Assembly: GCA_001599295.1 (NCBI GenBank)
Contig: BCGN01000002.1
Location: 2,170,001-2,234,000, forward strand
Direction: 5' to 3'
Length of the DNA: 64,000 nt
Source: Sporopachydermia quercuum
Taxonomy: Eukaryota; Ascomycota; Sporopachydermiomycetes; Sporopachydermiales; Sporopachydermiaceae
Shown here: piece after piece, positions 1-64,000 of the stretch
Position numbering within the stretch: the first letter of the stretch is position 1
Layout of the letters: every line of letters starts with the position of its first letter
Position numbers and translations under genes: made by a program
The notes under the pieces: generated by a model
Database searches by the model: none
What the model saw: the letters and a program-made list of their open reading frames with translations, nothing else
What the model was told of the DNA's origin: nothing

Positions 1-2579
1 TATGTCATTTCAGCGAAGAGGAATATTCTGAAGTAGAAGGACTATTAAGAAATTATCCTGATTTGCAAATTGCATATATTGATGAAGAGATATCAGAATC
101 CGGTGAAAAGAAATATTACTCAGCTTTGATCGATGGTTACTGTGGTTTTGCAGGAAACAATAGAAGGAAGCCTTCTTTAAGAATAAGATTATCTGGTAAT
201 CCTATACTGGGAGATGGAAAAAGTGATAATCAGAATCATGCAATAATATTCTATAGAGGTGAGTATATTCAACTCATTGACTCTAATCAAGATCACTATT
301 TTGAAGAATGCCTTAAGATAAGAAATGTATTAGCTGAGTTTGAAGAAATGAACCCGTCACTTGTTTCTTTTTATCGAGATGACGACCATATATCATCAAT
401 GAATAATGATCCAGTTGCAATTGTTGGAACAAGAGAGTATATATTTTCTGAACAAATTGGTGTACTTGGTGATGTTGCTGCAGGAAAAGAACAAACATTT
501 GGTACGCTATTTGCTCGTACATTAGGTCATATAGGAGCAAAGCTTCATTATGGACATCCGGATTTTCTACATGGAGTTTTCGTGACCACTCGTGGAGGAG
601 TTTCTAAAGCTCAAAGAGGGCTACATTTGAATGAGGATATATATGCTGGGATGAATGTTTTCATGAGAGGAGGTAGAATTAAGCATTGTGAGTATATGCA
701 ATGCGGTAAAGGTCGTGATATGGGGTTTGGCTCTATTTTGAACTTCACTACCAAAATTGGTGCTGGTATGGGAGAACAGACGTTATCGAGAGAATACTAT
801 TACTTAGGCAGTCAGTTACCTATTGATAGGTTTCTTTCATTTTACTACGCCCACCCAGGATTCCATTTCAACAATGTCTTTATATTCTTTTCATTTGAGT
901 TACTACTACTTGTGGTGATCAACATGGTTTCACTAGTTCATGAGTCTATCATATGTGAGTTTGATAAACATAAGCCGGCATTGGAAATTCATAAGCCTGC
1001 TGGTTGCTACAATCTGATTCCGGTGATTGAATGGTTAAAAAGATGTATTTTATCCATCTTCCTTGTTTTTATGATATCATTTGTGCCATTAACTATTCAA
1101 GAGTTGATGGAACGAGGTTTATGGAGAGCATTCACGCGTTTAGGCAAGCATTTCATCTCACTATCTCCTTTGTTCGAAGTTTTTTCCTGTCGTATTTATG
1201 GTAAATCCCTTTTAGATGATATAACCATGGGTGGCGCCAGATATATTGCAACAGGGAGAGGATTCGCAACATCAAGAATTCAATTTACAACACTTTTTAC
1301 TAGATTTGCTCACGAGAGTTTGTATTTGGGATTCAAACTGTTTTTATTGTTACTTTTTGTTAGTATCATGATGTGGCAGTATACGTTCCTTTGGCTTTGG
1401 TTCACGGTTATCTCACTGATTTTATCACCATTTATTTTCAACCCAAATCAATTTGTATTGTTCGAGTTTGTTCTTGATTACAAGCAATTAATCCATTGGT
1501 TTATTATTGGAAACTCGTCATCGAATACGAACAACTTGTCCTGGATTGGATTTATTAAACGATCAAGGATTAGAATTACGGGAATAAAAGAAGAAAAAGA
1601 TGTTGGGAAATCATTCTCAGATAATAGCAACAAAGATGTATTTGTTCCAAGTCTGATGAACCTACTATTCACTAATATACTCGTGCATTTGTTTGTGACT
1701 ATGTGCGTTCTCACAGCCTATTTTTTAGTTAATGCTCAAAATGATACTAAAACAAGTAAAGTTTCTAATGCCTCTGCTCGTCTAATTGTCTGTACCTTTG
1801 GTCCAATCTTAACGAATGCAGTTTTCTTGATTATCCAAGAAAGTATTGTTTGCTTATTTGGACCACTGTTGGTTTATTGGATCAAATCATTACCATCGGT
1901 AATAGCTGCAATATCTCATGTATTCTCGATTTTAAATTACGTTGTGTGGATTGAACTGTTGTGGTTTCTTCAAGGCTGGATATTCTCTCAAACACTGATT
2001 GGTATATCAGCATTAATAATGATTCAGTCTTTCGCATTTAGACTATTGCAATGCCTATTCATAGGTGCTGAGTTACGGAACGACAGGTTGAATTTAGCCT
2101 GGTGGTCAGGTAAATGGTATAAAACAAATCTTGGTTTCAGTGTGATATTCCATTTCTATAGAGAATACATCTGTAAAATCATTGAAATGAGTCTTTTCGT
2201 TCGAGACTTTTTTGTTTGCCATTTATTGCTTTTTGTTCAAATACCAGTCTTGGTAATACCCTATGTTGAGAAATGGCATTCATTAATGTTACTTTGGCTG
2301 AAACCAAGTCAGCAATTAGTCACCCCAGTGTATTCAAATAAGAAACGCAAACAAAGAAATAGAGCATTCAGAAAGTACATATTCTTGTTCTTCCTTATGC
2401 TCTTACTACATTTATCATTGATATTGGTCCCAGTGGTTGTCTCGAAAACATTTGATATCGAAGTTAACCTAGATGAGTATGTTCCTAATTATCTTGAAGG
2501 ATTAATGCAGCCAACTCCAGTGGGAATGAATAGAAAAGGGCTTAAACAGAAGTTATATGTCAAGAACTCTGGAAGCTGA
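1..2579 (+). CDS. FKS1: 1,3-beta-glucan synthase catalytic subunit, C-terminal half (partial at left edge)
   Basis: This is the plasma-membrane GT48 enzyme that makes cell-wall 1,3-beta-glucan from UDP-glucose under Rho1 control. The frame is open from the first bases, so the true start lies outside the window and about 858 residues are visible. The end of the cytosolic catalytic region is clear: NYPDLQIAYIDEE, EQIGVLGDVAAGKEQTFGTL, HYGHPDFLHGVF, TTRGGVSKAQRGLHLNEDIY and GFGSILNFTTKIGAGMGEQ. A membrane half with several hydrophobic segments follows. Around 1029-1052 the residues read EWLKRCIL where S. cerevisiae Fks1, from memory, has DWIRRYTL. The downstream hydrophobic region is also rather divergent, so this may be a diverged member of the FKS family rather than the main isoform. 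The family assignment is certain; the choice between FKS1, GSC2 and FKS3 is not. Confidence 0.93.
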   Translation, partial: CHFSEEEYSEVEGLLRNYPDLQIAYIDEEISESGEKKYYSALIDGYCGFAGNNRRKPSLRIRLSGNPILGDGKSDNQNHAIIFYRGEYIQLIDSNQDHYFEECLKIRNVLAEFEEMNPSLVSFYRDDDHISSMNNDPVAIVGTREYIFSEQIGVLGDVAAGKEQTFGTLFARTLGHIGAKLHYGHPDFLHGVFVTTRGGVSKAQRGLHLNEDIYAGMNVFMRGGRIKHCEYMQCGKGRDMGFGSILNFTTKIGAGMGEQTLSREYYYLGSQLPIDRFLSFYYAHPGFHFNNVFIFFSFELLLLVVINMVSLVHESIICEFDKHKPALEIHKPAGCYNLIPVIEWLKRCILSIFLVFMISFVPLTIQELMERGLWRAFTRLGKHFISLSPLFEVFSCRIYGKSLLDDITMGGARYIATGRGFATSRIQFTTLFTRFAHESLYLGFKLFLLLLFVSIMMWQYTFLWLWFTVISLILSPFIFNPNQFVLFEFVLDYKQLIHWFIIGNSSSNTNNLSWIGFIKRSRIRITGIKEEKDVGKSFSDNSNKDVFVPSLMNLLFTNILVHLFVTMCVLTAYFLVNAQNDTKTSKVSNASARLIVCTFGPILTNAVFLIIQESIVCLFGPLLVYWIKSLPSVIAAISHVFSILNYVVWIELLWFLQGWIFSQTLIGISALIMIQSFAFRLLQCLFIGAELRNDRLNLAWWSGKWYKTNLGFSVIFHFYREYICKIIEMSLFVRDFFVCHLLLFVQIPVLVIPYVEKWHSLMLLWLKPSQQLVTPVYSNKKRKQRNRAFRKYIFLFFLMLLLHLSLILVPVVVSKTFDIEVNLDEYVPNYLEGLMQPTPVGMNRKGLKQKLYVKNSGS

Positions 2580-2742
2580 TCATTAGATATAAGACCCAAC
2601 GGCTGCTAATCTTTTTCTCAGTGCCCTTTGAAAGATATTCTACCACTGTTTCTATCAGTTGATATTACTCATGCTTAAATACTAATATACTACATATTGG
2701 TTTTGTTTTATAACAATTACAGTACCATTTTTATCAGCACTA

Positions 2743-3973
2743 CTATATACCCCATTTTCTCAGCACTTGAAACGNGTGGGGAATAGATTCGCTATTTATA
2801 CTTTTTAATAACATACTAAGGTAACTAATTTTCTTTTCATTGGCAAAAAGTTTTGCGANNTCAAATCTTGCACATGTTGATACCCCGTCAAGAATACCAA
2901 CAGTTTTTTCTTTCCATTCAATATCTGAAAGATCCGAAACGTGTTCCTTCATGAAAACTATGCCATCTATAATGAATTCTAGATTCTCGTAATCGATGCC
3001 TCCTTTACCAAATAAAAGTTTGAAAGAAGAAGGAACAATAGTGAATACTTGGTAGTAGGCATATGGTTTGTTAGCTTCTGAACTTCGTTGCAATTGAACA
3101 AATGAGTAAAGATTTAGATCAATGTTCAAAGGCTTCGATTGAAATTCATTGAGCGTGAAAAAAGCTTGTTGTCTAGTTGCTGTTTCGATGCTATTATTTG
3201 AATCTATATCTTCCGCTGTAATTGGTACTAGCATTTTCGATGTTGTTTCTTTTTCTAATGTCGATGAAGTAGATGTTGATAAAACCTTCATACCATCTTC
3301 AATTTCACGGATTTTGGAAACGGTAGCTTTCTTCAACAGCCCATTCTTTCTATCTCGCTATAGTATTTTCAAGTTAGTATAGAATAAACTCGTTTATATC
3401 ATTATCTTCCATTATCTTCCACATCTTCTATGAAGCGTATACTATTTTTTCCTATTCAGCTTACCCTTTTTTTCTTTTCCTTCAAGGTTTCTGGTCCCAT
3501 GTCTTCCATTGATTTTTGAACCGATTTATTCCTTGGGTCTAATTCTAAGGCTGTTTTGAACAAATCTCTCGCTGAACATCTGTCATTCATCTGTAGTGTC
3601 GCTATGCCTTTCCTCCATAGTAACTTCACTTCGGTAGTATTATCATTCATATTACTCTCAGAGTAACGTTTCAGTCCTTCATCGCAGTCCTCAATTACCT
3701 CAAGCCATTTTCCCAACTTCAACTCGGCCATAGCTTTATTAGAGAATAGAACTGGATTTTTTGGATCATTTTTTATAGCTACTGAATAGCATTCAATTGC
3801 TTCAGGAAATTTGCCTTGCTTGAAAAATTGATTACCTATAGATACCANGGCTCCTGTTAATATATACTCAGTGAATGAATGCCTAACAGTTGGACTTATC
3901 ATTTCCTCGAAGTTTGATTCTAAATTTGAACCTCTTATACTGCCATACCTTTAATTTTATATTTCTCGGCCAT
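2743..3973 (-). CDS. TAH1: Tah1/RPAP3-type R2TP co-chaperone with TPR and RPAP3_C-like domains
   Basis: This is the Hsp90-binding TPR subunit of the R2TP complex, which helps assemble box C/D snoRNPs, RNA polymerase II and PIKK kinases. I assemble three exons on the minus strand: 3949-3973, 3465-3853 and 2743-3357 (342 residues). The second intron has GTAAGC, TACTAAC and TAG signals; the first has a less usual GTATGG donor. The TPR part (GNQFFKQGKFPEAIECY, NPVLFSNKAMAELKLG) closely resembles S. cerevisiae Tah1. After it, 2743-3357 encodes a region with the layout of the RPAP3 C-terminal domain (QVFTIVPSSFKLLFGKGGID, then ILDGVSTCARF and LFANEKKISYLSMLL). S. cerevisiae Tah1 is about 111 residues and lacks this. 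The neighbouring YIH1 and PWP2 support TAH1 orthology. Two Ns fall near the end of the domain. The exon 1 start is the least certain part. Confidence 0.8.
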
Positions 3974-4466
3974 ATTTTTGATTCAAGTAAATTGAGAGAC
4001 AGCTGCCATTTGACCGCCGTAAAAGTTGTATTATCTGAATGGTTCGATAGGAAAAAAAGTGAAAAGTTATCTTAGAAATTTCCCCTTCATATGCAGTATA
4101 GAAAACCTGTTCAAATCTTATGGTGGAAAGTAGGATGCATTCTTTAATTTACTGATAAGCACAGTGAATAAAAATATTCTAGTTTTAACAAGTATTTTGA
4201 ATAAATAAACAGTAAATAGACGCAACGAACAAACAATAAGTAGTACCAACTATTGTTGAAGCTAAGTTTAACTCATGTTTCTTTCCTCTTGAAAGGTTAA
4301 AGAGCTTATCGCTACCTTATAGACGCCAGCAGAAGAAAGAGGGAATCCACCATTACTACTTATATTGAACCTACAATATCATTAATTGGTATAATTAATT
4401 GTTTACAGTCTGATTACAATTAAACCATATATAAAAATTTGACTCATTTATTAGAACTTAGGAAAA
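3974..4466. other. Divergent intergenic region TAH1/YIH1
   Basis: About 490 bases lie between the two divergent starts and presumably hold both promoters. The sequence is AT-rich. I see no further gene or clear factor site. Confidence 0.6.
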
Positions 4467-5628
4467 ATGTCGGATGAGCTGGAAGAAGAAGTATCTGCTA
4501 TTCAAGCAATTTATCCCGACAGTTTGAACAAAATATCTCCATATAAATACTATCTTGTCACACCGTCGAATTCACAGATTATACTATCAATGACATTTCC
4601 TATAAATTACCCCAATAGCAACGAAGCTCCAGTAGTAGATGCTATAGAATGCAGATCTGCAATGCTAAGCAAGAAACTGCACTCTAATGGGATAACTCCA
4701 GGAACTCTTTCAGATATGCTACAAAGTGTTTTCGTCTATGGTCAAGTATGTCTGTTCGACTTCATTCTTAGCATTGAAGAACTGTTTCCTTTACAAGAAG
4801 ACAACAACGAAGAGCTAGAAAAAGAAGAAGTGAATCAAGAGGTCAAAGGTGCGATAGAGGCAAGTACAAAAACTGATAATGAAATAGCGGATGATGCTGA
4901 CTATGAGTATCATTATGATCCTGAAGAGTATAAACATTATAACAAAGAAAAGAGTCATAATAAGAAGAACAAAGATTCGTCCAACAACGAAGCAAACGCG
5001 AAAGATGGAGATATTCTATCCAGTTGGGCTATATCTGATTTAATATCAGATCGGAAATCTCATTTCATGGGGCTGACTAGAAGTGTCTACTCTGTTAACG
5101 ACGCTATTAGATACGTTGATGAGTTGAAACAGGATAGAAAGATAGCTAAGTCAGCACATGTGATGACAGCATGGAGGATCAAAAATGATAATGGAACTAC
5201 TGTCCAGGACTGTGACGATGATGGAGAGTCAGCAGCTGGGGGTAGAATGCTACATTTATTAACTGTATGAATATTTTTTGCTTGAGTTGGCTGTTGTGAA
5301 TAACTGACTGCCGCTGTTGTTATTTTAATGCCATGAACGAGCTTACTAACAGTTAAATTAGATTATGGATGTTTGGAATGTTATGGTCGTAGTAGTCAGA
5401 TGGTTTGGAGGTGTTCATATTGGACCTGACAGGTAAGTGATTTGTTGACAGAAGAAAAGAAAGAAGAAGAAAGGGTAGAAGAATGCAGATTGATGGATTA
5501 TGTCAATATAGTACTAATTACAAACAATCATTAGGTTTAAACATATAAATGCATGTGCAAGAGATGCTATAGTGAAAGCAGGCTTTATAGAAGATAATCA
5601 GAAGAACAACAAACATAAGCATAAATAG
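4467..5628 (+). CDS. YIH1: Yih1/IMPACT, RWD-domain inhibitor of Gcn2 activation
   Basis: Yih1 (mammalian IMPACT) competes with Gcn2 for Gcn1 and binds actin, which restrains general amino-acid control. Three exons are needed: 4467-5264, 5362-5432 and 5535-5628 (320 residues). The first exon alone ends falsely at LLTV. Splicing restores the conserved run MDVWNVMVVVVRWFGGVHIG, then PDRFKH and a C-terminal ARDAIVKAGF. Donors are GTATGA and GTAAGT; acceptors are TTAG. The N-terminal RWD domain covers residues 1 to about 110 (EEEVSAIQAIYPDSL, FPINYP, GQVCLFDFI). The IMPACT domain starts near residue 190 (SDRKSHFMG, SAHVMTAWRI, QDCDDDGESAAGGRMLHLLT). An 80-residue Glu/Asp/Lys/Asn linker separates them and is longer than I recall for S. 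cerevisiae Yih1. It lies head-to-tail with PWP2 and divergent from TAH1, as in S. cerevisiae. Confidence 0.94.
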
Positions 5629-6216
5629 GGAAATTGGTAAGGAGTATTCATCTGGTTTTAATGATTAATAATAGGGTAGCATGGATGGTGAAACTCGAGT
5701 GAACTCACAAGTATAACACATGAGCCCATCTAAGTTAGCAAGATGGGATCCCAAGACTCGACAGTAATTAAGAGAATTTGTTAGTGCTCAAAGAGTAGTG
5801 GCGCGCTACACTGATACATGAAATGACAAAGCGAAAATCCGTGCGCAACTCCAGCATTGTTAATAGACTATCAGGATTATGAATTAGTCATTATTCATAA
5901 AATTATTCAAACTTGTATATAATACATAATAATTCAGGAACCTAGACTGTTTCACGCAAGGAATCCTTTATAACNAATGTCCTGATGAGAAAAACGGATA
6001 TAATCCGAAAATATTTCGGCAACTATCTTACTAATAATCTCTGGTATTACTTAATCCTTATGCTCACTCTTTTTTAGAGGTACTATGCAGACAGACGTTT
6101 GAAGACTTCTATATAATAACCCATTTATTATATTAATCAGCGTTTTATACCAACATATGTTTGCTCTATCAGTTCAAATCGTTTTTTGGTTTCTTCCCAT
6201 TTAATGTCAACTTTGC

Positions 6217-6224
6217 CTCATCGC
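6217..6224 (-). promoter_or_regulatory. PAC-like element (GCGATGAG on minus strand)
   Basis: CTCATCGC on the plus strand is the complement of the PAC box GCGATGAG, typical of yeast ribosome-biogenesis promoters and bound by Dot6/Tod6 in S. cerevisiae. It sits about 350 bases upstream of PWP2, a gene of that regulon. No good RRPE partner was seen, and an 8-mer can occur by chance. Confidence 0.45.
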
Positions 6225-6263
6225 TCGCTTCTCTTTCATATTTCGTATATTCTTCTATCTGTG

Positions 6264-6271
6264 TCACGTGA
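6264..6271. promoter_or_regulatory. TCACGTGA site (Cbf1/bHLH-type)
   Basis: The palindrome TCACGTGA matches the Cbf1 consensus (RTCACRTG). It lies about 300 bases upstream of the PWP2 start, between the PAC-like box and the gene. In several yeasts outside Saccharomyces, Cbf1 takes part in ribosomal gene control, so the placement is reasonable. Binding is inferred only. Confidence 0.4.
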
Positions 6272-6543
6272 GCTTATTGTAGCACCTCTAACTTACCCGG
6301 ATCAACTTCACACCTCACTCCAAAGAAGGTTTGGAGGGTATTCTCACTATTTAACTTATCTCTATAATTTTTTCATTTTGTATGGGAAATTATTCACATA
6401 CAAATATAAAAAATCTTCAAAAATGAATGATGCAGGGATGTATTTGAACGTATTTAATTGTCAACTGATATTTATATGACTGCTTAACATTGAAGTATTT
6501 GGTTCCGTTAGTACAGAAGTTTATAGTGGCTTGAAATAAGTCT

Positions 6544-6557
6544 ATTACACGTGTAAT
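6544..6557. promoter_or_regulatory. 14-bp perfect palindrome with CACGTG core
   Basis: ATTACACGTGTAAT is a perfect inverted repeat ending 17 bases before the PWP2 ATG. It could be a bHLH site near the transcription start or a chance palindrome in the leader. Confidence 0.35.
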
Positions 6558-6574
6558 CTGGTGAATGGTCAATC

Positions 6575-9500
6575 ATGAAGGCCGATTATAAGGTATGTAT
6601 TGATGTTGCTTGACACATTTGAATGAATGAATACTTGTGAAAGTATTTGTGGGATGCTAGACCGGGCTCACAACAGAGTTTTATTAGACAAACGAGCTGA
6701 CATAGAATCACAATTTAGTTTTCCAATTTACTGGCAACAGTATATCGTAAAGGAAACCTTGTTTTCAACAAAGACGGCAATATTCTTCTTAGCCCTGTAG
6801 GAAACAAAGTCACAATATTTGATTTGGTGAGGTAAGTGAGGCGCTCAATTTGATTTAAAAAGCCAAGCCAAGGCTCATGATATTTGTTGCATCAGCACAA
6901 TTTCTTAATGATTTGATTGAAAACTAACAAGCTCTTAGAAATGAATCATTTACCTTTGGTTATGAACACAGGAAAAATATAGCTCGATTAGCTCTGAATC
7001 CCCAGGAGAATCTACTGTTGACTGTTGATGATGATGGTAGAGCTATTTTGGTGAACTTCAAGACTCATGCAGTTTTACACCATTTTAATTTTAAAGAGAA
7101 AGTAAGCGATGTCAAGTTTTCGCCGGATGGGAAGTTTTTCGCTGTAGCAGTTGGTCGTCTACTTCAAATCTGGAGAACACCTGATTATACTAAAGGTGGA
7201 GGAGAATTGCATTTTGCTCCTTTTGTCAGATACAAGGTAATGGCTGGTCATTATGGAGTGATAACATCATTAACATGGAGTAATGACTCCAGATTTATTC
7301 TTACATGTTCTAAAGACTTGACAGTTCGACTTTATTCCTTAAACAATAGTGAGAAAGATGTAGCTATGACTTTTGCTGGTCATAGAGATTATCCAGTTGC
7401 TGCTTGGTTCAGCAATGATCAAGAGTCAATTTACACTGTCAGTAAAGATGGAGCACTATTCACCTGGAAGTACACCACAAAACGATCGGATGACGGAGAA
7501 GATGAAGAAAACGCCTTCAAACAAATATCAGAATCAGATATTGATCCATCATTATTGAGTTGGCGTATAGTAAGCAAGAATTTCTTTATGAATGATGCGA
7601 AGGTGCGGTGCGCAACATTTCATGCTAAATCAAATTTACTGGTAGTAGGATTTTCCTCAGGTACTTTTGATTTGTATGAATTACCAGATTTCACGTTGAT
7701 TCAAAAGCTAAGTATATCTCAGAATGAAATAAACACAGTAAACATCAATTCTACTGGTGAATGGCTGGCATTTGGGTCTTCAGCACTAGGTCAATTGCTT
7801 GTATGGGAATGGCAATCAGAATCATACATTCTCAAACAGCAAGGCCATTTTGATTCAATGAATGCACTAGTATATTCACCTGATGGTTCCCGTATTGTCA
7901 CTGGATCTGACGATGGTAAAATCAAAGTATGGGACACCCAATCTGGTTTTTGTCTCGTAACTTTGACTGAACATACATCTGGAGTGACTGCTTTGCAATT
8001 TGCCAAGCGGGGAAATGTGCTTTTCTCTGCCTCATTAGACGGAACAGTTAGAGCATGGGATTTGATCAGATACAGAAATTTTCGAGTGTTTACAGCCGCT
8101 GAGAGAGTTCAATTCACAAGTTTAGCTGTTGACCCTAGTGGTGAAGTAGTATGTGCGGGTTCTCTAGATACCTTTGATATTAACGTTTGGTCGGTTCAAA
8201 CTACTCAATTGCTTGACACTCTTTCAGGCCATGAAGGCCCTATTTCCAGTCTTAGTTTTGGTAACGAAGGTGGTGTTCTTGCTAGTGGATCATGGGATAA
8301 AACAGTCAGAGTCTGGAACATATTTGGCAGAAGAACCATTGTAGAACCATTTGAAATAAATTCTGATGTTCTCTGTGTTACTATGAGACCAGACTCTAAA
8401 CAGGTTGCTGCTAGCTCTATGGATGGTCAAATAACCATTTGGGATATTGATAGTGGTAAACAAGTAGGAGGCATTGATGGTAGAGTCGATATAATAGGAG
8501 GAAGATACATAAATGATAGATTTATTGCTAAAAACTCATTTCGGTCCAAGTATTTCACATCAATCTCATATTCCTTTGATGGTAGTGCCATTGCAGCTGG
8601 TGGAAACTGTAATTCGATCTGCTTGTATGACGTTGATAATGAAGTGTTATTGAGAAGGTTTATAATTTCACGCAACATGACTCTTGACGGTACACAACAG
8701 ATCCTTAATTCTAAAGACCTTACAGAAGCAGGGCCAATGGGATTAATTGACAGAACCGGTGAACTTTCTGATATAGAAGAAAGACTAGATGTGTCATTGC
8801 CAGGATCTAATAGATCAGGCGATCCAACTGTTCGTCGTACTAGACCTGAGGTTAGAACCACAGGGTTATCCTTCACTCCTACAGCTAATGCATTTGCAGC
8901 TGCTAGTACCGAAGGGTTGTTGATTTATTCTATTGATGATAAAGTAATATTCGATCCATTAGACATCACAATTGACATTACTCCAGCTGGCATTGAAGAA
9001 AGCTTAAGTAATGAAGAGTTCATTCAGGCACTAGTGATGGCTTTCCGATTGAACGAAAAGTATCTAGTAGAAAAGGTCTATTTGGCAATCCCAAGCAAAG
9101 ATATTCAACTTATAGCGTCTTCATTCCCAGCTTTATATCTAGAGAGATTTCTTGAATTTATTGCGCAATTAAGCATTGATTCACCCCATATGGAGTTCAA
9201 TTTAGTATGGATCAAAGCTTTGATAACTGCTCATGGCAAATACATCAGCCAGAATAAAAGGAAATTTTTAGGATGCATGAAAATTGTCCAGAGATTTATT
9301 CAAAGGCGTACCAAAGATATTGTTCCTGTTGGAATGTTTAATGTATATACTTATGATTACTTGAGTGCTGGTCATAAAAACATAGCAACAGAAGAACAAG
9401 TTGAAGGTAGTGAAACTAGTGGAGAACAGTTATTAGGACTTGAAGATAACGAGGACGAAGATTCTGATGAAAGTATGCATGATGAAGAGGAATGGCAAGG

Positions 9501-9579
9501 TCTTGACTCACGAAATAAAGAATTCGAAGGATTGAATGGTGATAGTGAAGAGGGTAGTTCTGATGACGAGGATATGTGA
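6575..9579 (+). CDS. PWP2: Pwp2/Utp1, WD-repeat core subunit of the UTP-B complex
   Basis: Pwp2 is a nucleolar tandem beta-propeller protein of UTP-B in the SSU processome, needed for early 18S pre-rRNA processing. Three exons, 6575-6592 (only 18 nt, MKADYK), 6719-6831 and 6939-9579, give 923 residues, the same length I recall for S. cerevisiae Pwp2. Splicing recovers FSNLLATVYRKGN, SPVGNKVTIFDL and SFTFGYEHRKNIA. Donors are GTATGT and GTAAGT; the second intron has a CTAAC branch site. Conserved blocks include SPDGKFFAVAVGRLLQIW, TGEWLAFGSS, VWEWQSESYILKQQGHFDS, SLDGTVRAWDLIRYRNFR and TANAFAAASTEGLLIYS. The C-terminal Utp12 region (VMAFRLNEKYLVEKVY, MEFNLVWIKAL) is followed by an acidic tail from about 9400. 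A promoter PAC-like box fits ribosome-biogenesis control. The gene lies between YIH1 and CTR86 as in S. cerevisiae. Confidence 0.97.
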
Positions 9580-10390
9580 TTCTATAGTATGTTGAAATAA
9601 AATAGATTATTTTCACTGTTATGAGTCAATGCGAGTGTCGTAATGAAGTTTGCTATAATGTTATGATAACCTCTTACCTAAAGGAAATCAACTGTAGTAT
9701 ATAGGCCACTCATGCATACAGGAGAATGAACTTTGAAATATACAGTATACAATGAATTACTGGTTCAGTAAATGAATTACTAGAGTTGCAACCGAACACC
9801 GTCAATATCATCGACAGACAGCTATAATCCACCGAAGACCAACGCCAATAGCAGATCTTCGTATAAGATCCATACTATTCACTGCCACCACAAACTCCTC
9901 CTGTTAATATCTGTACCAAACAGCTCTTCCACGCAAAGCAACTTCCACGGAACTTCAGCAATTCAGAACTACAATTCTATTTATCCTAAATATTCTTTCT
10001 GATTAATATCTTCTCACTTGCCCCAACTAAATCGCAGAGCAATAAACCAGTAATCACCTTTCCTGGATATCATAACAAAGCTTAACATTTTGCTATCACG
10101 ATTACTCTGTCCATACAGCTACAAGGTGTCTTTCAGATTAGGTAAGCTTTTAATATCATAGAAGAAGTTAAACTCTGTGTCTCATTATAGGGTGCCCTTT
10201 TGAATATCCCATAACAAGTGGTAAAGAATCCTCATCATGGATCGCACTCGTTGACCCTAAATAGGTAAAAACCAATTGGTATACTGTTATCTTCTTTAAG
10301 AGCAGAATTAACTACGAACCTGATTCAAATGATCATTGATTATGTGCTTATGTAGATACAGCGCACTGTAGGGTATTTGGGACTCAAAAA
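9580..10390. other. Intergenic PWP2-CTR86
   Basis: About 810 bases between tandem genes. No open frame or RNA gene was recognised. The CTR86 promoter should lie in the last few hundred bases. Confidence 0.5.
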
Positions 10391-12521
10391 ATGGTTTATG
10401 GAAAATTAGTTGAACTGCCTGAGCTAATTTTATCGGATTCTGAGGAAGCATTAACTGAATTATCATTGATAGTTAGACAGTCGGTGAACAATAATGATGA
10501 AGAGATGTAAGTGCATTGTTATTTGATCTGATGGAAAAGTGTTGCCGGAATATTTCCTTGGATTGAGATTACTATAATATTTTGAATATTACAATGTAGT
10601 ATTGTGGTATAGGTATTGGCTAGCAATGATGATGTGCTGTTGTTGCTGTTGGTATTGCTGCTATATCTAGGCAACTGTTAATAGGTATAATCACAAAAAG
10701 AAGGGCCATGCTAACTATTTCACTATATAAGTATAAATACTGCTGTTGATACTCAATCATGGGATATGTTATCACGATGTTTGATTAACTGTCAGAAGAC
10801 ACTTTTGAATGAACAGGATGAATCAAGAACTCAATTGACAGCTAGGAATATTCGCGGAGCTGTAATTCTCGCTCGGAATCTGCTGGCTGTCCCTGCAGCC
10901 CAAGAAGTTTGCTATGACTCACAGTTTTATTCAAATCTACTAGAAGTTATTAGAAGGATCGATTCATTTAATTGTGAAGAAGTAAGAAGTATGAAATTCC
11001 TTTTTNTTGTTGGAATCACGATTACCTAGCTCTATCATTATTGCTTATGAGTTTTTTTTTTTTAACTAACCGTCAAGTGTTCATTAGAAGATGCAATTTG
11101 GGTTGAACTATTTCGCTGCTTGAGCAATCTTGTGGCTGGGAATGAAAGACTGATATATTTAGTTTGGAATTCAGCTCTAGATACTGTTGATTTCCTGTCA
11201 GAGTATGCATTGATTTGATTTGATTCACCTGAAATGCAATCCCTTCAGCATGATACTAACTTCTAAAAGTTACTTTGACTCAAAGCCTTTCAACAGCAAT
11301 CATGAATCATTTTACACATTTATATGCAATTGTATCAAAGGAGTTCCAGACATCAGAGAATTAATACTGAGCTCTTCATCAGGAAGTGAATTTATGATTT
11401 GGTTAATCAACAAGTCAGAAGAATTAGAATACACCGAGGATGAAATACCTTCGACTACATTGCTTGTGCTAGCAATTATTAGACATGTCATTCAAGTGCC
11501 AGAATTTGTTCAACTAGGATACTCTTTACATTTGTACGTATAAATGCTCCTTTTCTAAGTACTCTAATTATTTGGTAGTGGGGAAAATCATCATCAGCCA
11601 TGACTGTATTCGATACTTCTATTACTGCTTATTAGTAAAAACAAACTAACTAATTTCCAGGAATACTATCAGCAGAACATCAACGTCATTTTCGAAACTA
11701 ATCCAAATAGTACTAGGACATTCTGAGCTATCAAGAATGCAACTGAAGCCTGTATCAGAGTTTCTAGTATGTCATTCAATACCCTTATTAACTACTCAGA
11801 TCAAATTCTTACTTAGCAATAAAGAGTATCGAACCTCTTCTTTCCAAATGTCCAATATTATTCTGATAGATAACCTATGGAACAGCATGGTGTCCACTTT
11901 AGATGCGCTATGCCAATTAGCTCAAATTGAAGAAGGCAAAGAGTATTTGGTGACTGATGATAAACTGATAGACCATTTGGTAACAACTATGAGAGTGCTT
12001 GCTAAAGAACTACCCAGGAAAACTCTTAAGGGGGGAAATGCATCTACAGCTTTGGGATTGGGTAGCAAGAATGTTTCTAATACAGAAGATTTCCCATTCG
12101 TTAAGGCGTTGATAGTAGAGTTATTTTCGTATTTGACTTATAAAGAGCGGTTAGTTCAAGATGAGCTACGAGAATCTGGAGGAATCGTGTTGATACTTAA
12201 TAGTTGTGTGATAGATGATAATAATCCATGTAAGTGTTGATATATCAATGCTGGGAACGAAGAAAGATTGTATATGATATGTTGATGTTTGGTGAACAGG
12301 AATTTACAATGGGAAACATACTAACAGAATAACCATTAGACATCAAAGAAAAAGCTATTATATGCTTAAGATATCTCCTGGAACATAACCAGGAAAATCA
12401 AGATATGATTGCTGGCCTAGAAGCAAAAGGAAAAACGGACGATGCAGTGTTACAAGATTTAGGATATAAAGCGAAAATTGTTGATGGAAAAGTGCACTTA
12501 GAACCTAGCATAAAAGAATAA
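10391..12521 (+). CDS. CTR86: Ctr86, ataxin-10 family armadillo-like protein, six exons
   Basis: Ataxin-10 family protein; the yeast member is essential but its molecular role is poorly defined. I assemble exons 10391-10506, 10732-10988, 11088-11202, 11270-11533, 11661-12229 and 12340-12521, giving 500 residues. Frames join correctly at all five introns. Donors are GTAAGT (twice), GTATGA, GTATGC and GTACGT; CTAAC branch-like sequences lie before the acceptors I inspected. Family features include ELFRCLSNLVAGNERLIY, SFYTFICNCIKGVPDIRELI, FVKALIVELFSYLTYKERLVQDELR and the C-terminal block DDNNPYIKEKAIICLRYLLE then HNQENQDMIAGLEAKG. The order PWP2-CTR86-THR4 matches YCR057C-YCR054C-YCR053W. Five introns in a yeast gene of this size is unusual. 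The third and fourth donors were chosen by frame and are less certain. Confidence 0.85.
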
Positions 12522-12688
12522 GTACAAGGAGAGACATATAAAATAAGTACGATTACAAGCAAGTAATACAAGCTATCAATACAAATGATACAAGCACTTT
12601 CAATGGTTAGCATATATCAATAGCAATATGAACTATGCATATCAAAAGATAGAAATATACACTTCTACAAACCATTTCACATAATATG

Positions 12689-14248
12689 TCATGCTAATTC
12701 TTCGGCAATAATACTCTTTATCAATTCAGCATCAGCTCTTTCAACCAATTTGATCTTCTTAGGCAATTCACTCAATTGTTTCAATTCTTCAGGCAAAACA
12801 TCTTCTTCAAAGCTATAACCTTCGGATCCTTTTAATGCAGCATCAACAGCATCAGCAAACTTGGCAGGATGAGCTGTTGATAAGGAAATGTAATAAACAC
12901 CAGTTTCTCCTTGTTTTTTATCAGCTTCGATAACCCGTTGTGAAGCTGTGATACCAACTGCAGAATGTGGATCTAGAATATACTTATCATGAGTAGTGTC
13001 ATAGGTTTGTTTGATGGTCTTGATGGTCTCTTCATCACTAACCTTTTCAGAACTGAATTCTTTTCTAGCTGCTTCAATAACAGCTTCAGATACTTTGAAT
13101 GAGTTGGAGGACTTCAATTTTGTCATCCATTGTTGTAAAACGGCACCAGGATTTTCACCAGAGTTTTCTTTAGCTAAATACCATAATAGTCTTTCGAAGT
13201 TAGAAGAAATTAGAATATCCATGGCAGGAGACAAAGTGCTTTTCACATCACCATTCTCACCAGTGATTTTCTCATAAACACCATTCTTTATAAATCTGTT
13301 GAGAATATCATTTGAATTGGTAGCAATGACAAGCTNTGAAATAGGTAATCCCATTCTCTTGGCATAAAAGCCAGCTAAAATATCACCAAAGTTACCAGAA
13401 GGTACAATAAACTTGATCTTCTTAGCACCTGAACGTAATTCTTCTTCAGAGATGTTTTCAGATTTGCATAATTGGAAAAACGAATAGAAATAGTAAGTGA
13501 TTTGAGCAAGAATTCTCGCCCAGTTGATAGAATTAACAGCACCTACATGGTACTTGTTATTAAACTCAACATCAGCAAAGATTTGCTTAACGATATCTTG
13601 ACAATCATCAAAGGTACCATTCACTGATAAAGTACGAACATTATCATCAAGAACAGTAGTCATTTGAGCTTCTTGAATAGGGGAAATACGTCCTGTAGGA
13701 TACAGAATAAACACTGAGACGTTCTTCTTGTTTCTTAATCCATAGATAGCTGCTGAACCAGTATCACCAGAGGTAGCACCTACGACGGTAACAGAATCAT
13801 GTTCTTCGCCTTCTTTCTTGTTGGCATTTCTTCTGGTCAAGAAAAATTCAAATAAATTACCAACAAACTGCAATGCCACGTCCTTGAATGCATATGTAGG
13901 TCCATGGAACAGCTCTAATAAGTATAAGTTATCTTCTTTGTTGATAGGCACCGAAGGAGTAACATCGGCAGCTCTGAAAGTAGAGTATGACTTTTCAATC
14001 AATTGCTTTAATTCTGAATCGCTTATTTCGTTTTCATCAACATATTGTCTCATAATGGTAAATGCAAGCTCTTGAAAGGAAAGATCTTTCATTTTACTGA
14101 AGAAATCAGGATCCAATGATGGAATCTCTGGTGGGATATATAACCCTCCATCTGGGGCCAAACCTGTGATGACAACGTCTTCAAAGGATAGCTTTTTACC
14201 TGAACCGTCTCTTGTGGAGGAATAGACTTGAGAAGTTGTTGGAGCCAT
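12689..14248 (-). CDS. THR4: Threonine synthase
   Basis: A PLP enzyme that converts O-phospho-L-homoserine to threonine, the last step of threonine synthesis. It is a single exon of 519 residues, a normal length for the fungal enzyme. The N-terminal motif LAPDGGLYIPPEIP and the PLP-lysine motif FHGPTYAFKDVALQF (Lys122) are clear. So are the phosphate-binding and active-site blocks VGATSGDTGSAAIYGL, NSINWARILAQITYYFYSF, VPSGNFGDILAGFYAKRMG and DPHSAVG. It converges with CTR86, only about 170 bases away, and follows RSC6 on the same strand, as in S. cerevisiae (YCR052W-YCR053W). One N falls within the coding sequence near 13336. Confidence 0.97.
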   Translation of the reverse strand: MAPTTSQVYSSTRDGSGKKLSFEDVVITGLAPDGGLYIPPEIPSLDPDFFSKMKDLSFQELAFTIMRQYVDENEISDSELKQLIEKSYSTFRAADVTPSVPINKEDNLYLLELFHGPTYAFKDVALQFVGNLFEFFLTRRNANKKEGEEHDSVTVVGATSGDTGSAAIYGLRNKKNVSVFILYPTGRISPIQEAQMTTVLDDNVRTLSVNGTFDDCQDIVKQIFADVEFNNKYHVGAVNSINWARILAQITYYFYSFFQLCKSENISEEELRSGAKKIKFIVPSGNFGDILAGFYAKRMGLPISXLVIATNSNDILNRFIKNGVYEKITGENGDVKSTLSPAMDILISSNFERLLWYLAKENSGENPGAVLQQWMTKLKSSNSFKVSEAVIEAARKEFSSEKVSDEETIKTIKQTYDTTHDKYILDPHSAVGITASQRVIEADKKQGETGVYYISLSTAHPAKFADAVDAALKGSEGYSFEEDVLPEELKQLSELPKKIKLVERADAELIKSIIAEELA

Positions 14249-15323
14249 TTTGATGTGCGTTTTTATTATATTTCGTTTGTATCAAATATATACAATGTAA
14301 TTGTCTGTAGAGTATTCTCTGAATCAGAGGCAGATGAACTATTTGATCCTAGTAGTATACTTAGCAATAGCAATTGCAATAGAATGATACAGCTCTGGCA
14401 GAGATATATAAATATAACTGTTTGATAGTTTCTACTAATTTAGTGAATCAATGCATCAATAAATGTTGAATTGCGATCAAATCATATATATGTATATATA
14501 TATATATATATATAAGTAACCAGAAAGGTTAAGGATAAGGCAAGGTACCTTGGATGTACCCAATGGGTTCCTAAAACGAATGAATCATTTTTTGTTAGGA
14601 AGTGAAATTTCCACATGGGAGGAAAATTTTCACTTTGGACAATGTCCGGGAGAGGGGGAGATGATGGCAGTTAGGGACAGTTTGATAACTATCTCTTAGG
14701 TGGTAGATAGAGAGACTGGTGAAATGTGGAGGAAGCGTGGAGAAGTGGTAGGAGGAGAAAGAAAGAGGATTGGGATTACATAATTAGTATCGAGAAGTTG
14801 GGCAATATATGTTTGACTAGAAGTGAATTTGTAGGTTATTGCTAGAATTTGAGAGAGGAATTGCAGGTATTAAGGTGAGGCAGAGTTGAAGGGGGTAGCG
14901 GGAGATCGGAAGATTGTGTTAATATTATTTCCGAATTATTGTCATCGTTTCCGATTTAATTGATCTTAAATATGAAGATTTGTATTATGAGTTCCGTCTT
15001 GAATCTCATGAATGTTGTNATTCAAACAAAAAAATATATCANATGGACCATATTTATCTTTCCGAATGATACAGCACTTCGGCATTGAATGCATCAGAGC
15101 TTCAACGACCTCTGTTTCTACTGCTACTTCTGCTACTATTAAAATTACTACCACCTTCTCACAGTACCATATGGCAATACAGACAACTCTATTATACAAT
15201 TAAAANTAGTCTCAGGGTTTGATAGTTTAAGCCTTCAAACCATAAATCAGTACAGAATATTGATCCATTTCTGTCTCAGATACTACTATTTCTATCAGGC
15301 TTCCCCATTCTTACCTCTTCTCT
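14249..15323. other. Intergenic THR4-RSC6 with purine-rich plus strand
   Basis: About 1.1 kb upstream of THR4. It holds a TA microsatellite (annotated separately). A stretch near 14630-14900 has plus-strand G/A runs such as GGGAGAGGGGGAGATGATGG. Short overlapping frames near 14966-15203 on both strands contain Ns and resemble nothing known. Confidence 0.45.
14484..14514. repeat. TA microsatellite
   Basis: An uninterrupted alternating AT/TA tract with one TG interruption, about 31 bases, in the THR4 upstream region. Confidence 0.9.
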
Positions 15324-16628
15324 TCATATTCTCTTGCTGTTGAGCAACAAATGGATATTCTCATCAAGTAAATCATCAGTGTAAAAATCAGCATCACGAA
15401 CAGTTTCTTCCATAAATCCTTCATCAGCATTGAGAACTTTCAAGTTTCTTGATTGCACATCAATCCAGTTTTTGATGAAATTAACAGGATCTTCGCTCAA
15501 TTGTTGATAGAATTTCTGTCTATAGTATGAATTATTCAGTTTTGCAATTGAAAGAGAAATTTTGTTTTCTAATTCAACAATTTCTTTGTCNTTTTCATTC
15601 CAAGTATCAACAGCTCTCAGTAAATCACCATTGGCCAATTCATCGTTCTCCACCTCTAAATCATATACAATTTCCCCCATAGTACTAGAAACATTGGTTT
15701 TGATAATATATTCCAAAACAATAGGATTCTGAGCTTTCAACACACCTGCGAGTAAATCAACTACTTGAGGAAATTGAAACTTATCCACATTAAAGATATT
15801 TCTTAATGCAGTATCCGCTTTGATGATTCTAGCATCTTCGGCGTCCTGTAAACTACGTAGTTTGATATATTGCCACAATAAAGCAATGATCTCTTGTTGG
15901 GTACCTACAGAAATCCCTAGAATTAGCTTCAAATCGTCGTTCGCTATCAAGAGCTTCTCAGGAATCTCCTTCGGCTGTAAAGTTATTCGTACCTTTACTT
16001 CATCAACACCTGATCGTCTAACATCCATGCCATCGAAATCAACTGACTTCTGACCACCAGGTCCTGCTTCATGCCATTCAACGATATTGCCTTCAGAGTA
16101 TTCATAATTATTTTCTGGCATCAATTCAATCACCATGGAAGTGAAAAATGATGAAAACTTCCTTCTGTTTGGTGAATCAGCCAGTTCATCTGTTACAGGT
16201 CGACCTTCAACTCTCAAGTTCCACATTGGAGGACCTGGAGCAGGACTCGGAGGAGGAATTTCACCTCGAATACGCAATTCTTCTTCCTTCTGCTTCATTG
16301 CTTCTACTTGCCATGGTTGATTTTCACATGAGTTTGATACAAAGATACGCACTGTGGTAGTTTTCTTTGGCACTTTGATTGCTGTTTCCTGAATGTCTAG
16401 AAATTTACGTCTTAAAAACACATCAATTCTATTTTCCATTTCAACTAAATCTCTGTACTGCTTGACCTGTGGTAATCCTAGAGAGTCGTAGATCTGGCTT
16501 AGCTTGTTGTCCGATGGTGTGTACACATAGTTTGGTTGTTGCTGCTGTTCGGTGACGTTGTCACCTATAGGGTGCTGATCTTGGCCCACTGGAGCATTTC
16601 CAGTAGGTCTGGAAACTCTTCGCGACAT
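15324..16628 (-). CDS. RSC6: Rsc6, SWIB-domain (BAF60/Swp73) chromatin-remodelling subunit
   Basis: The BAF60-type subunit of the RSC remodeller; its paralogue Snf12 serves SWI/SNF. The open frame reaches 16673, but the ATG at 16628 (MSRRVSRPTG) is the better start and gives 434 residues. The N-terminal family block (VFLRRKFLDIQETAIKVPKK, RIFVSNSCENQPW) and the strand motif PPMWNLRVEGRP match BAF60 proteins. The SWIB domain follows at roughly residues 235-320 (LKLILGISVGTQQEIIALLW, QYIKLRSLQDAEDARII, FNVDKFQFPQVVDLLAGVL). The end (GFMEETVRDADFYTDD) matches the family C-terminus. By sequence alone SNF12 is possible; the position next to THR4, as for YCR052W-YCR053W, favours RSC6. Confidence 0.87.
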   Translation of the reverse strand: MSRRVSRPTGNAPVGQDQHPIGDNVTEQQQQPNYVYTPSDNKLSQIYDSLGLPQVKQYRDLVEMENRIDVFLRRKFLDIQETAIKVPKKTTTVRIFVSNSCENQPWQVEAMKQKEEELRIRGEIPPPSPAPGPPMWNLRVEGRPVTDELADSPNRRKFSSFFTSMVIELMPENNYEYSEGNIVEWHEAGPGGQKSVDFDGMDVRRSGVDEVKVRITLQPKEIPEKLLIANDDLKLILGISVGTQQEIIALLWQYIKLRSLQDAEDARIIKADTALRNIFNVDKFQFPQVVDLLAGVLKAQNPIVLEYIIKTNVSSTMGEIVYDLEVENDELANGDLLRAVDTWNEXDKEIVELENKISLSIAKLNNSYYRQKFYQQLSEDPVNFIKNWIDVQSRNLKVLNADEGFMEETVRDADFYTDDLLDENIHLLLNSKRI

Positions 16629-16779
16629 TATTATTGAGGGTAAATTTTTTGCTACGTGTAAACAGAAGCTCAAGAGCTTTGATTAAATGCTCTGGTTGTC
16701 TCTTTCACCTGTTCACTGAATCAGTGCTTAATCCGAATCTGACAGTGTNTCAGTAACGATATTCGTCTTATTTCCCCTT

Positions 16780-17240
16780 TTAAAAAGCTCTGAAAAGAAG
16801 TTTTCTTGAACTCTTACTTTTGCTCGAAAGTACCTCTAACCTAAGCAATAGATTGCACGCGTTTTTTCCCCAGTTTCCTATGTGCACCTCAATGGTTGTT
16901 ATAGGAGCTTTGTTGACCAGCATATTCCACCAGTCAATTAGTTTTGAGAAGTAAGCATCCCATAACAGGGTGTATGATACNGTGAATAGGGAAAGCTTGT
17001 CCAATAACAGATACATGATTGCTACAAATATTACTGTCCAATAATAGGGGTACTTAAGTTGACAGAAATGACAGAATCATGAAAATCCAAAGCCCGAGAA
17101 GACTTGAATAATGGTTTGACGTTTTGATGTAATTGAGATGATTTATCAACAGCTCGTTGTGTGTATCTCTTATATTGTTTACCTGTAAGAAATGAAACTA
17201 CTGCTAACTGAATGAGCAATTTGAGATATTCGGGTGCTTT
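16780..17240 (-). pseudogene. Unexplained coding-like segment, possibly a Pex11-like membrane protein remnant or unassembled gene
   Basis: Two overlapping minus-strand frames, 17031-17240 and 16780 to about 17055, look like parts of one protein. The first reads APEYLKLLIQLAVVSFLTGK and later KPLFKSSRALDFHDSV. The second reads YYWTVIFVAIMYLLLDKLSL then WDAYFSKLIDWWNML. A one-base frame change near the CCCC at about 17045 would link them, and Ns nearby show weak sequence quality. The pattern of an amphipathic N-region, LFKSSR, then YLLLDKLSLF loosely recalls the Pex11 family. No upstream ATG lies in frame. The segment fills the short region between the RSC6 and HAT2 starts, so it could be a relic, a gene with an unseen first exon, or chance. 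Confidence 0.3.
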
Positions 17241-17290
17241 TCACAGTTTAAGAAGAGTTCTGTATTAGATTACAACATACTTTAATCAAA

Positions 17291-18768
<1,478 letters not shown>

Positions 18769-19001
18769 GAGAAGAAAAGAATCAAAGTAATAGAGTATGA
18801 AATAAGTAGGAATATGGATAGAATGAATGAAGCAGATTATAAAATATGAGATTCGATTGTATTATGTTAACGTAGGGACGTAGTTTTAGTAGAAAGATAT
18901 GAAGATATAAACCAATATTACATTTATATTACATTAATTCTGATACTATTATTAAAGTACTATTTTTCATTTCTATTGTTAATGACCACTCTGTTATCCA
19001 T

Positions 19002-19113
19002 CTATTCATCCTCTTCATCCCGGTCGTACTGGTCATTCTGTTCTTCATGCTCATCAAATGCATCTTCAACAATTTCCTCCTCCTCCTCCTCCTCCTCCTC
19101 TTCTTCTTCTTCT

Positions 19114-19152
<39 letters not shown>

Positions 19153-20942
19153 TCTTCTTCCTCTGCCTTCATATCACCAACGTTACCAACAACGTACTCA
19201 TTCTTTCGCCATTCTTTTAACATAATCTCCCGGTCCGTTTCTTTCTTATTCAGCATATGGGCAATGTTATCCTGCTCCCTCTGGTTCAGAATTACCTTAT
19301 CCTCTTCATGAGCCTTCNTGATACTTTCTTCCTCTTGTTTCTTCAGCTCCTGGAACTTCTCATGTACTTGGTTGATCTCTGCTTGGAACTCTGCCAGTGA
19401 CTGGTAAGCCTTTCCAGCATCAGCGCAGTACTGCTCAAAATTAATAGGTAGTTTTCTTCGTAGCGCTAATTCAATCAGAAACGGTCTTTTACGTTCTTCC
19501 AAGTTGAACTTCAGTTTAACTTCCCTACGTGTTCGGTAAGGGAAAAGTTTTGAAATAGTACTGAAATCAGTCCCCCAAGCAGAAAGTGCCTCGTAAAGCT
19601 TTGTTGTTTCGTCCAAGGTCCACTTTTCAACATAACGAGCTTTCCCATATGTATTATTAGTAATAGGGTTCTCATATGGGTTTTCTTTTGAAATTTCTCT
19701 TCCATTTGCTTCTGTGACAGTACTAGCATTACGGTCAATCACCAATGATTCTTCGTCGACACTAATATTGCCATTTTGTCCTAGTTTAAGTATAGGCACA
19801 TTTTGCTCCTGTGGGTATATTTCTGAAGAATGGTTTTCCAGGAGATCTTCAGCGGCTTTTTTCTGACTAGCAAGTCTTTCTTGAGACTCTTGTTCTTCTA
19901 TTTGAGCTATTGACAATCCTAGTTCCCGAGCTTTCTGCCTATTAAGCCTGCGTTCTATTTTCTTCAAAGATAGTGTTCGTTTGGCTTCCTGTACAAGCTC
20001 ATACTTTTCCGACACTTTTCCTATAGTTACTGATGATTTACATAGATCAGCTATAGTGAGATTGTCATCATCTACCCTAATATGCTGACTTATACTTGGG
20101 TCTAGGTTTCCTGCGTTGCGGATATTTGTTTTACTATCAATAAGCAGATTCATATCAGCGAATGAGTCCAATGTCTCATGAGGTATACCCTGAAAATCTT
20201 CAACAAAGGGGTTCTTCCTTTTTGCTGATGAGGCAAATGGTGTTTGTATAGTTGCTGTGGATGCATTTGAGCTAANGATAGTGTTGTTTTCATTGTTAAC
20301 GCTCTTAGAGTTATTTCCTTCACTGTTTGCATCTCCCCCATTGTTGGAACACTGCGGGTCTTCTATTGTTTTACTACTAGAAGCATTGACATTCGTCTCA
20401 TTTGTTTCATTTTCGTTTTCAGCTGTTTCCATAGCCTCAGAGTCCTTATCATCTTCGTGAAGTCTGACTATAGATCTAACATGATTAGTACGCGTATCCA
20501 CGAGGAACTTTGTATCGTCTATGACGTACACTTTGGCGAATTCAATATCTTCCACCGTGTCAAAGTATTTTAGGAGTTTCAACTGTTCCTTTGGTGCTTG
20601 GCTCTCTTTTTCTTCTTTCACCAAACCTGTTTTCTGTCTCTTATACTTGTTCTCATGAATCTCTTTTGTTCTCTCAGATTTGGCTCTTTGTTTTGAATTG
20701 GTTCCTCCTGGAACGTTTGAGTCAACATTATTTTCATTTACCAATGTTGAATTGCGAGCTCTTCTACCTAAAGACTCCTTTGACTTGATTATGGTTTTGA
20801 TGGGCTGCTCAATAGGTTGAGCATTTGTAGGTGAGTTATTAGTCTCAGTTGAAACATTGGACTGTATTCTTCTGGATTTCCTTGGCTTAGGCTTTGGCGG
20901 CCTAAAAGCTGGTCTTGCGACCGATTCAAATTCTGCTGGCAT
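19002..20942 (-). CDS. BDP1: Bdp1 (TFIIIB B'' subunit)
   Basis: Bdp1 joins Brf1 and TBP in TFIIIB and is required for RNA polymerase III promoter opening. The ATG at 20942 (MPAEFESVARPAFRPPKPKP) is the natural start of this 646-residue, single-exon gene. The extended SANT domain is at about residues 435-490 (EKWTLDETTKLYEALSAWGT, FSTISKLFPYRTRREVKLKF). It is preceded by the conserved NPITNNTYGKARYVEKW and followed by NLEERKRPFLIELALRRKLP. The C-terminal tail carries a run of about 30 glutamates encoded by GAG/GAA triplets and an acidic end. The gene converges with HAT2, about 230 bases away. Confidence 0.93.
19075..19164. repeat. TCC/TTC triplet tract encoding poly-Glu in BDP1
   Basis: About 90 bases of TCC and TTC triplets on the plus strand encode roughly 30 consecutive Glu residues in the Bdp1 tail. 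The mixed GAG/GAA codons show some interruption. It is a likely site of length variation. Confidence 0.9.
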
Positions 20943-21851
20943 TGTAGACACTATTGAAAATAAATTAAGCTTATTGCTGTGAATATCAGTTCATCTGTAA
21001 GTTCAATAGAGGAGAATAATAGATCAACAGGCATCTACTCATATCAAGTATATTACGATAGAAAATGNAGTATGCTATGTGTGTGAGAAGTAATGCCATA
21101 TACGTTTGAGCAGTCTCTCATACTATCTAGAATCTAAATACGAAATATATGAAATTTTAAAAGTAAAATAGATAATAGAAAACTTACAGTTGCTAAACAA
21201 ATGATCTGNAATGTTTTGATAGTTATAAATATTATAATTTGTAGATAAGCGAAAGTCCTTTTGGCAGAGAACAATAAGACAATTAGGGTTACATAATCAA
21301 ATAACATATGTAGGACACATATAACACCCATACATCGGAGATGATTATTTCAATAGACTCCNCAGTTCAGGATAAATCGGAAATCATGATCATGGATTAG
21401 TCTTGGTTTGAATAGATAAGAGCAATAAGTGGATTATGAATTAGTTTTCTTTTGCTTCTTCTCTGTCAACTAAAAATGACTTGGAAAACATTCGTCTACA
21501 GTATCTGATTTGCATAGAAAGTATACGTATTACGTATTGGTTTGAAATTAGATCAATTATCGACNGACTTGATGTCCTAAGTGACCATAGAGACAGGATA
21601 TTAAGAGTTCATGCATTGTATGATGATGATGATGATCCCATTAATGCTCCGGATAAACCAACTTCCTGATAATAACTACCTAAGGAGTATACAGCTCATC
21701 TTTAATGAAGCCTTTTATTCACCACCAGCGACACGATCATTCCACAACTAATATAACATTGACCTTTTCCATACAAATTCTTACTANTTCATGTATTAAT
21801 TTACGTTTGTATTATGCAGTTAGCATACAAACGAAAGAACGTATCGCAATT
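20943..21851. other. Intergenic BDP1-RAD52
   Basis: About 900 bases between two minus-strand genes, containing the BDP1 promoter, the RAD52 3' region and a small coding-like frame (21445-21669) listed separately. Several Ns are present. Confidence 0.45.
21445..21669 (+). CDS. Small unrecognised coding-like frame, possible last exon of a small gene
   Basis: An open plus-strand frame of about 75 codons, without an in-frame upstream ATG. It reads STKNDLENIRLQYLICIESI, then WFEIRSIID and DHRDRILRVHALYDDDDDP, ending NAPDKPTS. The hydrophilic, helical composition with an acidic tail looks protein-like rather than random, and the region lies between BDP1 and RAD52 without another gene. I do not recognise the family. 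It may be the last exon of a small spliced gene or a chance frame. Confidence 0.3.
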   Translation, partial: FSFASSLSTKNDLENIRLQYLICIESIRITYWFEIRSIIDXLDVLSDHRDRILRVHALYDDDDDPINAPDKPTS

Positions 21852-23618
21852 CTACACTTTAGTACGTTTACTATTCTGCGTCTCAACAGCCTCTTGAGGT
21901 TCCCGCTTACTAGATACATTTTTAACGTTGCTTCCAGTGTTCACGCTACTAGGGCTGATTTCTCTTAAAGGTGTAGCGGAGTTGTCNGATCTTAGTATCC
22001 GTTTACTGGATAATCCTCCAGGTGGTAGCCTTACTTTCTTTACCAAGTTGGAATGTGTTGATTCGTCCTCGGACGTCTTGTCTGCGCCTGAAGGAGCACC
22101 AGAAGCAATTGTAGTAGTAGTAATTGACTCTGAAGAAATAGCGTCTGTAGTAGATTCAGTCTTACCAGCATTATTGGCAGTTGAATTGGTACTCTCAGTT
22201 TCCTGTCTCGTTGTTTTATTTATCGCTGAAGGACCAGATTGTGATAACAAAGCTTCTACAGCACTTCTCTTTATAGGGGCACTTTTAGTTTGATCCAGTG
22301 TTCTTCTCAAACTAGGAGACTGGAAAGAGGGATTGAACAATGATTTATCGTCCAAAGGAGAGTTTTTCTGTATTAGATCTGCAGCCCTAGCGGAGAAGAA
22401 TTTGATTGGCGTATTAGGATTCATGGGGGGCATTTCTTGAGGTTGCACTTCATTTCCTTGATGATTATGTATTAAGCTGTGATTATCATGGTCAGTAATA
22501 TTATTACGAGTATTTTTCAACTTATTGTCAGATCGTACTGTTTCAAGAGACTGCCTAAGTAAAGGTGTACCATCAATCGAATCAATGCCTTCCATTGCTT
22601 CGATGTCCTCATCAAGCTCGTTGAAATCGTACATATCATCGCTTCTGAACGTTAGGTCTAGCTCTTCTGTAGTACAGTTCGTTTGAGTGATTGCTAACTC
22701 TCTGGCGTTATGGATATTGCTATAATTCCCGTTGCTTACAGGTTTCCTACCTGATGAAGATATAGCTCCTGATGCTGACGTTAAGGTTGATGCTGATGAT
22801 TTTGACAGAGGTAAAGCCCTGGTTTTGGATTCTGGAGCCGGGATTGTTGTATTGTTGCTTCCAACCCCTTGTTGATGTTGTACATAAGCCATTCTGTTTG
22901 GTAAGCCCTGTTTCTGAGCAGCCGAAGGACCGGCGTTAGTTCTGTTTTGGTCCGGAGGCCGTGAAAACTGCCTTGTGCTGTCTCTCATACGATGCAGATT
23001 GTCTTCACTCAGCGGTAGCTAAAGCTCACATGTTAGTAGATAATCTATAAGGACCAAACAATCAGATAAGCAAGCAATTTTTGCGAACATATGGCNCTTC
23101 ATATTTTCTTCGTTACTTACAGTTTCTACTTTTATTTTTTGAACTTGCTGTATATAATGTCTATCATATAGACAGTTGCCCAGTACATTGCCAAAACACC
23201 GGAGGGCTCGTTTCAGAGCATCAGTGGTAGCTTCTTTCTTACATTTTTCAAACGCCATATATCTTGACCGTGCATTTTCTATATGGCCATAGCCTATATC
23301 TTCATGGAATGTGCCGTCTTTTAGAGAAACTCTTACTGTGACACTCAGNCCTAGATCATACTTGCCACCACCTGAATGGTCATCGAAATAGTCAACAGAC
23401 ACGTTTTTCACTTCTGAGGACCAGCCGTTGAATCCAAACACGGAATTAGCAAGATTTATAGCTTTCCAGCCTTCTAAATAAGGGACTTTTCCACCACCAG
23501 GTGCTGGACGCCTTGAAACAAATTCTGGACCTAGTAGTTTGTTAAGACAATTCTGCATTTGTTGGAGTTCTTGATGAGTCCAAGGCTCAGCATTGCCTTG
23601 ATGCTGGTTGTTTTGCAT
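21852..23618 (-). CDS. RAD52: Rad52 recombination mediator
   Basis: Rad52 anneals single strands and loads Rad51 onto RPA-coated DNA in homologous recombination. Two exons, 23121-23618 and 21852-23018, give 554 residues. The intron has a GTAAGT donor, a perfect TACTAAC branch site and a TTTAG acceptor. The first exon carries the annealing domain ([95 protein letters not shown]). The second exon is low-complexity, with an acidic patch ([20 protein letters not shown]) that could be the RPA-binding region. [11 protein letters not shown], near residue 370, resembles the FVTAKAA-type Rad51-binding motif. It is divergent from NDC1, as YML032C-YML031W. Confidence 0.95.
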
Positions 23619-24529
23619 AGTGTCTTATGATACGATAAAGTCGATAACTAAGCTATATACTAACTGAACTTATACACTCATCAAAAAAGCATTTGAAGCT
23701 AGCTGATGAATGAATCGGTGTAATGTTATATTTCTGATGTTGATGTAAACTCTACCATGAGATCAAAGATGAAGATAGAAATCAAATCATAACTGACGGT
23801 AACCAAACACCAGCTTCTTACCAGCCCTTTTAGCAGATCTGTTAATCAGTAACCTGAAAAACAAAGAATATATAATAATTCACGTTATTACGGAGATTTC
23901 TGTTGTTTTGAGATCACTTTTCTACTGTTCCTTTCATGTTATAAGATAATACGAGATTAGATATCGCGCCTTTACAGGTTTATTTACTTAATGGAAACAC
24001 GAAAATTGAAGTTTGATAAATCAAAGTGAAGGGCAAATTGGACATTTATTACGTAATCATAAAAATGTGTCTTAAAAGGGGATAGAAGGGTACTCTCATC
24101 AAGATCAATCCAAATTACATAACAAATGAGAAAGGCAAAACAAACAAAAAGGAATTGAAAAGAAATTACTATGAAGTATTGCGGGAAGTATTTACTTCTA
24201 CATGATCTGCTGTTTATTAAGTTATCGAAGATCTTTTAGTAACAAAAATTTTGGTACTTGAAGACTATTGTATATGATAGGGATATGATTTGATATTCAA
24301 TTGAATATTAAGCTTGTTTGGTAGTGTTTTGATAATTGAGCGGTGGAACCATCTTCCAGTTAGTGCAGTGGTATATGTTGTAAGGATTGATCATTTTCAG
24401 TTCTGTTGATTATTGGCAACATCGCCCTAGATAACAGTATTTGTTGTCAGTAAGTACATCATATATTTAAGCGAACGTATCGTTTATACAGATCAACGAA
24501 NNATCGCAGTCTATCGCATCAAATCTCTT
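23619..24529. other. Divergent intergenic region RAD52/NDC1
   Basis: About 900 bases with both promoters. No clear ACGCGT cell-cycle box, RNA gene or open frame was seen. Two Ns sit just before the NDC1 start. Confidence 0.5.
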
Positions 24530-27067
24530 ATGCCTTCTCCTATTAACATCTCTCCAAATGGAGAGAAACAAAACACAAACAAACCATCAACGGAATCAAA
24601 GGCACAGAGCTATATCAACTCAAGGAAAGAGTACAGGTCATGTTTACAATATAAAACCACGGTCAATCGTGCAATAGAGACAAGATTGTTCAAAGTACAT
24701 AAATATGTTCTTAGTGGATTCGGTTTACTACCGTTAGTGCTCAATTATCTATATGGGTCCCATACAAGAGTCTTCCCTGAAGGATCATCGTTTTGGTCGA
24801 ACTTATTTCTACATTATCCTATGACTCTGTTGTTTCTACTGGGGATCTATAAAGGTTTCATCAGCATTATTTGGAGATATTATCACATTGATTTCAACAC
24901 ACGCTCATCATTAGGTCTCCAGTTGGTATATAGATTGTTTGCCAAAAGATACCTGGTACTATCAACAATATATTGCTTGTGGACGGTCTACACGTTCTAT
25001 CTTTTGCAGCCAGCTTTAGAGAGTGTTTCATTTTTCATTTCAGACGCTGAATATTCATTTTCTGCTCTAAATGAAATGGCAATTATCTATTACTTCCATG
25101 CTATAATGTTTGGCCTTAGCTACACCTATACAAACTACGTTTACTTTGATAGATCAAGGGTTCAGTTCAAAGAGGATTACTTCCAGAAACACTCTGGTTT
25201 GGTTTTGGCGGTTAATGCTGCTGTAAGAGGTGTCATTTGTCTAGCATCAACACCTCTCCTCAGTAGGATCTTATACTTCATTATTGGACCTTATTATTGG
25301 CTAATAGTTAGAAAGACGGTGGCTGTTTTCACATCTGATTTTCACTATAAAGATTNCAATACGTTCCCTAACCGTTTGATTACTGATATGTTCACGGTTT
25401 TCATTGAAGTTCTCCTGATTGCTATTTGGGAGGCTATAAACTATTTGATCCTTGTTGAAGTATTTGAGCCAGGTGCATTTATCCTCCGTAGTACAAGAAA
25501 TTTGCCGGAAACTATAACATCATTAAGTTCTCTTTCCGATCAACCAGACAATACACTAATATCAGGATTAGGGAAGATAAACGGAAAAGGAATAATACCT
25601 AAATACGTGAACTCTGCAGCCTTGCAAGAATTATGCTTCATAGCCAATTCCAGCAATGCAGATATGCAGAAAAGACGACAAAGTATTCTAGCTGATGTTC
25701 ACGATGCTAATGATTCGCGCACCTGGAAATGGTCCATTGTATTTCAGATTTGCTGCGAGCATATTGATGATACGATTGATAAGTTTACAGGCTCGTGCAA
25801 TGACGAGACGGTCAAATTCAAGGAGTTACTATCTTTTTCTCAAATCACGACTGGAAATAACAACAAAAATACCAATGGTAACATCGATGATAATATTTCA
25901 ACAACTGAATCTTTAGAAAATATCATCCAAATATTCGAAGTTGCCAATAAATCATTCGAGCAACGCTTACTTCAATCTCCCGATACATTCCAGTCGTGGT
26001 TTAAACCAATTGAGCAATCAAATGTTTCATGGATACAGTTTTTGTTGCCATCATCTTGGACCAAAGCGGCATCGTTCTTATTCGGTTTTGCACATGATTT
26101 GACCAAGATTCTAATCACATCATCATTTAAAACTGGAAAGGTGCGCGTGTCTGAGCTTATTCGAACTAAAGCCATTGTTGCAAGTGAACCATTTATTCGT
26201 GCTCTTCGTTTAAACCACACAGAAATTCGTAACTTAGAGAATAATCTAATACCTGAAGATCCTATCTCGTCATTAGTTTTCCCTATTCAAGCTTTAACTG
26301 GGTTCTTCAAGAACTCTTTGCAAGATGATAAATATGGTATTGTGCATGAATACTTACCAGGAGTGTTGATGAGATACTATACAGGATTGCTTACACTTCT
26401 AGCGTACTCAGTTGCACCAAAGATTGATAAATTTGATTTTGATTCTGCTGATGCTTTTGGTAGTAATGGTTCTAAACACAGACCTAATGCTTGCATTAAT
26501 TCCAAGATGGTGTCTTTGCTAATTAAGTATTACATCATTGGACTTTTCACTATTGGTTATACTTTCCGCGATTATATAATCACCATTCAAAAGGATCTAC
26601 CAGTTGAACTTCTACTAGTATTGAACTTTATATTCTCGGCATTCCAATGCACAGAGAAAGAATGCATGGCTATTGGTACAGACGCTAGTTTTCTATCAGA
26701 TCACAAAGTATCATTTGAGCAGTTATACCAATCACATGATTTTGATATCACTACCCAAGGTATTGAGCTAAATGGCAACACTGGTTCATTATTCAATTTA
26801 TATCGGTTAAAAACTAGAACTAAATATAGTAGTTTATTTCAAAATAAGCTACAATTATTCCCAAAGCTAAACGAAGAAGCTACTAAACCTGAAGAGGTTT
26901 CTGTCAATGAGAAAGTGGAGATTCTATTTTGTGAGCATTTGTGCCAGTTAAGGAAAGAACATTTACTTAATTTCTATAAAGGAGTTTACGAACCGAGCGT
27001 GGCCTTAAGAAGACAGCAAGCTGAGAAGTTTGGTGGTAAAAAAGAAATGAAAGAAAAGACGAGGTGA
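24530..27067 (+). CDS. NDC1: Ndc1, transmembrane nucleoporin
   Basis: Ndc1 anchors nuclear pore complexes and spindle pole bodies in the nuclear envelope. The single exon encodes 845 residues, longer than the roughly 655 I recall for S. cerevisiae. Several hydrophobic segments fill the N-terminal half, starting near residue 60 (YVLSGFGLLPLVLNYLYGS, YPMTLLFLLGIYKGFISII). The family signature is visible in VFTSDFHYKDXNTFPNRLIT and later LIAIWEAINYLILV. The soluble C-terminal half is variable, with a Lys-rich end (GGKKEMKEKTR). Placement next to divergent RAD52 matches S. cerevisiae and strengthens the call. Confidence 0.88.
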   Translation: MPSPINISPNGEKQNTNKPSTESKAQSYINSRKEYRSCLQYKTTVNRAIETRLFKVHKYVLSGFGLLPLVLNYLYGSHTRVFPEGSSFWSNLFLHYPMTLLFLLGIYKGFISIIWRYYHIDFNTRSSLGLQLVYRLFAKRYLVLSTIYCLWTVYTFYLLQPALESVSFFISDAEYSFSALNEMAIIYYFHAIMFGLSYTYTNYVYFDRSRVQFKEDYFQKHSGLVLAVNAAVRGVICLASTPLLSRILYFIIGPYYWLIVRKTVAVFTSDFHYKDXNTFPNRLITDMFTVFIEVLLIAIWEAINYLILVEVFEPGAFILRSTRNLPETITSLSSLSDQPDNTLISGLGKINGKGIIPKYVNSAALQELCFIANSSNADMQKRRQSILADVHDANDSRTWKWSIVFQICCEHIDDTIDKFTGSCNDETVKFKELLSFSQITTGNNNKNTNGNIDDNISTTESLENIIQIFEVANKSFEQRLLQSPDTFQSWFKPIEQSNVSWIQFLLPSSWTKAASFLFGFAHDLTKILITSSFKTGKVRVSELIRTKAIVASEPFIRALRLNHTEIRNLENNLIPEDPISSLVFPIQALTGFFKNSLQDDKYGIVHEYLPGVLMRYYTGLLTLLAYSVAPKIDKFDFDSADAFGSNGSKHRPNACINSKMVSLLIKYYIIGLFTIGYTFRDYIITIQKDLPVELLLVLNFIFSAFQCTEKECMAIGTDASFLSDHKVSFEQLYQSHDFDITTQGIELNGNTGSLFNLYRLKTRTKYSSLFQNKLQLFPKLNEEATKPEEVSVNEKVEILFCEHLCQLRKEHLLNFYKGVYEPSVALRRQQAEKFGGKKEMKEKTR

Positions 27068-28021
27068 GTAACTGATGAGTATTGTTTGAATAGAGGAAGT
27101 TTATGTAAGAATAGAATAATGCATTGCGAAAATAAGATTATATAGTAAAAGGTGAGAACAGTGAGAGTAAGATGAAAACAATTGATATTTTTTTTAGGTT
27201 GAGATGCCCGTCATTTTGTTTGTCCAGTGCTGAGAAGTGCGCATTATCATATGCTGTTTAATTGGTTGATTGATCATTGCGATTCTAAATATTGTTAATT
27301 TTGTTCACTTTCAAATGGTCTATAATCGCGTACCCGTAAGATAAGTTTGAAATGAGTGCTAAGCACTGTATTATTTGGAACCTGAATCAAATAAACTGTC
27401 AAGAAATGAATTGTTTTATGGATTCAAAGCCTTGTGCCATATTCTCAGTGAAACTTTTGGAATCTTCCAATTAACTTAATTCAACTAGTTTAACCTATTG
27501 AAATGAAGCTTGTTTGAACTTAGAACTAGAGATCATTGATTCTCATGCATAAAAAAAATATGGGTTGAATTACGTTATTTAGTGCATTTTTCTTAAAGAT
27601 TACATACACACTCATTAGATGTGTTATTTTTCAACAATATGTTCATGTGCATATTTGTGCAGATGAGGGAACGTTCTGTACCTTAGATACATATATTTTG
27701 ACTTTAAGTTTAAATGCTTGTGCACATAACCAAGAATCCCTGAAAATAGTTTCAAGACCTTGGCTCTCTTGGCGCACTTGATAAGATAAGAGGACCAAGC
27801 AACTCACTAGTCAAATACCATTTTCTAGCTTGTGAAATCCCACTTTTTAGGGTAGAGTCATATCATATTTAATCGAAGAGAATCTTGTACATTTGTGCCA
27901 ACCTATACCTTTGTCCTCCCAGTAATGTTTTTCTTTTGCAGAGCAAGACAAGCTTCCCTAGTCTTTCAAAGAAGAAGCTTTGGAAATAGTTATACCAAGT
28001 TCCTCGATATCAGAAGCTGAG
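27068..28021. other. Intergenic NDC1 to 28022 gene
   Basis: About 950 AT-rich bases. A pyrimidine-rich TTTTTCTTTTGCAG near 27940 resembles a 3' splice site, so the next gene could have an upstream exon here. No other feature was seen. Confidence 0.4.
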
Positions 28022-29377
28022 ATGCGTATTCTTAGAATTGTGACGAGGATTTTGACAGCGTTTTTGTCATTGCGACTGCCGCCCCTTGTTGAAGCAGAAA
28101 TTCCAGACCTGGAGATTTTATGTCCTAACCCAGTCTGGTCCGGTTTTGCTATGATGGCCCATAAATGCATATTGGAAAGCCCCATGGACGCGGCCGCATA
28201 CGCAAGGGCAGTCGCTTGCCTTACATTTCTAAATAAAGCTGCCTGCGATGACGGCCAGAAAGTAGTANTTGCTCACTACTTCGTGGTTGCCAAAGTTCTT
28301 CGGATGATTACGATATGTGATGAGTGGTTCATTGAAGGTGCCATCACCGCCCAACAGGTTTTTGCAGGGGTTCAATGTAAAAGCCCTCTACTTACTTATC
28401 TTGTGGCAATGACTGTACCGGACGTCGAAACTAGTCGATGCCATTGTGAAAATTTGGAGAAAAGCAAATTACTTGCTGCTGAACTAGAGAAAGCAAGAAC
28501 TATAAAAGAATTGGAGGAAATAATTCAGTTACCTGTTTCAGAAATTCCATTCAAAGCCCTAGAAATAAACCTCGAAGTCGNGTCCGTATTTAAAGACGTT
28601 GGCCCAGATTTTTATAAAGCATTGAAAGCGGGAATTTCACCACCGACCTTTGTTCTGACATACTTAACAGGAACGGTATCGCAAAAAGTAATATCATATT
28701 TGGCTAGAGAAGGAATTGGAGCAGGTATTGCCAGAGCGTTTGGCTCTATAGGTGTCGAGGTAACTCAAGTATCTGGAGGAACAGGATTACACAGAAGGCA
28801 AGAGCAAGATCTATTTAGTGGTTCATACGTTAGTCTCCTCACCATCAAACTCATGCCAAAGAACTCGTCCTATACTGTAGAGGAGATTGCGACGGCAACG
28901 GAAGAATTTTTGATGGCAAATTTAACTGTTATCTTTGACGAATTTGATTACGATCTTGAAGGAAGAGAGCTTATTGATGGTAGTCTTTCTGTTTCGATTA
29001 TTGAAGATCAATTAGTTTTGAATAGTTCTAATATTCAACAAATCATGCAATATACTGGTAACTTAGCGACTGGAGAGTTTTACGGCTCCGAAGAAATTGA
29101 AGAATTACCGTTGTATTCTTCTAGTATTTCTACTGTCTCCGATGTCGTCAGTTCGATCATATCCTCCTCATTGTCATTGTCATCTTCATCGTCGTTGCCA
29201 ACCTCACCCACCTCGACTTTCTCATCCTCGTCCTGGTCCTTATCCTCAACTTTTGACGCTTCTCCGTCGTCAGCCACATCAACTACGTCAACAGATCTGG
29301 CGGTTAATTACACTATCAGTTTATTCTACTCGTCTTGGTTGTTCATTGTATCGGTTATTGGTTTGATTGGCTTGTGA
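28022..29377 (+). CDS. Orphan secreted, probably GPI-anchored protein
   Basis: The first ATG in the frame (28022) begins a plausible signal peptide, MRILRIVTRILTAFLSLRLP, ending near LVEA. That gives 451 residues. A cysteine-bearing domain follows (LCPNP, AHKCI, VACLTF, AACDDG, ICDEWF, QCKSP, SRCHCENL). A middle region reads APRAFGSIG-like (GIGAGIARAFGSIGVEVTQV) and MPKNSSYTVEEI. The C-terminal portion, about residues 375-430, is Ser/Thr-rich. The end reads NYTISLFYSSWLFIVSVIGL, a short hydrophobic tail as in GPI signals. Together these suggest a cell-wall or surface protein. I do not recognise the family. The start may be affected by an upstream exon, because the frame stays open above the ATG and a splice-acceptor-like sequence lies nearby. 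Two Ns occur in the coding part. Confidence 0.6.
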   Translation: MRILRIVTRILTAFLSLRLPPLVEAEIPDLEILCPNPVWSGFAMMAHKCILESPMDAAAYARAVACLTFLNKAACDDGQKVVXAHYFVVAKVLRMITICDEWFIEGAITAQQVFAGVQCKSPLLTYLVAMTVPDVETSRCHCENLEKSKLLAAELEKARTIKELEEIIQLPVSEIPFKALEINLEVXSVFKDVGPDFYKALKAGISPPTFVLTYLTGTVSQKVISYLAREGIGAGIARAFGSIGVEVTQVSGGTGLHRRQEQDLFSGSYVSLLTIKLMPKNSSYTVEEIATATEEFLMANLTVIFDEFDYDLEGRELIDGSLSVSIIEDQLVLNSSNIQQIMQYTGNLATGEFYGSEEIEELPLYSSSISTVSDVVSSIISSSLSLSSSSSLPTSPTSTFSSSSWSLSSTFDASPSSATSTTSTDLAVNYTISLFYSSWLFIVSVIGLIGL

Positions 29378-30499
29378 AACCCAGCTACGATGGATAGTTC
29401 CACTTTACTTACTGTTGGCCTGCAAATTTTATTTCTAGTTCATTAATGACCTAGTAAATGAACAAAACTCTTCAAATATAAACATCATAGGTTAACAATG
29501 AAACCTCGATCTTATGTAAATAAATCTTACCCCCAGTTTTCGGGAGACTCTGTAACTATATCGCACTAAAGTTTATTCTCTGCAGCTATAAATGAAACTT
29601 CATTGTGAGTTTCAAGTTTAAGTTAATGTAAGACCGAAAGGGGAAGTCACATTGAACCATTTTGTTGGGATTATGTGATTACCTATATATTAGGTTAAGA
29701 TTGTCTCTTCAAGCATGAAGATATAAGAGTTATAAAGCTTAAATACTTGAACGAATGCTTAAATGAAATTAAAGAGCAAAAAAGAGAGATGACAACCACA
29801 TGAATGTAGTAACTGTGCTAGCGCTAGCGAGAGATGTGTAGGATAATGCCGTTTATAATTGCACAAAGATGAAGTATTTAAACACGAAAAGTGACTTCAA
29901 AATGAATTGGAAGTATTCTCTTACATACCATAAATAGCGCTATAAATACTCTAGATAAGAAAGAAGGCTTTCATGATATAATTTTATACATCATTGCTTG
30001 ACAAACTTAGAACTATCAACGCCTCCTAGTTATTACGAATCGAGAATAATATCGTTGTAACCAGCTAGCTGTTTCTATGTAAGAGGCTAGTAATGGAAAA
30101 ATTGTCTTCCGGAAGTCTAATCTTAAGGAGTAATCCTCCAACTACATGGAATGATAAAGTTGCTGTCTATCAACAGACCATAGAACAGAGAGAAGTAGAA
30201 AGTACAATTAAGGTTATTTAAAATCATTATCACGTAATCAAAAATATCTTACAGAATAAGCTTTCTTCATCCTGAAATCAGAACTTCCTTTCAGGGAAAT
30301 AGAAAATCAAAGTAGAAAATTCGTTTCTATGGCTTCCGTTCTTTTCATCCATTTGTCATCTACATCGCTTTCTTCTTTGACTACTACCATCAATAAATCT
30401 TTATAACAAGCTTAAGATTATAATACACATAAACTCACAGATCTTATTAGTTATCTCTTCAAAGGATTTAATTGTTTCAGAGGCTGAAAATCCATCGTC
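29378..30499. other. Intergenic 29.4-30.5 kb
   Basis: About 1.1 kb, AT-rich, between two plus-strand genes. I see no supported gene, RNA or repeat. Confidence 0.45.
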
Positions 30500-32161
30500 A
30501 TGGCTCGTCCTGAAAAGTTCAAATTCAAACGGAAAGCAAATAAGTCCTCTAACAAGAAAGTATTCACTCCTTTGACACCAGAAGAGTTTCTTTTTGCTGC
30601 ATCTACAGAAGAGGAATCTGGGGACCGTTGGATTTCTTCTGATATCAAAAAGGCCCTGCGGTTCTACCAAAGAGCTTATGAATACTATCTACACGTTCTA
30701 GGCCTAGGCCCTGCATCTCAATGGAGATCTTCAGGACTAGTAACTATTCCACCTTCTTATCACATTGATGCCAACATTGTTGATGCTAGTTACAATATCA
30801 GTAGACTAGTATTTANTATATACTATAATATTATCAAGGAAAACGAAGAGGTTCTGAAACCAATTATAGAATCAGATGAGTATATAAAATGGGGAACTCC
30901 GGAATGTTGTATACTATCTTTAAACGATATATTGTCTGTGCATGTTGTGGCTATTGCTATCAACGAGAAAGTGTTGATTGAAAACTCTCAAATGGAGTAT
31001 TCAAGCCCTTGGGATCTCTATTATAATAATGGATTAGTTCTGGATGAGCTGTCCGAGCAGACATTCAAAGCTGGTGATGCTACAACTAGTAAGCATCTAT
31101 TGCAGCAATCATTTATATCGTTCATCAGATGCTACGAATTACAATCTAAAGAGCTAGATGAGCTTAACNTGAAAAGCTTCCAAATAGATAAGAATAATCA
31201 ATCACAGGAAACACAAGAAAAAGACACTTCCGAAGAAGAATCTGACCTTGACAGTGAATATGTTTCTATGAAAGAAAATGTGACACCTTCAAGTCTATTA
31301 GANACCATTTCAGCAGGAATGGATGATCTGGTAGATTATTTTGATATATTTGGTCTAGATATATTCTGCAAGTCTAGATTGCCAGTAATATTCAAAGAGT
31401 TGCATAAATTGCATAATCAGTATTTCTACAACTATAAAAGTAACCTATTGATACCTAAGCTTAGTACTGAAGATATGCAGACTAGTACTAACAATCTGCT
31501 TAGATGTCTATCAATTACCTGTGGTGATTTCGATCAGATGTTGCAACTTTGGACCGGAAATGAAGTTTTATTTGCCTTGGATGATGGAGTTGAAGTGCAT
31601 TTCAACACTGCGTATGAGAATCCAGAAAAACTGTTCATGGCTTCTGATTGCTTCCTATCGTTGTACGAGAAGCTCGAACAGCAAGCAGATCAGGAGTTCA
31701 AATGGAATGTACTTGTTCAAGCCTCTGGTATGATCACAAAAGCATTGAAGTCACTACAGGCGTTGATTTCTTCTTGTAATGACAAATCATTGAAAGCTGA
31801 ATATCAATTGCAAACTATTAAAGGATACATTCAGAAAGGCAATGTCGAGCTATGGAAGTTAGCATTGCAAAGCTACGTGAAAAGAGGTAGTAATGAGCAT
31901 TTACTACTACAGAATATAGTACAATGCTTTAAGAACGCTGAAATGCTTTCTAGGACTGGTAGTGAAATAAATGATGTTGCTTTGAATAAAGTGGCTAAAG
32001 CAAGATTAGGTAAGGAAGCCAGTGGTAGATTAGCTGTTGTACAAACGATTGTTAACGGTGCTAAGTTAGATGAGAGTGATTTGTACCTGGTTGAGATATT
32101 CAACGAAATGAAATCTGATGGGTTGCTAGAAGGGTTGAATTCTAATAGTAGTAGCAACTGA
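30500..32161 (+). CDS. Conserved-looking helical protein, possibly YDR161W/Tci1-type
   Basis: A single exon of 553 residues starting MARPEKFKFKRKANKSSNKK, a basic N-terminus that could act as a nuclear signal. It continues with FLFAASTEEESGDRWISSDI and KKALRFYQRAYEYY, which resemble the start of the poorly known S. cerevisiae YDR161W, but I recall that sequence only faintly. Helical pairs such as FKAGDATTSKHLLQQSFISF suggest TPR-like repeats. An acidic insert (SEEESDLDSEYVSM) lies near residue 245, and the end is Ser/Asn-rich. No enzyme motif or membrane segment was seen. Three Ns fall in the gene. The gene is real by length and composition; its function is unknown. Confidence 0.7.
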   Translation: MARPEKFKFKRKANKSSNKKVFTPLTPEEFLFAASTEEESGDRWISSDIKKALRFYQRAYEYYLHVLGLGPASQWRSSGLVTIPPSYHIDANIVDASYNISRLVFXIYYNIIKENEEVLKPIIESDEYIKWGTPECCILSLNDILSVHVVAIAINEKVLIENSQMEYSSPWDLYYNNGLVLDELSEQTFKAGDATTSKHLLQQSFISFIRCYELQSKELDELNXKSFQIDKNNQSQETQEKDTSEEESDLDSEYVSMKENVTPSSLLXTISAGMDDLVDYFDIFGLDIFCKSRLPVIFKELHKLHNQYFYNYKSNLLIPKLSTEDMQTSTNNLLRCLSITCGDFDQMLQLWTGNEVLFALDDGVEVHFNTAYENPEKLFMASDCFLSLYEKLEQQADQEFKWNVLVQASGMITKALKSLQALISSCNDKSLKAEYQLQTIKGYIQKGNVELWKLALQSYVKRGSNEHLLLQNIVQCFKNAEMLSRTGSEINDVALNKVAKARLGKEASGRLAVVQTIVNGAKLDESDLYLVEIFNEMKSDGLLEGLNSNSSSN

Positions 32162-34120
32162 GACTACGATGAATTCGATGAAATGAGTTTCTCCGAAGTA
32201 GAGGGAGACTGTGCATCACGTCTCTAGTACCGTAGTTTCAACGAAGGTATTCAAGTGAGAACAGTTGATAAGAGAAGTCCACTAAGAGAAGTCCACTAAG
32301 AGAAGTCCACTAAGAGAAGCAACTGGGGAGACGAATATTGCCGGCGTATTCAATAAAAAGTCAGCTCAAACGAATAAATATAGAGAACTATAAAGACGTT
32401 TTTATTTAGCTTACCTGACGATGAGATGTTGAAAATGAGTTTATGCATGAAATGCATTAGATGCATAGTATGTATGTTCATAATTAATGCTGCTGTGGAT
32501 CGAAGAGAGATGAATAAAGATTTTTTTTTATTGCTTGCACTAGATGGATTAGCAAGGGTAAAGCGTCTAGAAAAACTATAGTGAATGACGATGAGGTAAA
32601 AAAGAAAGAAAAAAGGCCTTATTGAAGTTTTTGTAGTTGTTACTCACCTTTGTCTTGTTCTTTTCTCCATAGTACATCTGCTAACTCTGTGTGTGTTACA
32701 AGTGTAGGGGAATTAAAGTTTTTGGGAATGATGCTGACTGCTTATACTGAAGTGCTCTTCTCAGAATTATTGCTATTCCATTTAGAATAGTAAGCGACTA
32801 ATTCATTTTATATTTAAAGTATCCCGTGGTGTCTAACAAAAGTAGCGTACTGATTTAGCCATCTTCATTGTAGGCTGCTTAATGGACATTTTCCATTGAA
32901 TGAGAGTGGCCTCAATTACCTACGCAACCCTCATAACCTTCTACACTTCATAGCCATATATAGTCATTGTCACAGTTTAGCTGATAAACTCATCGAGATC
33001 TCTCAATTTACCCCCACTGACTTTCGAAGCCATAGATTTCAAACTACTTCCCAATAGAACTTTTAGGTCAAGTCTACCTATTCGAGATATTCATCTACCA
33101 TACAGAATTGTCTTTTTCTTCATTATTAAGCAATATCTCAATTGTCCAACAATTAGTAAACAGAAAAACTCTGGAACTTATTTAGTGGAGCTATTACAAT
33201 TGCATAACCTGAGCTTATACTACGACTCCTCAAGCTGAAGTTCATTTCGTCACTAAATTGAAAATCATGAGTCAACATTTAAAGTTTTACATGTTCGGTT
33301 TAATTTCCTAAATCGGTCAAACTAAGTTAACTCTACGACTATAATTGAAAGCAAAGTATTATGAGCTCTAAACTTTAAGTACTTTTCCTAACCACAATAT
33401 GACATCATATTGGTAATTGGTTTAATGGTTTTCTCATTAATTCTACTTATATGAATTGCTGAAAGAATCAAATGGGTAGTATCACAAAACAATTAAGTGA
33501 TAAATGAAAATCAACGAAAAGGATGGAGATGTTTATTTTGGAATTGAAAGTTTTGAATAATTACTTGTTCCAAGAGTTCAGCCAAGAACAATTAACTAAA
33601 TCGCTTATTTGTAGTTCATTTTGCGGTTATAGCCTGTGTTCTACTAGGTGACTTCTTAATTTCCTACAAACAATTGAAATGTGATTTCAAATAAAGCCTT
33701 TCATTCAATTGCATAATGCGGAGAAACCTTTTATCAATTAAGCTTCTCATTGTCAAAATAAAAACTAATGACATAAGTAGAATAACGGATTGATGCATGT
33801 ATCTATGATGATTAAACAATTGATCTTATTGGCTCTTATGAGATCATTTATTATTAATATCTCATATTTATCAATTGTATAAAGATCCATTGACTTCTGG
33901 TTATTTGGTTTCTAGTATTTCTTGGGTTATAATCCTAAAGGGTTCTTACTCGTCTTTTGGTCCTATATCGATCATTCTAACGTATTCCTACTACCAGTTC
34001 AAAGTATCTTTTAGATATTAGTATAAGTGCTATTATCACTATAAACGATTTCAGCTACCAATAAGTGTCTTGCTTAGTATTTCGACAGCTCTTATATAGT
34101 ATTCCTACCCTTTATTCAAA
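32162..34120. other. Long intergenic region upstream of catalase
   Basis: About 1.96 kb that includes a 14-bp tandem repeat near its left end and the catalase promoter at the right. No supported open frame. Unusually long for a yeast, which may reflect a complex promoter or an unseen RNA gene. Confidence 0.45.
32269..32319. repeat. Minisatellite, 14-bp unit ACTAAGAGAAGTCC
   Basis: About 3.5 head-to-tail copies of a 14-bp unit lie about 110 bases downstream of the preceding stop codon. The central copies are perfect. Confidence 0.9.
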
Positions 34121-35776
34121 ATGGCTTCAAAAGAACTATTAGAAAACCCCAGGGAAGAAGCTGTATATGCAACATCCAACGGTGTGCCATATCCTCACCA
34201 TCCTTATGGATCCCAAAGGGCAGGGCCAACTGGTCCATTGCTTCTTCAGGATCATCATTTGATTGACTTGCTTGCTCATTTTGACCAAGAACGAGTCCCC
34301 GAACGTGTAGTTCATGCTAAGGGAGGCGGTGCTCATGGGTACTTTGAATTAACTGACTCCTTGTCAGATATTACTTATGCTTCTCCATTTCAAACTGTTG
34401 GTTATAAATGCCCATTATCTATGCGATTTTCAACTGTTGGTGGTGAAAGTGGCTCTCCAGATTCTGCCAGAGACCCCAGGGGATTTGCCATCAAATTAAG
34501 GACTCACGAAGGTAATATGGACTGGGTGTTCAACAACACTCCAGTATTCTTCTTGCGTGATCCTACTAAATTCCCTCATTTTATCCACACACAAAAGCGT
34601 GATCCTCAAACACATTTAAACCAAAATACTGATTCCACGCACACTTGGAACTACTATGTCCAGAATCCTGAAGTACTACATCAAGTAGTGTATATGTTTG
34701 GCGATCGTGGCACGCCAGCCTCCTTTAGAAATATGAATGGTTACTCTGGTCATACTTTCAAGTTTATTAATGAAAATGGAGATACCACTTATGCTCAGAT
34801 TCACGCAAAATCAGACCAAGGAGTCAAAAACTTGGGTGCTGCAGAAGCAGCAGAAAGACAATCCACAGGTCCAGATTTTGCTATTGAAGATTTGTTCAAA
34901 GCTATTGAAGCTGGCGAAAATCCCTCTTGGACGCTTTACATTCAAACTATGACACCTCAGCAAGCAGAAGAGTTTAGGTATTCCATTTTGGATTTGACTA
35001 AAGTATGGCCTCATAAGGAATTCCCGCTAAGAAAGTTTGGGCGATTGGTTCTAGATAAGAATCCCGAGAACTATTTCGCAGAAATTGAGCAGATTGCTTT
35101 TAGTCCAAGCCACTTGGTTAATGGAATCGAACCATCAAATGATCCTGTGCTTCAATCAAGATTATTTTCATATCCTGATACTCACCGATATAGATTGGGA
35201 GTCAACTATCAGCAATTACCTGTCAATCGACCTCTGACGTTTGAAAAGGGTTCTGGATGCCCATTTTTAGCCGGAAACTTCCAACGAGATGGTTTTATGG
35301 CTATTGACAATCAAGGAAACAGACCTAACTATATCTCCACAATAAGACCCATCAACAATGTTGTAGGTAAAGGATTTATCAGTGAAAGCAATAAAAGATT
35401 TACGGGTGTTGTCACATCTGACTATGAGAAGTCAGCAGAGGCTAAACAGAAAGAAGAAGCTAGAAAGAGACATGAAGATAAGATTTGGGAAAAGAGTAAC
35501 TATTTCTATGTCTCTGGAATCTCTGAGCTTGACTTGGAGCAACCAAGAGCCTTATATCAAAAGGTGTACGATGATGGTCAAAAGGAAAGACTTGTTGAGA
35601 ATATAGTTGCACATGCCTCAACTATCAAGCAATCTGATTTGAAGATAAACGTTGCTTTATTGTTCGGATTGCTAGATAATGACTTAGGAAAGAAAGTAGC
35701 TCAAGGATTAAAGGTGCCTTATGAAGTTCCAACGTTTGAGAACTATACACAGCGTGTGGGATTAGCACAGTTTTAA
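34121..35776 (+). CDS. CTA1: Catalase
   Basis: A haem catalase that breaks down hydrogen peroxide. The 551 residues, in one exon, are a usual length for the small-subunit fungal enzymes. Catalytic His65 lies in ERVVHAKGGGAHGYFELTD. The distal Asn is in DWVFNNTPVFFLRDP. The proximal haem tyrosine is in RLFSYPDTHRYRLGVNY. The distal motif reads GGGAHGYFE where I recall GSGAFGYFE in S. cerevisiae, an unusual Phe-to-His change beside the active site. The C-terminus is AQF, not a clear SKL-type peroxisomal signal, although yeast catalases often use weak ones. Peroxisomal or cytosolic location therefore remains open. It converges with the SAK1-type kinase. Confidence 0.96.
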   Translation: MASKELLENPREEAVYATSNGVPYPHHPYGSQRAGPTGPLLLQDHHLIDLLAHFDQERVPERVVHAKGGGAHGYFELTDSLSDITYASPFQTVGYKCPLSMRFSTVGGESGSPDSARDPRGFAIKLRTHEGNMDWVFNNTPVFFLRDPTKFPHFIHTQKRDPQTHLNQNTDSTHTWNYYVQNPEVLHQVVYMFGDRGTPASFRNMNGYSGHTFKFINENGDTTYAQIHAKSDQGVKNLGAAEAAERQSTGPDFAIEDLFKAIEAGENPSWTLYIQTMTPQQAEEFRYSILDLTKVWPHKEFPLRKFGRLVLDKNPENYFAEIEQIAFSPSHLVNGIEPSNDPVLQSRLFSYPDTHRYRLGVNYQQLPVNRPLTFEKGSGCPFLAGNFQRDGFMAIDNQGNRPNYISTIRPINNVVGKGFISESNKRFTGVVTSDYEKSAEAKQKEEARKRHEDKIWEKSNYFYVSGISELDLEQPRALYQKVYDDGQKERLVENIVAHASTIKQSDLKINVALLFGLLDNDLGKKVAQGLKVPYEVPTFENYTQRVGLAQF

Positions 35777-36104
35777 GACATGTAAAATGCTTGGTTTCTG
35801 GCTTTATTGAGTGCTGTTGAAATCTTTCGTTTTGTTGCATCTTGACGATAATAAGTAGTATTTGATCTAAGGGATATATACAAGATGTATAGTTTTCAGA
35901 GTATTATTTTAAAGTTAAAATTAATCAAGAATGTTTGATTTAAAGTTTATCCCGTGTAAAGTTTGAAGGTGGAAGTTTAAATTAAACACTATTTCCCGAT
36001 CTGAAACTATATTTCTCATAGCATTCATATTATACATCACTTCTATGTCCTATACTATATATCATTATGACCAATTCAAACCAACTAGTGGCATCAGATT
36101 GATC
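35777..36104. other. Convergent intergenic region catalase/SAK1
   Basis: About 330 AT-rich bases between two converging genes, presumably both 3' untranslated regions. No other feature. Confidence 0.5.
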
Positions 36105-38630
36105 CTACTCAGAGCCTAAATCTGGTGACTCATACAATTTTCTGTATGTGCTGTCAGTAAGCTTATTTCTAGTCACTTCATTCACACCAGTATTGCTACC
36201 ATTAAGAATTTCATAGAGATTCAATACACTTGAAGACGAAGACATCTTAGGTTTACATAACGTTATTGAATCGCTACTGGTATTTAGCTTATTGCTAGAA
36301 ATATTAGTCCTAGCGGTTGAATCAGCTGTTGAATTGCAGTTAGTAGTGACTGAATTTTCAAATCGGTTCTTTAGAGGTGTTGCTTCTGAAGTACCAGGAA
36401 TAGCTAGTTTCCTAATATCACTTGAAGTGGACGATTTCATATCAGAATTTGAGGTGCAAAAAGTCGGCCGCTCTAAAGAATACTTTGCCTCACTATTGGT
36501 CCTTGACTTGGTAGTATTCAATGAGCTAGTACTAGGAATGTTAGTAATCGGTTGATTGAGCCTTGATGAATTATTGGATACGGAAATTGAGCTCGCATCG
36601 CTAGCAACACTGGTAACTTTATTCACTTTGTTAACACTCAGATCTATCAAGCTTGTAGTTCGGAGATCTTGTGAGTGTTTCTGTTCTTCACTATCATTAT
36701 TAGTACTATCATAGTCTTGTCTTTTTTGTTTCCCGGCCAAAGTTCTCATAGAAGGGTTAGGTTCAGTTTCGGATTTAACTTCAGATTTAGCTTCATGTTT
36801 ACCTTCCAAGTTTCGGCCTAATTTTAAAGCTTTGATTAAGGTTTGCTTAAGCCTACCTCTTATTCCAATTATCGCATGTTCAACTTCCTCTTTGCTTACT
36901 TCAATCTTAGTAGAAAAGAGGTCTTGACTTGAATTATTCGAGGAATTTATCACATTATTAGTTGCCTCCGTGTGCTTGACTCCTTCCCCTTCTTCTTTTT
37001 CTTTTGCTTTCTCCTTTTCTGTTCCCATTAGTCTTTGATACATTTTACTATTCTCTGTTAAACCATACACGGTAAATGGATGTCGCTTAACGTCTGCCAA
37101 TTCAATCCGCTTTTCAGGACCTTTTTCCAACAATTTATACAACAAGTCGATAGCCAATTCCAACATTTCTCTATCTGTTTGTTTGTCTGTTCCAATACTA
37201 GGTCTACATACTTCATCTTCATTGGGAATCTCTAATGGTGAATTAGTAATAACACTAAACAGCTCAAACTCTGAATCTGCCATGAATGGTACTTTCCCAT
37301 AAAGCAAACAATAAAATGTTATTCCCAGTGCCCAAATATCTATTTTATAATTAATCTTCGTTCTTTCTTGGTTTAAATCTGTATAGCAAAGTTCTGGTGA
37401 GAAGAAAGCTGGCGTACCTGCGGTTTGCGCTAGCTCAATTTCAGTTGCTAATAGGGCTTTGGTGGTGTTGCCCGATTGGGAATCTATCTCGCTTGTATTA
37501 CTAGGATAGGCAAATGAAACACCAAAGTCAGATATTTTCACGTGATTGTCTTTGGAAAGTAGTAAATTAGCCGGCTTGATATCACGATGGATTATTCCTT
37601 GTAAATGAAGATATTCCAAGCCAAATAAAACGTCTCGAAGTACAGATTGTACTTGTTTAAGATTCATCACTGGTGAATATTTTCTATTACTGCTGTAAAT
37701 ATTACAGCTAATAGAATTAGTTATATTCTTACTGTCTGTACCATCACACTCATCTATTCTTTGCCATTTGACCTCTCCTTTCTCTAAGTATTCCAGCACA
37801 AGATATATCTTCTTATACCTCACATCATCAATGACTTCCAGCAATTGTACAATATTTGGATGCTGGCATTTCTTCATAATCGCTATCTCTTTCTTGATTT
37901 TCTCTTGCTGAGCATTGCTTCTACCTGATTTCCCTAGCTTTGGTCTTCCTATTTTATCTATAACTTTTATAGCTACGTAGCTCCCAGTTTCTACTTGTCT
38001 AGCTAGTTTAACCTTACCATGCTGCCCTCTTCCGATTTCCTTAATGATTTCGTATGAATTTAGTTTTTTCCTCCCTGTCGATGGATTATATTCTAGGTTT
38101 ATTAGTCTTGTTTCCTTCACAGAAGGATTTGCAGAACTGGGTGCAAAATCAGAGGAAGCAACACTTGAGCTTGTACGAATAGTCGCTCCTAGTGGACTCA
38201 AGGGGTTCTGAACAGTTTCTTTAGTATTTACACCATCACTAGGGGAAAGTATAGGTAGAGTTGACGAAGAATTTGAAACTAAAGAAAGAGATTCCCCTAT
38301 CATAAAGTTGTTATTAGCACCTTCGTACAGACTGTTGAAATAGCCTTCATCTACTGATGTGTTTCTGGTTTTGCCAGAATTATTGCCCCAATTGGTAGTA
38401 GTACTATTCCCATAGCTGTTTACGGGACTTGGAATTGAATCCGTGGAACCTATGGAATCACCAAGGATCCATTTGCTATATGGTCTAGTAGGAATAGCAG
38501 TAGAAGCAATGTTATTATTAGGTGGAATCAATACGCCAGAAGCAGTGAATCTTGATTTGTAGTTTCCCCTTGAGGACTCTATTTCTTTCAATGTGTTTCC
38601 TTGTTTTGGCTGTTGTTGTAGAGAGTCCAT
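36105..38630 (-). CDS. SAK1: SNF1-activating kinase of the Sak1/Tos3/Elm1 (CaMKK-like) group
   Basis: An upstream kinase expected to phosphorylate the activation loop of Snf1 (AMPK). It is one exon of 841 residues. The kinase domain begins near residue 193 (YEIIKEIGRGQHGKVKLARQ) with VAIKVIDKIGRPKLGKSG. It continues with ALLGK-type features: the HRDIKPANLL loop near residue 347, ISDFGVSF near 367, AGTPAFFSPELCY and IDIWALGITFYCLLYGKVPF. The insert after LVLEYLEKGEVKW and the GRPKLGK stretch are typical of this group. Long Ser/Asn-rich regions flank the domain, and the C-terminal third has an acidic and basic repeat (GKHEAKSEVKSETEPN). Sak1 and Tos3 cannot be separated with certainty; Elm1 is less likely. 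Confidence 0.85.
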   Translation of the reverse strand: MDSLQQQPKQGNTLKEIESSRGNYKSRFTASGVLIPPNNNIASTAIPTRPYSKWILGDSIGSTDSIPSPVNSYGNSTTTNWGNNSGKTRNTSVDEGYFNSLYEGANNNFMIGESLSLVSNSSSTLPILSPSDGVNTKETVQNPLSPLGATIRTSSSVASSDFAPSSANPSVKETRLINLEYNPSTGRKKLNSYEIIKEIGRGQHGKVKLARQVETGSYVAIKVIDKIGRPKLGKSGRSNAQQEKIKKEIAIMKKCQHPNIVQLLEVIDDVRYKKIYLVLEYLEKGEVKWQRIDECDGTDSKNITNSISCNIYSSNRKYSPVMNLKQVQSVLRDVLFGLEYLHLQGIIHRDIKPANLLLSKDNHVKISDFGVSFAYPSNTSEIDSQSGNTTKALLATEIELAQTAGTPAFFSPELCYTDLNQERTKINYKIDIWALGITFYCLLYGKVPFMADSEFELFSVITNSPLEIPNEDEVCRPSIGTDKQTDREMLELAIDLLYKLLEKGPEKRIELADVKRHPFTVYGLTENSKMYQRLMGTEKEKAKEKEEGEGVKHTEATNNVINSSNNSSQDLFSTKIEVSKEEVEHAIIGIRGRLKQTLIKALKLGRNLEGKHEAKSEVKSETEPNPSMRTLAGKQKRQDYDSTNNDSEEQKHSQDLRTTSLIDLSVNKVNKVTSVASDASSISVSNNSSRLNQPITNIPSTSSLNTTKSRTNSEAKYSLERPTFCTSNSDMKSSTSSDIRKLAIPGTSEATPLKNRFENSVTTNCNSTADSTARTNISSNKLNTSSDSITLCKPKMSSSSSVLNLYEILNGSNTGVNEVTRNKLTDSTYRKLYESPDLGSE

Positions 38631-41282
38631 TATGAGTAAATGATGTGTTGAAGGGAATCAATGTGAGTAAAAAAAAAGATTCATGCTGCGATTTATTTGT
38701 AGGTAATTCAGATGTGAACAGTATTGAGATATAATTAAATATAACGATAGGAAAATCACTTTTAAGTTGAGTGTTAATACTGGTAATGACAGTAGAAGTG
38801 ATAACCTTCTAATGATGATTAGATAGACCTCTTGACGCGATATTCTTTGAATACCAAACGGGTCCTATGTGTCTACCTGTTTACTATGCCTTTGAGATTT
38901 CAATCCAGTTGCGAAGTCCAATAGGTCTGTATGGATCAACATAACAATGCATCTGGCCTTTTACCAGTGCAGATATGTAGTTCTTCCCTATAGCCGCTTA
39001 CCTCCCAACAACTAATAAACAAGCAAAATTGTTTAAAATTTCTTAAAATCTTTATAATAACAGTTTCAAATAGCTAAATTAGTTGATAATCGTACAGCTG
39101 ATATCTTCTCGTACAGTATTATAGTATTTCAATACTTTGCGTTATATTCTCTACTCACTTATAGTGGATGATCTGGTTATAACTGCCAGTACAACTGCTG
39201 ATTAGTAACAGTCAGAATAAGGAAATATCACCAAATTCAACAGATTACAAATGTAATGTTGAATATCAAAAAACAAGATTCTTAGGTGTTGAAGGTTGCT
39301 GGTGCTGCGAATAATAAGAACAATGCGTACTAGCAATAACGCCTGTATAGTCAGTAACCTTGTGATGATCAAATGTCCCGTACAGCAGAAATATAAGTGT
39401 TAAGAATGAAACTGTTTATTCTGATAGTTTCTGCAACTTCAATAAGGAGACAAAAAGTTAACAAAATCAATAGCAATTCATTTCCCTAGTAATGAAAAAG
39501 TGTTTTGTACGAGAAATAAATCGATCGATCAGATGAATTAGTTGGCTGAAGGAAACAGAAATCAAACAATGAGACAATGCAGGTAAACCCGGAGACTATA
39601 AGAAGTATAGCGGAGATCATAGAAAGGGTTAAAGCTAATTTACTTGGAGAGGTGTTAAGGACACTATCTTATTTTCACATTCTTAGTAGTAAAATTCCTA
39701 TATGAACAATTAAGGAAAATCAAATTTGATAATTTGGATCCCCATATTGAAAATTTAGTATATATATAAGTTTTTGTAGTAATATGACTGAATATTACCG
39801 ATAATTGGTATACCCGTCGCTGCTGATGAGTATAACAGAAGTGGCTGACATGTTAATGTTAAATTAAGGTTAAAAGTAGCTCAGGTACCGATTTCAATTT
39901 CAGAAATAATTTAACTGTGATTTAACTATGTATGAGGTTTTTGATTTAAAAGTGTGACATGCGCTTTATCCTTTTGTAGGTTCTTTCACTTTATGCGATA
40001 ACAACTGATACCTTGCAAAAGATGACTCGGAAGTTGGAAATACCGTTGGCCAAGAGGATTCATTGAGATTGCGTAGTTCGAATGGAAACAAGAATGAAAT
40101 TCTTTCTGAAATAGACTCCCAGACAAGCTACACAATCTTGCGTGGCGCTTGCTTCAAGATCTCAGTAAAATTTCCACTTTTACAAACTGAAAATGATACT
40201 TCAGCAGTAACCATAACGAAAACTATCGCTAGAATCATATTCTACCATCTAAACATTAGTGTATTTTTGATTGCTTTCTAAATTCTCTCTCAAAAGTATT
40301 TTACTTATTCTTCTACAAACGTTCTTTACTAGCCCATGCACATATTATAAATTACATAATCATCAGTTTGTCACAAGACTTAAAACTGAATGATTACATA
40401 AGCGGTAAATAATTTCTGCGAAGCTCATGTGATCGCCATGTCCTATTAGATTACTTTGACAGTTCATGCGGTAGAGTTCCTAATCTTAAAATTCTGTTAT
40501 ATTTGTCAACACATCTCAACACAATGGGAAACTATTTCAATTCTCCGGCAATCCATCATTCCAATGCTCTGCAACTCTACTTTCTGATCACTGCAAAATT
40601 TAGCGGAATTACCCTTCGAAAACCTGAAAGTTTTTCCTCTTCTCCTCATTAACTCTTTTGACATGCACTTCCAACGCACCTTCATGCATCTCCATGCATT
40701 TCCCTCATTTAGTCTCAACATTAAACACAAATTCACCATACAAAAATCCACAAATCCAATCACTTTCCCATTCCGAAACCAGTTTCTTCCCATTTTTCAG
40801 CCCTTTCCTTCTATTTCCTCCTTTTCTATCATCATGGACTAGTTATTCTGCTACGCAGTTGTTAACATATGGAACATTTATTACATTACAGGTTGCCGAC
40901 AATATGCTGAAGCTGCTTTGGAGACGTACATCTGCCACTGGTTTATTTCTTCCATTTACTACTATACATGCCTGCTGTATGCTTTATGTTGTGACATGAT
41001 CACATAGTTATCTACATAGCATAAGGCATTTTCAGCAGGATTTTTATGATTCTTTTTGCATATTTAGGGAATTTTGAGCTGCTGTTTGACTACGTTCATA
41101 CGTCGATTATACTAGTAGCATAAGCATAATCATAGGCGTAGGTATAACCATAAGCATAGGAAGGTGATAGGAAACAGCTACTACTAACAGAAGTAGAAGT
41201 TGACTTTGCATAGGGTAGATAAAGTAGGAGACTCTTCCGCCTGATAATTAGAATATCCCGCATTGTGAAAGCTCGGATAAGA
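38631..41282. other. Long divergent intergenic region SAK1/ECM5
   Basis: About 2.65 kb, one of the two largest gaps. It holds an open frame of about 90 codons without an ATG (40009-40281), a shorter frame at 40658-40999 and degenerate ATAAGCATAGG-like repeats near 41110-41165. None gives a recognised product. A divergent promoter pair of this length may hide an RNA gene or a spliced small gene. Confidence 0.4.
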
Positions 41283-44200
41283 ATGAATCAAGCAAGCGGA
41301 ACTTCCGCCTCGACCAAGGGAAGTTCTCATAACGACAAGAAAGAAACAACGGCAGCTGCAACGTCCGTAGCAGAGAAATCTTCCGTTTCCCACAAAGCGC
41401 AATATCCTAACTCGGGAAATAGGCTCCCAGGCAGAGTCCCAAAGCAGAAATCAACTACCAGAAACAGAAAAAATGTTTCAGCTATTGAAGTTTCAAATCT
41501 CAAAATCCCTGGCGCTATTCCAATCACTATACCGATAGTGAAACAAAAATCCCGCTCTCGGAACACAAATGTTAAATCTCGGTCTGGTAGTTCTCTCGAA
41601 GGAGCTCTTTCTTCCGCATCAGCATCCGCTTCTACTTCTGGATCGGTATCAACATCAACATCAACATCAACATCGGCATCAGGATCATCCACTCATCACT
41701 ATAATCCATTCACATACCCTCAATCTCGATCTCGAGCAAATCCTCCGCTTCATTTAGCGCTGGTGACAACAAAAAACGACGTTAAGGAAAACCTTCTACC
41801 CCGCGAAGCCCCTTCCAACCGTTCCACCTCTTTCCTTTCATCGGAACCTTATCCTGAACCTGCGGAAACATATTCCAACCCTATGAACATACCGCAAGCT
41901 CCTACGTTTTGGCCTTCGGCAGAAGAGTTTCAAAACCCCGCCGTATACATTGAAAAGATCCGGCCGGAAGCGGAGAAATTCGGAATGGCGAAAATTATCC
42001 CGCCATTGAGCTGGAACGTTTCGTTTGCCTTGGACACAGAACTCGCTTGGTTCAAAACCAAACGGCAAGTATTAAATGCTCTTAAAGATCCAGAAGAGGC
42101 GAAACAAGCCTTCTTAGAAGAACTGAACCTGTTCCATAAGCTGCGCAACAGTTCCATAGCCAGGCTGCCGAGTATTGATAAGCGACCATTAGATTTGTAC
42201 CATCTTCGGAACGGTGTCCAATTACGGGGTGGCTTCCACGTAGTATGTGGAAAGAAGCTCTGGGCACAGATCGGAAGAGAATTAGGTTACAGCGGAAAGA
42301 TTATGACGTCACTGTCGACATCGTTGAAATCGTCTTACTATAAGCTAATATATCCGTACGATGAGCATGTGCGGAAGTACGGGAAGGTTCGGTGGGACAA
42401 AGTGGGGCAGGCGGAAGAAAACAGCGGGGTAGAAGGAGAAATTGAGGAAAGCAAGAAAGAAACCTCGGAAATAATAGCGGAAGAGAAAGAGGAGTGTACG
42501 ACTTCCGATATCTCAACTTCCGGTCAACCTCCACGGAAGAAACTGAAACCTAGTAACAACTCCCCCTCCCGCGCTTCTTCCTCATATCTTAATAAGCAAA
42601 CTGCTCCGAAGATACAAGCATCGGAACCGGAAATCCGCCGGAACCTCGAAACTCTGCGGGGTTTGAAATACCCCACATATTTCTCCAATGCCACAGACGA
42701 TAGAAAAATAAACACTGCCTTCCCCACCAATGGTACTTCTGGATACAGTCTAGAGAAGTGGGACCACGGGNTAGAAACACTGGATAACTCTAAATACGAT
42801 ACCAAAGATGCACCTCTTTATAATCTTAAACAATTTTTCGAAAAATCTAAACAGTTTGAAGAGAATTTCATATCGGAGCGGAACCTTAATTCGATCTTGG
42901 TCTCGGAGGAATTACTAGAAAAGGAATATTGGACCGCGGTTAAAGATTTAAATCAGGCAATAGAAGTGGAGTATGGTGGGGATATTCATTCTGTGGTTCA
43001 TGGCTCGGGTTTTCCGACTATAGAAAGAGGTTCAAGAAACTGTGGGGAATTGATAGATGCATGGAATCTAAACAATTTCAGTTTAAATGAAGGGTTCTTG
43101 TTACGATACTTGGATTATCCCGCAATATCGGCTACTTTGCCCTGGCTTTACGTTGGAATGCTATTTTCAACCGAAGCTTGGACTGTTGAAGATCATTTTC
43201 TATCGAAGGTAATTTATTCCCATTTAGGAGATACTCGGATATGGTACACTGTTCCAGAGTCAGAGTTCGACAAATTTGAGGATTTAGTGAGGGGAAAGAG
43301 GGGTATGTGTGGTAATGATTCTAGCTTGGAAACGGTTGATTTCAGCATTAGCAATAATAAGACCCCCCAGTCCTCACAAGCCAACTGTCTTGCTAAACCA
43401 AAAAACTCAGGGAATCCAGTGAAAGTTTCTCTGTTCGATGCAGAGCCAACTCGTGAAGAGAGACCGTATGATGCAGTTTCGGCTCCAAATAAGATCACTA
43501 ATGACAGTATTAAAGAGGAAAAGGAGGATAAAGAGAGCAAGAACGATACCGGAAAAGCCATTAAAAGTGCTGAAAGTATTTATCACATTCGGAACGTTGA
43601 AAGAATTAGTAATAGTATTACTAGTGGCATTAATGATACTGTTGAAAGTACTGCTATTTTCAATAGTGATGATAAAGAAACTATTCATAGCACTATCGTT
43701 ACTAGTGATAGTATAACTGGTGATACTTTAAGTAACACAAGTTGTGCTGACAGTAACGCTAGCAATACCAATACTGCTGATGAGATTACTATTAGCACTA
43801 GTAGTAATGTTACTAGTACCACGGCTGGTACCAATGATACTACATTTAATAGTAATCACAATGCTATCGGTAACACGATAGATGGGATGACCATTGACAA
43901 CGCTATTGAAAATACTGTTGAAAATACTAAATACAACACTTCCAACAGTATTGATAGTATTGGAACCAGCAACAATTATAATAATCACTGTAATAGTACT
44001 AGTAATAATACTGTTGTTATCCCATCTATTATTACTTGTAATAGTATTAATGATAGTATCAAGAACAATCAAAATACTGCTCATAATAACGAACATAAAA
44101 GTATGAAAGATGATGCCAATATCTCTGTTGATGCTACAGCTGGTACTACAAAGGATAATACTAAGAATGGTACCAGTGAAAGTATTGATGATGACACTAT

Positions 44201-45872
44201 GAATAATGGTGATAGCGATAATGACGACAAAGTACAAGACTGTATCAATGATTACAACAGTCATACTACTAACGATAACAATGCTAATATTGTCGATGAA
44301 ACAACTTATACTTTTGTTGTAACTGAAAACTCTAACGAACTCGAAAACGAAAACGACAACAAGGAAAGTATTATGAATAATCATGTTGAACATAACAGTA
44401 GTAGCAACAGCAGTAGCAACAGCAGTAGCAACAGTGATACTGCTAGTAGTGCTGCTAGTAATCCCAGTGATGATGATTCTAATTGTAGTATCAACCATAT
44501 TTCTATCAACGACAAGGAAAAGGTAAACAAAAAAGAAAGCGAACAGGATGAAATTATGACTGATGTTGTAGTTGATGTTGATGACAATATTAGCAGTAAC
44601 AATGTCAATGTTGTTGTTGGTGGTGGTGATGACAATAATAGCGGNCATACTGCTATTTGTTCTGCTGGTTTTAGCAATAATACTGCTGTTAATGCAAATA
44701 AAGATGCAATTCCAATTGATGATGCTAAGAATATTAGACGTAGCAATATCAACAGCAGTGTCGACAGTAATACCACTGTTAATACTGGTATTGCCCCCGT
44801 TGATGACATTATTGTTGGTAGCAACAATGTTAATGATAATAGTGACACTAGGAAGAATGTTGATGGTATTGCTGAACATGGCAATAATACCAGCAATAAC
44901 ATCAATAACATCAATAGCGATACCCCCAGTATTGTAGCAACAAACAACGACAATAATTCATCTATCCGTCTTGATGATCATTACATTGATAGTACCGCTA
45001 ATACTGCTAATAACAAAAATAAAACCGTTAACAGCGGCATTAGTAACAGTAACAGTAACGGCAACAAGACAGTCGCAATTTCAAACATAGCTGAAAATGA
45101 ATCAATTAACGTCAATGGAATTCGGGAAACCAGCGAACTATCACACGCAGATAATACAACAGACGCTACCCCTTCCACCCCACTAAGCTCCGATTCATTC
45201 ATAACTCCGGAATTTCTTATTGCAAATGGAATTAAATGCTATACTATCCGACACCGACCGGGTCAATTTGTGATCAAATTCCCAAAAGCCCGTTCGGCAT
45301 GTGTAAATCTTGGGTTTAATGTTCTGGAAGGGGTTAACTTTGCAGGGCAGGATTGGCTGAAATTCGGATTTGACGGAGAAAATTGGCTGTCGGAACAGGA
45401 GACCCCGCCTTTATTAGATGTTTCATCACTAATAATAGTGTACGTGGAGAATAATAGTGGGGAGAACTTAAAATGGATCAAACCTTATATGGACCATGTT
45501 TATGTGAATGAGATGAATATGCGGCTTGATTTTCGGAAGGCAGCTGGCGAAATAAGCGAGATACCGGAAAGAGTAAATCGGAGTGTGTTTTGCGGCTCGA
45601 TGATATGCAGTATCAACTTTAAACCTTGTTATTTATCCCGCGTTGTTGTGTATGAGCATGAGCACAGTGAGGCAACTAACGGGGCAACAAGCGGGGTAGT
45701 CGGAGAGGATGAAAATGAGGTGAAACTGTTTTCCCTGTCGGCTTTATTAGACAAATTACAAACCGGAGATGACAGTGATTTGAAAGGGAAGAAATATGAG
45801 TTAGTGGTTAGATATACGGATGAGGAACTGAAGCAGCTTGTTAGTAAAGTCAATGGGATAAGTGAAGGGTAG
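41283..45872 (+). CDS. ECM5: Ecm5, JmjN-ARID-JmjC protein with catalytically degenerate JmjC
   Basis: An Ecm5-type chromatin protein, a subunit of the Snt2-Rpd3 complex in S. cerevisiae. The first ATG (41283, MNQASGTSAS) gives 1529 residues. JmjN is at about 208-250 (FWPSAEEFQNPAVYIEKIRP). An ARID-like region is at 276-365 (RNGVQLRGGFHVVCGKKLW). The first JmjC half is at 598-663 (LPWLYVGMLFSTEAWTVEDH) and the second near 1309-1360. In active JARID enzymes the iron ligands lie in HIED and AYHSGFN; here they read TVED (Thr634) and ARSACVN (Ser1338), so two histidines are missing. The two halves are separated by roughly 640 residues of Asn, Ser, Thr and Asp. I see no C-terminal PHD finger, which S. 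cerevisiae Ecm5 has. MMT is the next gene, as YMR176W-YMR177W. Confidence 0.88.
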   Translation: MNQASGTSASTKGSSHNDKKETTAAATSVAEKSSVSHKAQYPNSGNRLPGRVPKQKSTTRNRKNVSAIEVSNLKIPGAIPITIPIVKQKSRSRNTNVKSRSGSSLEGALSSASASASTSGSVSTSTSTSTSASGSSTHHYNPFTYPQSRSRANPPLHLALVTTKNDVKENLLPREAPSNRSTSFLSSEPYPEPAETYSNPMNIPQAPTFWPSAEEFQNPAVYIEKIRPEAEKFGMAKIIPPLSWNVSFALDTELAWFKTKRQVLNALKDPEEAKQAFLEELNLFHKLRNSSIARLPSIDKRPLDLYHLRNGVQLRGGFHVVCGKKLWAQIGRELGYSGKIMTSLSTSLKSSYYKLIYPYDEHVRKYGKVRWDKVGQAEENSGVEGEIEESKKETSEIIAEEKEECTTSDISTSGQPPRKKLKPSNNSPSRASSSYLNKQTAPKIQASEPEIRRNLETLRGLKYPTYFSNATDDRKINTAFPTNGTSGYSLEKWDHGXETLDNSKYDTKDAPLYNLKQFFEKSKQFEENFISERNLNSILVSEELLEKEYWTAVKDLNQAIEVEYGGDIHSVVHGSGFPTIERGSRNCGELIDAWNLNNFSLNEGFLLRYLDYPAISATLPWLYVGMLFSTEAWTVEDHFLSKVIYSHLGDTRIWYTVPESEFDKFEDLVRGKRGMCGNDSSLETVDFSISNNKTPQSSQANCLAKPKNSGNPVKVSLFDAEPTREERPYDAVSAPNKITNDSIKEEKEDKESKNDTGKAIKSAESIYHIRNVERISNSITSGINDTVESTAIFNSDDKETIHSTIVTSDSITGDTLSNTSCADSNASNTNTADEITISTSSNVTSTTAGTNDTTFNSNHNAIGNTIDGMTIDNAIENTVENTKYNTSNSIDSIGTSNNYNNHCNSTSNNTVVIPSIITCNSINDSIKNNQNTAHNNEHKSMKDDANISVDATAGTTKDNTKNGTSESIDDDTMNNGDSDNDDKVQDCINDYNSHTTNDNNANIVDETTYTFVVTENSNELENENDNKESIMNNHVEHNSSSNSSSNSSSNSDTASSAASNPSDDDSNCSINHISINDKEKVNKKESEQDEIMTDVVVDVDDNISSNNVNVVVGGGDDNNSXHTAICSAGFSNNTAVNANKDAIPIDDAKNIRRSNINSSVDSNTTVNTGIAPVDDIIVGSNNVNDNSDTRKNVDGIAEHGNNTSNNINNINSDTPSIVATNNDNNSSIRLDDHYIDSTANTANNKNKTVNSGISNSNSNGNKTVAISNIAENESINVNGIRETSELSHADNTTDATPSTPLSSDSFITPEFLIANGIKCYTIRHRPGQFVIKFPKARSACVNLGFNVLEGVNFAGQDWLKFGFDGENWLSEQETPPLLDVSSLIIVYVENNSGENLKWIKPYMDHVYVNEMNMRLDFRKAAGEISEIPERVNRSVFCGSMICSINFKPCYLSRVVVYEHEHSEATNGATSGVVGEDENEVKLFSLSALLDKLQTGDDSDLKGKKYELVVRYTDEELKQLVSKVNGISEG
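43300..45190 (+). repeat. Low-complexity Asn/Ser/Thr/Asp tract inside ECM5
   Basis: Nearly 1.9 kb of short, diverged triplet-like repeats built from AAT, AGT, ACT and GAT codons, with small near-perfect pieces such as AGCAGTAGCAAC repeated near 44397-44432. The few stop codons in all frames come from this base composition. Confidence 0.8.
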
Positions 45873-48805
45873 AGGGCAAGGAATCGGAGAAGATAGTAGT
45901 ACTCAATCTTGTTTTGCATTTCGGAGATTGTGAGAACGAGAACCTTTGGAATGGAACTCCGGAACTCCGGGGAAGTGAATGATGGCCCCGTCTTGCCAAC
46001 CTAAAAAGATATTCTGGCACAAGCTGATTAGTTGATTGAATTAGTATCATAATGTCACCATTTTTGTCTATTAAGAACCCTCCACAAGAAGAAACAATAG
46101 TAAAAAATTGGAGGTGCAAACGAACGTTATTGGCAAGAATAAGAACGTAGAAACGTTGACGGTTGACTATTGAACCTTCTTGTTGATAGCAGGATCATTT
46201 ATTCTTAATCTTGAAGCACCTTTTCTCTAAGATTCCAAGTCATACAACGGGGAAATGAACGTTGATGTTCAGAGGAGGATTTGGCGGAGGTAGCCAGACT
46301 TTTTGGCGGGGCAGATCTTCTCAAGCTTATAGCTGACATGTCGGCTGATGATATGCTTTGATAATAGATAATAGATAGAACGGTAACTGAACTGTTGTAA
46401 TTCTTGTTATAGCTGTTCTTATACTTATAATGATAATCTATTATTTCAACCTAGACTTTCGTCATTTCCTCTTAACTCCTCATGTTATATTGGAATCTCT
46501 TAATGTTTCTAACTTACTGCTAATAATATTGTTACATTTTCCCTGTGAAAAGAATACTATGAGGAAAAGTTGGGTAAAACTTGGTTTTCCTGTATCTTCA
46601 ACACTGGCGATGACATTGGTGTTGTTTCCCTCGCTCTCCGCTATCAGTTCTGTTGAAGGTGTAGAGTTCCAGATGACTCAAGAGTGTATTTTGGTATCAA
46701 AGCACTTGATTTTAGCTGTGATTTATTATGGCTATCTCGTTTAACATCATCAGTAGCTAAATCTCACTCTTAATCTTCTTCCAGTTCAAAATTATTATAA
46801 TCAGCTACCGTGTTTTCATCAGCAGCAGCATTCGGGATTCACTNCTCTCGGGATTCACTAGAAGAGATACTTTATTATTACTGGTAGTACCAGTGTCTAC
46901 TACACGTCAATCATACGTAATAAAGAGATGAGCTTTTCAACTGCAATTATCTTCTAATTCTCTTTTATTGTTCTTGTATTTCACGTGTATCTCACTTCTA
47001 TTTACATTTCATAGATCTCATACAATGGCACATATGGCACATGTGTATAGACAGTTCTTCCCAATTCTACGTAAGATACCATGAATATAGTCAATTGTGT
47101 ATTTAACAAATGTTCTCTTAAATACTTGATAATTTATGATTTACGTGGTAACATAAGCTAAGATAATTCCATGAAGTGCCATTTTTGAGCATCGGAACGA
47201 AGAAGTCAATGCCCTTGATTTGATGATGTAAGAAACAGCCAGGAGTCGATCAGCTACTAAGTTCCAAGTACTGTTTTGAATAACGGCGTAACTTTTGAAT
47301 AGTGGGACAGCAAGTTATATATGTCGCCTTATATTAGCAATTAAGTAATAGTATAGATAACAAGAATATTATATAAAAATAGCTAAATTAGAGCCCCCAC
47401 ATATATAGAGAATAAATGAACTTCTTTCATGTAAGTAATAGAGATCCTTGACCTTTCCTATAGTTGAGTTGCTGAAATCAATAGCGTTGCAATTTGTATT
47501 TGAAGCTATTTGTTTATTCACTATACTAGCTAATTGGTGTAATTGATCATATGCTATCGTATACTTATTTAAGAATATTCCAAATAATAATATCCTTAAT
47601 AATAACAATAAACTATCTACGATATAACTACTTGCTAGGATAGAGACAGAATACATATAAGCGTGAAGTTAGATTTCTAACTGGGCTCAAATATATACTT
47701 TTTTCTTTTTCTCACTACGGAATTAAAGATTATAAGTTGTCTAATTATTCCAGCACTTTACTGTTGGTGCTAAAACACGTTCGTATGGCTCTTTGCCAGT
47801 TGATATTCTACAGTAGAAGAGAAATAGATGTTGTGGCTCATTGTGGCTCATTGTGGCTCATTGTGGCTCATTGTGATTTATTGTCTGTATATAGAAATTA
47901 AAGTGGAAGAGGCCCCACCTTGAAATTGGATTTCGGAGTTAAAGTCTGAAACTGGAGAAACTTACTAAACTATATTTGTACAAATTTCCCCCGACAAATC
48001 CCGAGTTCTTGTATCTGTGGTAATAGAGTATGTTTTATTAGTGTGGTGGTTCACCCCTTAGTTAAGATACAAAACAGGTAACGTTAGTGTTAGTGACAAA
48101 TCGGCGACTGAAAAATCAATCAAGAATTGGAAGATTTTATACTTGAAATGGAATTAATATAGTTGGTAGTTGATGATTAATGACCAGCATTTGACTATTA
48201 AAATGTTATTGGGATTATTTTATTCATTTGAAGGATTTTCATAAAAAGAGTTGAGAGAATCTTGATGTACTGTTGAAGCGAAAATTTGGATTCGTCTATG
48301 AGAATTACTTTATCAGTTTTCTCTCGGAGATAGGTAGATTATTAGAAGGGTAAGAAGAAGAGGAAAATTTGAGATAGAATAGTCAAGCGGAAGTCAAGGA
48401 AAGAAAGTTAGGATATTATTAGGCAAATAGAGTGTGTCTTGAGAGAATCTTTACTTTTTGTCCAACTGACATTCGATATAAGGAAACATAGGATCCGTAA
48501 TTGCATAGAATATTGGTTGATAGGACCTGTGATTTAAATCGTCTTGCTTTGATTCAATTTTGTGCATTCGGACTAGACGAACCAACACTGTTTGGTCAGA
48601 ACCATATTATTGCAACAGTGGTTTCAATGATTCACAACACTGATATTGCTTAAGGATACAAACAAACATTTTGTATTAAGTGAGCTATAGTTCAACACAT
48701 AAGGTAAAGAAAATCCGCTGAGTTAAATATCGTTTCACCTAAATTTATTCAATTTTATTTCGTTCTCTTTAGTGATTTATCGTACAGTCATCCACACACT
48801 CCGCA
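45873..48805. other. Long intergenic region ECM5-MMT
   Basis: About 2.9 kb, the largest gap. It contains a tandem 10-bp repeat (below), a CACGTG at 46982-46987, and frames of 104 codons (46430-46744, plus) and 95 codons (47369-47656, minus) without recognisable domains. The length leaves room for a small spliced or RNA gene that I cannot identify. Confidence 0.4.
47831..47876. repeat. Tandem repeat, 10-bp unit TTGTGGCTCA
   Basis: Four perfect head-to-tail copies (47831-47870) followed by a degenerate partial copy beginning TTGTGATTTA. Confidence 0.95.
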
Positions 48806-50377
48806 ATGCTTATGACAGTCAAACCGAATATACGACTGCTGAACATCACATGTTGCAGAGTCAGCAGTAGTACCAATATTACTACTGGTGTTCACTGTGT
48901 TCGTGGTGGGAAAACTGGGAGCAACTCTGCCAGTAATTTTGAACTTGTCGCATCGTTATGGTTGAAACGGAGCTTGTATACGCAAGCATCAACTGCAACA
49001 ACTAGAAGGTGTACTGGGATTCTCCAACCTCAGGAAATGCGTTTTCAGAAAGCAGTTAGACAGAACAGAGTGTTTGCTACGTTTGCGGTACTGCAGAATA
49101 TGTCACAAAATATTGGCAAGCCACAGGTACAAAAGGATGGAGATGGAAAAGAGCACAATCATGAACAACAGCACAATCACGAAGAGCATAATCATGAAGA
49201 ACATAATCATAAATTAAACAGCAATAATCATGACCACGAACATGATCATGCCCATTCACACGGCCCCTTTAGTCTACTACACCACGACCACCATCACCAC
49301 AACCCAGAAGAAAACGTACTTCTGACAGAAAAAGGAAGCATTTGGAAAAACCCAGTATTAAGAATTACCTGGATTGGTATGTTGGTTAATGTAGGAATGG
49401 CTGTAGCTAAAGGTTTTGGCGGTGTAGTGTTCCATTCACAAGCATTACTTGCCGAAGCTGTGCATTCCTTCTCAGATCTTCTGTCTGATTTTGTTACCCT
49501 TTTCACAGTACGGTTCAGTTCAAGAACTCCAACAGAAGACTTTCCAAAGGGGTACGGGAAGATTGAAACTCTTGGAACGGCTATGGTCTCAGGACTGTTA
49601 TTGATCGCTGGTTTGAATATAGGTTGGACCAGTTTGGTCACTATGATAGGTCCTTATGTTCCCCATGAGGTTCTTGATGCTATCACTGGTATTATTGGCG
49701 AAGGGCATTCTCATTCCCACGGACCTGCGGCTGGGGATGGTCATACTGTTGATATCAATGCTGCTTGGCTTGCTTTGCTGTCCATTGGTATCAAAGAATG
49801 GTTATTCCGTGCTACACTGAAAGTAGCTAAAAGTTCAGGTTCTACCGTATTAGCCGTGAATGCATGGCACCATCGTGTAGATAGTATGACCTCTTTTGTT
49901 GCTCTGGCAGCTATTTCTGGCTCTTATTTCTTAGGAATGAGTCTTTTGGATGCTATTGGAGGATTAGCTGTTTCTACTATGGTGGTTCGTATAGGTGCTG
50001 AAGGTGTTAAAAATGCTACCATGGATTTGTTGGATAAGGTAATCCCTAAGACTGATGAGAGATATCAAAATGTTCTTTCGCAAGCTGCAAACGCTTTGAA
50101 AACGTTTGCCCCTGAAATTAATGGCAAGCCTATTGAGTATACTGTAGAAGGATTGAAATTACTACCATCAGGACCTAATATGGTTGCGGATTTGAAGATT
50201 GGTGTTCCTGCTGCTGATCATGATATATCAGCAAATGATTTGATCAATTTATCGCATAATGTACGTAGTAAGCTTTCTCATGACATTAAACAGTTGAAAC
50301 GACTGACTATAGAATATGAGTTAGATACAACAAAGAAAGCAAGAGAAGAAAGAGAGGGAAAGCAAATCAAGAAGTAA
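48806..50377 (+). CDS. MMT1: Mmt1/Mmt2-type mitochondrial cation-diffusion transporter
   Basis: A cation diffusion facilitator of the Mmt1/Mmt2 group, which handles mitochondrial iron. It has 523 residues. The N-terminal region (about 1-100) is basic with few acidic residues (LWLKRSLYTQASTATTRRCT), fitting a mitochondrial presequence. A His-rich cytosolic or matrix segment covers about residues 117-165 with repeated HNHEEHNH and ends HHDHHHH. The six-helix domain follows, with the metal site in TM2 (EAVHSFSDLLSDF, His220) and TM5 (NAWHHRVDSMTS, His356 and Asp359). The C-terminal cytosolic domain has GPNMVADLKIGVPA. A second short His patch, GHSHSHGPAAGDGH, lies between TM4 and TM5. The gene follows ECM5 in the same orientation, as YMR176W-YMR177W. 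Confidence 0.92.
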   Translation: MLMTVKPNIRLLNITCCRVSSSTNITTGVHCVRGGKTGSNSASNFELVASLWLKRSLYTQASTATTRRCTGILQPQEMRFQKAVRQNRVFATFAVLQNMSQNIGKPQVQKDGDGKEHNHEQQHNHEEHNHEEHNHKLNSNNHDHEHDHAHSHGPFSLLHHDHHHHNPEENVLLTEKGSIWKNPVLRITWIGMLVNVGMAVAKGFGGVVFHSQALLAEAVHSFSDLLSDFVTLFTVRFSSRTPTEDFPKGYGKIETLGTAMVSGLLLIAGLNIGWTSLVTMIGPYVPHEVLDAITGIIGEGHSHSHGPAAGDGHTVDINAAWLALLSIGIKEWLFRATLKVAKSSGSTVLAVNAWHHRVDSMTSFVALAAISGSYFLGMSLLDAIGGLAVSTMVVRIGAEGVKNATMDLLDKVIPKTDERYQNVLSQAANALKTFAPEINGKPIEYTVEGLKLLPSGPNMVADLKIGVPAADHDISANDLINLSHNVRSKLSHDIKQLKRLTIEYELDTTKKAREEREGKQIKK

Positions 50378-51444
50378 GTGGAAAGAGCAGGAGAAGGCGT
50401 GAGTCTTATGGAATTTTTTGTATATGCAAACAGCAATCAGATATGATTTGATGTTTATCAATGCGCAAACTGGATAAAACAACTAGAAGCATTCAAATAG
50501 AACGAAGAAGAGAAAGAAGAAGAGAAAGAAGAAGGAAAAGTAATTTAAGTAAACTTATACCCCCTCTGAAAGGATAGTAAAAAATCGATGATGATGTTAA
50601 TAATACTTTTGAGTATTCATGATAATATTCTCCCACATTTATACTCATATAATTATTTATCTATAGATTATTATATTAGGACCCCTGTTTATATTTCAAT
50701 ATATATGAAGATAATATTTCAAGCACTAAACCTTGGATATCGTGGAGATTAATATACAATAATACTATATAATGATGTCTCATAAGAGTCAAAATACGAA
50801 TTTGATTGTATATGCTGTTGGTTGATTTTATGATTTAATGGAAAAATTGAGTATATTTCATAAGCAGAATTAACATTAAAAAAGCTTATTTAATAGTCGA
50901 TTCTTATTCGTGGTTGATGTTTATTTTGTTGATTTATCTATTCTGTGTAATCAAAGTTGGCTCTATAAAGAAACCTGTCTTTCTACTGGCAATTTATGCC
51001 TAATTAGTGTCAATTTATGCTACTTCATGTCGCTGCTTCGAACTCGACTTATGAATTATTGTTGAGCAAGTGTACCTTTGTTCAATTAATGTACCTCCCA
51101 TTGTCCGATTAACAATTTTCAATTCACTGGACATTTATTAACTAGGTATTAGCATACTTTGCATAAATCCATACATTTACTATGTACTTGTTGTGCCATC
51201 ATCGTACTTCAGAAAGCATTTTCAGCGGAACCTGCTTTGTTGGTTATTACCTTTTTTTACAATTACTGAACATTCGTTAACAATATCATCTACGCTACCA
51301 GTATTTCTGCTTTCTTATTTATAATTTCTTAAAAACATTCAAACAATTTAACCAAAACTCAATTTTTTTTTCAATTTGTTTATATCATATAGCATAACAT
51401 AATTGATATAATGTGACTCATAATTGTTATGTAAACAGATGCCA
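50378..51444. other. Convergent intergenic region MMT/YPL225W homologue
   Basis: About 1.07 kb. A purine-rich GAAGAAGAGAAAGAAGAAGA stretch lies near 50505-50540. The rest is AT-rich with no supported gene. Confidence 0.45.
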
Positions 51445-52864
51445 TCAGTTCTTATGTTGTTCATAAATCCAATCGTTTAAACCATAACGGTTTCTGCAAA
51501 TTTCAATTGCATAAAATTGTAATCGCAAGGCTAAAANTACTGTTAGCAATATGTTAAGAATTGAAGCAAAAAGTAAAAGGATCTTAGGACATTGACAGTT
51601 GCTGATGNTTAGCATTTGGTTGCTCCGAAATGGTATTCATCCTATTTTTCATCCTTTGATTAGACAACATGACCAGCAGCAGCTTCTGTAGAATTTACTA
51701 GCTCTGACAAACAATTGATAGTTGTTCTTTTCGTTATTGTGTACATGTTACTATCCCATGCTTGTTCTGTTGCTCGTTCTATCGCTGTTTCTATTGTATT
51801 CTACTGTTATTTATACCACTTTTCTATCATTATTTCTGTTCGACCTTCACTTTTACTCAAATACCTCCTAATCATCAACGAATCTCACAATCCTCCCAAT
51901 TGTTCGCCCATATACTTACCAAAAATTGTAGTGTCTTGATCATATTCAGCGTTTGAATCAGTTCTTAGCAAAGTACCAAAATTATAATCATCGACTTTGC
52001 CTTCAAATTCCTTCATGAAAACTCTCCATCTTTCTTTTCCTTCCTTGGACTTCATAGCTTCTTCATTAATTGTTTTCACTCCTTCCTTGGTTAAATATTC
52101 AGGAAATTGTTCTCTAACAGCATCAAAAACATCATCATCAAATCTGAATACAAATGTTAGAATTTTCTCAATAAATAAACAATAATAGCAAAGAGTTACT
52201 AGTGAATAATTGGATAATTATCAAGCTGTTATAATGCTAAAAGAGCTACGTACTTTGTTAGCTTAAGCTTACTGCCTGGTACTTTATTTAATAAATTCCA
52301 GTAGGTCTCTGATGAAAGCTATGTTAGTAATCATGAATATATTCAGGTAAGAACAATGTTGATATTACTGTTTAATGTTCTGCAAATAACATGAATAATA
52401 ATAGACATAATAAATAAATACTAAAATGCAATAGATAGAGACATAGGCATTATAATAGACGAAAGCATCAACACTTACCAGCTTGAGTAACTGCCTTGAC
52501 AGCGAATTGCTTCTCGATCTGTTTATAGTGTTAGAGTATATTGAACGTAAAAATATGATAAAGAAGAGAACGTAGAGATTTAAAAGTAGACATTCTATTC
52601 GTCGGTTTTATTGTATGACATTCATTATTTTCGTTTTAGGTTGATTCGGTAGAGAACTGTCAGGCACTTTTGTCTTATTGTAATTAGCAGTTCCAACGCA
52701 TTCTTTATAATAAAAAATTACTCTCAGTTTTTGTGCACCTACTTATTAATCCCCTCTAGTTTCTAATCGATTCATTGGCTCTCCCTGTAATGAGAAATCA
52801 TAAATAGAAAATTACTTACGTCTTCGAGATTTTCAGCTTTTTCTGGGTCAAATGTAGATGTCAT
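51445..52864 (-). CDS. CHP1: YPL225W/PBDC1 homologue, eEF1A chaperone, five exons
   Basis: S. cerevisiae YPL225W (Chp1) is a small chaperone for nascent eEF1A; PBDC1 is its animal relative. Only one exon shows as an obvious open frame. I assembled five: 52820-52864, 52479-52518, 52254-52308, 51920-52143 and 51445-51530, giving 149 residues against 146 in yeast. The joined protein runs MTSTFDPEKAENLED, IEKQFAVKAVTQAETYW, NLLNKVPGSKLKLTKFDDD, KERWRVFMKEFEGKVDDYNF, GTLLRTDSNAEYDQ and ALRLQFYAIEICRNRYGLND. It matches the yeast protein end to end. Donors are GTAAGT (three) and GTACGT (one); branch sites include TACTAAC-like and GCTAAC. All junctions keep frame. The neighbours MMT (convergent) and NEW1 match YPL224C-YPL225W-YPL226W. 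Confidence 0.93.
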
Positions 52865-54141
52865 TTCTTATCACTATATTGCTTGTTTGAATTTGTGAAG
52901 NTACGTAGATTTTCATAACCGCTCCTGTTGGCTATCGATTTTTATAATTGTAGCAACCAAAAAGGTAATCGAAAGGTCAAAACAAAATTAAGAGAAAGAA
53001 AAGAAATAACTAAACCAATCTAATAGAAAAGCACTCGTAGATCTACAGTAAAAGACTAGAGTGATTTATTCCTTTTTGTTCTAGAAGTGATATTGCAGGT
53101 ATTGCACATGACNGTGCAGGTCAAGCGCAGTAGGTTAACAGTAGGTTAATTTAGGTCATCACGTGAATGAGGGTGGTGGTAGAATCTATGGCAGGAGAAA
53201 TCAATCGACTAGATGAAGATGTAGAAACAAATCAATTGATAGAGTTGTAGAAGATTGTAAAGTACTCTAGTCTTTTCTATGTTTATAAGATTCAGAAATT
53301 TTTCTTTCCAATGGCAAGGTCGAAAATGGTAGTAGCTTTTTTTCTTTCTTTACCTCCCGTGGTCCTCCCGTAGTTCTCCCGATAGGGTTCCCATAAGAGG
53401 TGGTTCAAGGAGTGATTTGCTCTTCTCTTTCCCTAGAAAACTCAATAAGAGCCACATGGTATACACATTACATACTAATCTTAAGAGGTATCAATCTAAA
53501 TTTTCAACTGACAAAGAAAACAAATTATTTTCGACTTAGGTACAAATTACAGCGAATTTCAAAATGATACTTTTTTCAGTCATTCTCCTTGGTTGATTTA
53601 AAACATATTAAGTTAGTTAGCTCCCTCCCGCCTTAGATGCATTCTCTTGATATTTGCACTACTTCAAATTTCGGAAATTATTCTTCTTATTATCTCCTAC
53701 CCTAGTTTTGGACCTCCGGTCTCCCCACATTTTCAGACATCTCCCACTCTTAAATCGCAGAAATGGCCCACCGAGGATTCAACTCACCTACTGCTTCCTC
53801 TTCTTCGTTTCTACATTTAATCGTCCTTTGGGATCTTCATAAGTTTTGCTGCTAAATACTTTCAATACTACTCAATATTAATCCGTACTACGAGTTTACT
53901 GTACTTTTGATTTTCTTCGAAGTNGGATACTAAGAAGATCAATCGGTAACACCTCATTGAGAAACTCAATTGATATCNCACGATCTCAAATTGCCTTATT
54001 TCTTATTCTATTACTTTTTTATTCCTTTAGACTGATCTAGGTGTTTATTCGCACTTACAAGTCAATAATACCTTTATCACTCTTCCTGATTCAATTTCAA
54101 CAGCAAATCATCTCATTTATCATCTGCATCATCTTAGCATC
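52865..54141. other. Divergent intergenic region
   Basis: About 1.28 kb between the YPL225W homologue and the MoCF gene, holding both promoters. A TCACGTGA palindrome is listed separately. The right half is pyrimidine-rich with several CTCCCG/CTCCCA motifs. A 62-codon frame at 53654-53842 is not supported. Confidence 0.45.
53159..53166. promoter_or_regulatory. TCACGTGA site (Cbf1/bHLH-type)
   Basis: A second copy of the same 8-bp palindrome seen upstream of PWP2, here about 295 bases above the YPL225W homologue start, near ...GGTCATCACGTGAATG. Binding is inferred. Confidence 0.4.
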
Positions 54142-55246
54142 ATGTCTGCATCTACGACTACCAGTTCTACTTCTACGCCTATAGTTCGAACAGCGGCTTG
54201 TCTTATCATTGGCGATGAAATTTTAAACGGAAAAATCATTGATACCAATTCCCAGTACTTCGCAAAATACTGCTTCCAGCTGGGAATTGATGTTAAAAGA
54301 ATTGAAGTGATTGGTGATGAAGAGGATGATATTATCAGATCGATTCAGTATATGTCTGAGAACTATGATTTCATTGTCACTTCTGGTGGGATTGGTCCTA
54401 CACATGATGACTTGACATATGAAGCAAGTAAGTATTTTTTTGATAAGAGGAGTTTTTTGTTCGATGTAATATTATAATATTATTTAGTCTATCTGATGAA
54501 TAGTATCATCAAGTGGTACGATTTCTTTCCATATTATGATCTATTCCTTATCAGTCAGATCATCTTACTTTTTGTAATTTCCTACTAACAGTCTCTTAGT
54601 TGCTAAAGCGTTTAATATGGCAGTGAAACTAGACCCTATAACAGTCGAACGAATGGATAGGCTCCGCAAGCGAACTATTGCTAATATGACAGATGAAATT
54701 AAATCTGCTCAACATAGGATGGCCATTTTACCATATGGTGATTCAGCTGAATACTTATTTCCTATTGAAACTCTCTGGGTACCAATTGTGCGTATTGTGG
54801 GTAAAATACACATCCTCCCAGGGGTTCCCCAGCTGTTTCAGCAGCTTTTAGAATCGTTAAAGCAAGATTTAGAAGCAAGAACAGCAGTAGAAAGACGGTT
54901 TGTTCGTTTCTTCGTGTCTTGTGATCTTCCAGAGTCTGCAATGGCTCCTTATTTAACTAAGCTTCAAAATAAGGTAGACGATGATTACAAAAAGACCAAA
55001 GAAAATAGTAAAAGCCAAAATGATGCAAATTCTGGTGATGCGATTTATTATCCTGTTAAAATAGGTAGTTATCCTCATATGGGGCTTCAAATCAATACTG
55101 TTAGTATTATTGGTCGTCAGAAGGATGTTGAATATCTTCGCAATATTGTAAAAGATGTTGAGAAGAATTTACAAGGGGAAGAGATCAGTGCAGAGCAGGA
55201 GAAAGCGTATTCAGCTAATAGGGACATTGTTAAACTTGGGAAATAA
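54142..55246 (+). CDS. MoCF/CinA-type domain protein, YMR178W-like
   Basis: A protein with the MoaB/Mog fold used by molybdopterin-binding and CinA-like proteins; the S. cerevisiae relative YMR178W has no settled function. Two exons, 54142-54427 and 54600-55246, give 310 residues. The intron starts GTAAGT, has a TACTAAC branch site and ends CTTAG. Splicing completes the diagnostic GIGPTHDDLTYEAIAKAFN motif. The first exon has AACLIIGDEILNGKIIDTNS and YDFIVTSGG. The second has IETLWVPIVRIVGKIHILPG followed by VPQLFQQLL, the usual second half of the domain. The C-terminal 100 residues (YYPVKIGSYPHMGLQINTVS) resemble the FLAD1/CinA extension. Budding yeasts lack molybdenum cofactor synthesis, so a direct cofactor role is unlikely. 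Confidence 0.86.
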
Positions 55247-55753
55247 GATAGTGTATATGAATCCGATATATGATATTATGGTATCATGGTATTATGGTAG
55301 TATGTGTGACAGTATTCGATTCTGCCTATTATTTATGATAGAAATTATTTAGAATCATATTTCCATCCATATGGGAAGACTACGGACTACCCGTTAAATA
55401 TTCATAATTGTAGTATTACATATCAATTCATTCACCTGTGAAGACAACCCATCGTAATTCATTTGAATAAATCTGTCTGCCTGTTGCGTACCTCATTCAT
55501 GAATGATCATAGCATGGATGCACTATTCTTGTAATTTATAATGGATTTAATTTTGTTCAAAGAACCTCTATNGTCATTACTTCAAATAATCGAACGAATA
55601 TGAACACTTATAAGTTTATTTATACCCATTTAAACACCCAATAAACTATAAATTGTTCTTTAAATAAAACTATACATAAAAACAATCTCTATAACCCAAA
55701 TAAAACTCAGTATAAACTAACATATTCTTTCCTGAATACACTTTCTATAACAT
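55247..55753. other. Convergent intergenic region
   Basis: About 500 AT-rich bases between converging genes, one N, no feature seen. Confidence 0.5.
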
Positions 55754-58700
55754 CTAATCATCTCCTTCATCGTCAGTGTCTGGTGGTCTTGGTGTACCTT
55801 TAGGCGATGATAACCATTGCAAATATCTTTGTCTTCTACGAGCATCTCTTTCTTTGATTTGGTTTCTAGTCAACTTCTTCTTTCTTTGACGGACTTTGAT
55901 GTTAGCTGGTGAATCATCATCGGTTGGCTTTGGTGTATTGCTTCTTGTTGATGCTGCAGACCCGCTATCTGCTGCTGCTTCTGCTGCCGCTGTTGCTTCA
56001 TCATTTCCTCCATCTTCAAATCGGCTACCATCGACAGCAACTTTACCTCTCTGAACAACTTCTCCGTTTTCAATAATCCATTGTTCAGGGCATAATGCAC
56101 CTACAAACTCATTGTTGTGGGAAATCATCACTACTCCTCCGTTCCATTCTCTAATAGCCATGGCTAAGCCCCCAAGAGAGTCACGATCAAGATAATTGGT
56201 AGGTTCATCTAAAACAAGTAAATGTGGCTTATTCCACATAGCTCCTGCAATGACTACTTTCACCAATTGCCCTCCAGACAATGATCCAAGAGGAGTATGA
56301 TCTGCAATTTCAGAATCAAGTCCAACATCTTCAAAATGTTTAGAAATCACCGAAGGAACTAGTTCTCTGTACCCAAGACCTTCTCTAGAAGCTTCGTGAT
56401 CGTCAAACTTCTGCACAAGCTTAATAAATCCTTCGTCAATAAGACGTTCTCTTGGGACCCATGAATTATACTTTGGAAGCCAGAATTTCCATTTGATTTC
56501 GTATTGGAAAGACTTTTTCAATTTCTGTCTTCCAACAATTGCTTCAATCTCCCGAGGTCCCCTTCCGTCTTGAATATCAATTTCTTTGCTCATTTGCTCT
56601 TTCTCCTCGTCCGAGATCTTACGAGACTCTTTGAGTAAGACCTCCCGATCTTCTCCGAATTTATATCTCCACTGTAGATACTGATTAGCAGTTTTTTCCT
56701 TATGTTGTTCTACATGCTGAAGGGCATGCTGGGCAATATAGCCAATTCTGAGGTTAGGGTGTTTTTCTACTTTACCAGAGTCAGGAATAGTTTCCCCGGT
56801 CAACAATTTAATTAGCGTTGATTTTCCTGCTCCGTTCGGGCCCAAAATTGCGACTCTTGATGATAAAGATAATGAACAGCTCACGTGTTTTAACGAAGGT
56901 TTACTAGCACCGGGATAAGTGAAAGTCACATCATTCAATCTTGCAACAGCTCTAGTGTTACTTTTAACACCAGTAAGTAAACCAGGTGAAGGGAAGGACA
57001 TTTTAACGTTAGAATCAGTTAAAGTATAATATGATTTGCCTTCTGGTTTCACTTTCACGAATTCAGATAAATTTCCTTTATAATAAGCGAGCTTCTTGTT
57101 TTCGTAATGAATGATATCAGTACAAACAATGTCCAAAAAACCTGAATCGTGAGAAACAATTAAAGAAGTGATTTCAGTATGTTGAAGTAAATAATCCTGT
57201 AACCACTTAACGTTGGTGACATCTAAATGATTTGTAGGTTCATCCAAAAGTAAGATATCTGCCTTCATAAGCATGGCTCGAGCAAGTTCTAATTTCATTT
57301 TCCAACCACCAGATAAAGATCCTACATTTTGGTCTCTTCTTTCTTCATTGAAGCCGACTTCTTCCAAAGCATTAGCAATTGATTGTTTATCTACTCCTTG
57401 TAATTCACTGTCACTAGCTATGAATGAGACGAGATCCATATCTGCTTCTGAGCCTTGCAATTTATGTTCCACGAAACAAGTACGCAGTTCACTTTTATCT
57501 GGAAATCCTTCTAATTTTCCTTGAGCAATTGATCTCATTAGCGTAGATTTTCCTGCACCGTTTCTTCCGCAAAGACCATAACGATGTCCTTTCAATAATC
57601 GTAGAGTTGTTTTATTGAGTAACATTCTTCCGCCATAAGCCAATGAGAAATCAGTGTTCACAATCTCAATTCCATCATCTTCAGCTTCGGTGGCAATTGT
57701 AATGTCTGCTAAGCTACGGAGCTCGGCAACAATAGCTGTGGCTGTATCTAAATCTGTTGATTCATTGTCAGAGCCTTCTATATTACCCTTATTTTCATTA
57801 TCATGGGCAGAATTAAGTACCAATTGAATGAAAACCTGTAATTTCTTCCAATCACCTGAATTTGCCATTGTAGAAATAACCGTAGCTATGTATAATTTTT
57901 CTGTTTCGCTGTCATTGCTTATTTTGCTGTTAAGCATTGGTAAAACGTCCAAAATAGTGAATCTCTTACTTAATAGCTTCTTATTCAATTCCTCTTCGCT
58001 ATCAGCATCCTGCAACACCTTCATAGCCTTTTCGCCAAGTGATCTTACTTCGGGTAATGCAGCTGTTTCTACAACTTTCTTAATTCCTGGAAGCAAGAAT
58101 GGGATAAATGGTTTGACTTCTCTTGGATCATTAACTAATCTGGTGAGATTTTCCACAACAATAACTGTTTGTCTAAGCAAGTCTTGTGAAGTTGACGACT
58201 GGTTCAAAGCTCTAACAAGAATGGGTACCAAAAGTGATAATGCTGGTTCAGTTACTTCCGCTACGAAGGTAACTTGAGATAAAGCTTTAATACATGGTTC
58301 AACCTGCTTTGGATCTGAGAGTGCTTTGATAATCAATCCGTACCTGGGGCCCAGATCCAAGTTATCTAGAATGGAAACAAAAGCCGTGGTAGTTTTAGCT
58401 GCGCCACTGGCAAGTTCGGGTTTGAAATCGGTCATCATAGAGGTGAAAACTGGAATAGCAGAGACAAAAAGTCGTTCTAGGAGATCAGCAGGGACTTCTT
58501 CAATTATACGGTCAATGAGCTTCAGTAAAGCNAGTTTGGATTGCCATTTAGCTGAGGAGCTGAGGATTTTCAATAGCTCGGGAAATATTATTCCTGGAAC
58601 TGCCTCTGGAGGGAATGCAGTGTATAATGAGTCAATGGCTGATTGAGCAGCTCTTTTAACAGCATTGTCCTTTTCAGCTAAAAGATCAAGTGGAAAGACA

Positions 58701-59365
58701 AAGAAATCTTGCAGGAAAGCTTCAGCAGGGCTTGCTTCTGAAAATTGGCGGGCCAAACCGGAAAGCAAAACCATTGAACCTTCTTTAGTAGCAGGAGTGT
58801 TTTTCGGCTTTGAGAACTTTTTTATATAGTGACCGATTTGCCAATTTTCGATAGCGGAAGGTCCCTTCTCAGCAATTTTCTGAACAGTTTCTGTAGCAGC
58901 CTTGCGAGCAGCAATATTGGTTTTAGCTGAGCCGAGCTCTCCAAGTAGTTCGGTCACTGGAGAATGTTCAATTTCGTTTAAAGCGGAAGCCAATGAGGAC
59001 AAAGAGGTACTTGACATGTTAGGAGTGTTCAATCCGGAAGAGGGGTCAACGTTACTAGCTGTGGAACTAAATCTATCTGGTTGCGGAGTTCCAGCTCTAG
59101 AAGATCTTATAGAAGCATTAGAAGACTGACGGGATTGTTGATTGTAGTTCGCGTTTCGGTTGAAATTATGGGGTTGGCGGGGCTGTGGGGCAATTCCAGA
59201 TACGAAATTTTGTCCGTGGTTTGGTACGTTTCCCTGTTGGTAACCTTGGCCGTAAGAATGATCAGCATTGTATCCGNTATACTGTTGATACTGTTGATTC
59301 TGAGGCTGACTCTTACCGGGTGGAACAAAAGGCGCAGCGCCCGGGTTAAATTTAGGTGGGGCCAT
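55754..59365 (-). CDS. NEW1: New1, ABCF translation factor with prion-like N-terminus
   Basis: New1 is an eEF3-related ABCF protein acting in translation termination or ribosome recycling. It has 1203 residues (about 1196 in S. cerevisiae). Residues 1 to about 75 are rich in Gln, Asn, Tyr and Gly (QNQQYQQY, GYNADHSYGQGYQQG), matching the prion-like domain that separates New1 from eEF3. HEAT repeats fill about 130-520. ABC1 has Walker A GRNGAGKSTLMRS near residue 600, with LSGGWKMKLELARAML and LLLDEPTNHLDV. ABC2 has Walker A GPNGAGKSTLIKLL near 838, then a chromodomain insert (YEIKWKFWLPKYNSWVPRER), and LSGGQLVKV and LVLDEPTNYLD. The C-terminal tail is basic then acidic (KVRQRKKKLTRNQIKERDAR). 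Its position beside the YPL225W homologue matches YPL226W-YPL225W. Confidence 0.96.
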   Translation of the reverse strand: MAPPKFNPGAAPFVPPGKSQPQNQQYQQYXGYNADHSYGQGYQQGNVPNHGQNFVSGIAPQPRQPHNFNRNANYNQQSRQSSNASIRSSRAGTPQPDRFSSTASNVDPSSGLNTPNMSSTSLSSLASALNEIEHSPVTELLGELGSAKTNIAARKAATETVQKIAEKGPSAIENWQIGHYIKKFSKPKNTPATKEGSMVLLSGLARQFSEASPAEAFLQDFFVFPLDLLAEKDNAVKRAAQSAIDSLYTAFPPEAVPGIIFPELLKILSSSAKWQSKXALLKLIDRIIEEVPADLLERLFVSAIPVFTSMMTDFKPELASGAAKTTTAFVSILDNLDLGPRYGLIIKALSDPKQVEPCIKALSQVTFVAEVTEPALSLLVPILVRALNQSSTSQDLLRQTVIVVENLTRLVNDPREVKPFIPFLLPGIKKVVETAALPEVRSLGEKAMKVLQDADSEEELNKKLLSKRFTILDVLPMLNSKISNDSETEKLYIATVISTMANSGDWKKLQVFIQLVLNSAHDNENKGNIEGSDNESTDLDTATAIVAELRSLADITIATEAEDDGIEIVNTDFSLAYGGRMLLNKTTLRLLKGHRYGLCGRNGAGKSTLMRSIAQGKLEGFPDKSELRTCFVEHKLQGSEADMDLVSFIASDSELQGVDKQSIANALEEVGFNEERRDQNVGSLSGGWKMKLELARAMLMKADILLLDEPTNHLDVTNVKWLQDYLLQHTEITSLIVSHDSGFLDIVCTDIIHYENKKLAYYKGNLSEFVKVKPEGKSYYTLTDSNVKMSFPSPGLLTGVKSNTRAVARLNDVTFTYPGASKPSLKHVSCSLSLSSRVAILGPNGAGKSTLIKLLTGETIPDSGKVEKHPNLRIGYIAQHALQHVEQHKEKTANQYLQWRYKFGEDREVLLKESRKISDEEKEQMSKEIDIQDGRGPREIEAIVGRQKLKKSFQYEIKWKFWLPKYNSWVPRERLIDEGFIKLVQKFDDHEASREGLGYRELVPSVISKHFEDVGLDSEIADHTPLGSLSGGQLVKVVIAGAMWNKPHLLVLDEPTNYLDRDSLGGLAMAIREWNGGVVMISHNNEFVGALCPEQWIIENGEVVQRGKVAVDGSRFEDGGNDEATAAAEAAADSGSAASTRSNTPKPTDDDSPANIKVRQRKKKLTRNQIKERDARRRQRYLQWLSSPKGTPRPPDTDDEGDD

Positions 59366-60911
59366 TCTGTCAATTGAAGTTGAGAAATAGTGGGATAATC
59401 CTTAATTTATTAACGATTTTAAAAAAAAAGTTTTAGTTATGTTAAAATGTTGATGGCTAGAAAGAACCAGAGAAGAAATATAAGGGCGTAATTAAAGTAC
59501 ACAATAAAAAATTTTTCTTTGTAGTCAGATATTTCGGAGATGATATTGGAACGTGTCAGAAACCGGAGAAGGTGATTAGTTGCCAGAGATAATATGACGT
59601 GAGACCTGAAGTAATAAAATCTAAGATGAGACGTGAAACTGAACAAGATTAATAAGAGGAAAGTGATAATAAAAGGTGAGAGGTTACATTGGGAGAAACA
59701 CTCGGGCGTGAATGCTATGTAGAAGAATAATTAGAATTGTTGTTGCTAGCAAGATTCCATTTTATAATTGCCTTGGAATTATCAAAACTNCAAAACTATT
59801 GATTCCTTCTGCGGACTGCTAACTTTGATTACTGCTGTGCGAGAATAAAAAGATCTCAAGAGTTATCCCGAACTACTGATGAGAAAAGTCCAAGAATTGT
59901 TTCCGATATGTATATATAATTTCCGTATTGATTGTATCACTAAAGGAAGAACAAAGAGAAGAAAAAGTGAAGAAGAACATTGTTATATACTCATTTACTA
60001 CTAATTGAAAAAATGTACTGCTTTATCTGTATATTTAGTAATAATGTTTCCTACTACATTTTTTATTATAGATGCCAATATTTCACAATGACAAGCAGAT
60101 AAGTAATCCGCAGACTATACTTGATCTCCCAGAAATGATACAGCTTCATCACCTCCTCAAGTTCGTCAGTGAACCAAAAATTTACTACAGGATTAATACA
60201 ATTGGATCAACATTTTTGAGATCAATTAAGAGAATTCAAGATTATTTTATTAGTTCATATCAAGACCTTCTTAATATTCATTCTTATAATTGTTAAAAAG
60301 TCTGCAGTAGGTATCATCATGGGCTTCTAAGATAACATCATCCAGAGGTACATAAATATTATATGCATATGCTACCAACAAACTCCTGCTTAATCGTCGT
60401 ATTTTGAACAGAGTGAATCACAACTAANTATTATGTTCAGTACACTATTTTCTCTTAGTTCTTATTATCTCAAACAAAATAGTTCACTTTACAATAATGA
60501 ACAATCAAATAACAAATATGATTCCCATATTCCATTCTCAATATCCTCTAAGATATAATACATACTATACATGCTATACATTACATGTCTAAAAAGACTA
60601 GATACCGGTACTCAATAACAACTAGTACCAATTTGATTTTCATATTAGATACTCATACCAAGTACTAACCATGGTTTATTCTGGTGTAAAAATATTTTCA
60701 TGATCGAGTAACAGGAACTGTCATATAGTTAAAACAATTCAACAATTAATCAGCAATAATATAAAATACTATTGATTATCAAATCGGACCATTACGCACT
60801 TAAAGCTTTATTCATCTGCTTGAGCACATGGACCAGCGATCCAGTACTTTTAGTTTAGCCAGTGGATTTAATAATAAATACTATTAGGCGCATCGTTCAA
60901 TCTCCAACCCA
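59366..60911. other. Intergenic NEW1-SIZ1
   Basis: About 1.5 kb between two minus-strand genes, so it contains the NEW1 promoter and the SIZ1 3' region. A 74-codon plus-strand frame (60072-60296) starts just after a TTATTATAG acceptor-like sequence; no family was recognised and I do not call it a gene. Confidence 0.4.
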
Positions 60912-63900
60912 CTAATCGTCATCGGAAAGCGTAAGATCAATAACTTCTGCATAGACCCTTTTAGTTCCGGCATTACCAGTATTAATTCCTGTATTTGTTC
61001 CGCTATCGTTTCCTTCATTAGAACTATTTCGAGAGACTGAAATTCCACCTTGAGACGATCTGTTTGGGCGAGTATATCCTTGCCGACGGAATCTCGGGAA
61101 TATTGGCGGAGAATCATCTGAAGAACCGCTATTAATACCGTCATTATCTCTAGAATCAGCTCCGAAAGAACTTCTATTGTTGGAGTTGAGATTACTGAAG
61201 AACTCGTTATACTTGTTATTGCTTGCAGGGCTGCTGTTAGTGGTTGGTGTGTTGTCCGACAGCTTGAAGAGTCCTGTGCGTGGAAAGGGCATATTGGATG
61301 CACGAGATGTGTTTATCGAGTCTTGGGAACTCTCCAAGTAGTTAAAATTTGTTGCCCTACTAGGTGGGTCCCTCCTAGCTACCATGTTAATATTGTCAGT
61401 ATCAATTGCTGTGATAGGTGTCCGACCAGTAGTTGTTCTATTGGCGATGGGGTTTGTTCTATTAGGAGGAGTGGAAGCTTGATCGTTGTGAGAGGAGTTT
61501 AAGTGGTTCGAAGAGTTCGAGGGGTTAGAAGAGATTTCAAAAGAGTCACTCGGAGTGGAAGAAAATCTGGAAGGGGAAAAGGTGGGCACTGTTGTGGGAA
61601 TTTTTCTTCTTAAAAGAGAGTTCTGTGACCAAGATGGGATCGAAGGAATGTCTGCAGGATTTACCGAGTTACTGCTCGTGCTTGACTGATTAGCTGACAA
61701 AGATTTTCCAGTAATTTCCGAAATGCTGCTTCCAGGAACAGATTCAGAACTGGAACCCCTTGTTACATTCCCGTTATCATTCCCATTTTCTCCAATTGGA
61801 GAATTTCGTTTTGAACTTAGTTCTCGATCCCGATCCGAGTTTCCATCTACATCTTCAAACAGTTCCGAGTCCAGATCGGCTAAACCATAATCATTGTCCG
61901 AGTTTGCTTCCTCTTGTGGCAAAACAGGAATAATTAATTCATGAATTGGTTCAGGAGCAGAAGCAATATTTGGGTCAGTTCCATAGTCAGTTTGGTGTGT
62001 AATTGTCACTGAGGTAACATTTCCGTTATGCGACGATGTATTCTGCTCCACAGTTTGCTTCAGGTTTTGGCTGGCAGAGGAAGTTTCCGGGTTTGCTGAT
62101 GAGCCCCTGATTCTTCCGAGAAGAGACGAAAACCCAATTGTTTGTCCTTGCTGGTTGATATTGTTTTGTTGTGGTCTATTATGAGTTTCTACATGTTGGG
62201 CACCAGGGGTAGATTGTGTAGATACATCGGACGAATGAGATGCATATGCATGTGCATCATGAGAGGTACTACTCGCAGTATTGCTATGGTTGCTAGTGGT
62301 ACTACTACTGCTGGGAAGTGCGATATCAGCAGTGTTAACAGTTGTAACATTGTTTCTGTCATTTCCGCTACTGGAAACTACTCCTGGCGTAGCTTCTGTT
62401 CTAATAGTAGAAGTATTATCTGCTCCTGTTCCACTCCCAAACACCGCACCGCTTCCTGTACTTCCCACTGAGCCTAAATCTCTTCTTAATTTTGCTCGGG
62501 GATCGCCAGGGCCTATTCCCCTATACTGGCCTGTTCTTCTCGGAATGAATATTTGCGGTGTACGAGGTAAATGAGCTCTCGAAGAATGCGACGATAATGT
62601 ATTTGCTGAGGAATTAGTTACTACTGTTGGGTTGTTGGATATCGACTGAGTCGACTGTGTTAACTGTGTTGCATGTGCTGGTCTCGGCACTGTACTGTTT
62701 GATGCTGTCGCAACAGGAACCCCATTCTGTTGTCTATATGATGCATTAGCAGTACTAGGACTACTAGAGGCTGTGGAAGCACTTTGGGCACTTGGAACGC
62801 TNTTTGGTGCTGTTATATTCTGGCCATAATTTATGTTACTATCGTTAAAACCAGACTGTCGAAGTGGGAAAAAATTATCAAACGAGTTTGGAGTTGGAGA
62901 GGTCAAGGACAGATTTGTTGTAACTGATGCTGTTGCTGTGGGTGCTGCATTTGATCTAGCACTATCACTAGTTCCCAAGTCAAAAGCTGTGCTAGTAGTA
63001 GCTTCTATAACATTTGTTTCCCCGCTTTGAACTTCACCTTGCATTGTTACGCTAGTCTCTACTTCATCTTCATCGTCGCTGTCCAGAGACACGATTTCAA
63101 TTGGCTGCGTGCTTTCCGATCGTCGTTTATGTACTCTTCCTGCTCCGACATCTAGATTAACCGAGTGCTCGAATTCAGATTTCATCGCAGGCATTTCCGG
63201 TGATGCTATTCCCGTTACTTCTTCCGTTTTGACCCGCCAGACTCCGGTCGGATCTATCTCTATTGCTTCGTCATCTTCTCCAGTATTAGATAGCACATGG
63301 GCCATGAAATCATCATAGCGTAAAGTGTTCAATGGAATATATTCCTGACAAATTGGGCATGTCCATGTAATTGCTTGCTGTTGCAACATCAAGAATGACA
63401 GCATGTCAAAACATTGCATATGTTTGCATTTGATAGATTTACAAGGATATTCAATTCGGCAGTATGACAATGGACATTTTAATGAGATAACATCTGATGT
63501 GGCAACAATATCATCGTCCTCAGTCACCTTTTTATACCGTTCAAGAGTTGAATTCATATCAATATGTGGTTTAGCCAGTAAAGTATCCCGTAGTTGCTCT
63601 ACAGTAACCACCTCTGCTAAGAAGACATTCATAAGGTACACCTTTTTAGAGAAGGCGTACACAATTTCTAAGTAATTAGTTTGCGGGTGTCTTCGGGTGA
63701 ACGACGTCAAGTTTGCTGGTTTGGCTGTTCCTGGCCGGTTCTTCAAACCTCTGAGATTATCTGGGATAACTTCAGAGTTTAGCCGAACTTCTATATGCTG
63801 AGGAAATTGAATTGGAACTGGGTTTTCCGGAGTAGAGATTTCACGGGTGGTGAAATCTCGGGACGTTAAAATGATTTTATACTTGTTTGGTTCACTTTTC

Positions 63901-64000
63901 AACAATGCAGAGTCTTCTTGGGATAGAACAAACTGTTTGGAAACCATGTTTCGTCCATCAAAACATATCACACAGTTTATGCTTCTATCTAGTAAAGGTT
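60912..64000 (-). CDS. SIZ1: Siz1/PIAS-type SUMO E3 ligase (partial at right edge)
   Basis: An SP-RING SUMO E3 ligase. The frame is open to the right edge (LLDRSINCVICFDGRNMVSK), so the N-terminal SAP region and the start lie outside; about 1029 residues are visible. The PINIT domain comes first (FVLSQEDSALLKSEPNKYKI, PIQFPQHIEVRLNSEVIPDN, TNYLEIVYAFSKKVYLMNVF). The SP-RING follows near 63360-63500 with SLKCPLSYCRIEYPCKSIKC, KHMQCFDMLSFL and WTCPICQEYI; Cys and His spacing is intact. About 750 residues of Ser/Asn-rich sequence follow with acidic patches (IEIVSLDSDDEDE, DSELFEDVD). The last residues, EVIDLTLSDDD, form a strong SUMO-interacting motif. Siz1 and Nfi1/Siz2 cannot be separated from this part alone. 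A 139-codon overlapping frame at 60884-61303 is a shadow. Confidence 0.92.
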   Translation of the reverse strand, partial: PLLDRSINCVICFDGRNMVSKQFVLSQEDSALLKSEPNKYKIILTSRDFTTREISTPENPVPIQFPQHIEVRLNSEVIPDNLRGLKNRPGTAKPANLTSFTRRHPQTNYLEIVYAFSKKVYLMNVFLAEVVTVEQLRDTLLAKPHIDMNSTLERYKKVTEDDDIVATSDVISLKCPLSYCRIEYPCKSIKCKHMQCFDMLSFLMLQQQAITWTCPICQEYIPLNTLRYDDFMAHVLSNTGEDDEAIEIDPTGVWRVKTEEVTGIASPEMPAMKSEFEHSVNLDVGAGRVHKRRSESTQPIEIVSLDSDDEDEVETSVTMQGEVQSGETNVIEATTSTAFDLGTSDSARSNAAPTATASVTTNLSLTSPTPNSFDNFFPLRQSGFNDSNINYGQNITAPXSVPSAQSASTASSSPSTANASYRQQNGVPVATASNSTVPRPAHATQLTQSTQSISNNPTVVTNSSANTLSSHSSRAHLPRTPQIFIPRRTGQYRGIGPGDPRAKLRRDLGSVGSTGSGAVFGSGTGADNTSTIRTEATPGVVSSSGNDRNNVTTVNTADIALPSSSSTTSNHSNTASSTSHDAHAYASHSSDVSTQSTPGAQHVETHNRPQQNNINQQGQTIGFSSLLGRIRGSSANPETSSASQNLKQTVEQNTSSHNGNVTSVTITHQTDYGTDPNIASAPEPIHELIIPVLPQEEANSDNDYGLADLDSELFEDVDGNSDRDRELSSKRNSPIGENGNDNGNVTRGSSSESVPGSSISEITGKSLSANQSSTSSNSVNPADIPSIPSWSQNSLLRRKIPTTVPTFSPSRFSSTPSDSFEISSNPSNSSNHLNSSHNDQASTPPNRTNPIANRTTTGRTPITAIDTDNINMVARRDPPSRATNFNYLESSQDSINTSRASNMPFPRTGLFKLSDNTPTTNSSPASNNKYNEFFSNLNSNNRSSFGADSRDNDGINSGSSDDSPPIFPRFRRQGYTRPNRSSQGGISVSRNSSNEGNDSGTNTGINTGNAGTKRVYAEVIDLTLSDDD

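Follow-up and report, generated by a model that had tools for sequence, protein, structure and literature searches.

A run of five genes in Sporopachydermia quercuum, ECM5(+), MMT(+), YPL225W/PBDC1(-), YMR178W/FPY1(+) and NEW1(-), was found to interleave two sister regions of the Saccharomyces cerevisiae genome in a single unduplicated track. The run occupies positions 41283-59365 of the window, the whole 64,000-nucleotide stretch analysed here (positions 2170001-2234000 of contig C2, in a genome of 16,393,282 bases and 12 contigs). These limits are outer open reading frame (ORF) bounds: the ECM5-like ORF begins at one and the minus-strand NEW1 ORF at the other (Table 1). MMT and PBDC1 lie tail to tail, PBDC1 and FPY1 head to head with start codons 1.28 kb apart, and FPY1 and NEW1 again tail to tail. 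By systematic names, from which the S. cerevisiae positions were taken, chromosome XVI carries YPL226W, YPL225W and YPL224C, and chromosome XIII carries YMR176W, YMR177W and YMR178W. The names YMR178W, YPL224C (MMT2) and YPL225W were read from those of relatives or of a structure; YMR177W and YPL226W are taken by us to be MMT1 and NEW1. ECM5 is identified with YMR176W in the text of PMC2614481. When the chromosome XVI track was reversed and merged with the chromosome XIII track at MMT, the window order was reproduced exactly, and the W/C suffixes fit the strands of all five genes. The region interleaves genes from the two sister tracks, the strands from ORFs and exon models agree with both tracks, and the MMT1/MMT2 pair of S. 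cerevisiae corresponds to one full match in this genome. The earlier note, made from the DNA letters, had proposed these five families, this order and orientation, and two tracks meeting at MMT. The families were borne out by the agreement of Pfam, homologue names, PDB matches and exon models, the order and strands by the ORFs and exon models set against the suffixes, and the two tracks by the systematic names. The run is confirmed as true double conserved synteny, viewed here in a genome that was not duplicated; that five such specific neighbours were assembled by chance is, on a qualitative argument, not credible.

Table 1 The five-gene run and its flanking genes in window coordinates.
Feature	Position	Strand	Basis
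Protein kinase, left flank	36105..38630	-	Pfam
ECM5 orthologue / ECM5-like	41283..45872	+	JmjN-ARID-JmjC by Pfam
MMT1/MMT2 orthologue, mitochondrial metal transporter	48806..50377	+	Pfam cation efflux, homologue names
YPL225W/PBDC1 orthologue	51445..52864	-	Five-exon model, PF04669, PDB 2jyn
PBDC1 exons	52820-52864, 52479-52518, 52254-52308, 51920-52143, 51445-51530	-	Exon model
YMR178W/FPY1 orthologue	54142..55246	+	Two-exon model, Pfam, homologues
FPY1 exons	54142-54427 and 54600-55246	+	172-base intron between
NEW1 orthologue, ABC-F type translation factor	55754..59365	-	PDB 6s47, Pfam, homologue names
SIZ/PIAS-type SUMO ligase, right flank	60912..63947	-	PINIT and MIZ domains (Pfam)

Copy numbers were obtained by six-frame searches of the organism's own genome. 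MMT, a protein of 523 residues with several named relatives called Mmt1 or Mmt2, returned its one full match and one weak, partial match. The PBDC1 model, with four introns, encodes 149 residues and matches PF04669 at 1.1e-53; the S. cerevisiae structure 2jyn, entitled 'UPF0368 protein YPL225W', aligns with its residues 3-146, and a single locus was found. NEW1 is closer to S. cerevisiae New1 (6s47, 1415 bits) than to eEF3 (671 bits) and has one full match, followed by a 48%-identical gene on C10 that is presumably eEF3. The FPY1 model encodes 310 residues, and its relatives include some annotated as YMR178W or FAD pyrophosphatase. A second, intronless FPY1 copy, 47% identical, was found on C4, so that calling the window copy the orthologue relies on its position. 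No sister region was seen within this genome: the C4 copy lies beside none of the other run genes, and its neighbours look like what we take to be IML2, VMA13 and GLN1.

The protein at the left end of the run has 1529 residues and contains JmjN, ARID and a JmjC domain (Pfam) split by an insert of 634 residues rich in Asn, Ser, Thr and Asp. In an alignment to KDM5A, at what we take to be its iron ligand positions, two of the three ligands were replaced, one H by T and one H by S. The gene combines JmjN, ARID and JmjC with an incomplete iron-binding set, and the JmjC domain of Ecm5 itself presumably also has less than the full set. No PHD finger was detected in the gene by Pfam, or by pattern in 41283-49000, and S. 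cerevisiae Ecm5 presumably carries one at its C terminus. Three JmjN loci were found in the genome (the window gene, one on C5 and one on C3) and three ARID loci (the window gene, the C5 gene and another on C2 without JmjN). In the C5 gene, ARID and PHD accompany JmjN and the JmjC motif is intact, making it a JHD2/KDM5-type gene separate from that in the window, and its presence favours ECM5 identity for the window gene. Orthology to ECM5 rests on the JmjN/ARID/JmjC set together with position and, with no PHD finger found, 'ECM5-like' is the safe label.

The run is bounded on both sides by genes of other families. The longest ORF listed wholly between the left-flank kinase and the ECM5-like gene has 123 residues. 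From S. cerevisiae order, the neighbours expected beside the run are presumably CET1 and FMP40/SelO, and SIZ1/NFI1, the counterpart for the right-flank ligase, presumably lies elsewhere in S. cerevisiae. CET1 is single in the genome and lies on the same contig at C2:1212169, about 1 Mb from the run, and FMP40/SelO lies on C3 and not beside the run. With these as the expected neighbours, the resemblance to S. cerevisiae order ends on either side of the run. The end of C2 lies 776 bases past the window, and no telomere repeat was seen there by eye.

Gene trees, drawn with midpoint roots, were used to place the organism. In the NEW1 tree, nine Saccharomycetaceae rows form a group (100/100) that leaves it out, and it joins Nadsonia and one further sequence (100/98). 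In the MMT tree, where the window sequence was flagged as a long branch (1.71), a group of 13 rows holding Saccharomycetaceae, Saccharomycodes and further contigs (99/99) again excludes it, and it stands beside Dipodascomycetes (91/74). Grouping with Kluyveromyces, Lachancea or Zygosaccharomyces was seen in neither of these trees. In the FPY1 tree it falls outside a nine-row group of Saccharomycetaceae, Phaffomycetes, Ascoidea and Serinales relatives (96/92). The best named NEW1 matches among those listed were from Wickerhamomyces, Pachysolen and Komagataella, at 62-68%. CTG occurs at three conserved NEW1 columns, at all of which the relatives have Leu. The three gene trees (NEW1, MMT and FPY1) agree in keeping the organism outside Saccharomycetaceae, on a deep branch. 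Taxonomy places the genus in its own class, and Table 3 of PMC5499181 gives S. quercuum JCM9486, with 16.4 Mb in 15 scaffolds, among basal lineages. The text of PMC6692504 reports MATa and MATalpha genes in this species; our search for MAT alpha1 (PF04769) gave no match in this genome and likewise none in 14 controls.

Linkage in other yeasts was traced for MMT, NEW1 and FPY1, the full five-gene order being read in this genome. The searches found 305 relatives of MMT, 232 of NEW1 and 4954 of FPY1, of which 120 each were listed and compared. Two genes were called as lying on the same contig when the contig sizes were identical in bases, a proxy for sharing, which is not adjacency, especially on long contigs. 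Among the listed matches, MMT and FPY1 coincided at least 12 times (eight under 50 kb), MMT and NEW1 at least six times, and FPY1 and NEW1 at least twice. In a control with sizes shifted by 1-20 bases, the means were 0.2, 0.2 and 0.125, respectively, with a maximum of 1. On this equal-size measure, a proxy, contigs common to MMT and FPY1 are far more frequent in other yeasts than chance would give. One size, 100,502, appeared in all three lists among the matches listed. Five of the MMT-FPY1 contigs are just 4.7-18.6 kb long, the smallest leaving about 2.5 kb outside the two genes. These five group with Dipodascomycetes in both trees (MMT, 10 rows, 100/99; FPY1, eight rows, 87/88), falling with Geotrichum, Magnusiomyces, Trichomonascus or Sugiyamaella. 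In Wickerhamomyces pijperi, MMT (WICPIJ_002965) and FPY1 (WICPIJ_002969) lie on a contig of the same size. One MMT sequence, from a contig of 103,657 bases on which NEW1 is found as well, clusters with MMT2 of Saccharomyces, in line with the NEW1-YPL225W-MMT2 arrangement that the earlier note had assigned to chromosome XVI.

That note had also named Lachancea and Komagataella as genomes for comparison, and the two gave different answers. MMT and NEW1 are LADA_0F12420 and LADA_0F12486 in L. dasiensis, and LALA0_S05e06766 and LALA0_S05e06832 in L. lanzarotensis, 66 apart in both. With locus tags that we take to step by 22, this spacing places two genes between MMT and NEW1 in both species, as in the window; the agreement is one of tag numbers. 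In Komagataella, MMT and NEW1 lie on contigs of differing size, as they do in Nadsonia, and the run was probably not kept there. In Babjeviella, MMT and NEW1 lie on an equal-size scaffold and FPY1 on a scaffold of another size.

The run was very probably inherited, and its interleaving would have arisen from duplication and reciprocal loss in the Saccharomyces lineage. An early budding yeast would have carried ECM5(+) MMT(+) PBDC1(-) FPY1(+) NEW1(-). The lineage of this organism, having split off long before Saccharomycetaceae arose, would have neither broken nor duplicated the run, and the Saccharomyces lineage would have kept it up to the genome doubling. From the S. cerevisiae tracks we infer that the chromosome XIII copy then lost PBDC1 and NEW1, and the chromosome XVI copy ECM5 and FPY1, MMT being kept in both. 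Since the trees place the organism outside Saccharomycetaceae, the gene order would be older than the pre-WGD ancestor. It is very improbable that the organism is instead a close pre-WGD relative, in the Kluyveromyces, Lachancea, Eremothecium or Zygosaccharomyces group, with an order only as old as that ancestor. The tag spacing of the two Lachancea species fits such a placement, but the NEW1 and MMT groups leave the organism out, its best named NEW1 matches listed come from other genera, and the four PBDC1 introns suit a basal lineage. The earlier note had taken the pattern as that of an unduplicated relative of the WGD ancestor. The unduplicated state of the region stands, but nearness to that ancestor is contradicted by gene trees that exclude Saccharomycetaceae membership, and the interleaving does not mark a near relative, as any lineage with the run unbroken would show it.

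Independent gathering of the five genes here, or a rebuilding of the run by later rearrangement, was also considered. Rearrangement did happen nearby, as neither flank has the neighbours expected from S. cerevisiae. This account is nevertheless extremely unlikely, given that five specific genes agree in both order and orientation and that linkage of MMT to FPY1, and of MMT to NEW1, is seen again in separate lineages. Inheritance of an old run, as set out above, also fits the standard reading that the S. cerevisiae sister regions derive from one track. In the pre-WGD reconstruction of Gordon, Byrne and Wolfe (2009; PMC2675101), as here, two sister tracks of S. cerevisiae are interleaved within a single unduplicated one, with MMT1/MMT2 as the pair that was retained. 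Unlike that reconstruction, whose section 6 names Eremothecium, Kluyveromyces, Lachancea and Zygosaccharomyces as non-WGD species, the present comparison uses a deeper genome, in which the run breaks off on either side, and the age of the track would be pushed beyond the species named there. The two Lachancea species resemble the window in an MMT-NEW1 tag spacing that fits two intervening genes, and differ in belonging to Saccharomycetaceae and in having those genes placed by tag number. MMT1, MMT2, NEW1 and ECM5 are absent from the main text of PMC2675101 by word search, the ancestral genome being listed in its Table S1, and no description of the five-gene order was found in the literature searched. 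The text of PMC2134927 argues that interleaving alone does not prove whole-genome duplication; the present data bear on ancestral order and not on that dispute. Double conserved synteny is textbook material, and the depth of this block is the new part, a modest addition; the region can serve as a deep outgroup when the ancestral order has to be chosen from two.

A sample fixed beforehand, positions 500001-520000 of C1, C3, C5, C6, C7 and C8 (20 kb each, unselected), was used to gauge how much S. cerevisiae order persists elsewhere in the genome. It held 51 ORFs, of which 11 short or edge pieces were dropped and 40 sent to Pfam, where 33 matched at 1e-8. The sample is rough, as intron-split genes are missed. 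One of 34 consecutive ORF pairs was a pair of strict S. cerevisiae neighbours (SNF8-HAT1 on C8), with looser pairs in END3 and SAL1 (C5, two ORFs between) and perhaps OPI1 and an APM gene (C8, one between). By this rough measure there is little conserved order elsewhere. A count of 21 genes in the window gives 20 neighbour pairs, nine or ten of them S. cerevisiae-like: four in the five-gene run, four or five in a second run, and RAD52-NDC1.

The run may have persisted as its separation was selected against, through a shared PBDC1/FPY1 promoter or linked regulation, rather than being merely never hit. All four pairs in the run are conserved, against one of 34 in the sample and five or six of the 16 other window pairs, a contrast that hints at uneven breakage. 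According to the text of PMC2871058, divergent gene pairs that are conserved among fungi also tend toward related function. Against this, linkage is not strictly required, since PBDC1 and FPY1 sit on separate chromosomes in S. cerevisiae and the FPY1 of Babjeviella is on a scaffold other than the one with MMT and NEW1, and the two start codons lie 1.28 kb apart. According to the text of PMC5499181, less than 20% of adjacency with S. cerevisiae is left in distant yeasts, and synteny has almost entirely disappeared between subgroups. By our own arithmetic, with independent breaks, a four-pair run is expected 0.005-0.4 times in 6000 genes at 3-9% adjacency and about ten times at the 20% ceiling, the latter without any selection. 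Uneven breakage across the genome is hinted at by these comparisons, in a window that was chosen for its run, and selection on the five genes is on balance rather doubtful. We hold it similarly unlikely that both runs are rare rearrangement-resistant segments, in which selection has kept a gene order dating back almost to the base of Saccharomycotina while the rest of the genome was scrambled relative to S. cerevisiae.

The second conserved run, about 25 kb from the first, comprises a TAH1-like gene, YIH1, PWP2, CTR86, THR4 and an SNF12/RSC6-like gene. Its SWIB gene has a higher score against SNF12 than against RSC6, and the run is accordingly counted as five or six genes.

Within the five-gene run, the PBDC1 (YPL225W orthologue) model has a coding sequence of 450 bases interrupted by four introns of 110-389 bases each, a high number for a gene of a budding yeast. 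In ECM5, the JmjC domain contains a low-complexity insert of 634 residues, 18% of them Asn, which is read in a single open frame throughout; two of the iron ligands of this domain are replaced. A second, intronless copy of FPY1 on another contig, C4, is 47% identical to the FPY1 of the window and forms a long branch that the tree does not place firmly. Its neighbours are presumably VMA13-like and GLN1-like genes.

Features in the window and on contigs C4 and C8 of the same assembly
Feature	Position
PBDC1 gene model	window 51445-52864
ECM5 JmjC insert	window 43287-45188
TAH1/RPAP3-like(-), YIH1(+), PWP2(+), CTR86/ataxin-10(+), THR4(-), SNF12/RSC6-like(-)	window 2743-16682
FPY1, second copy	L014 (stretch of C4) 4634-5572 = C4:1059634-1060572
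RAD52(-), NDC1(+)	window 21852-27067
SNF8(-), HAT1(+)	L042 (stretch of C8) 546-3200

The 46 N bases in the window, mostly single and scattered over 44 places, look as if uncertain or heterozygous positions had been masked.

The window also holds a second run, from the TAH1/RPAP3-like gene to the SNF12/RSC6-like gene, whose order and strands match YCR052W-YCR060W of S. cerevisiae chromosome III read in reverse. The identity of PWP2 was confirmed by a PDB match, and the SWIB gene scored higher to SNF12 than to RSC6. RAD52 and NDC1 are also divergent neighbours, and so are SNF8 and HAT1; S. cerevisiae has the same arrangement (YML032C/YML031W and YPL002C/YPL001W, respectively).
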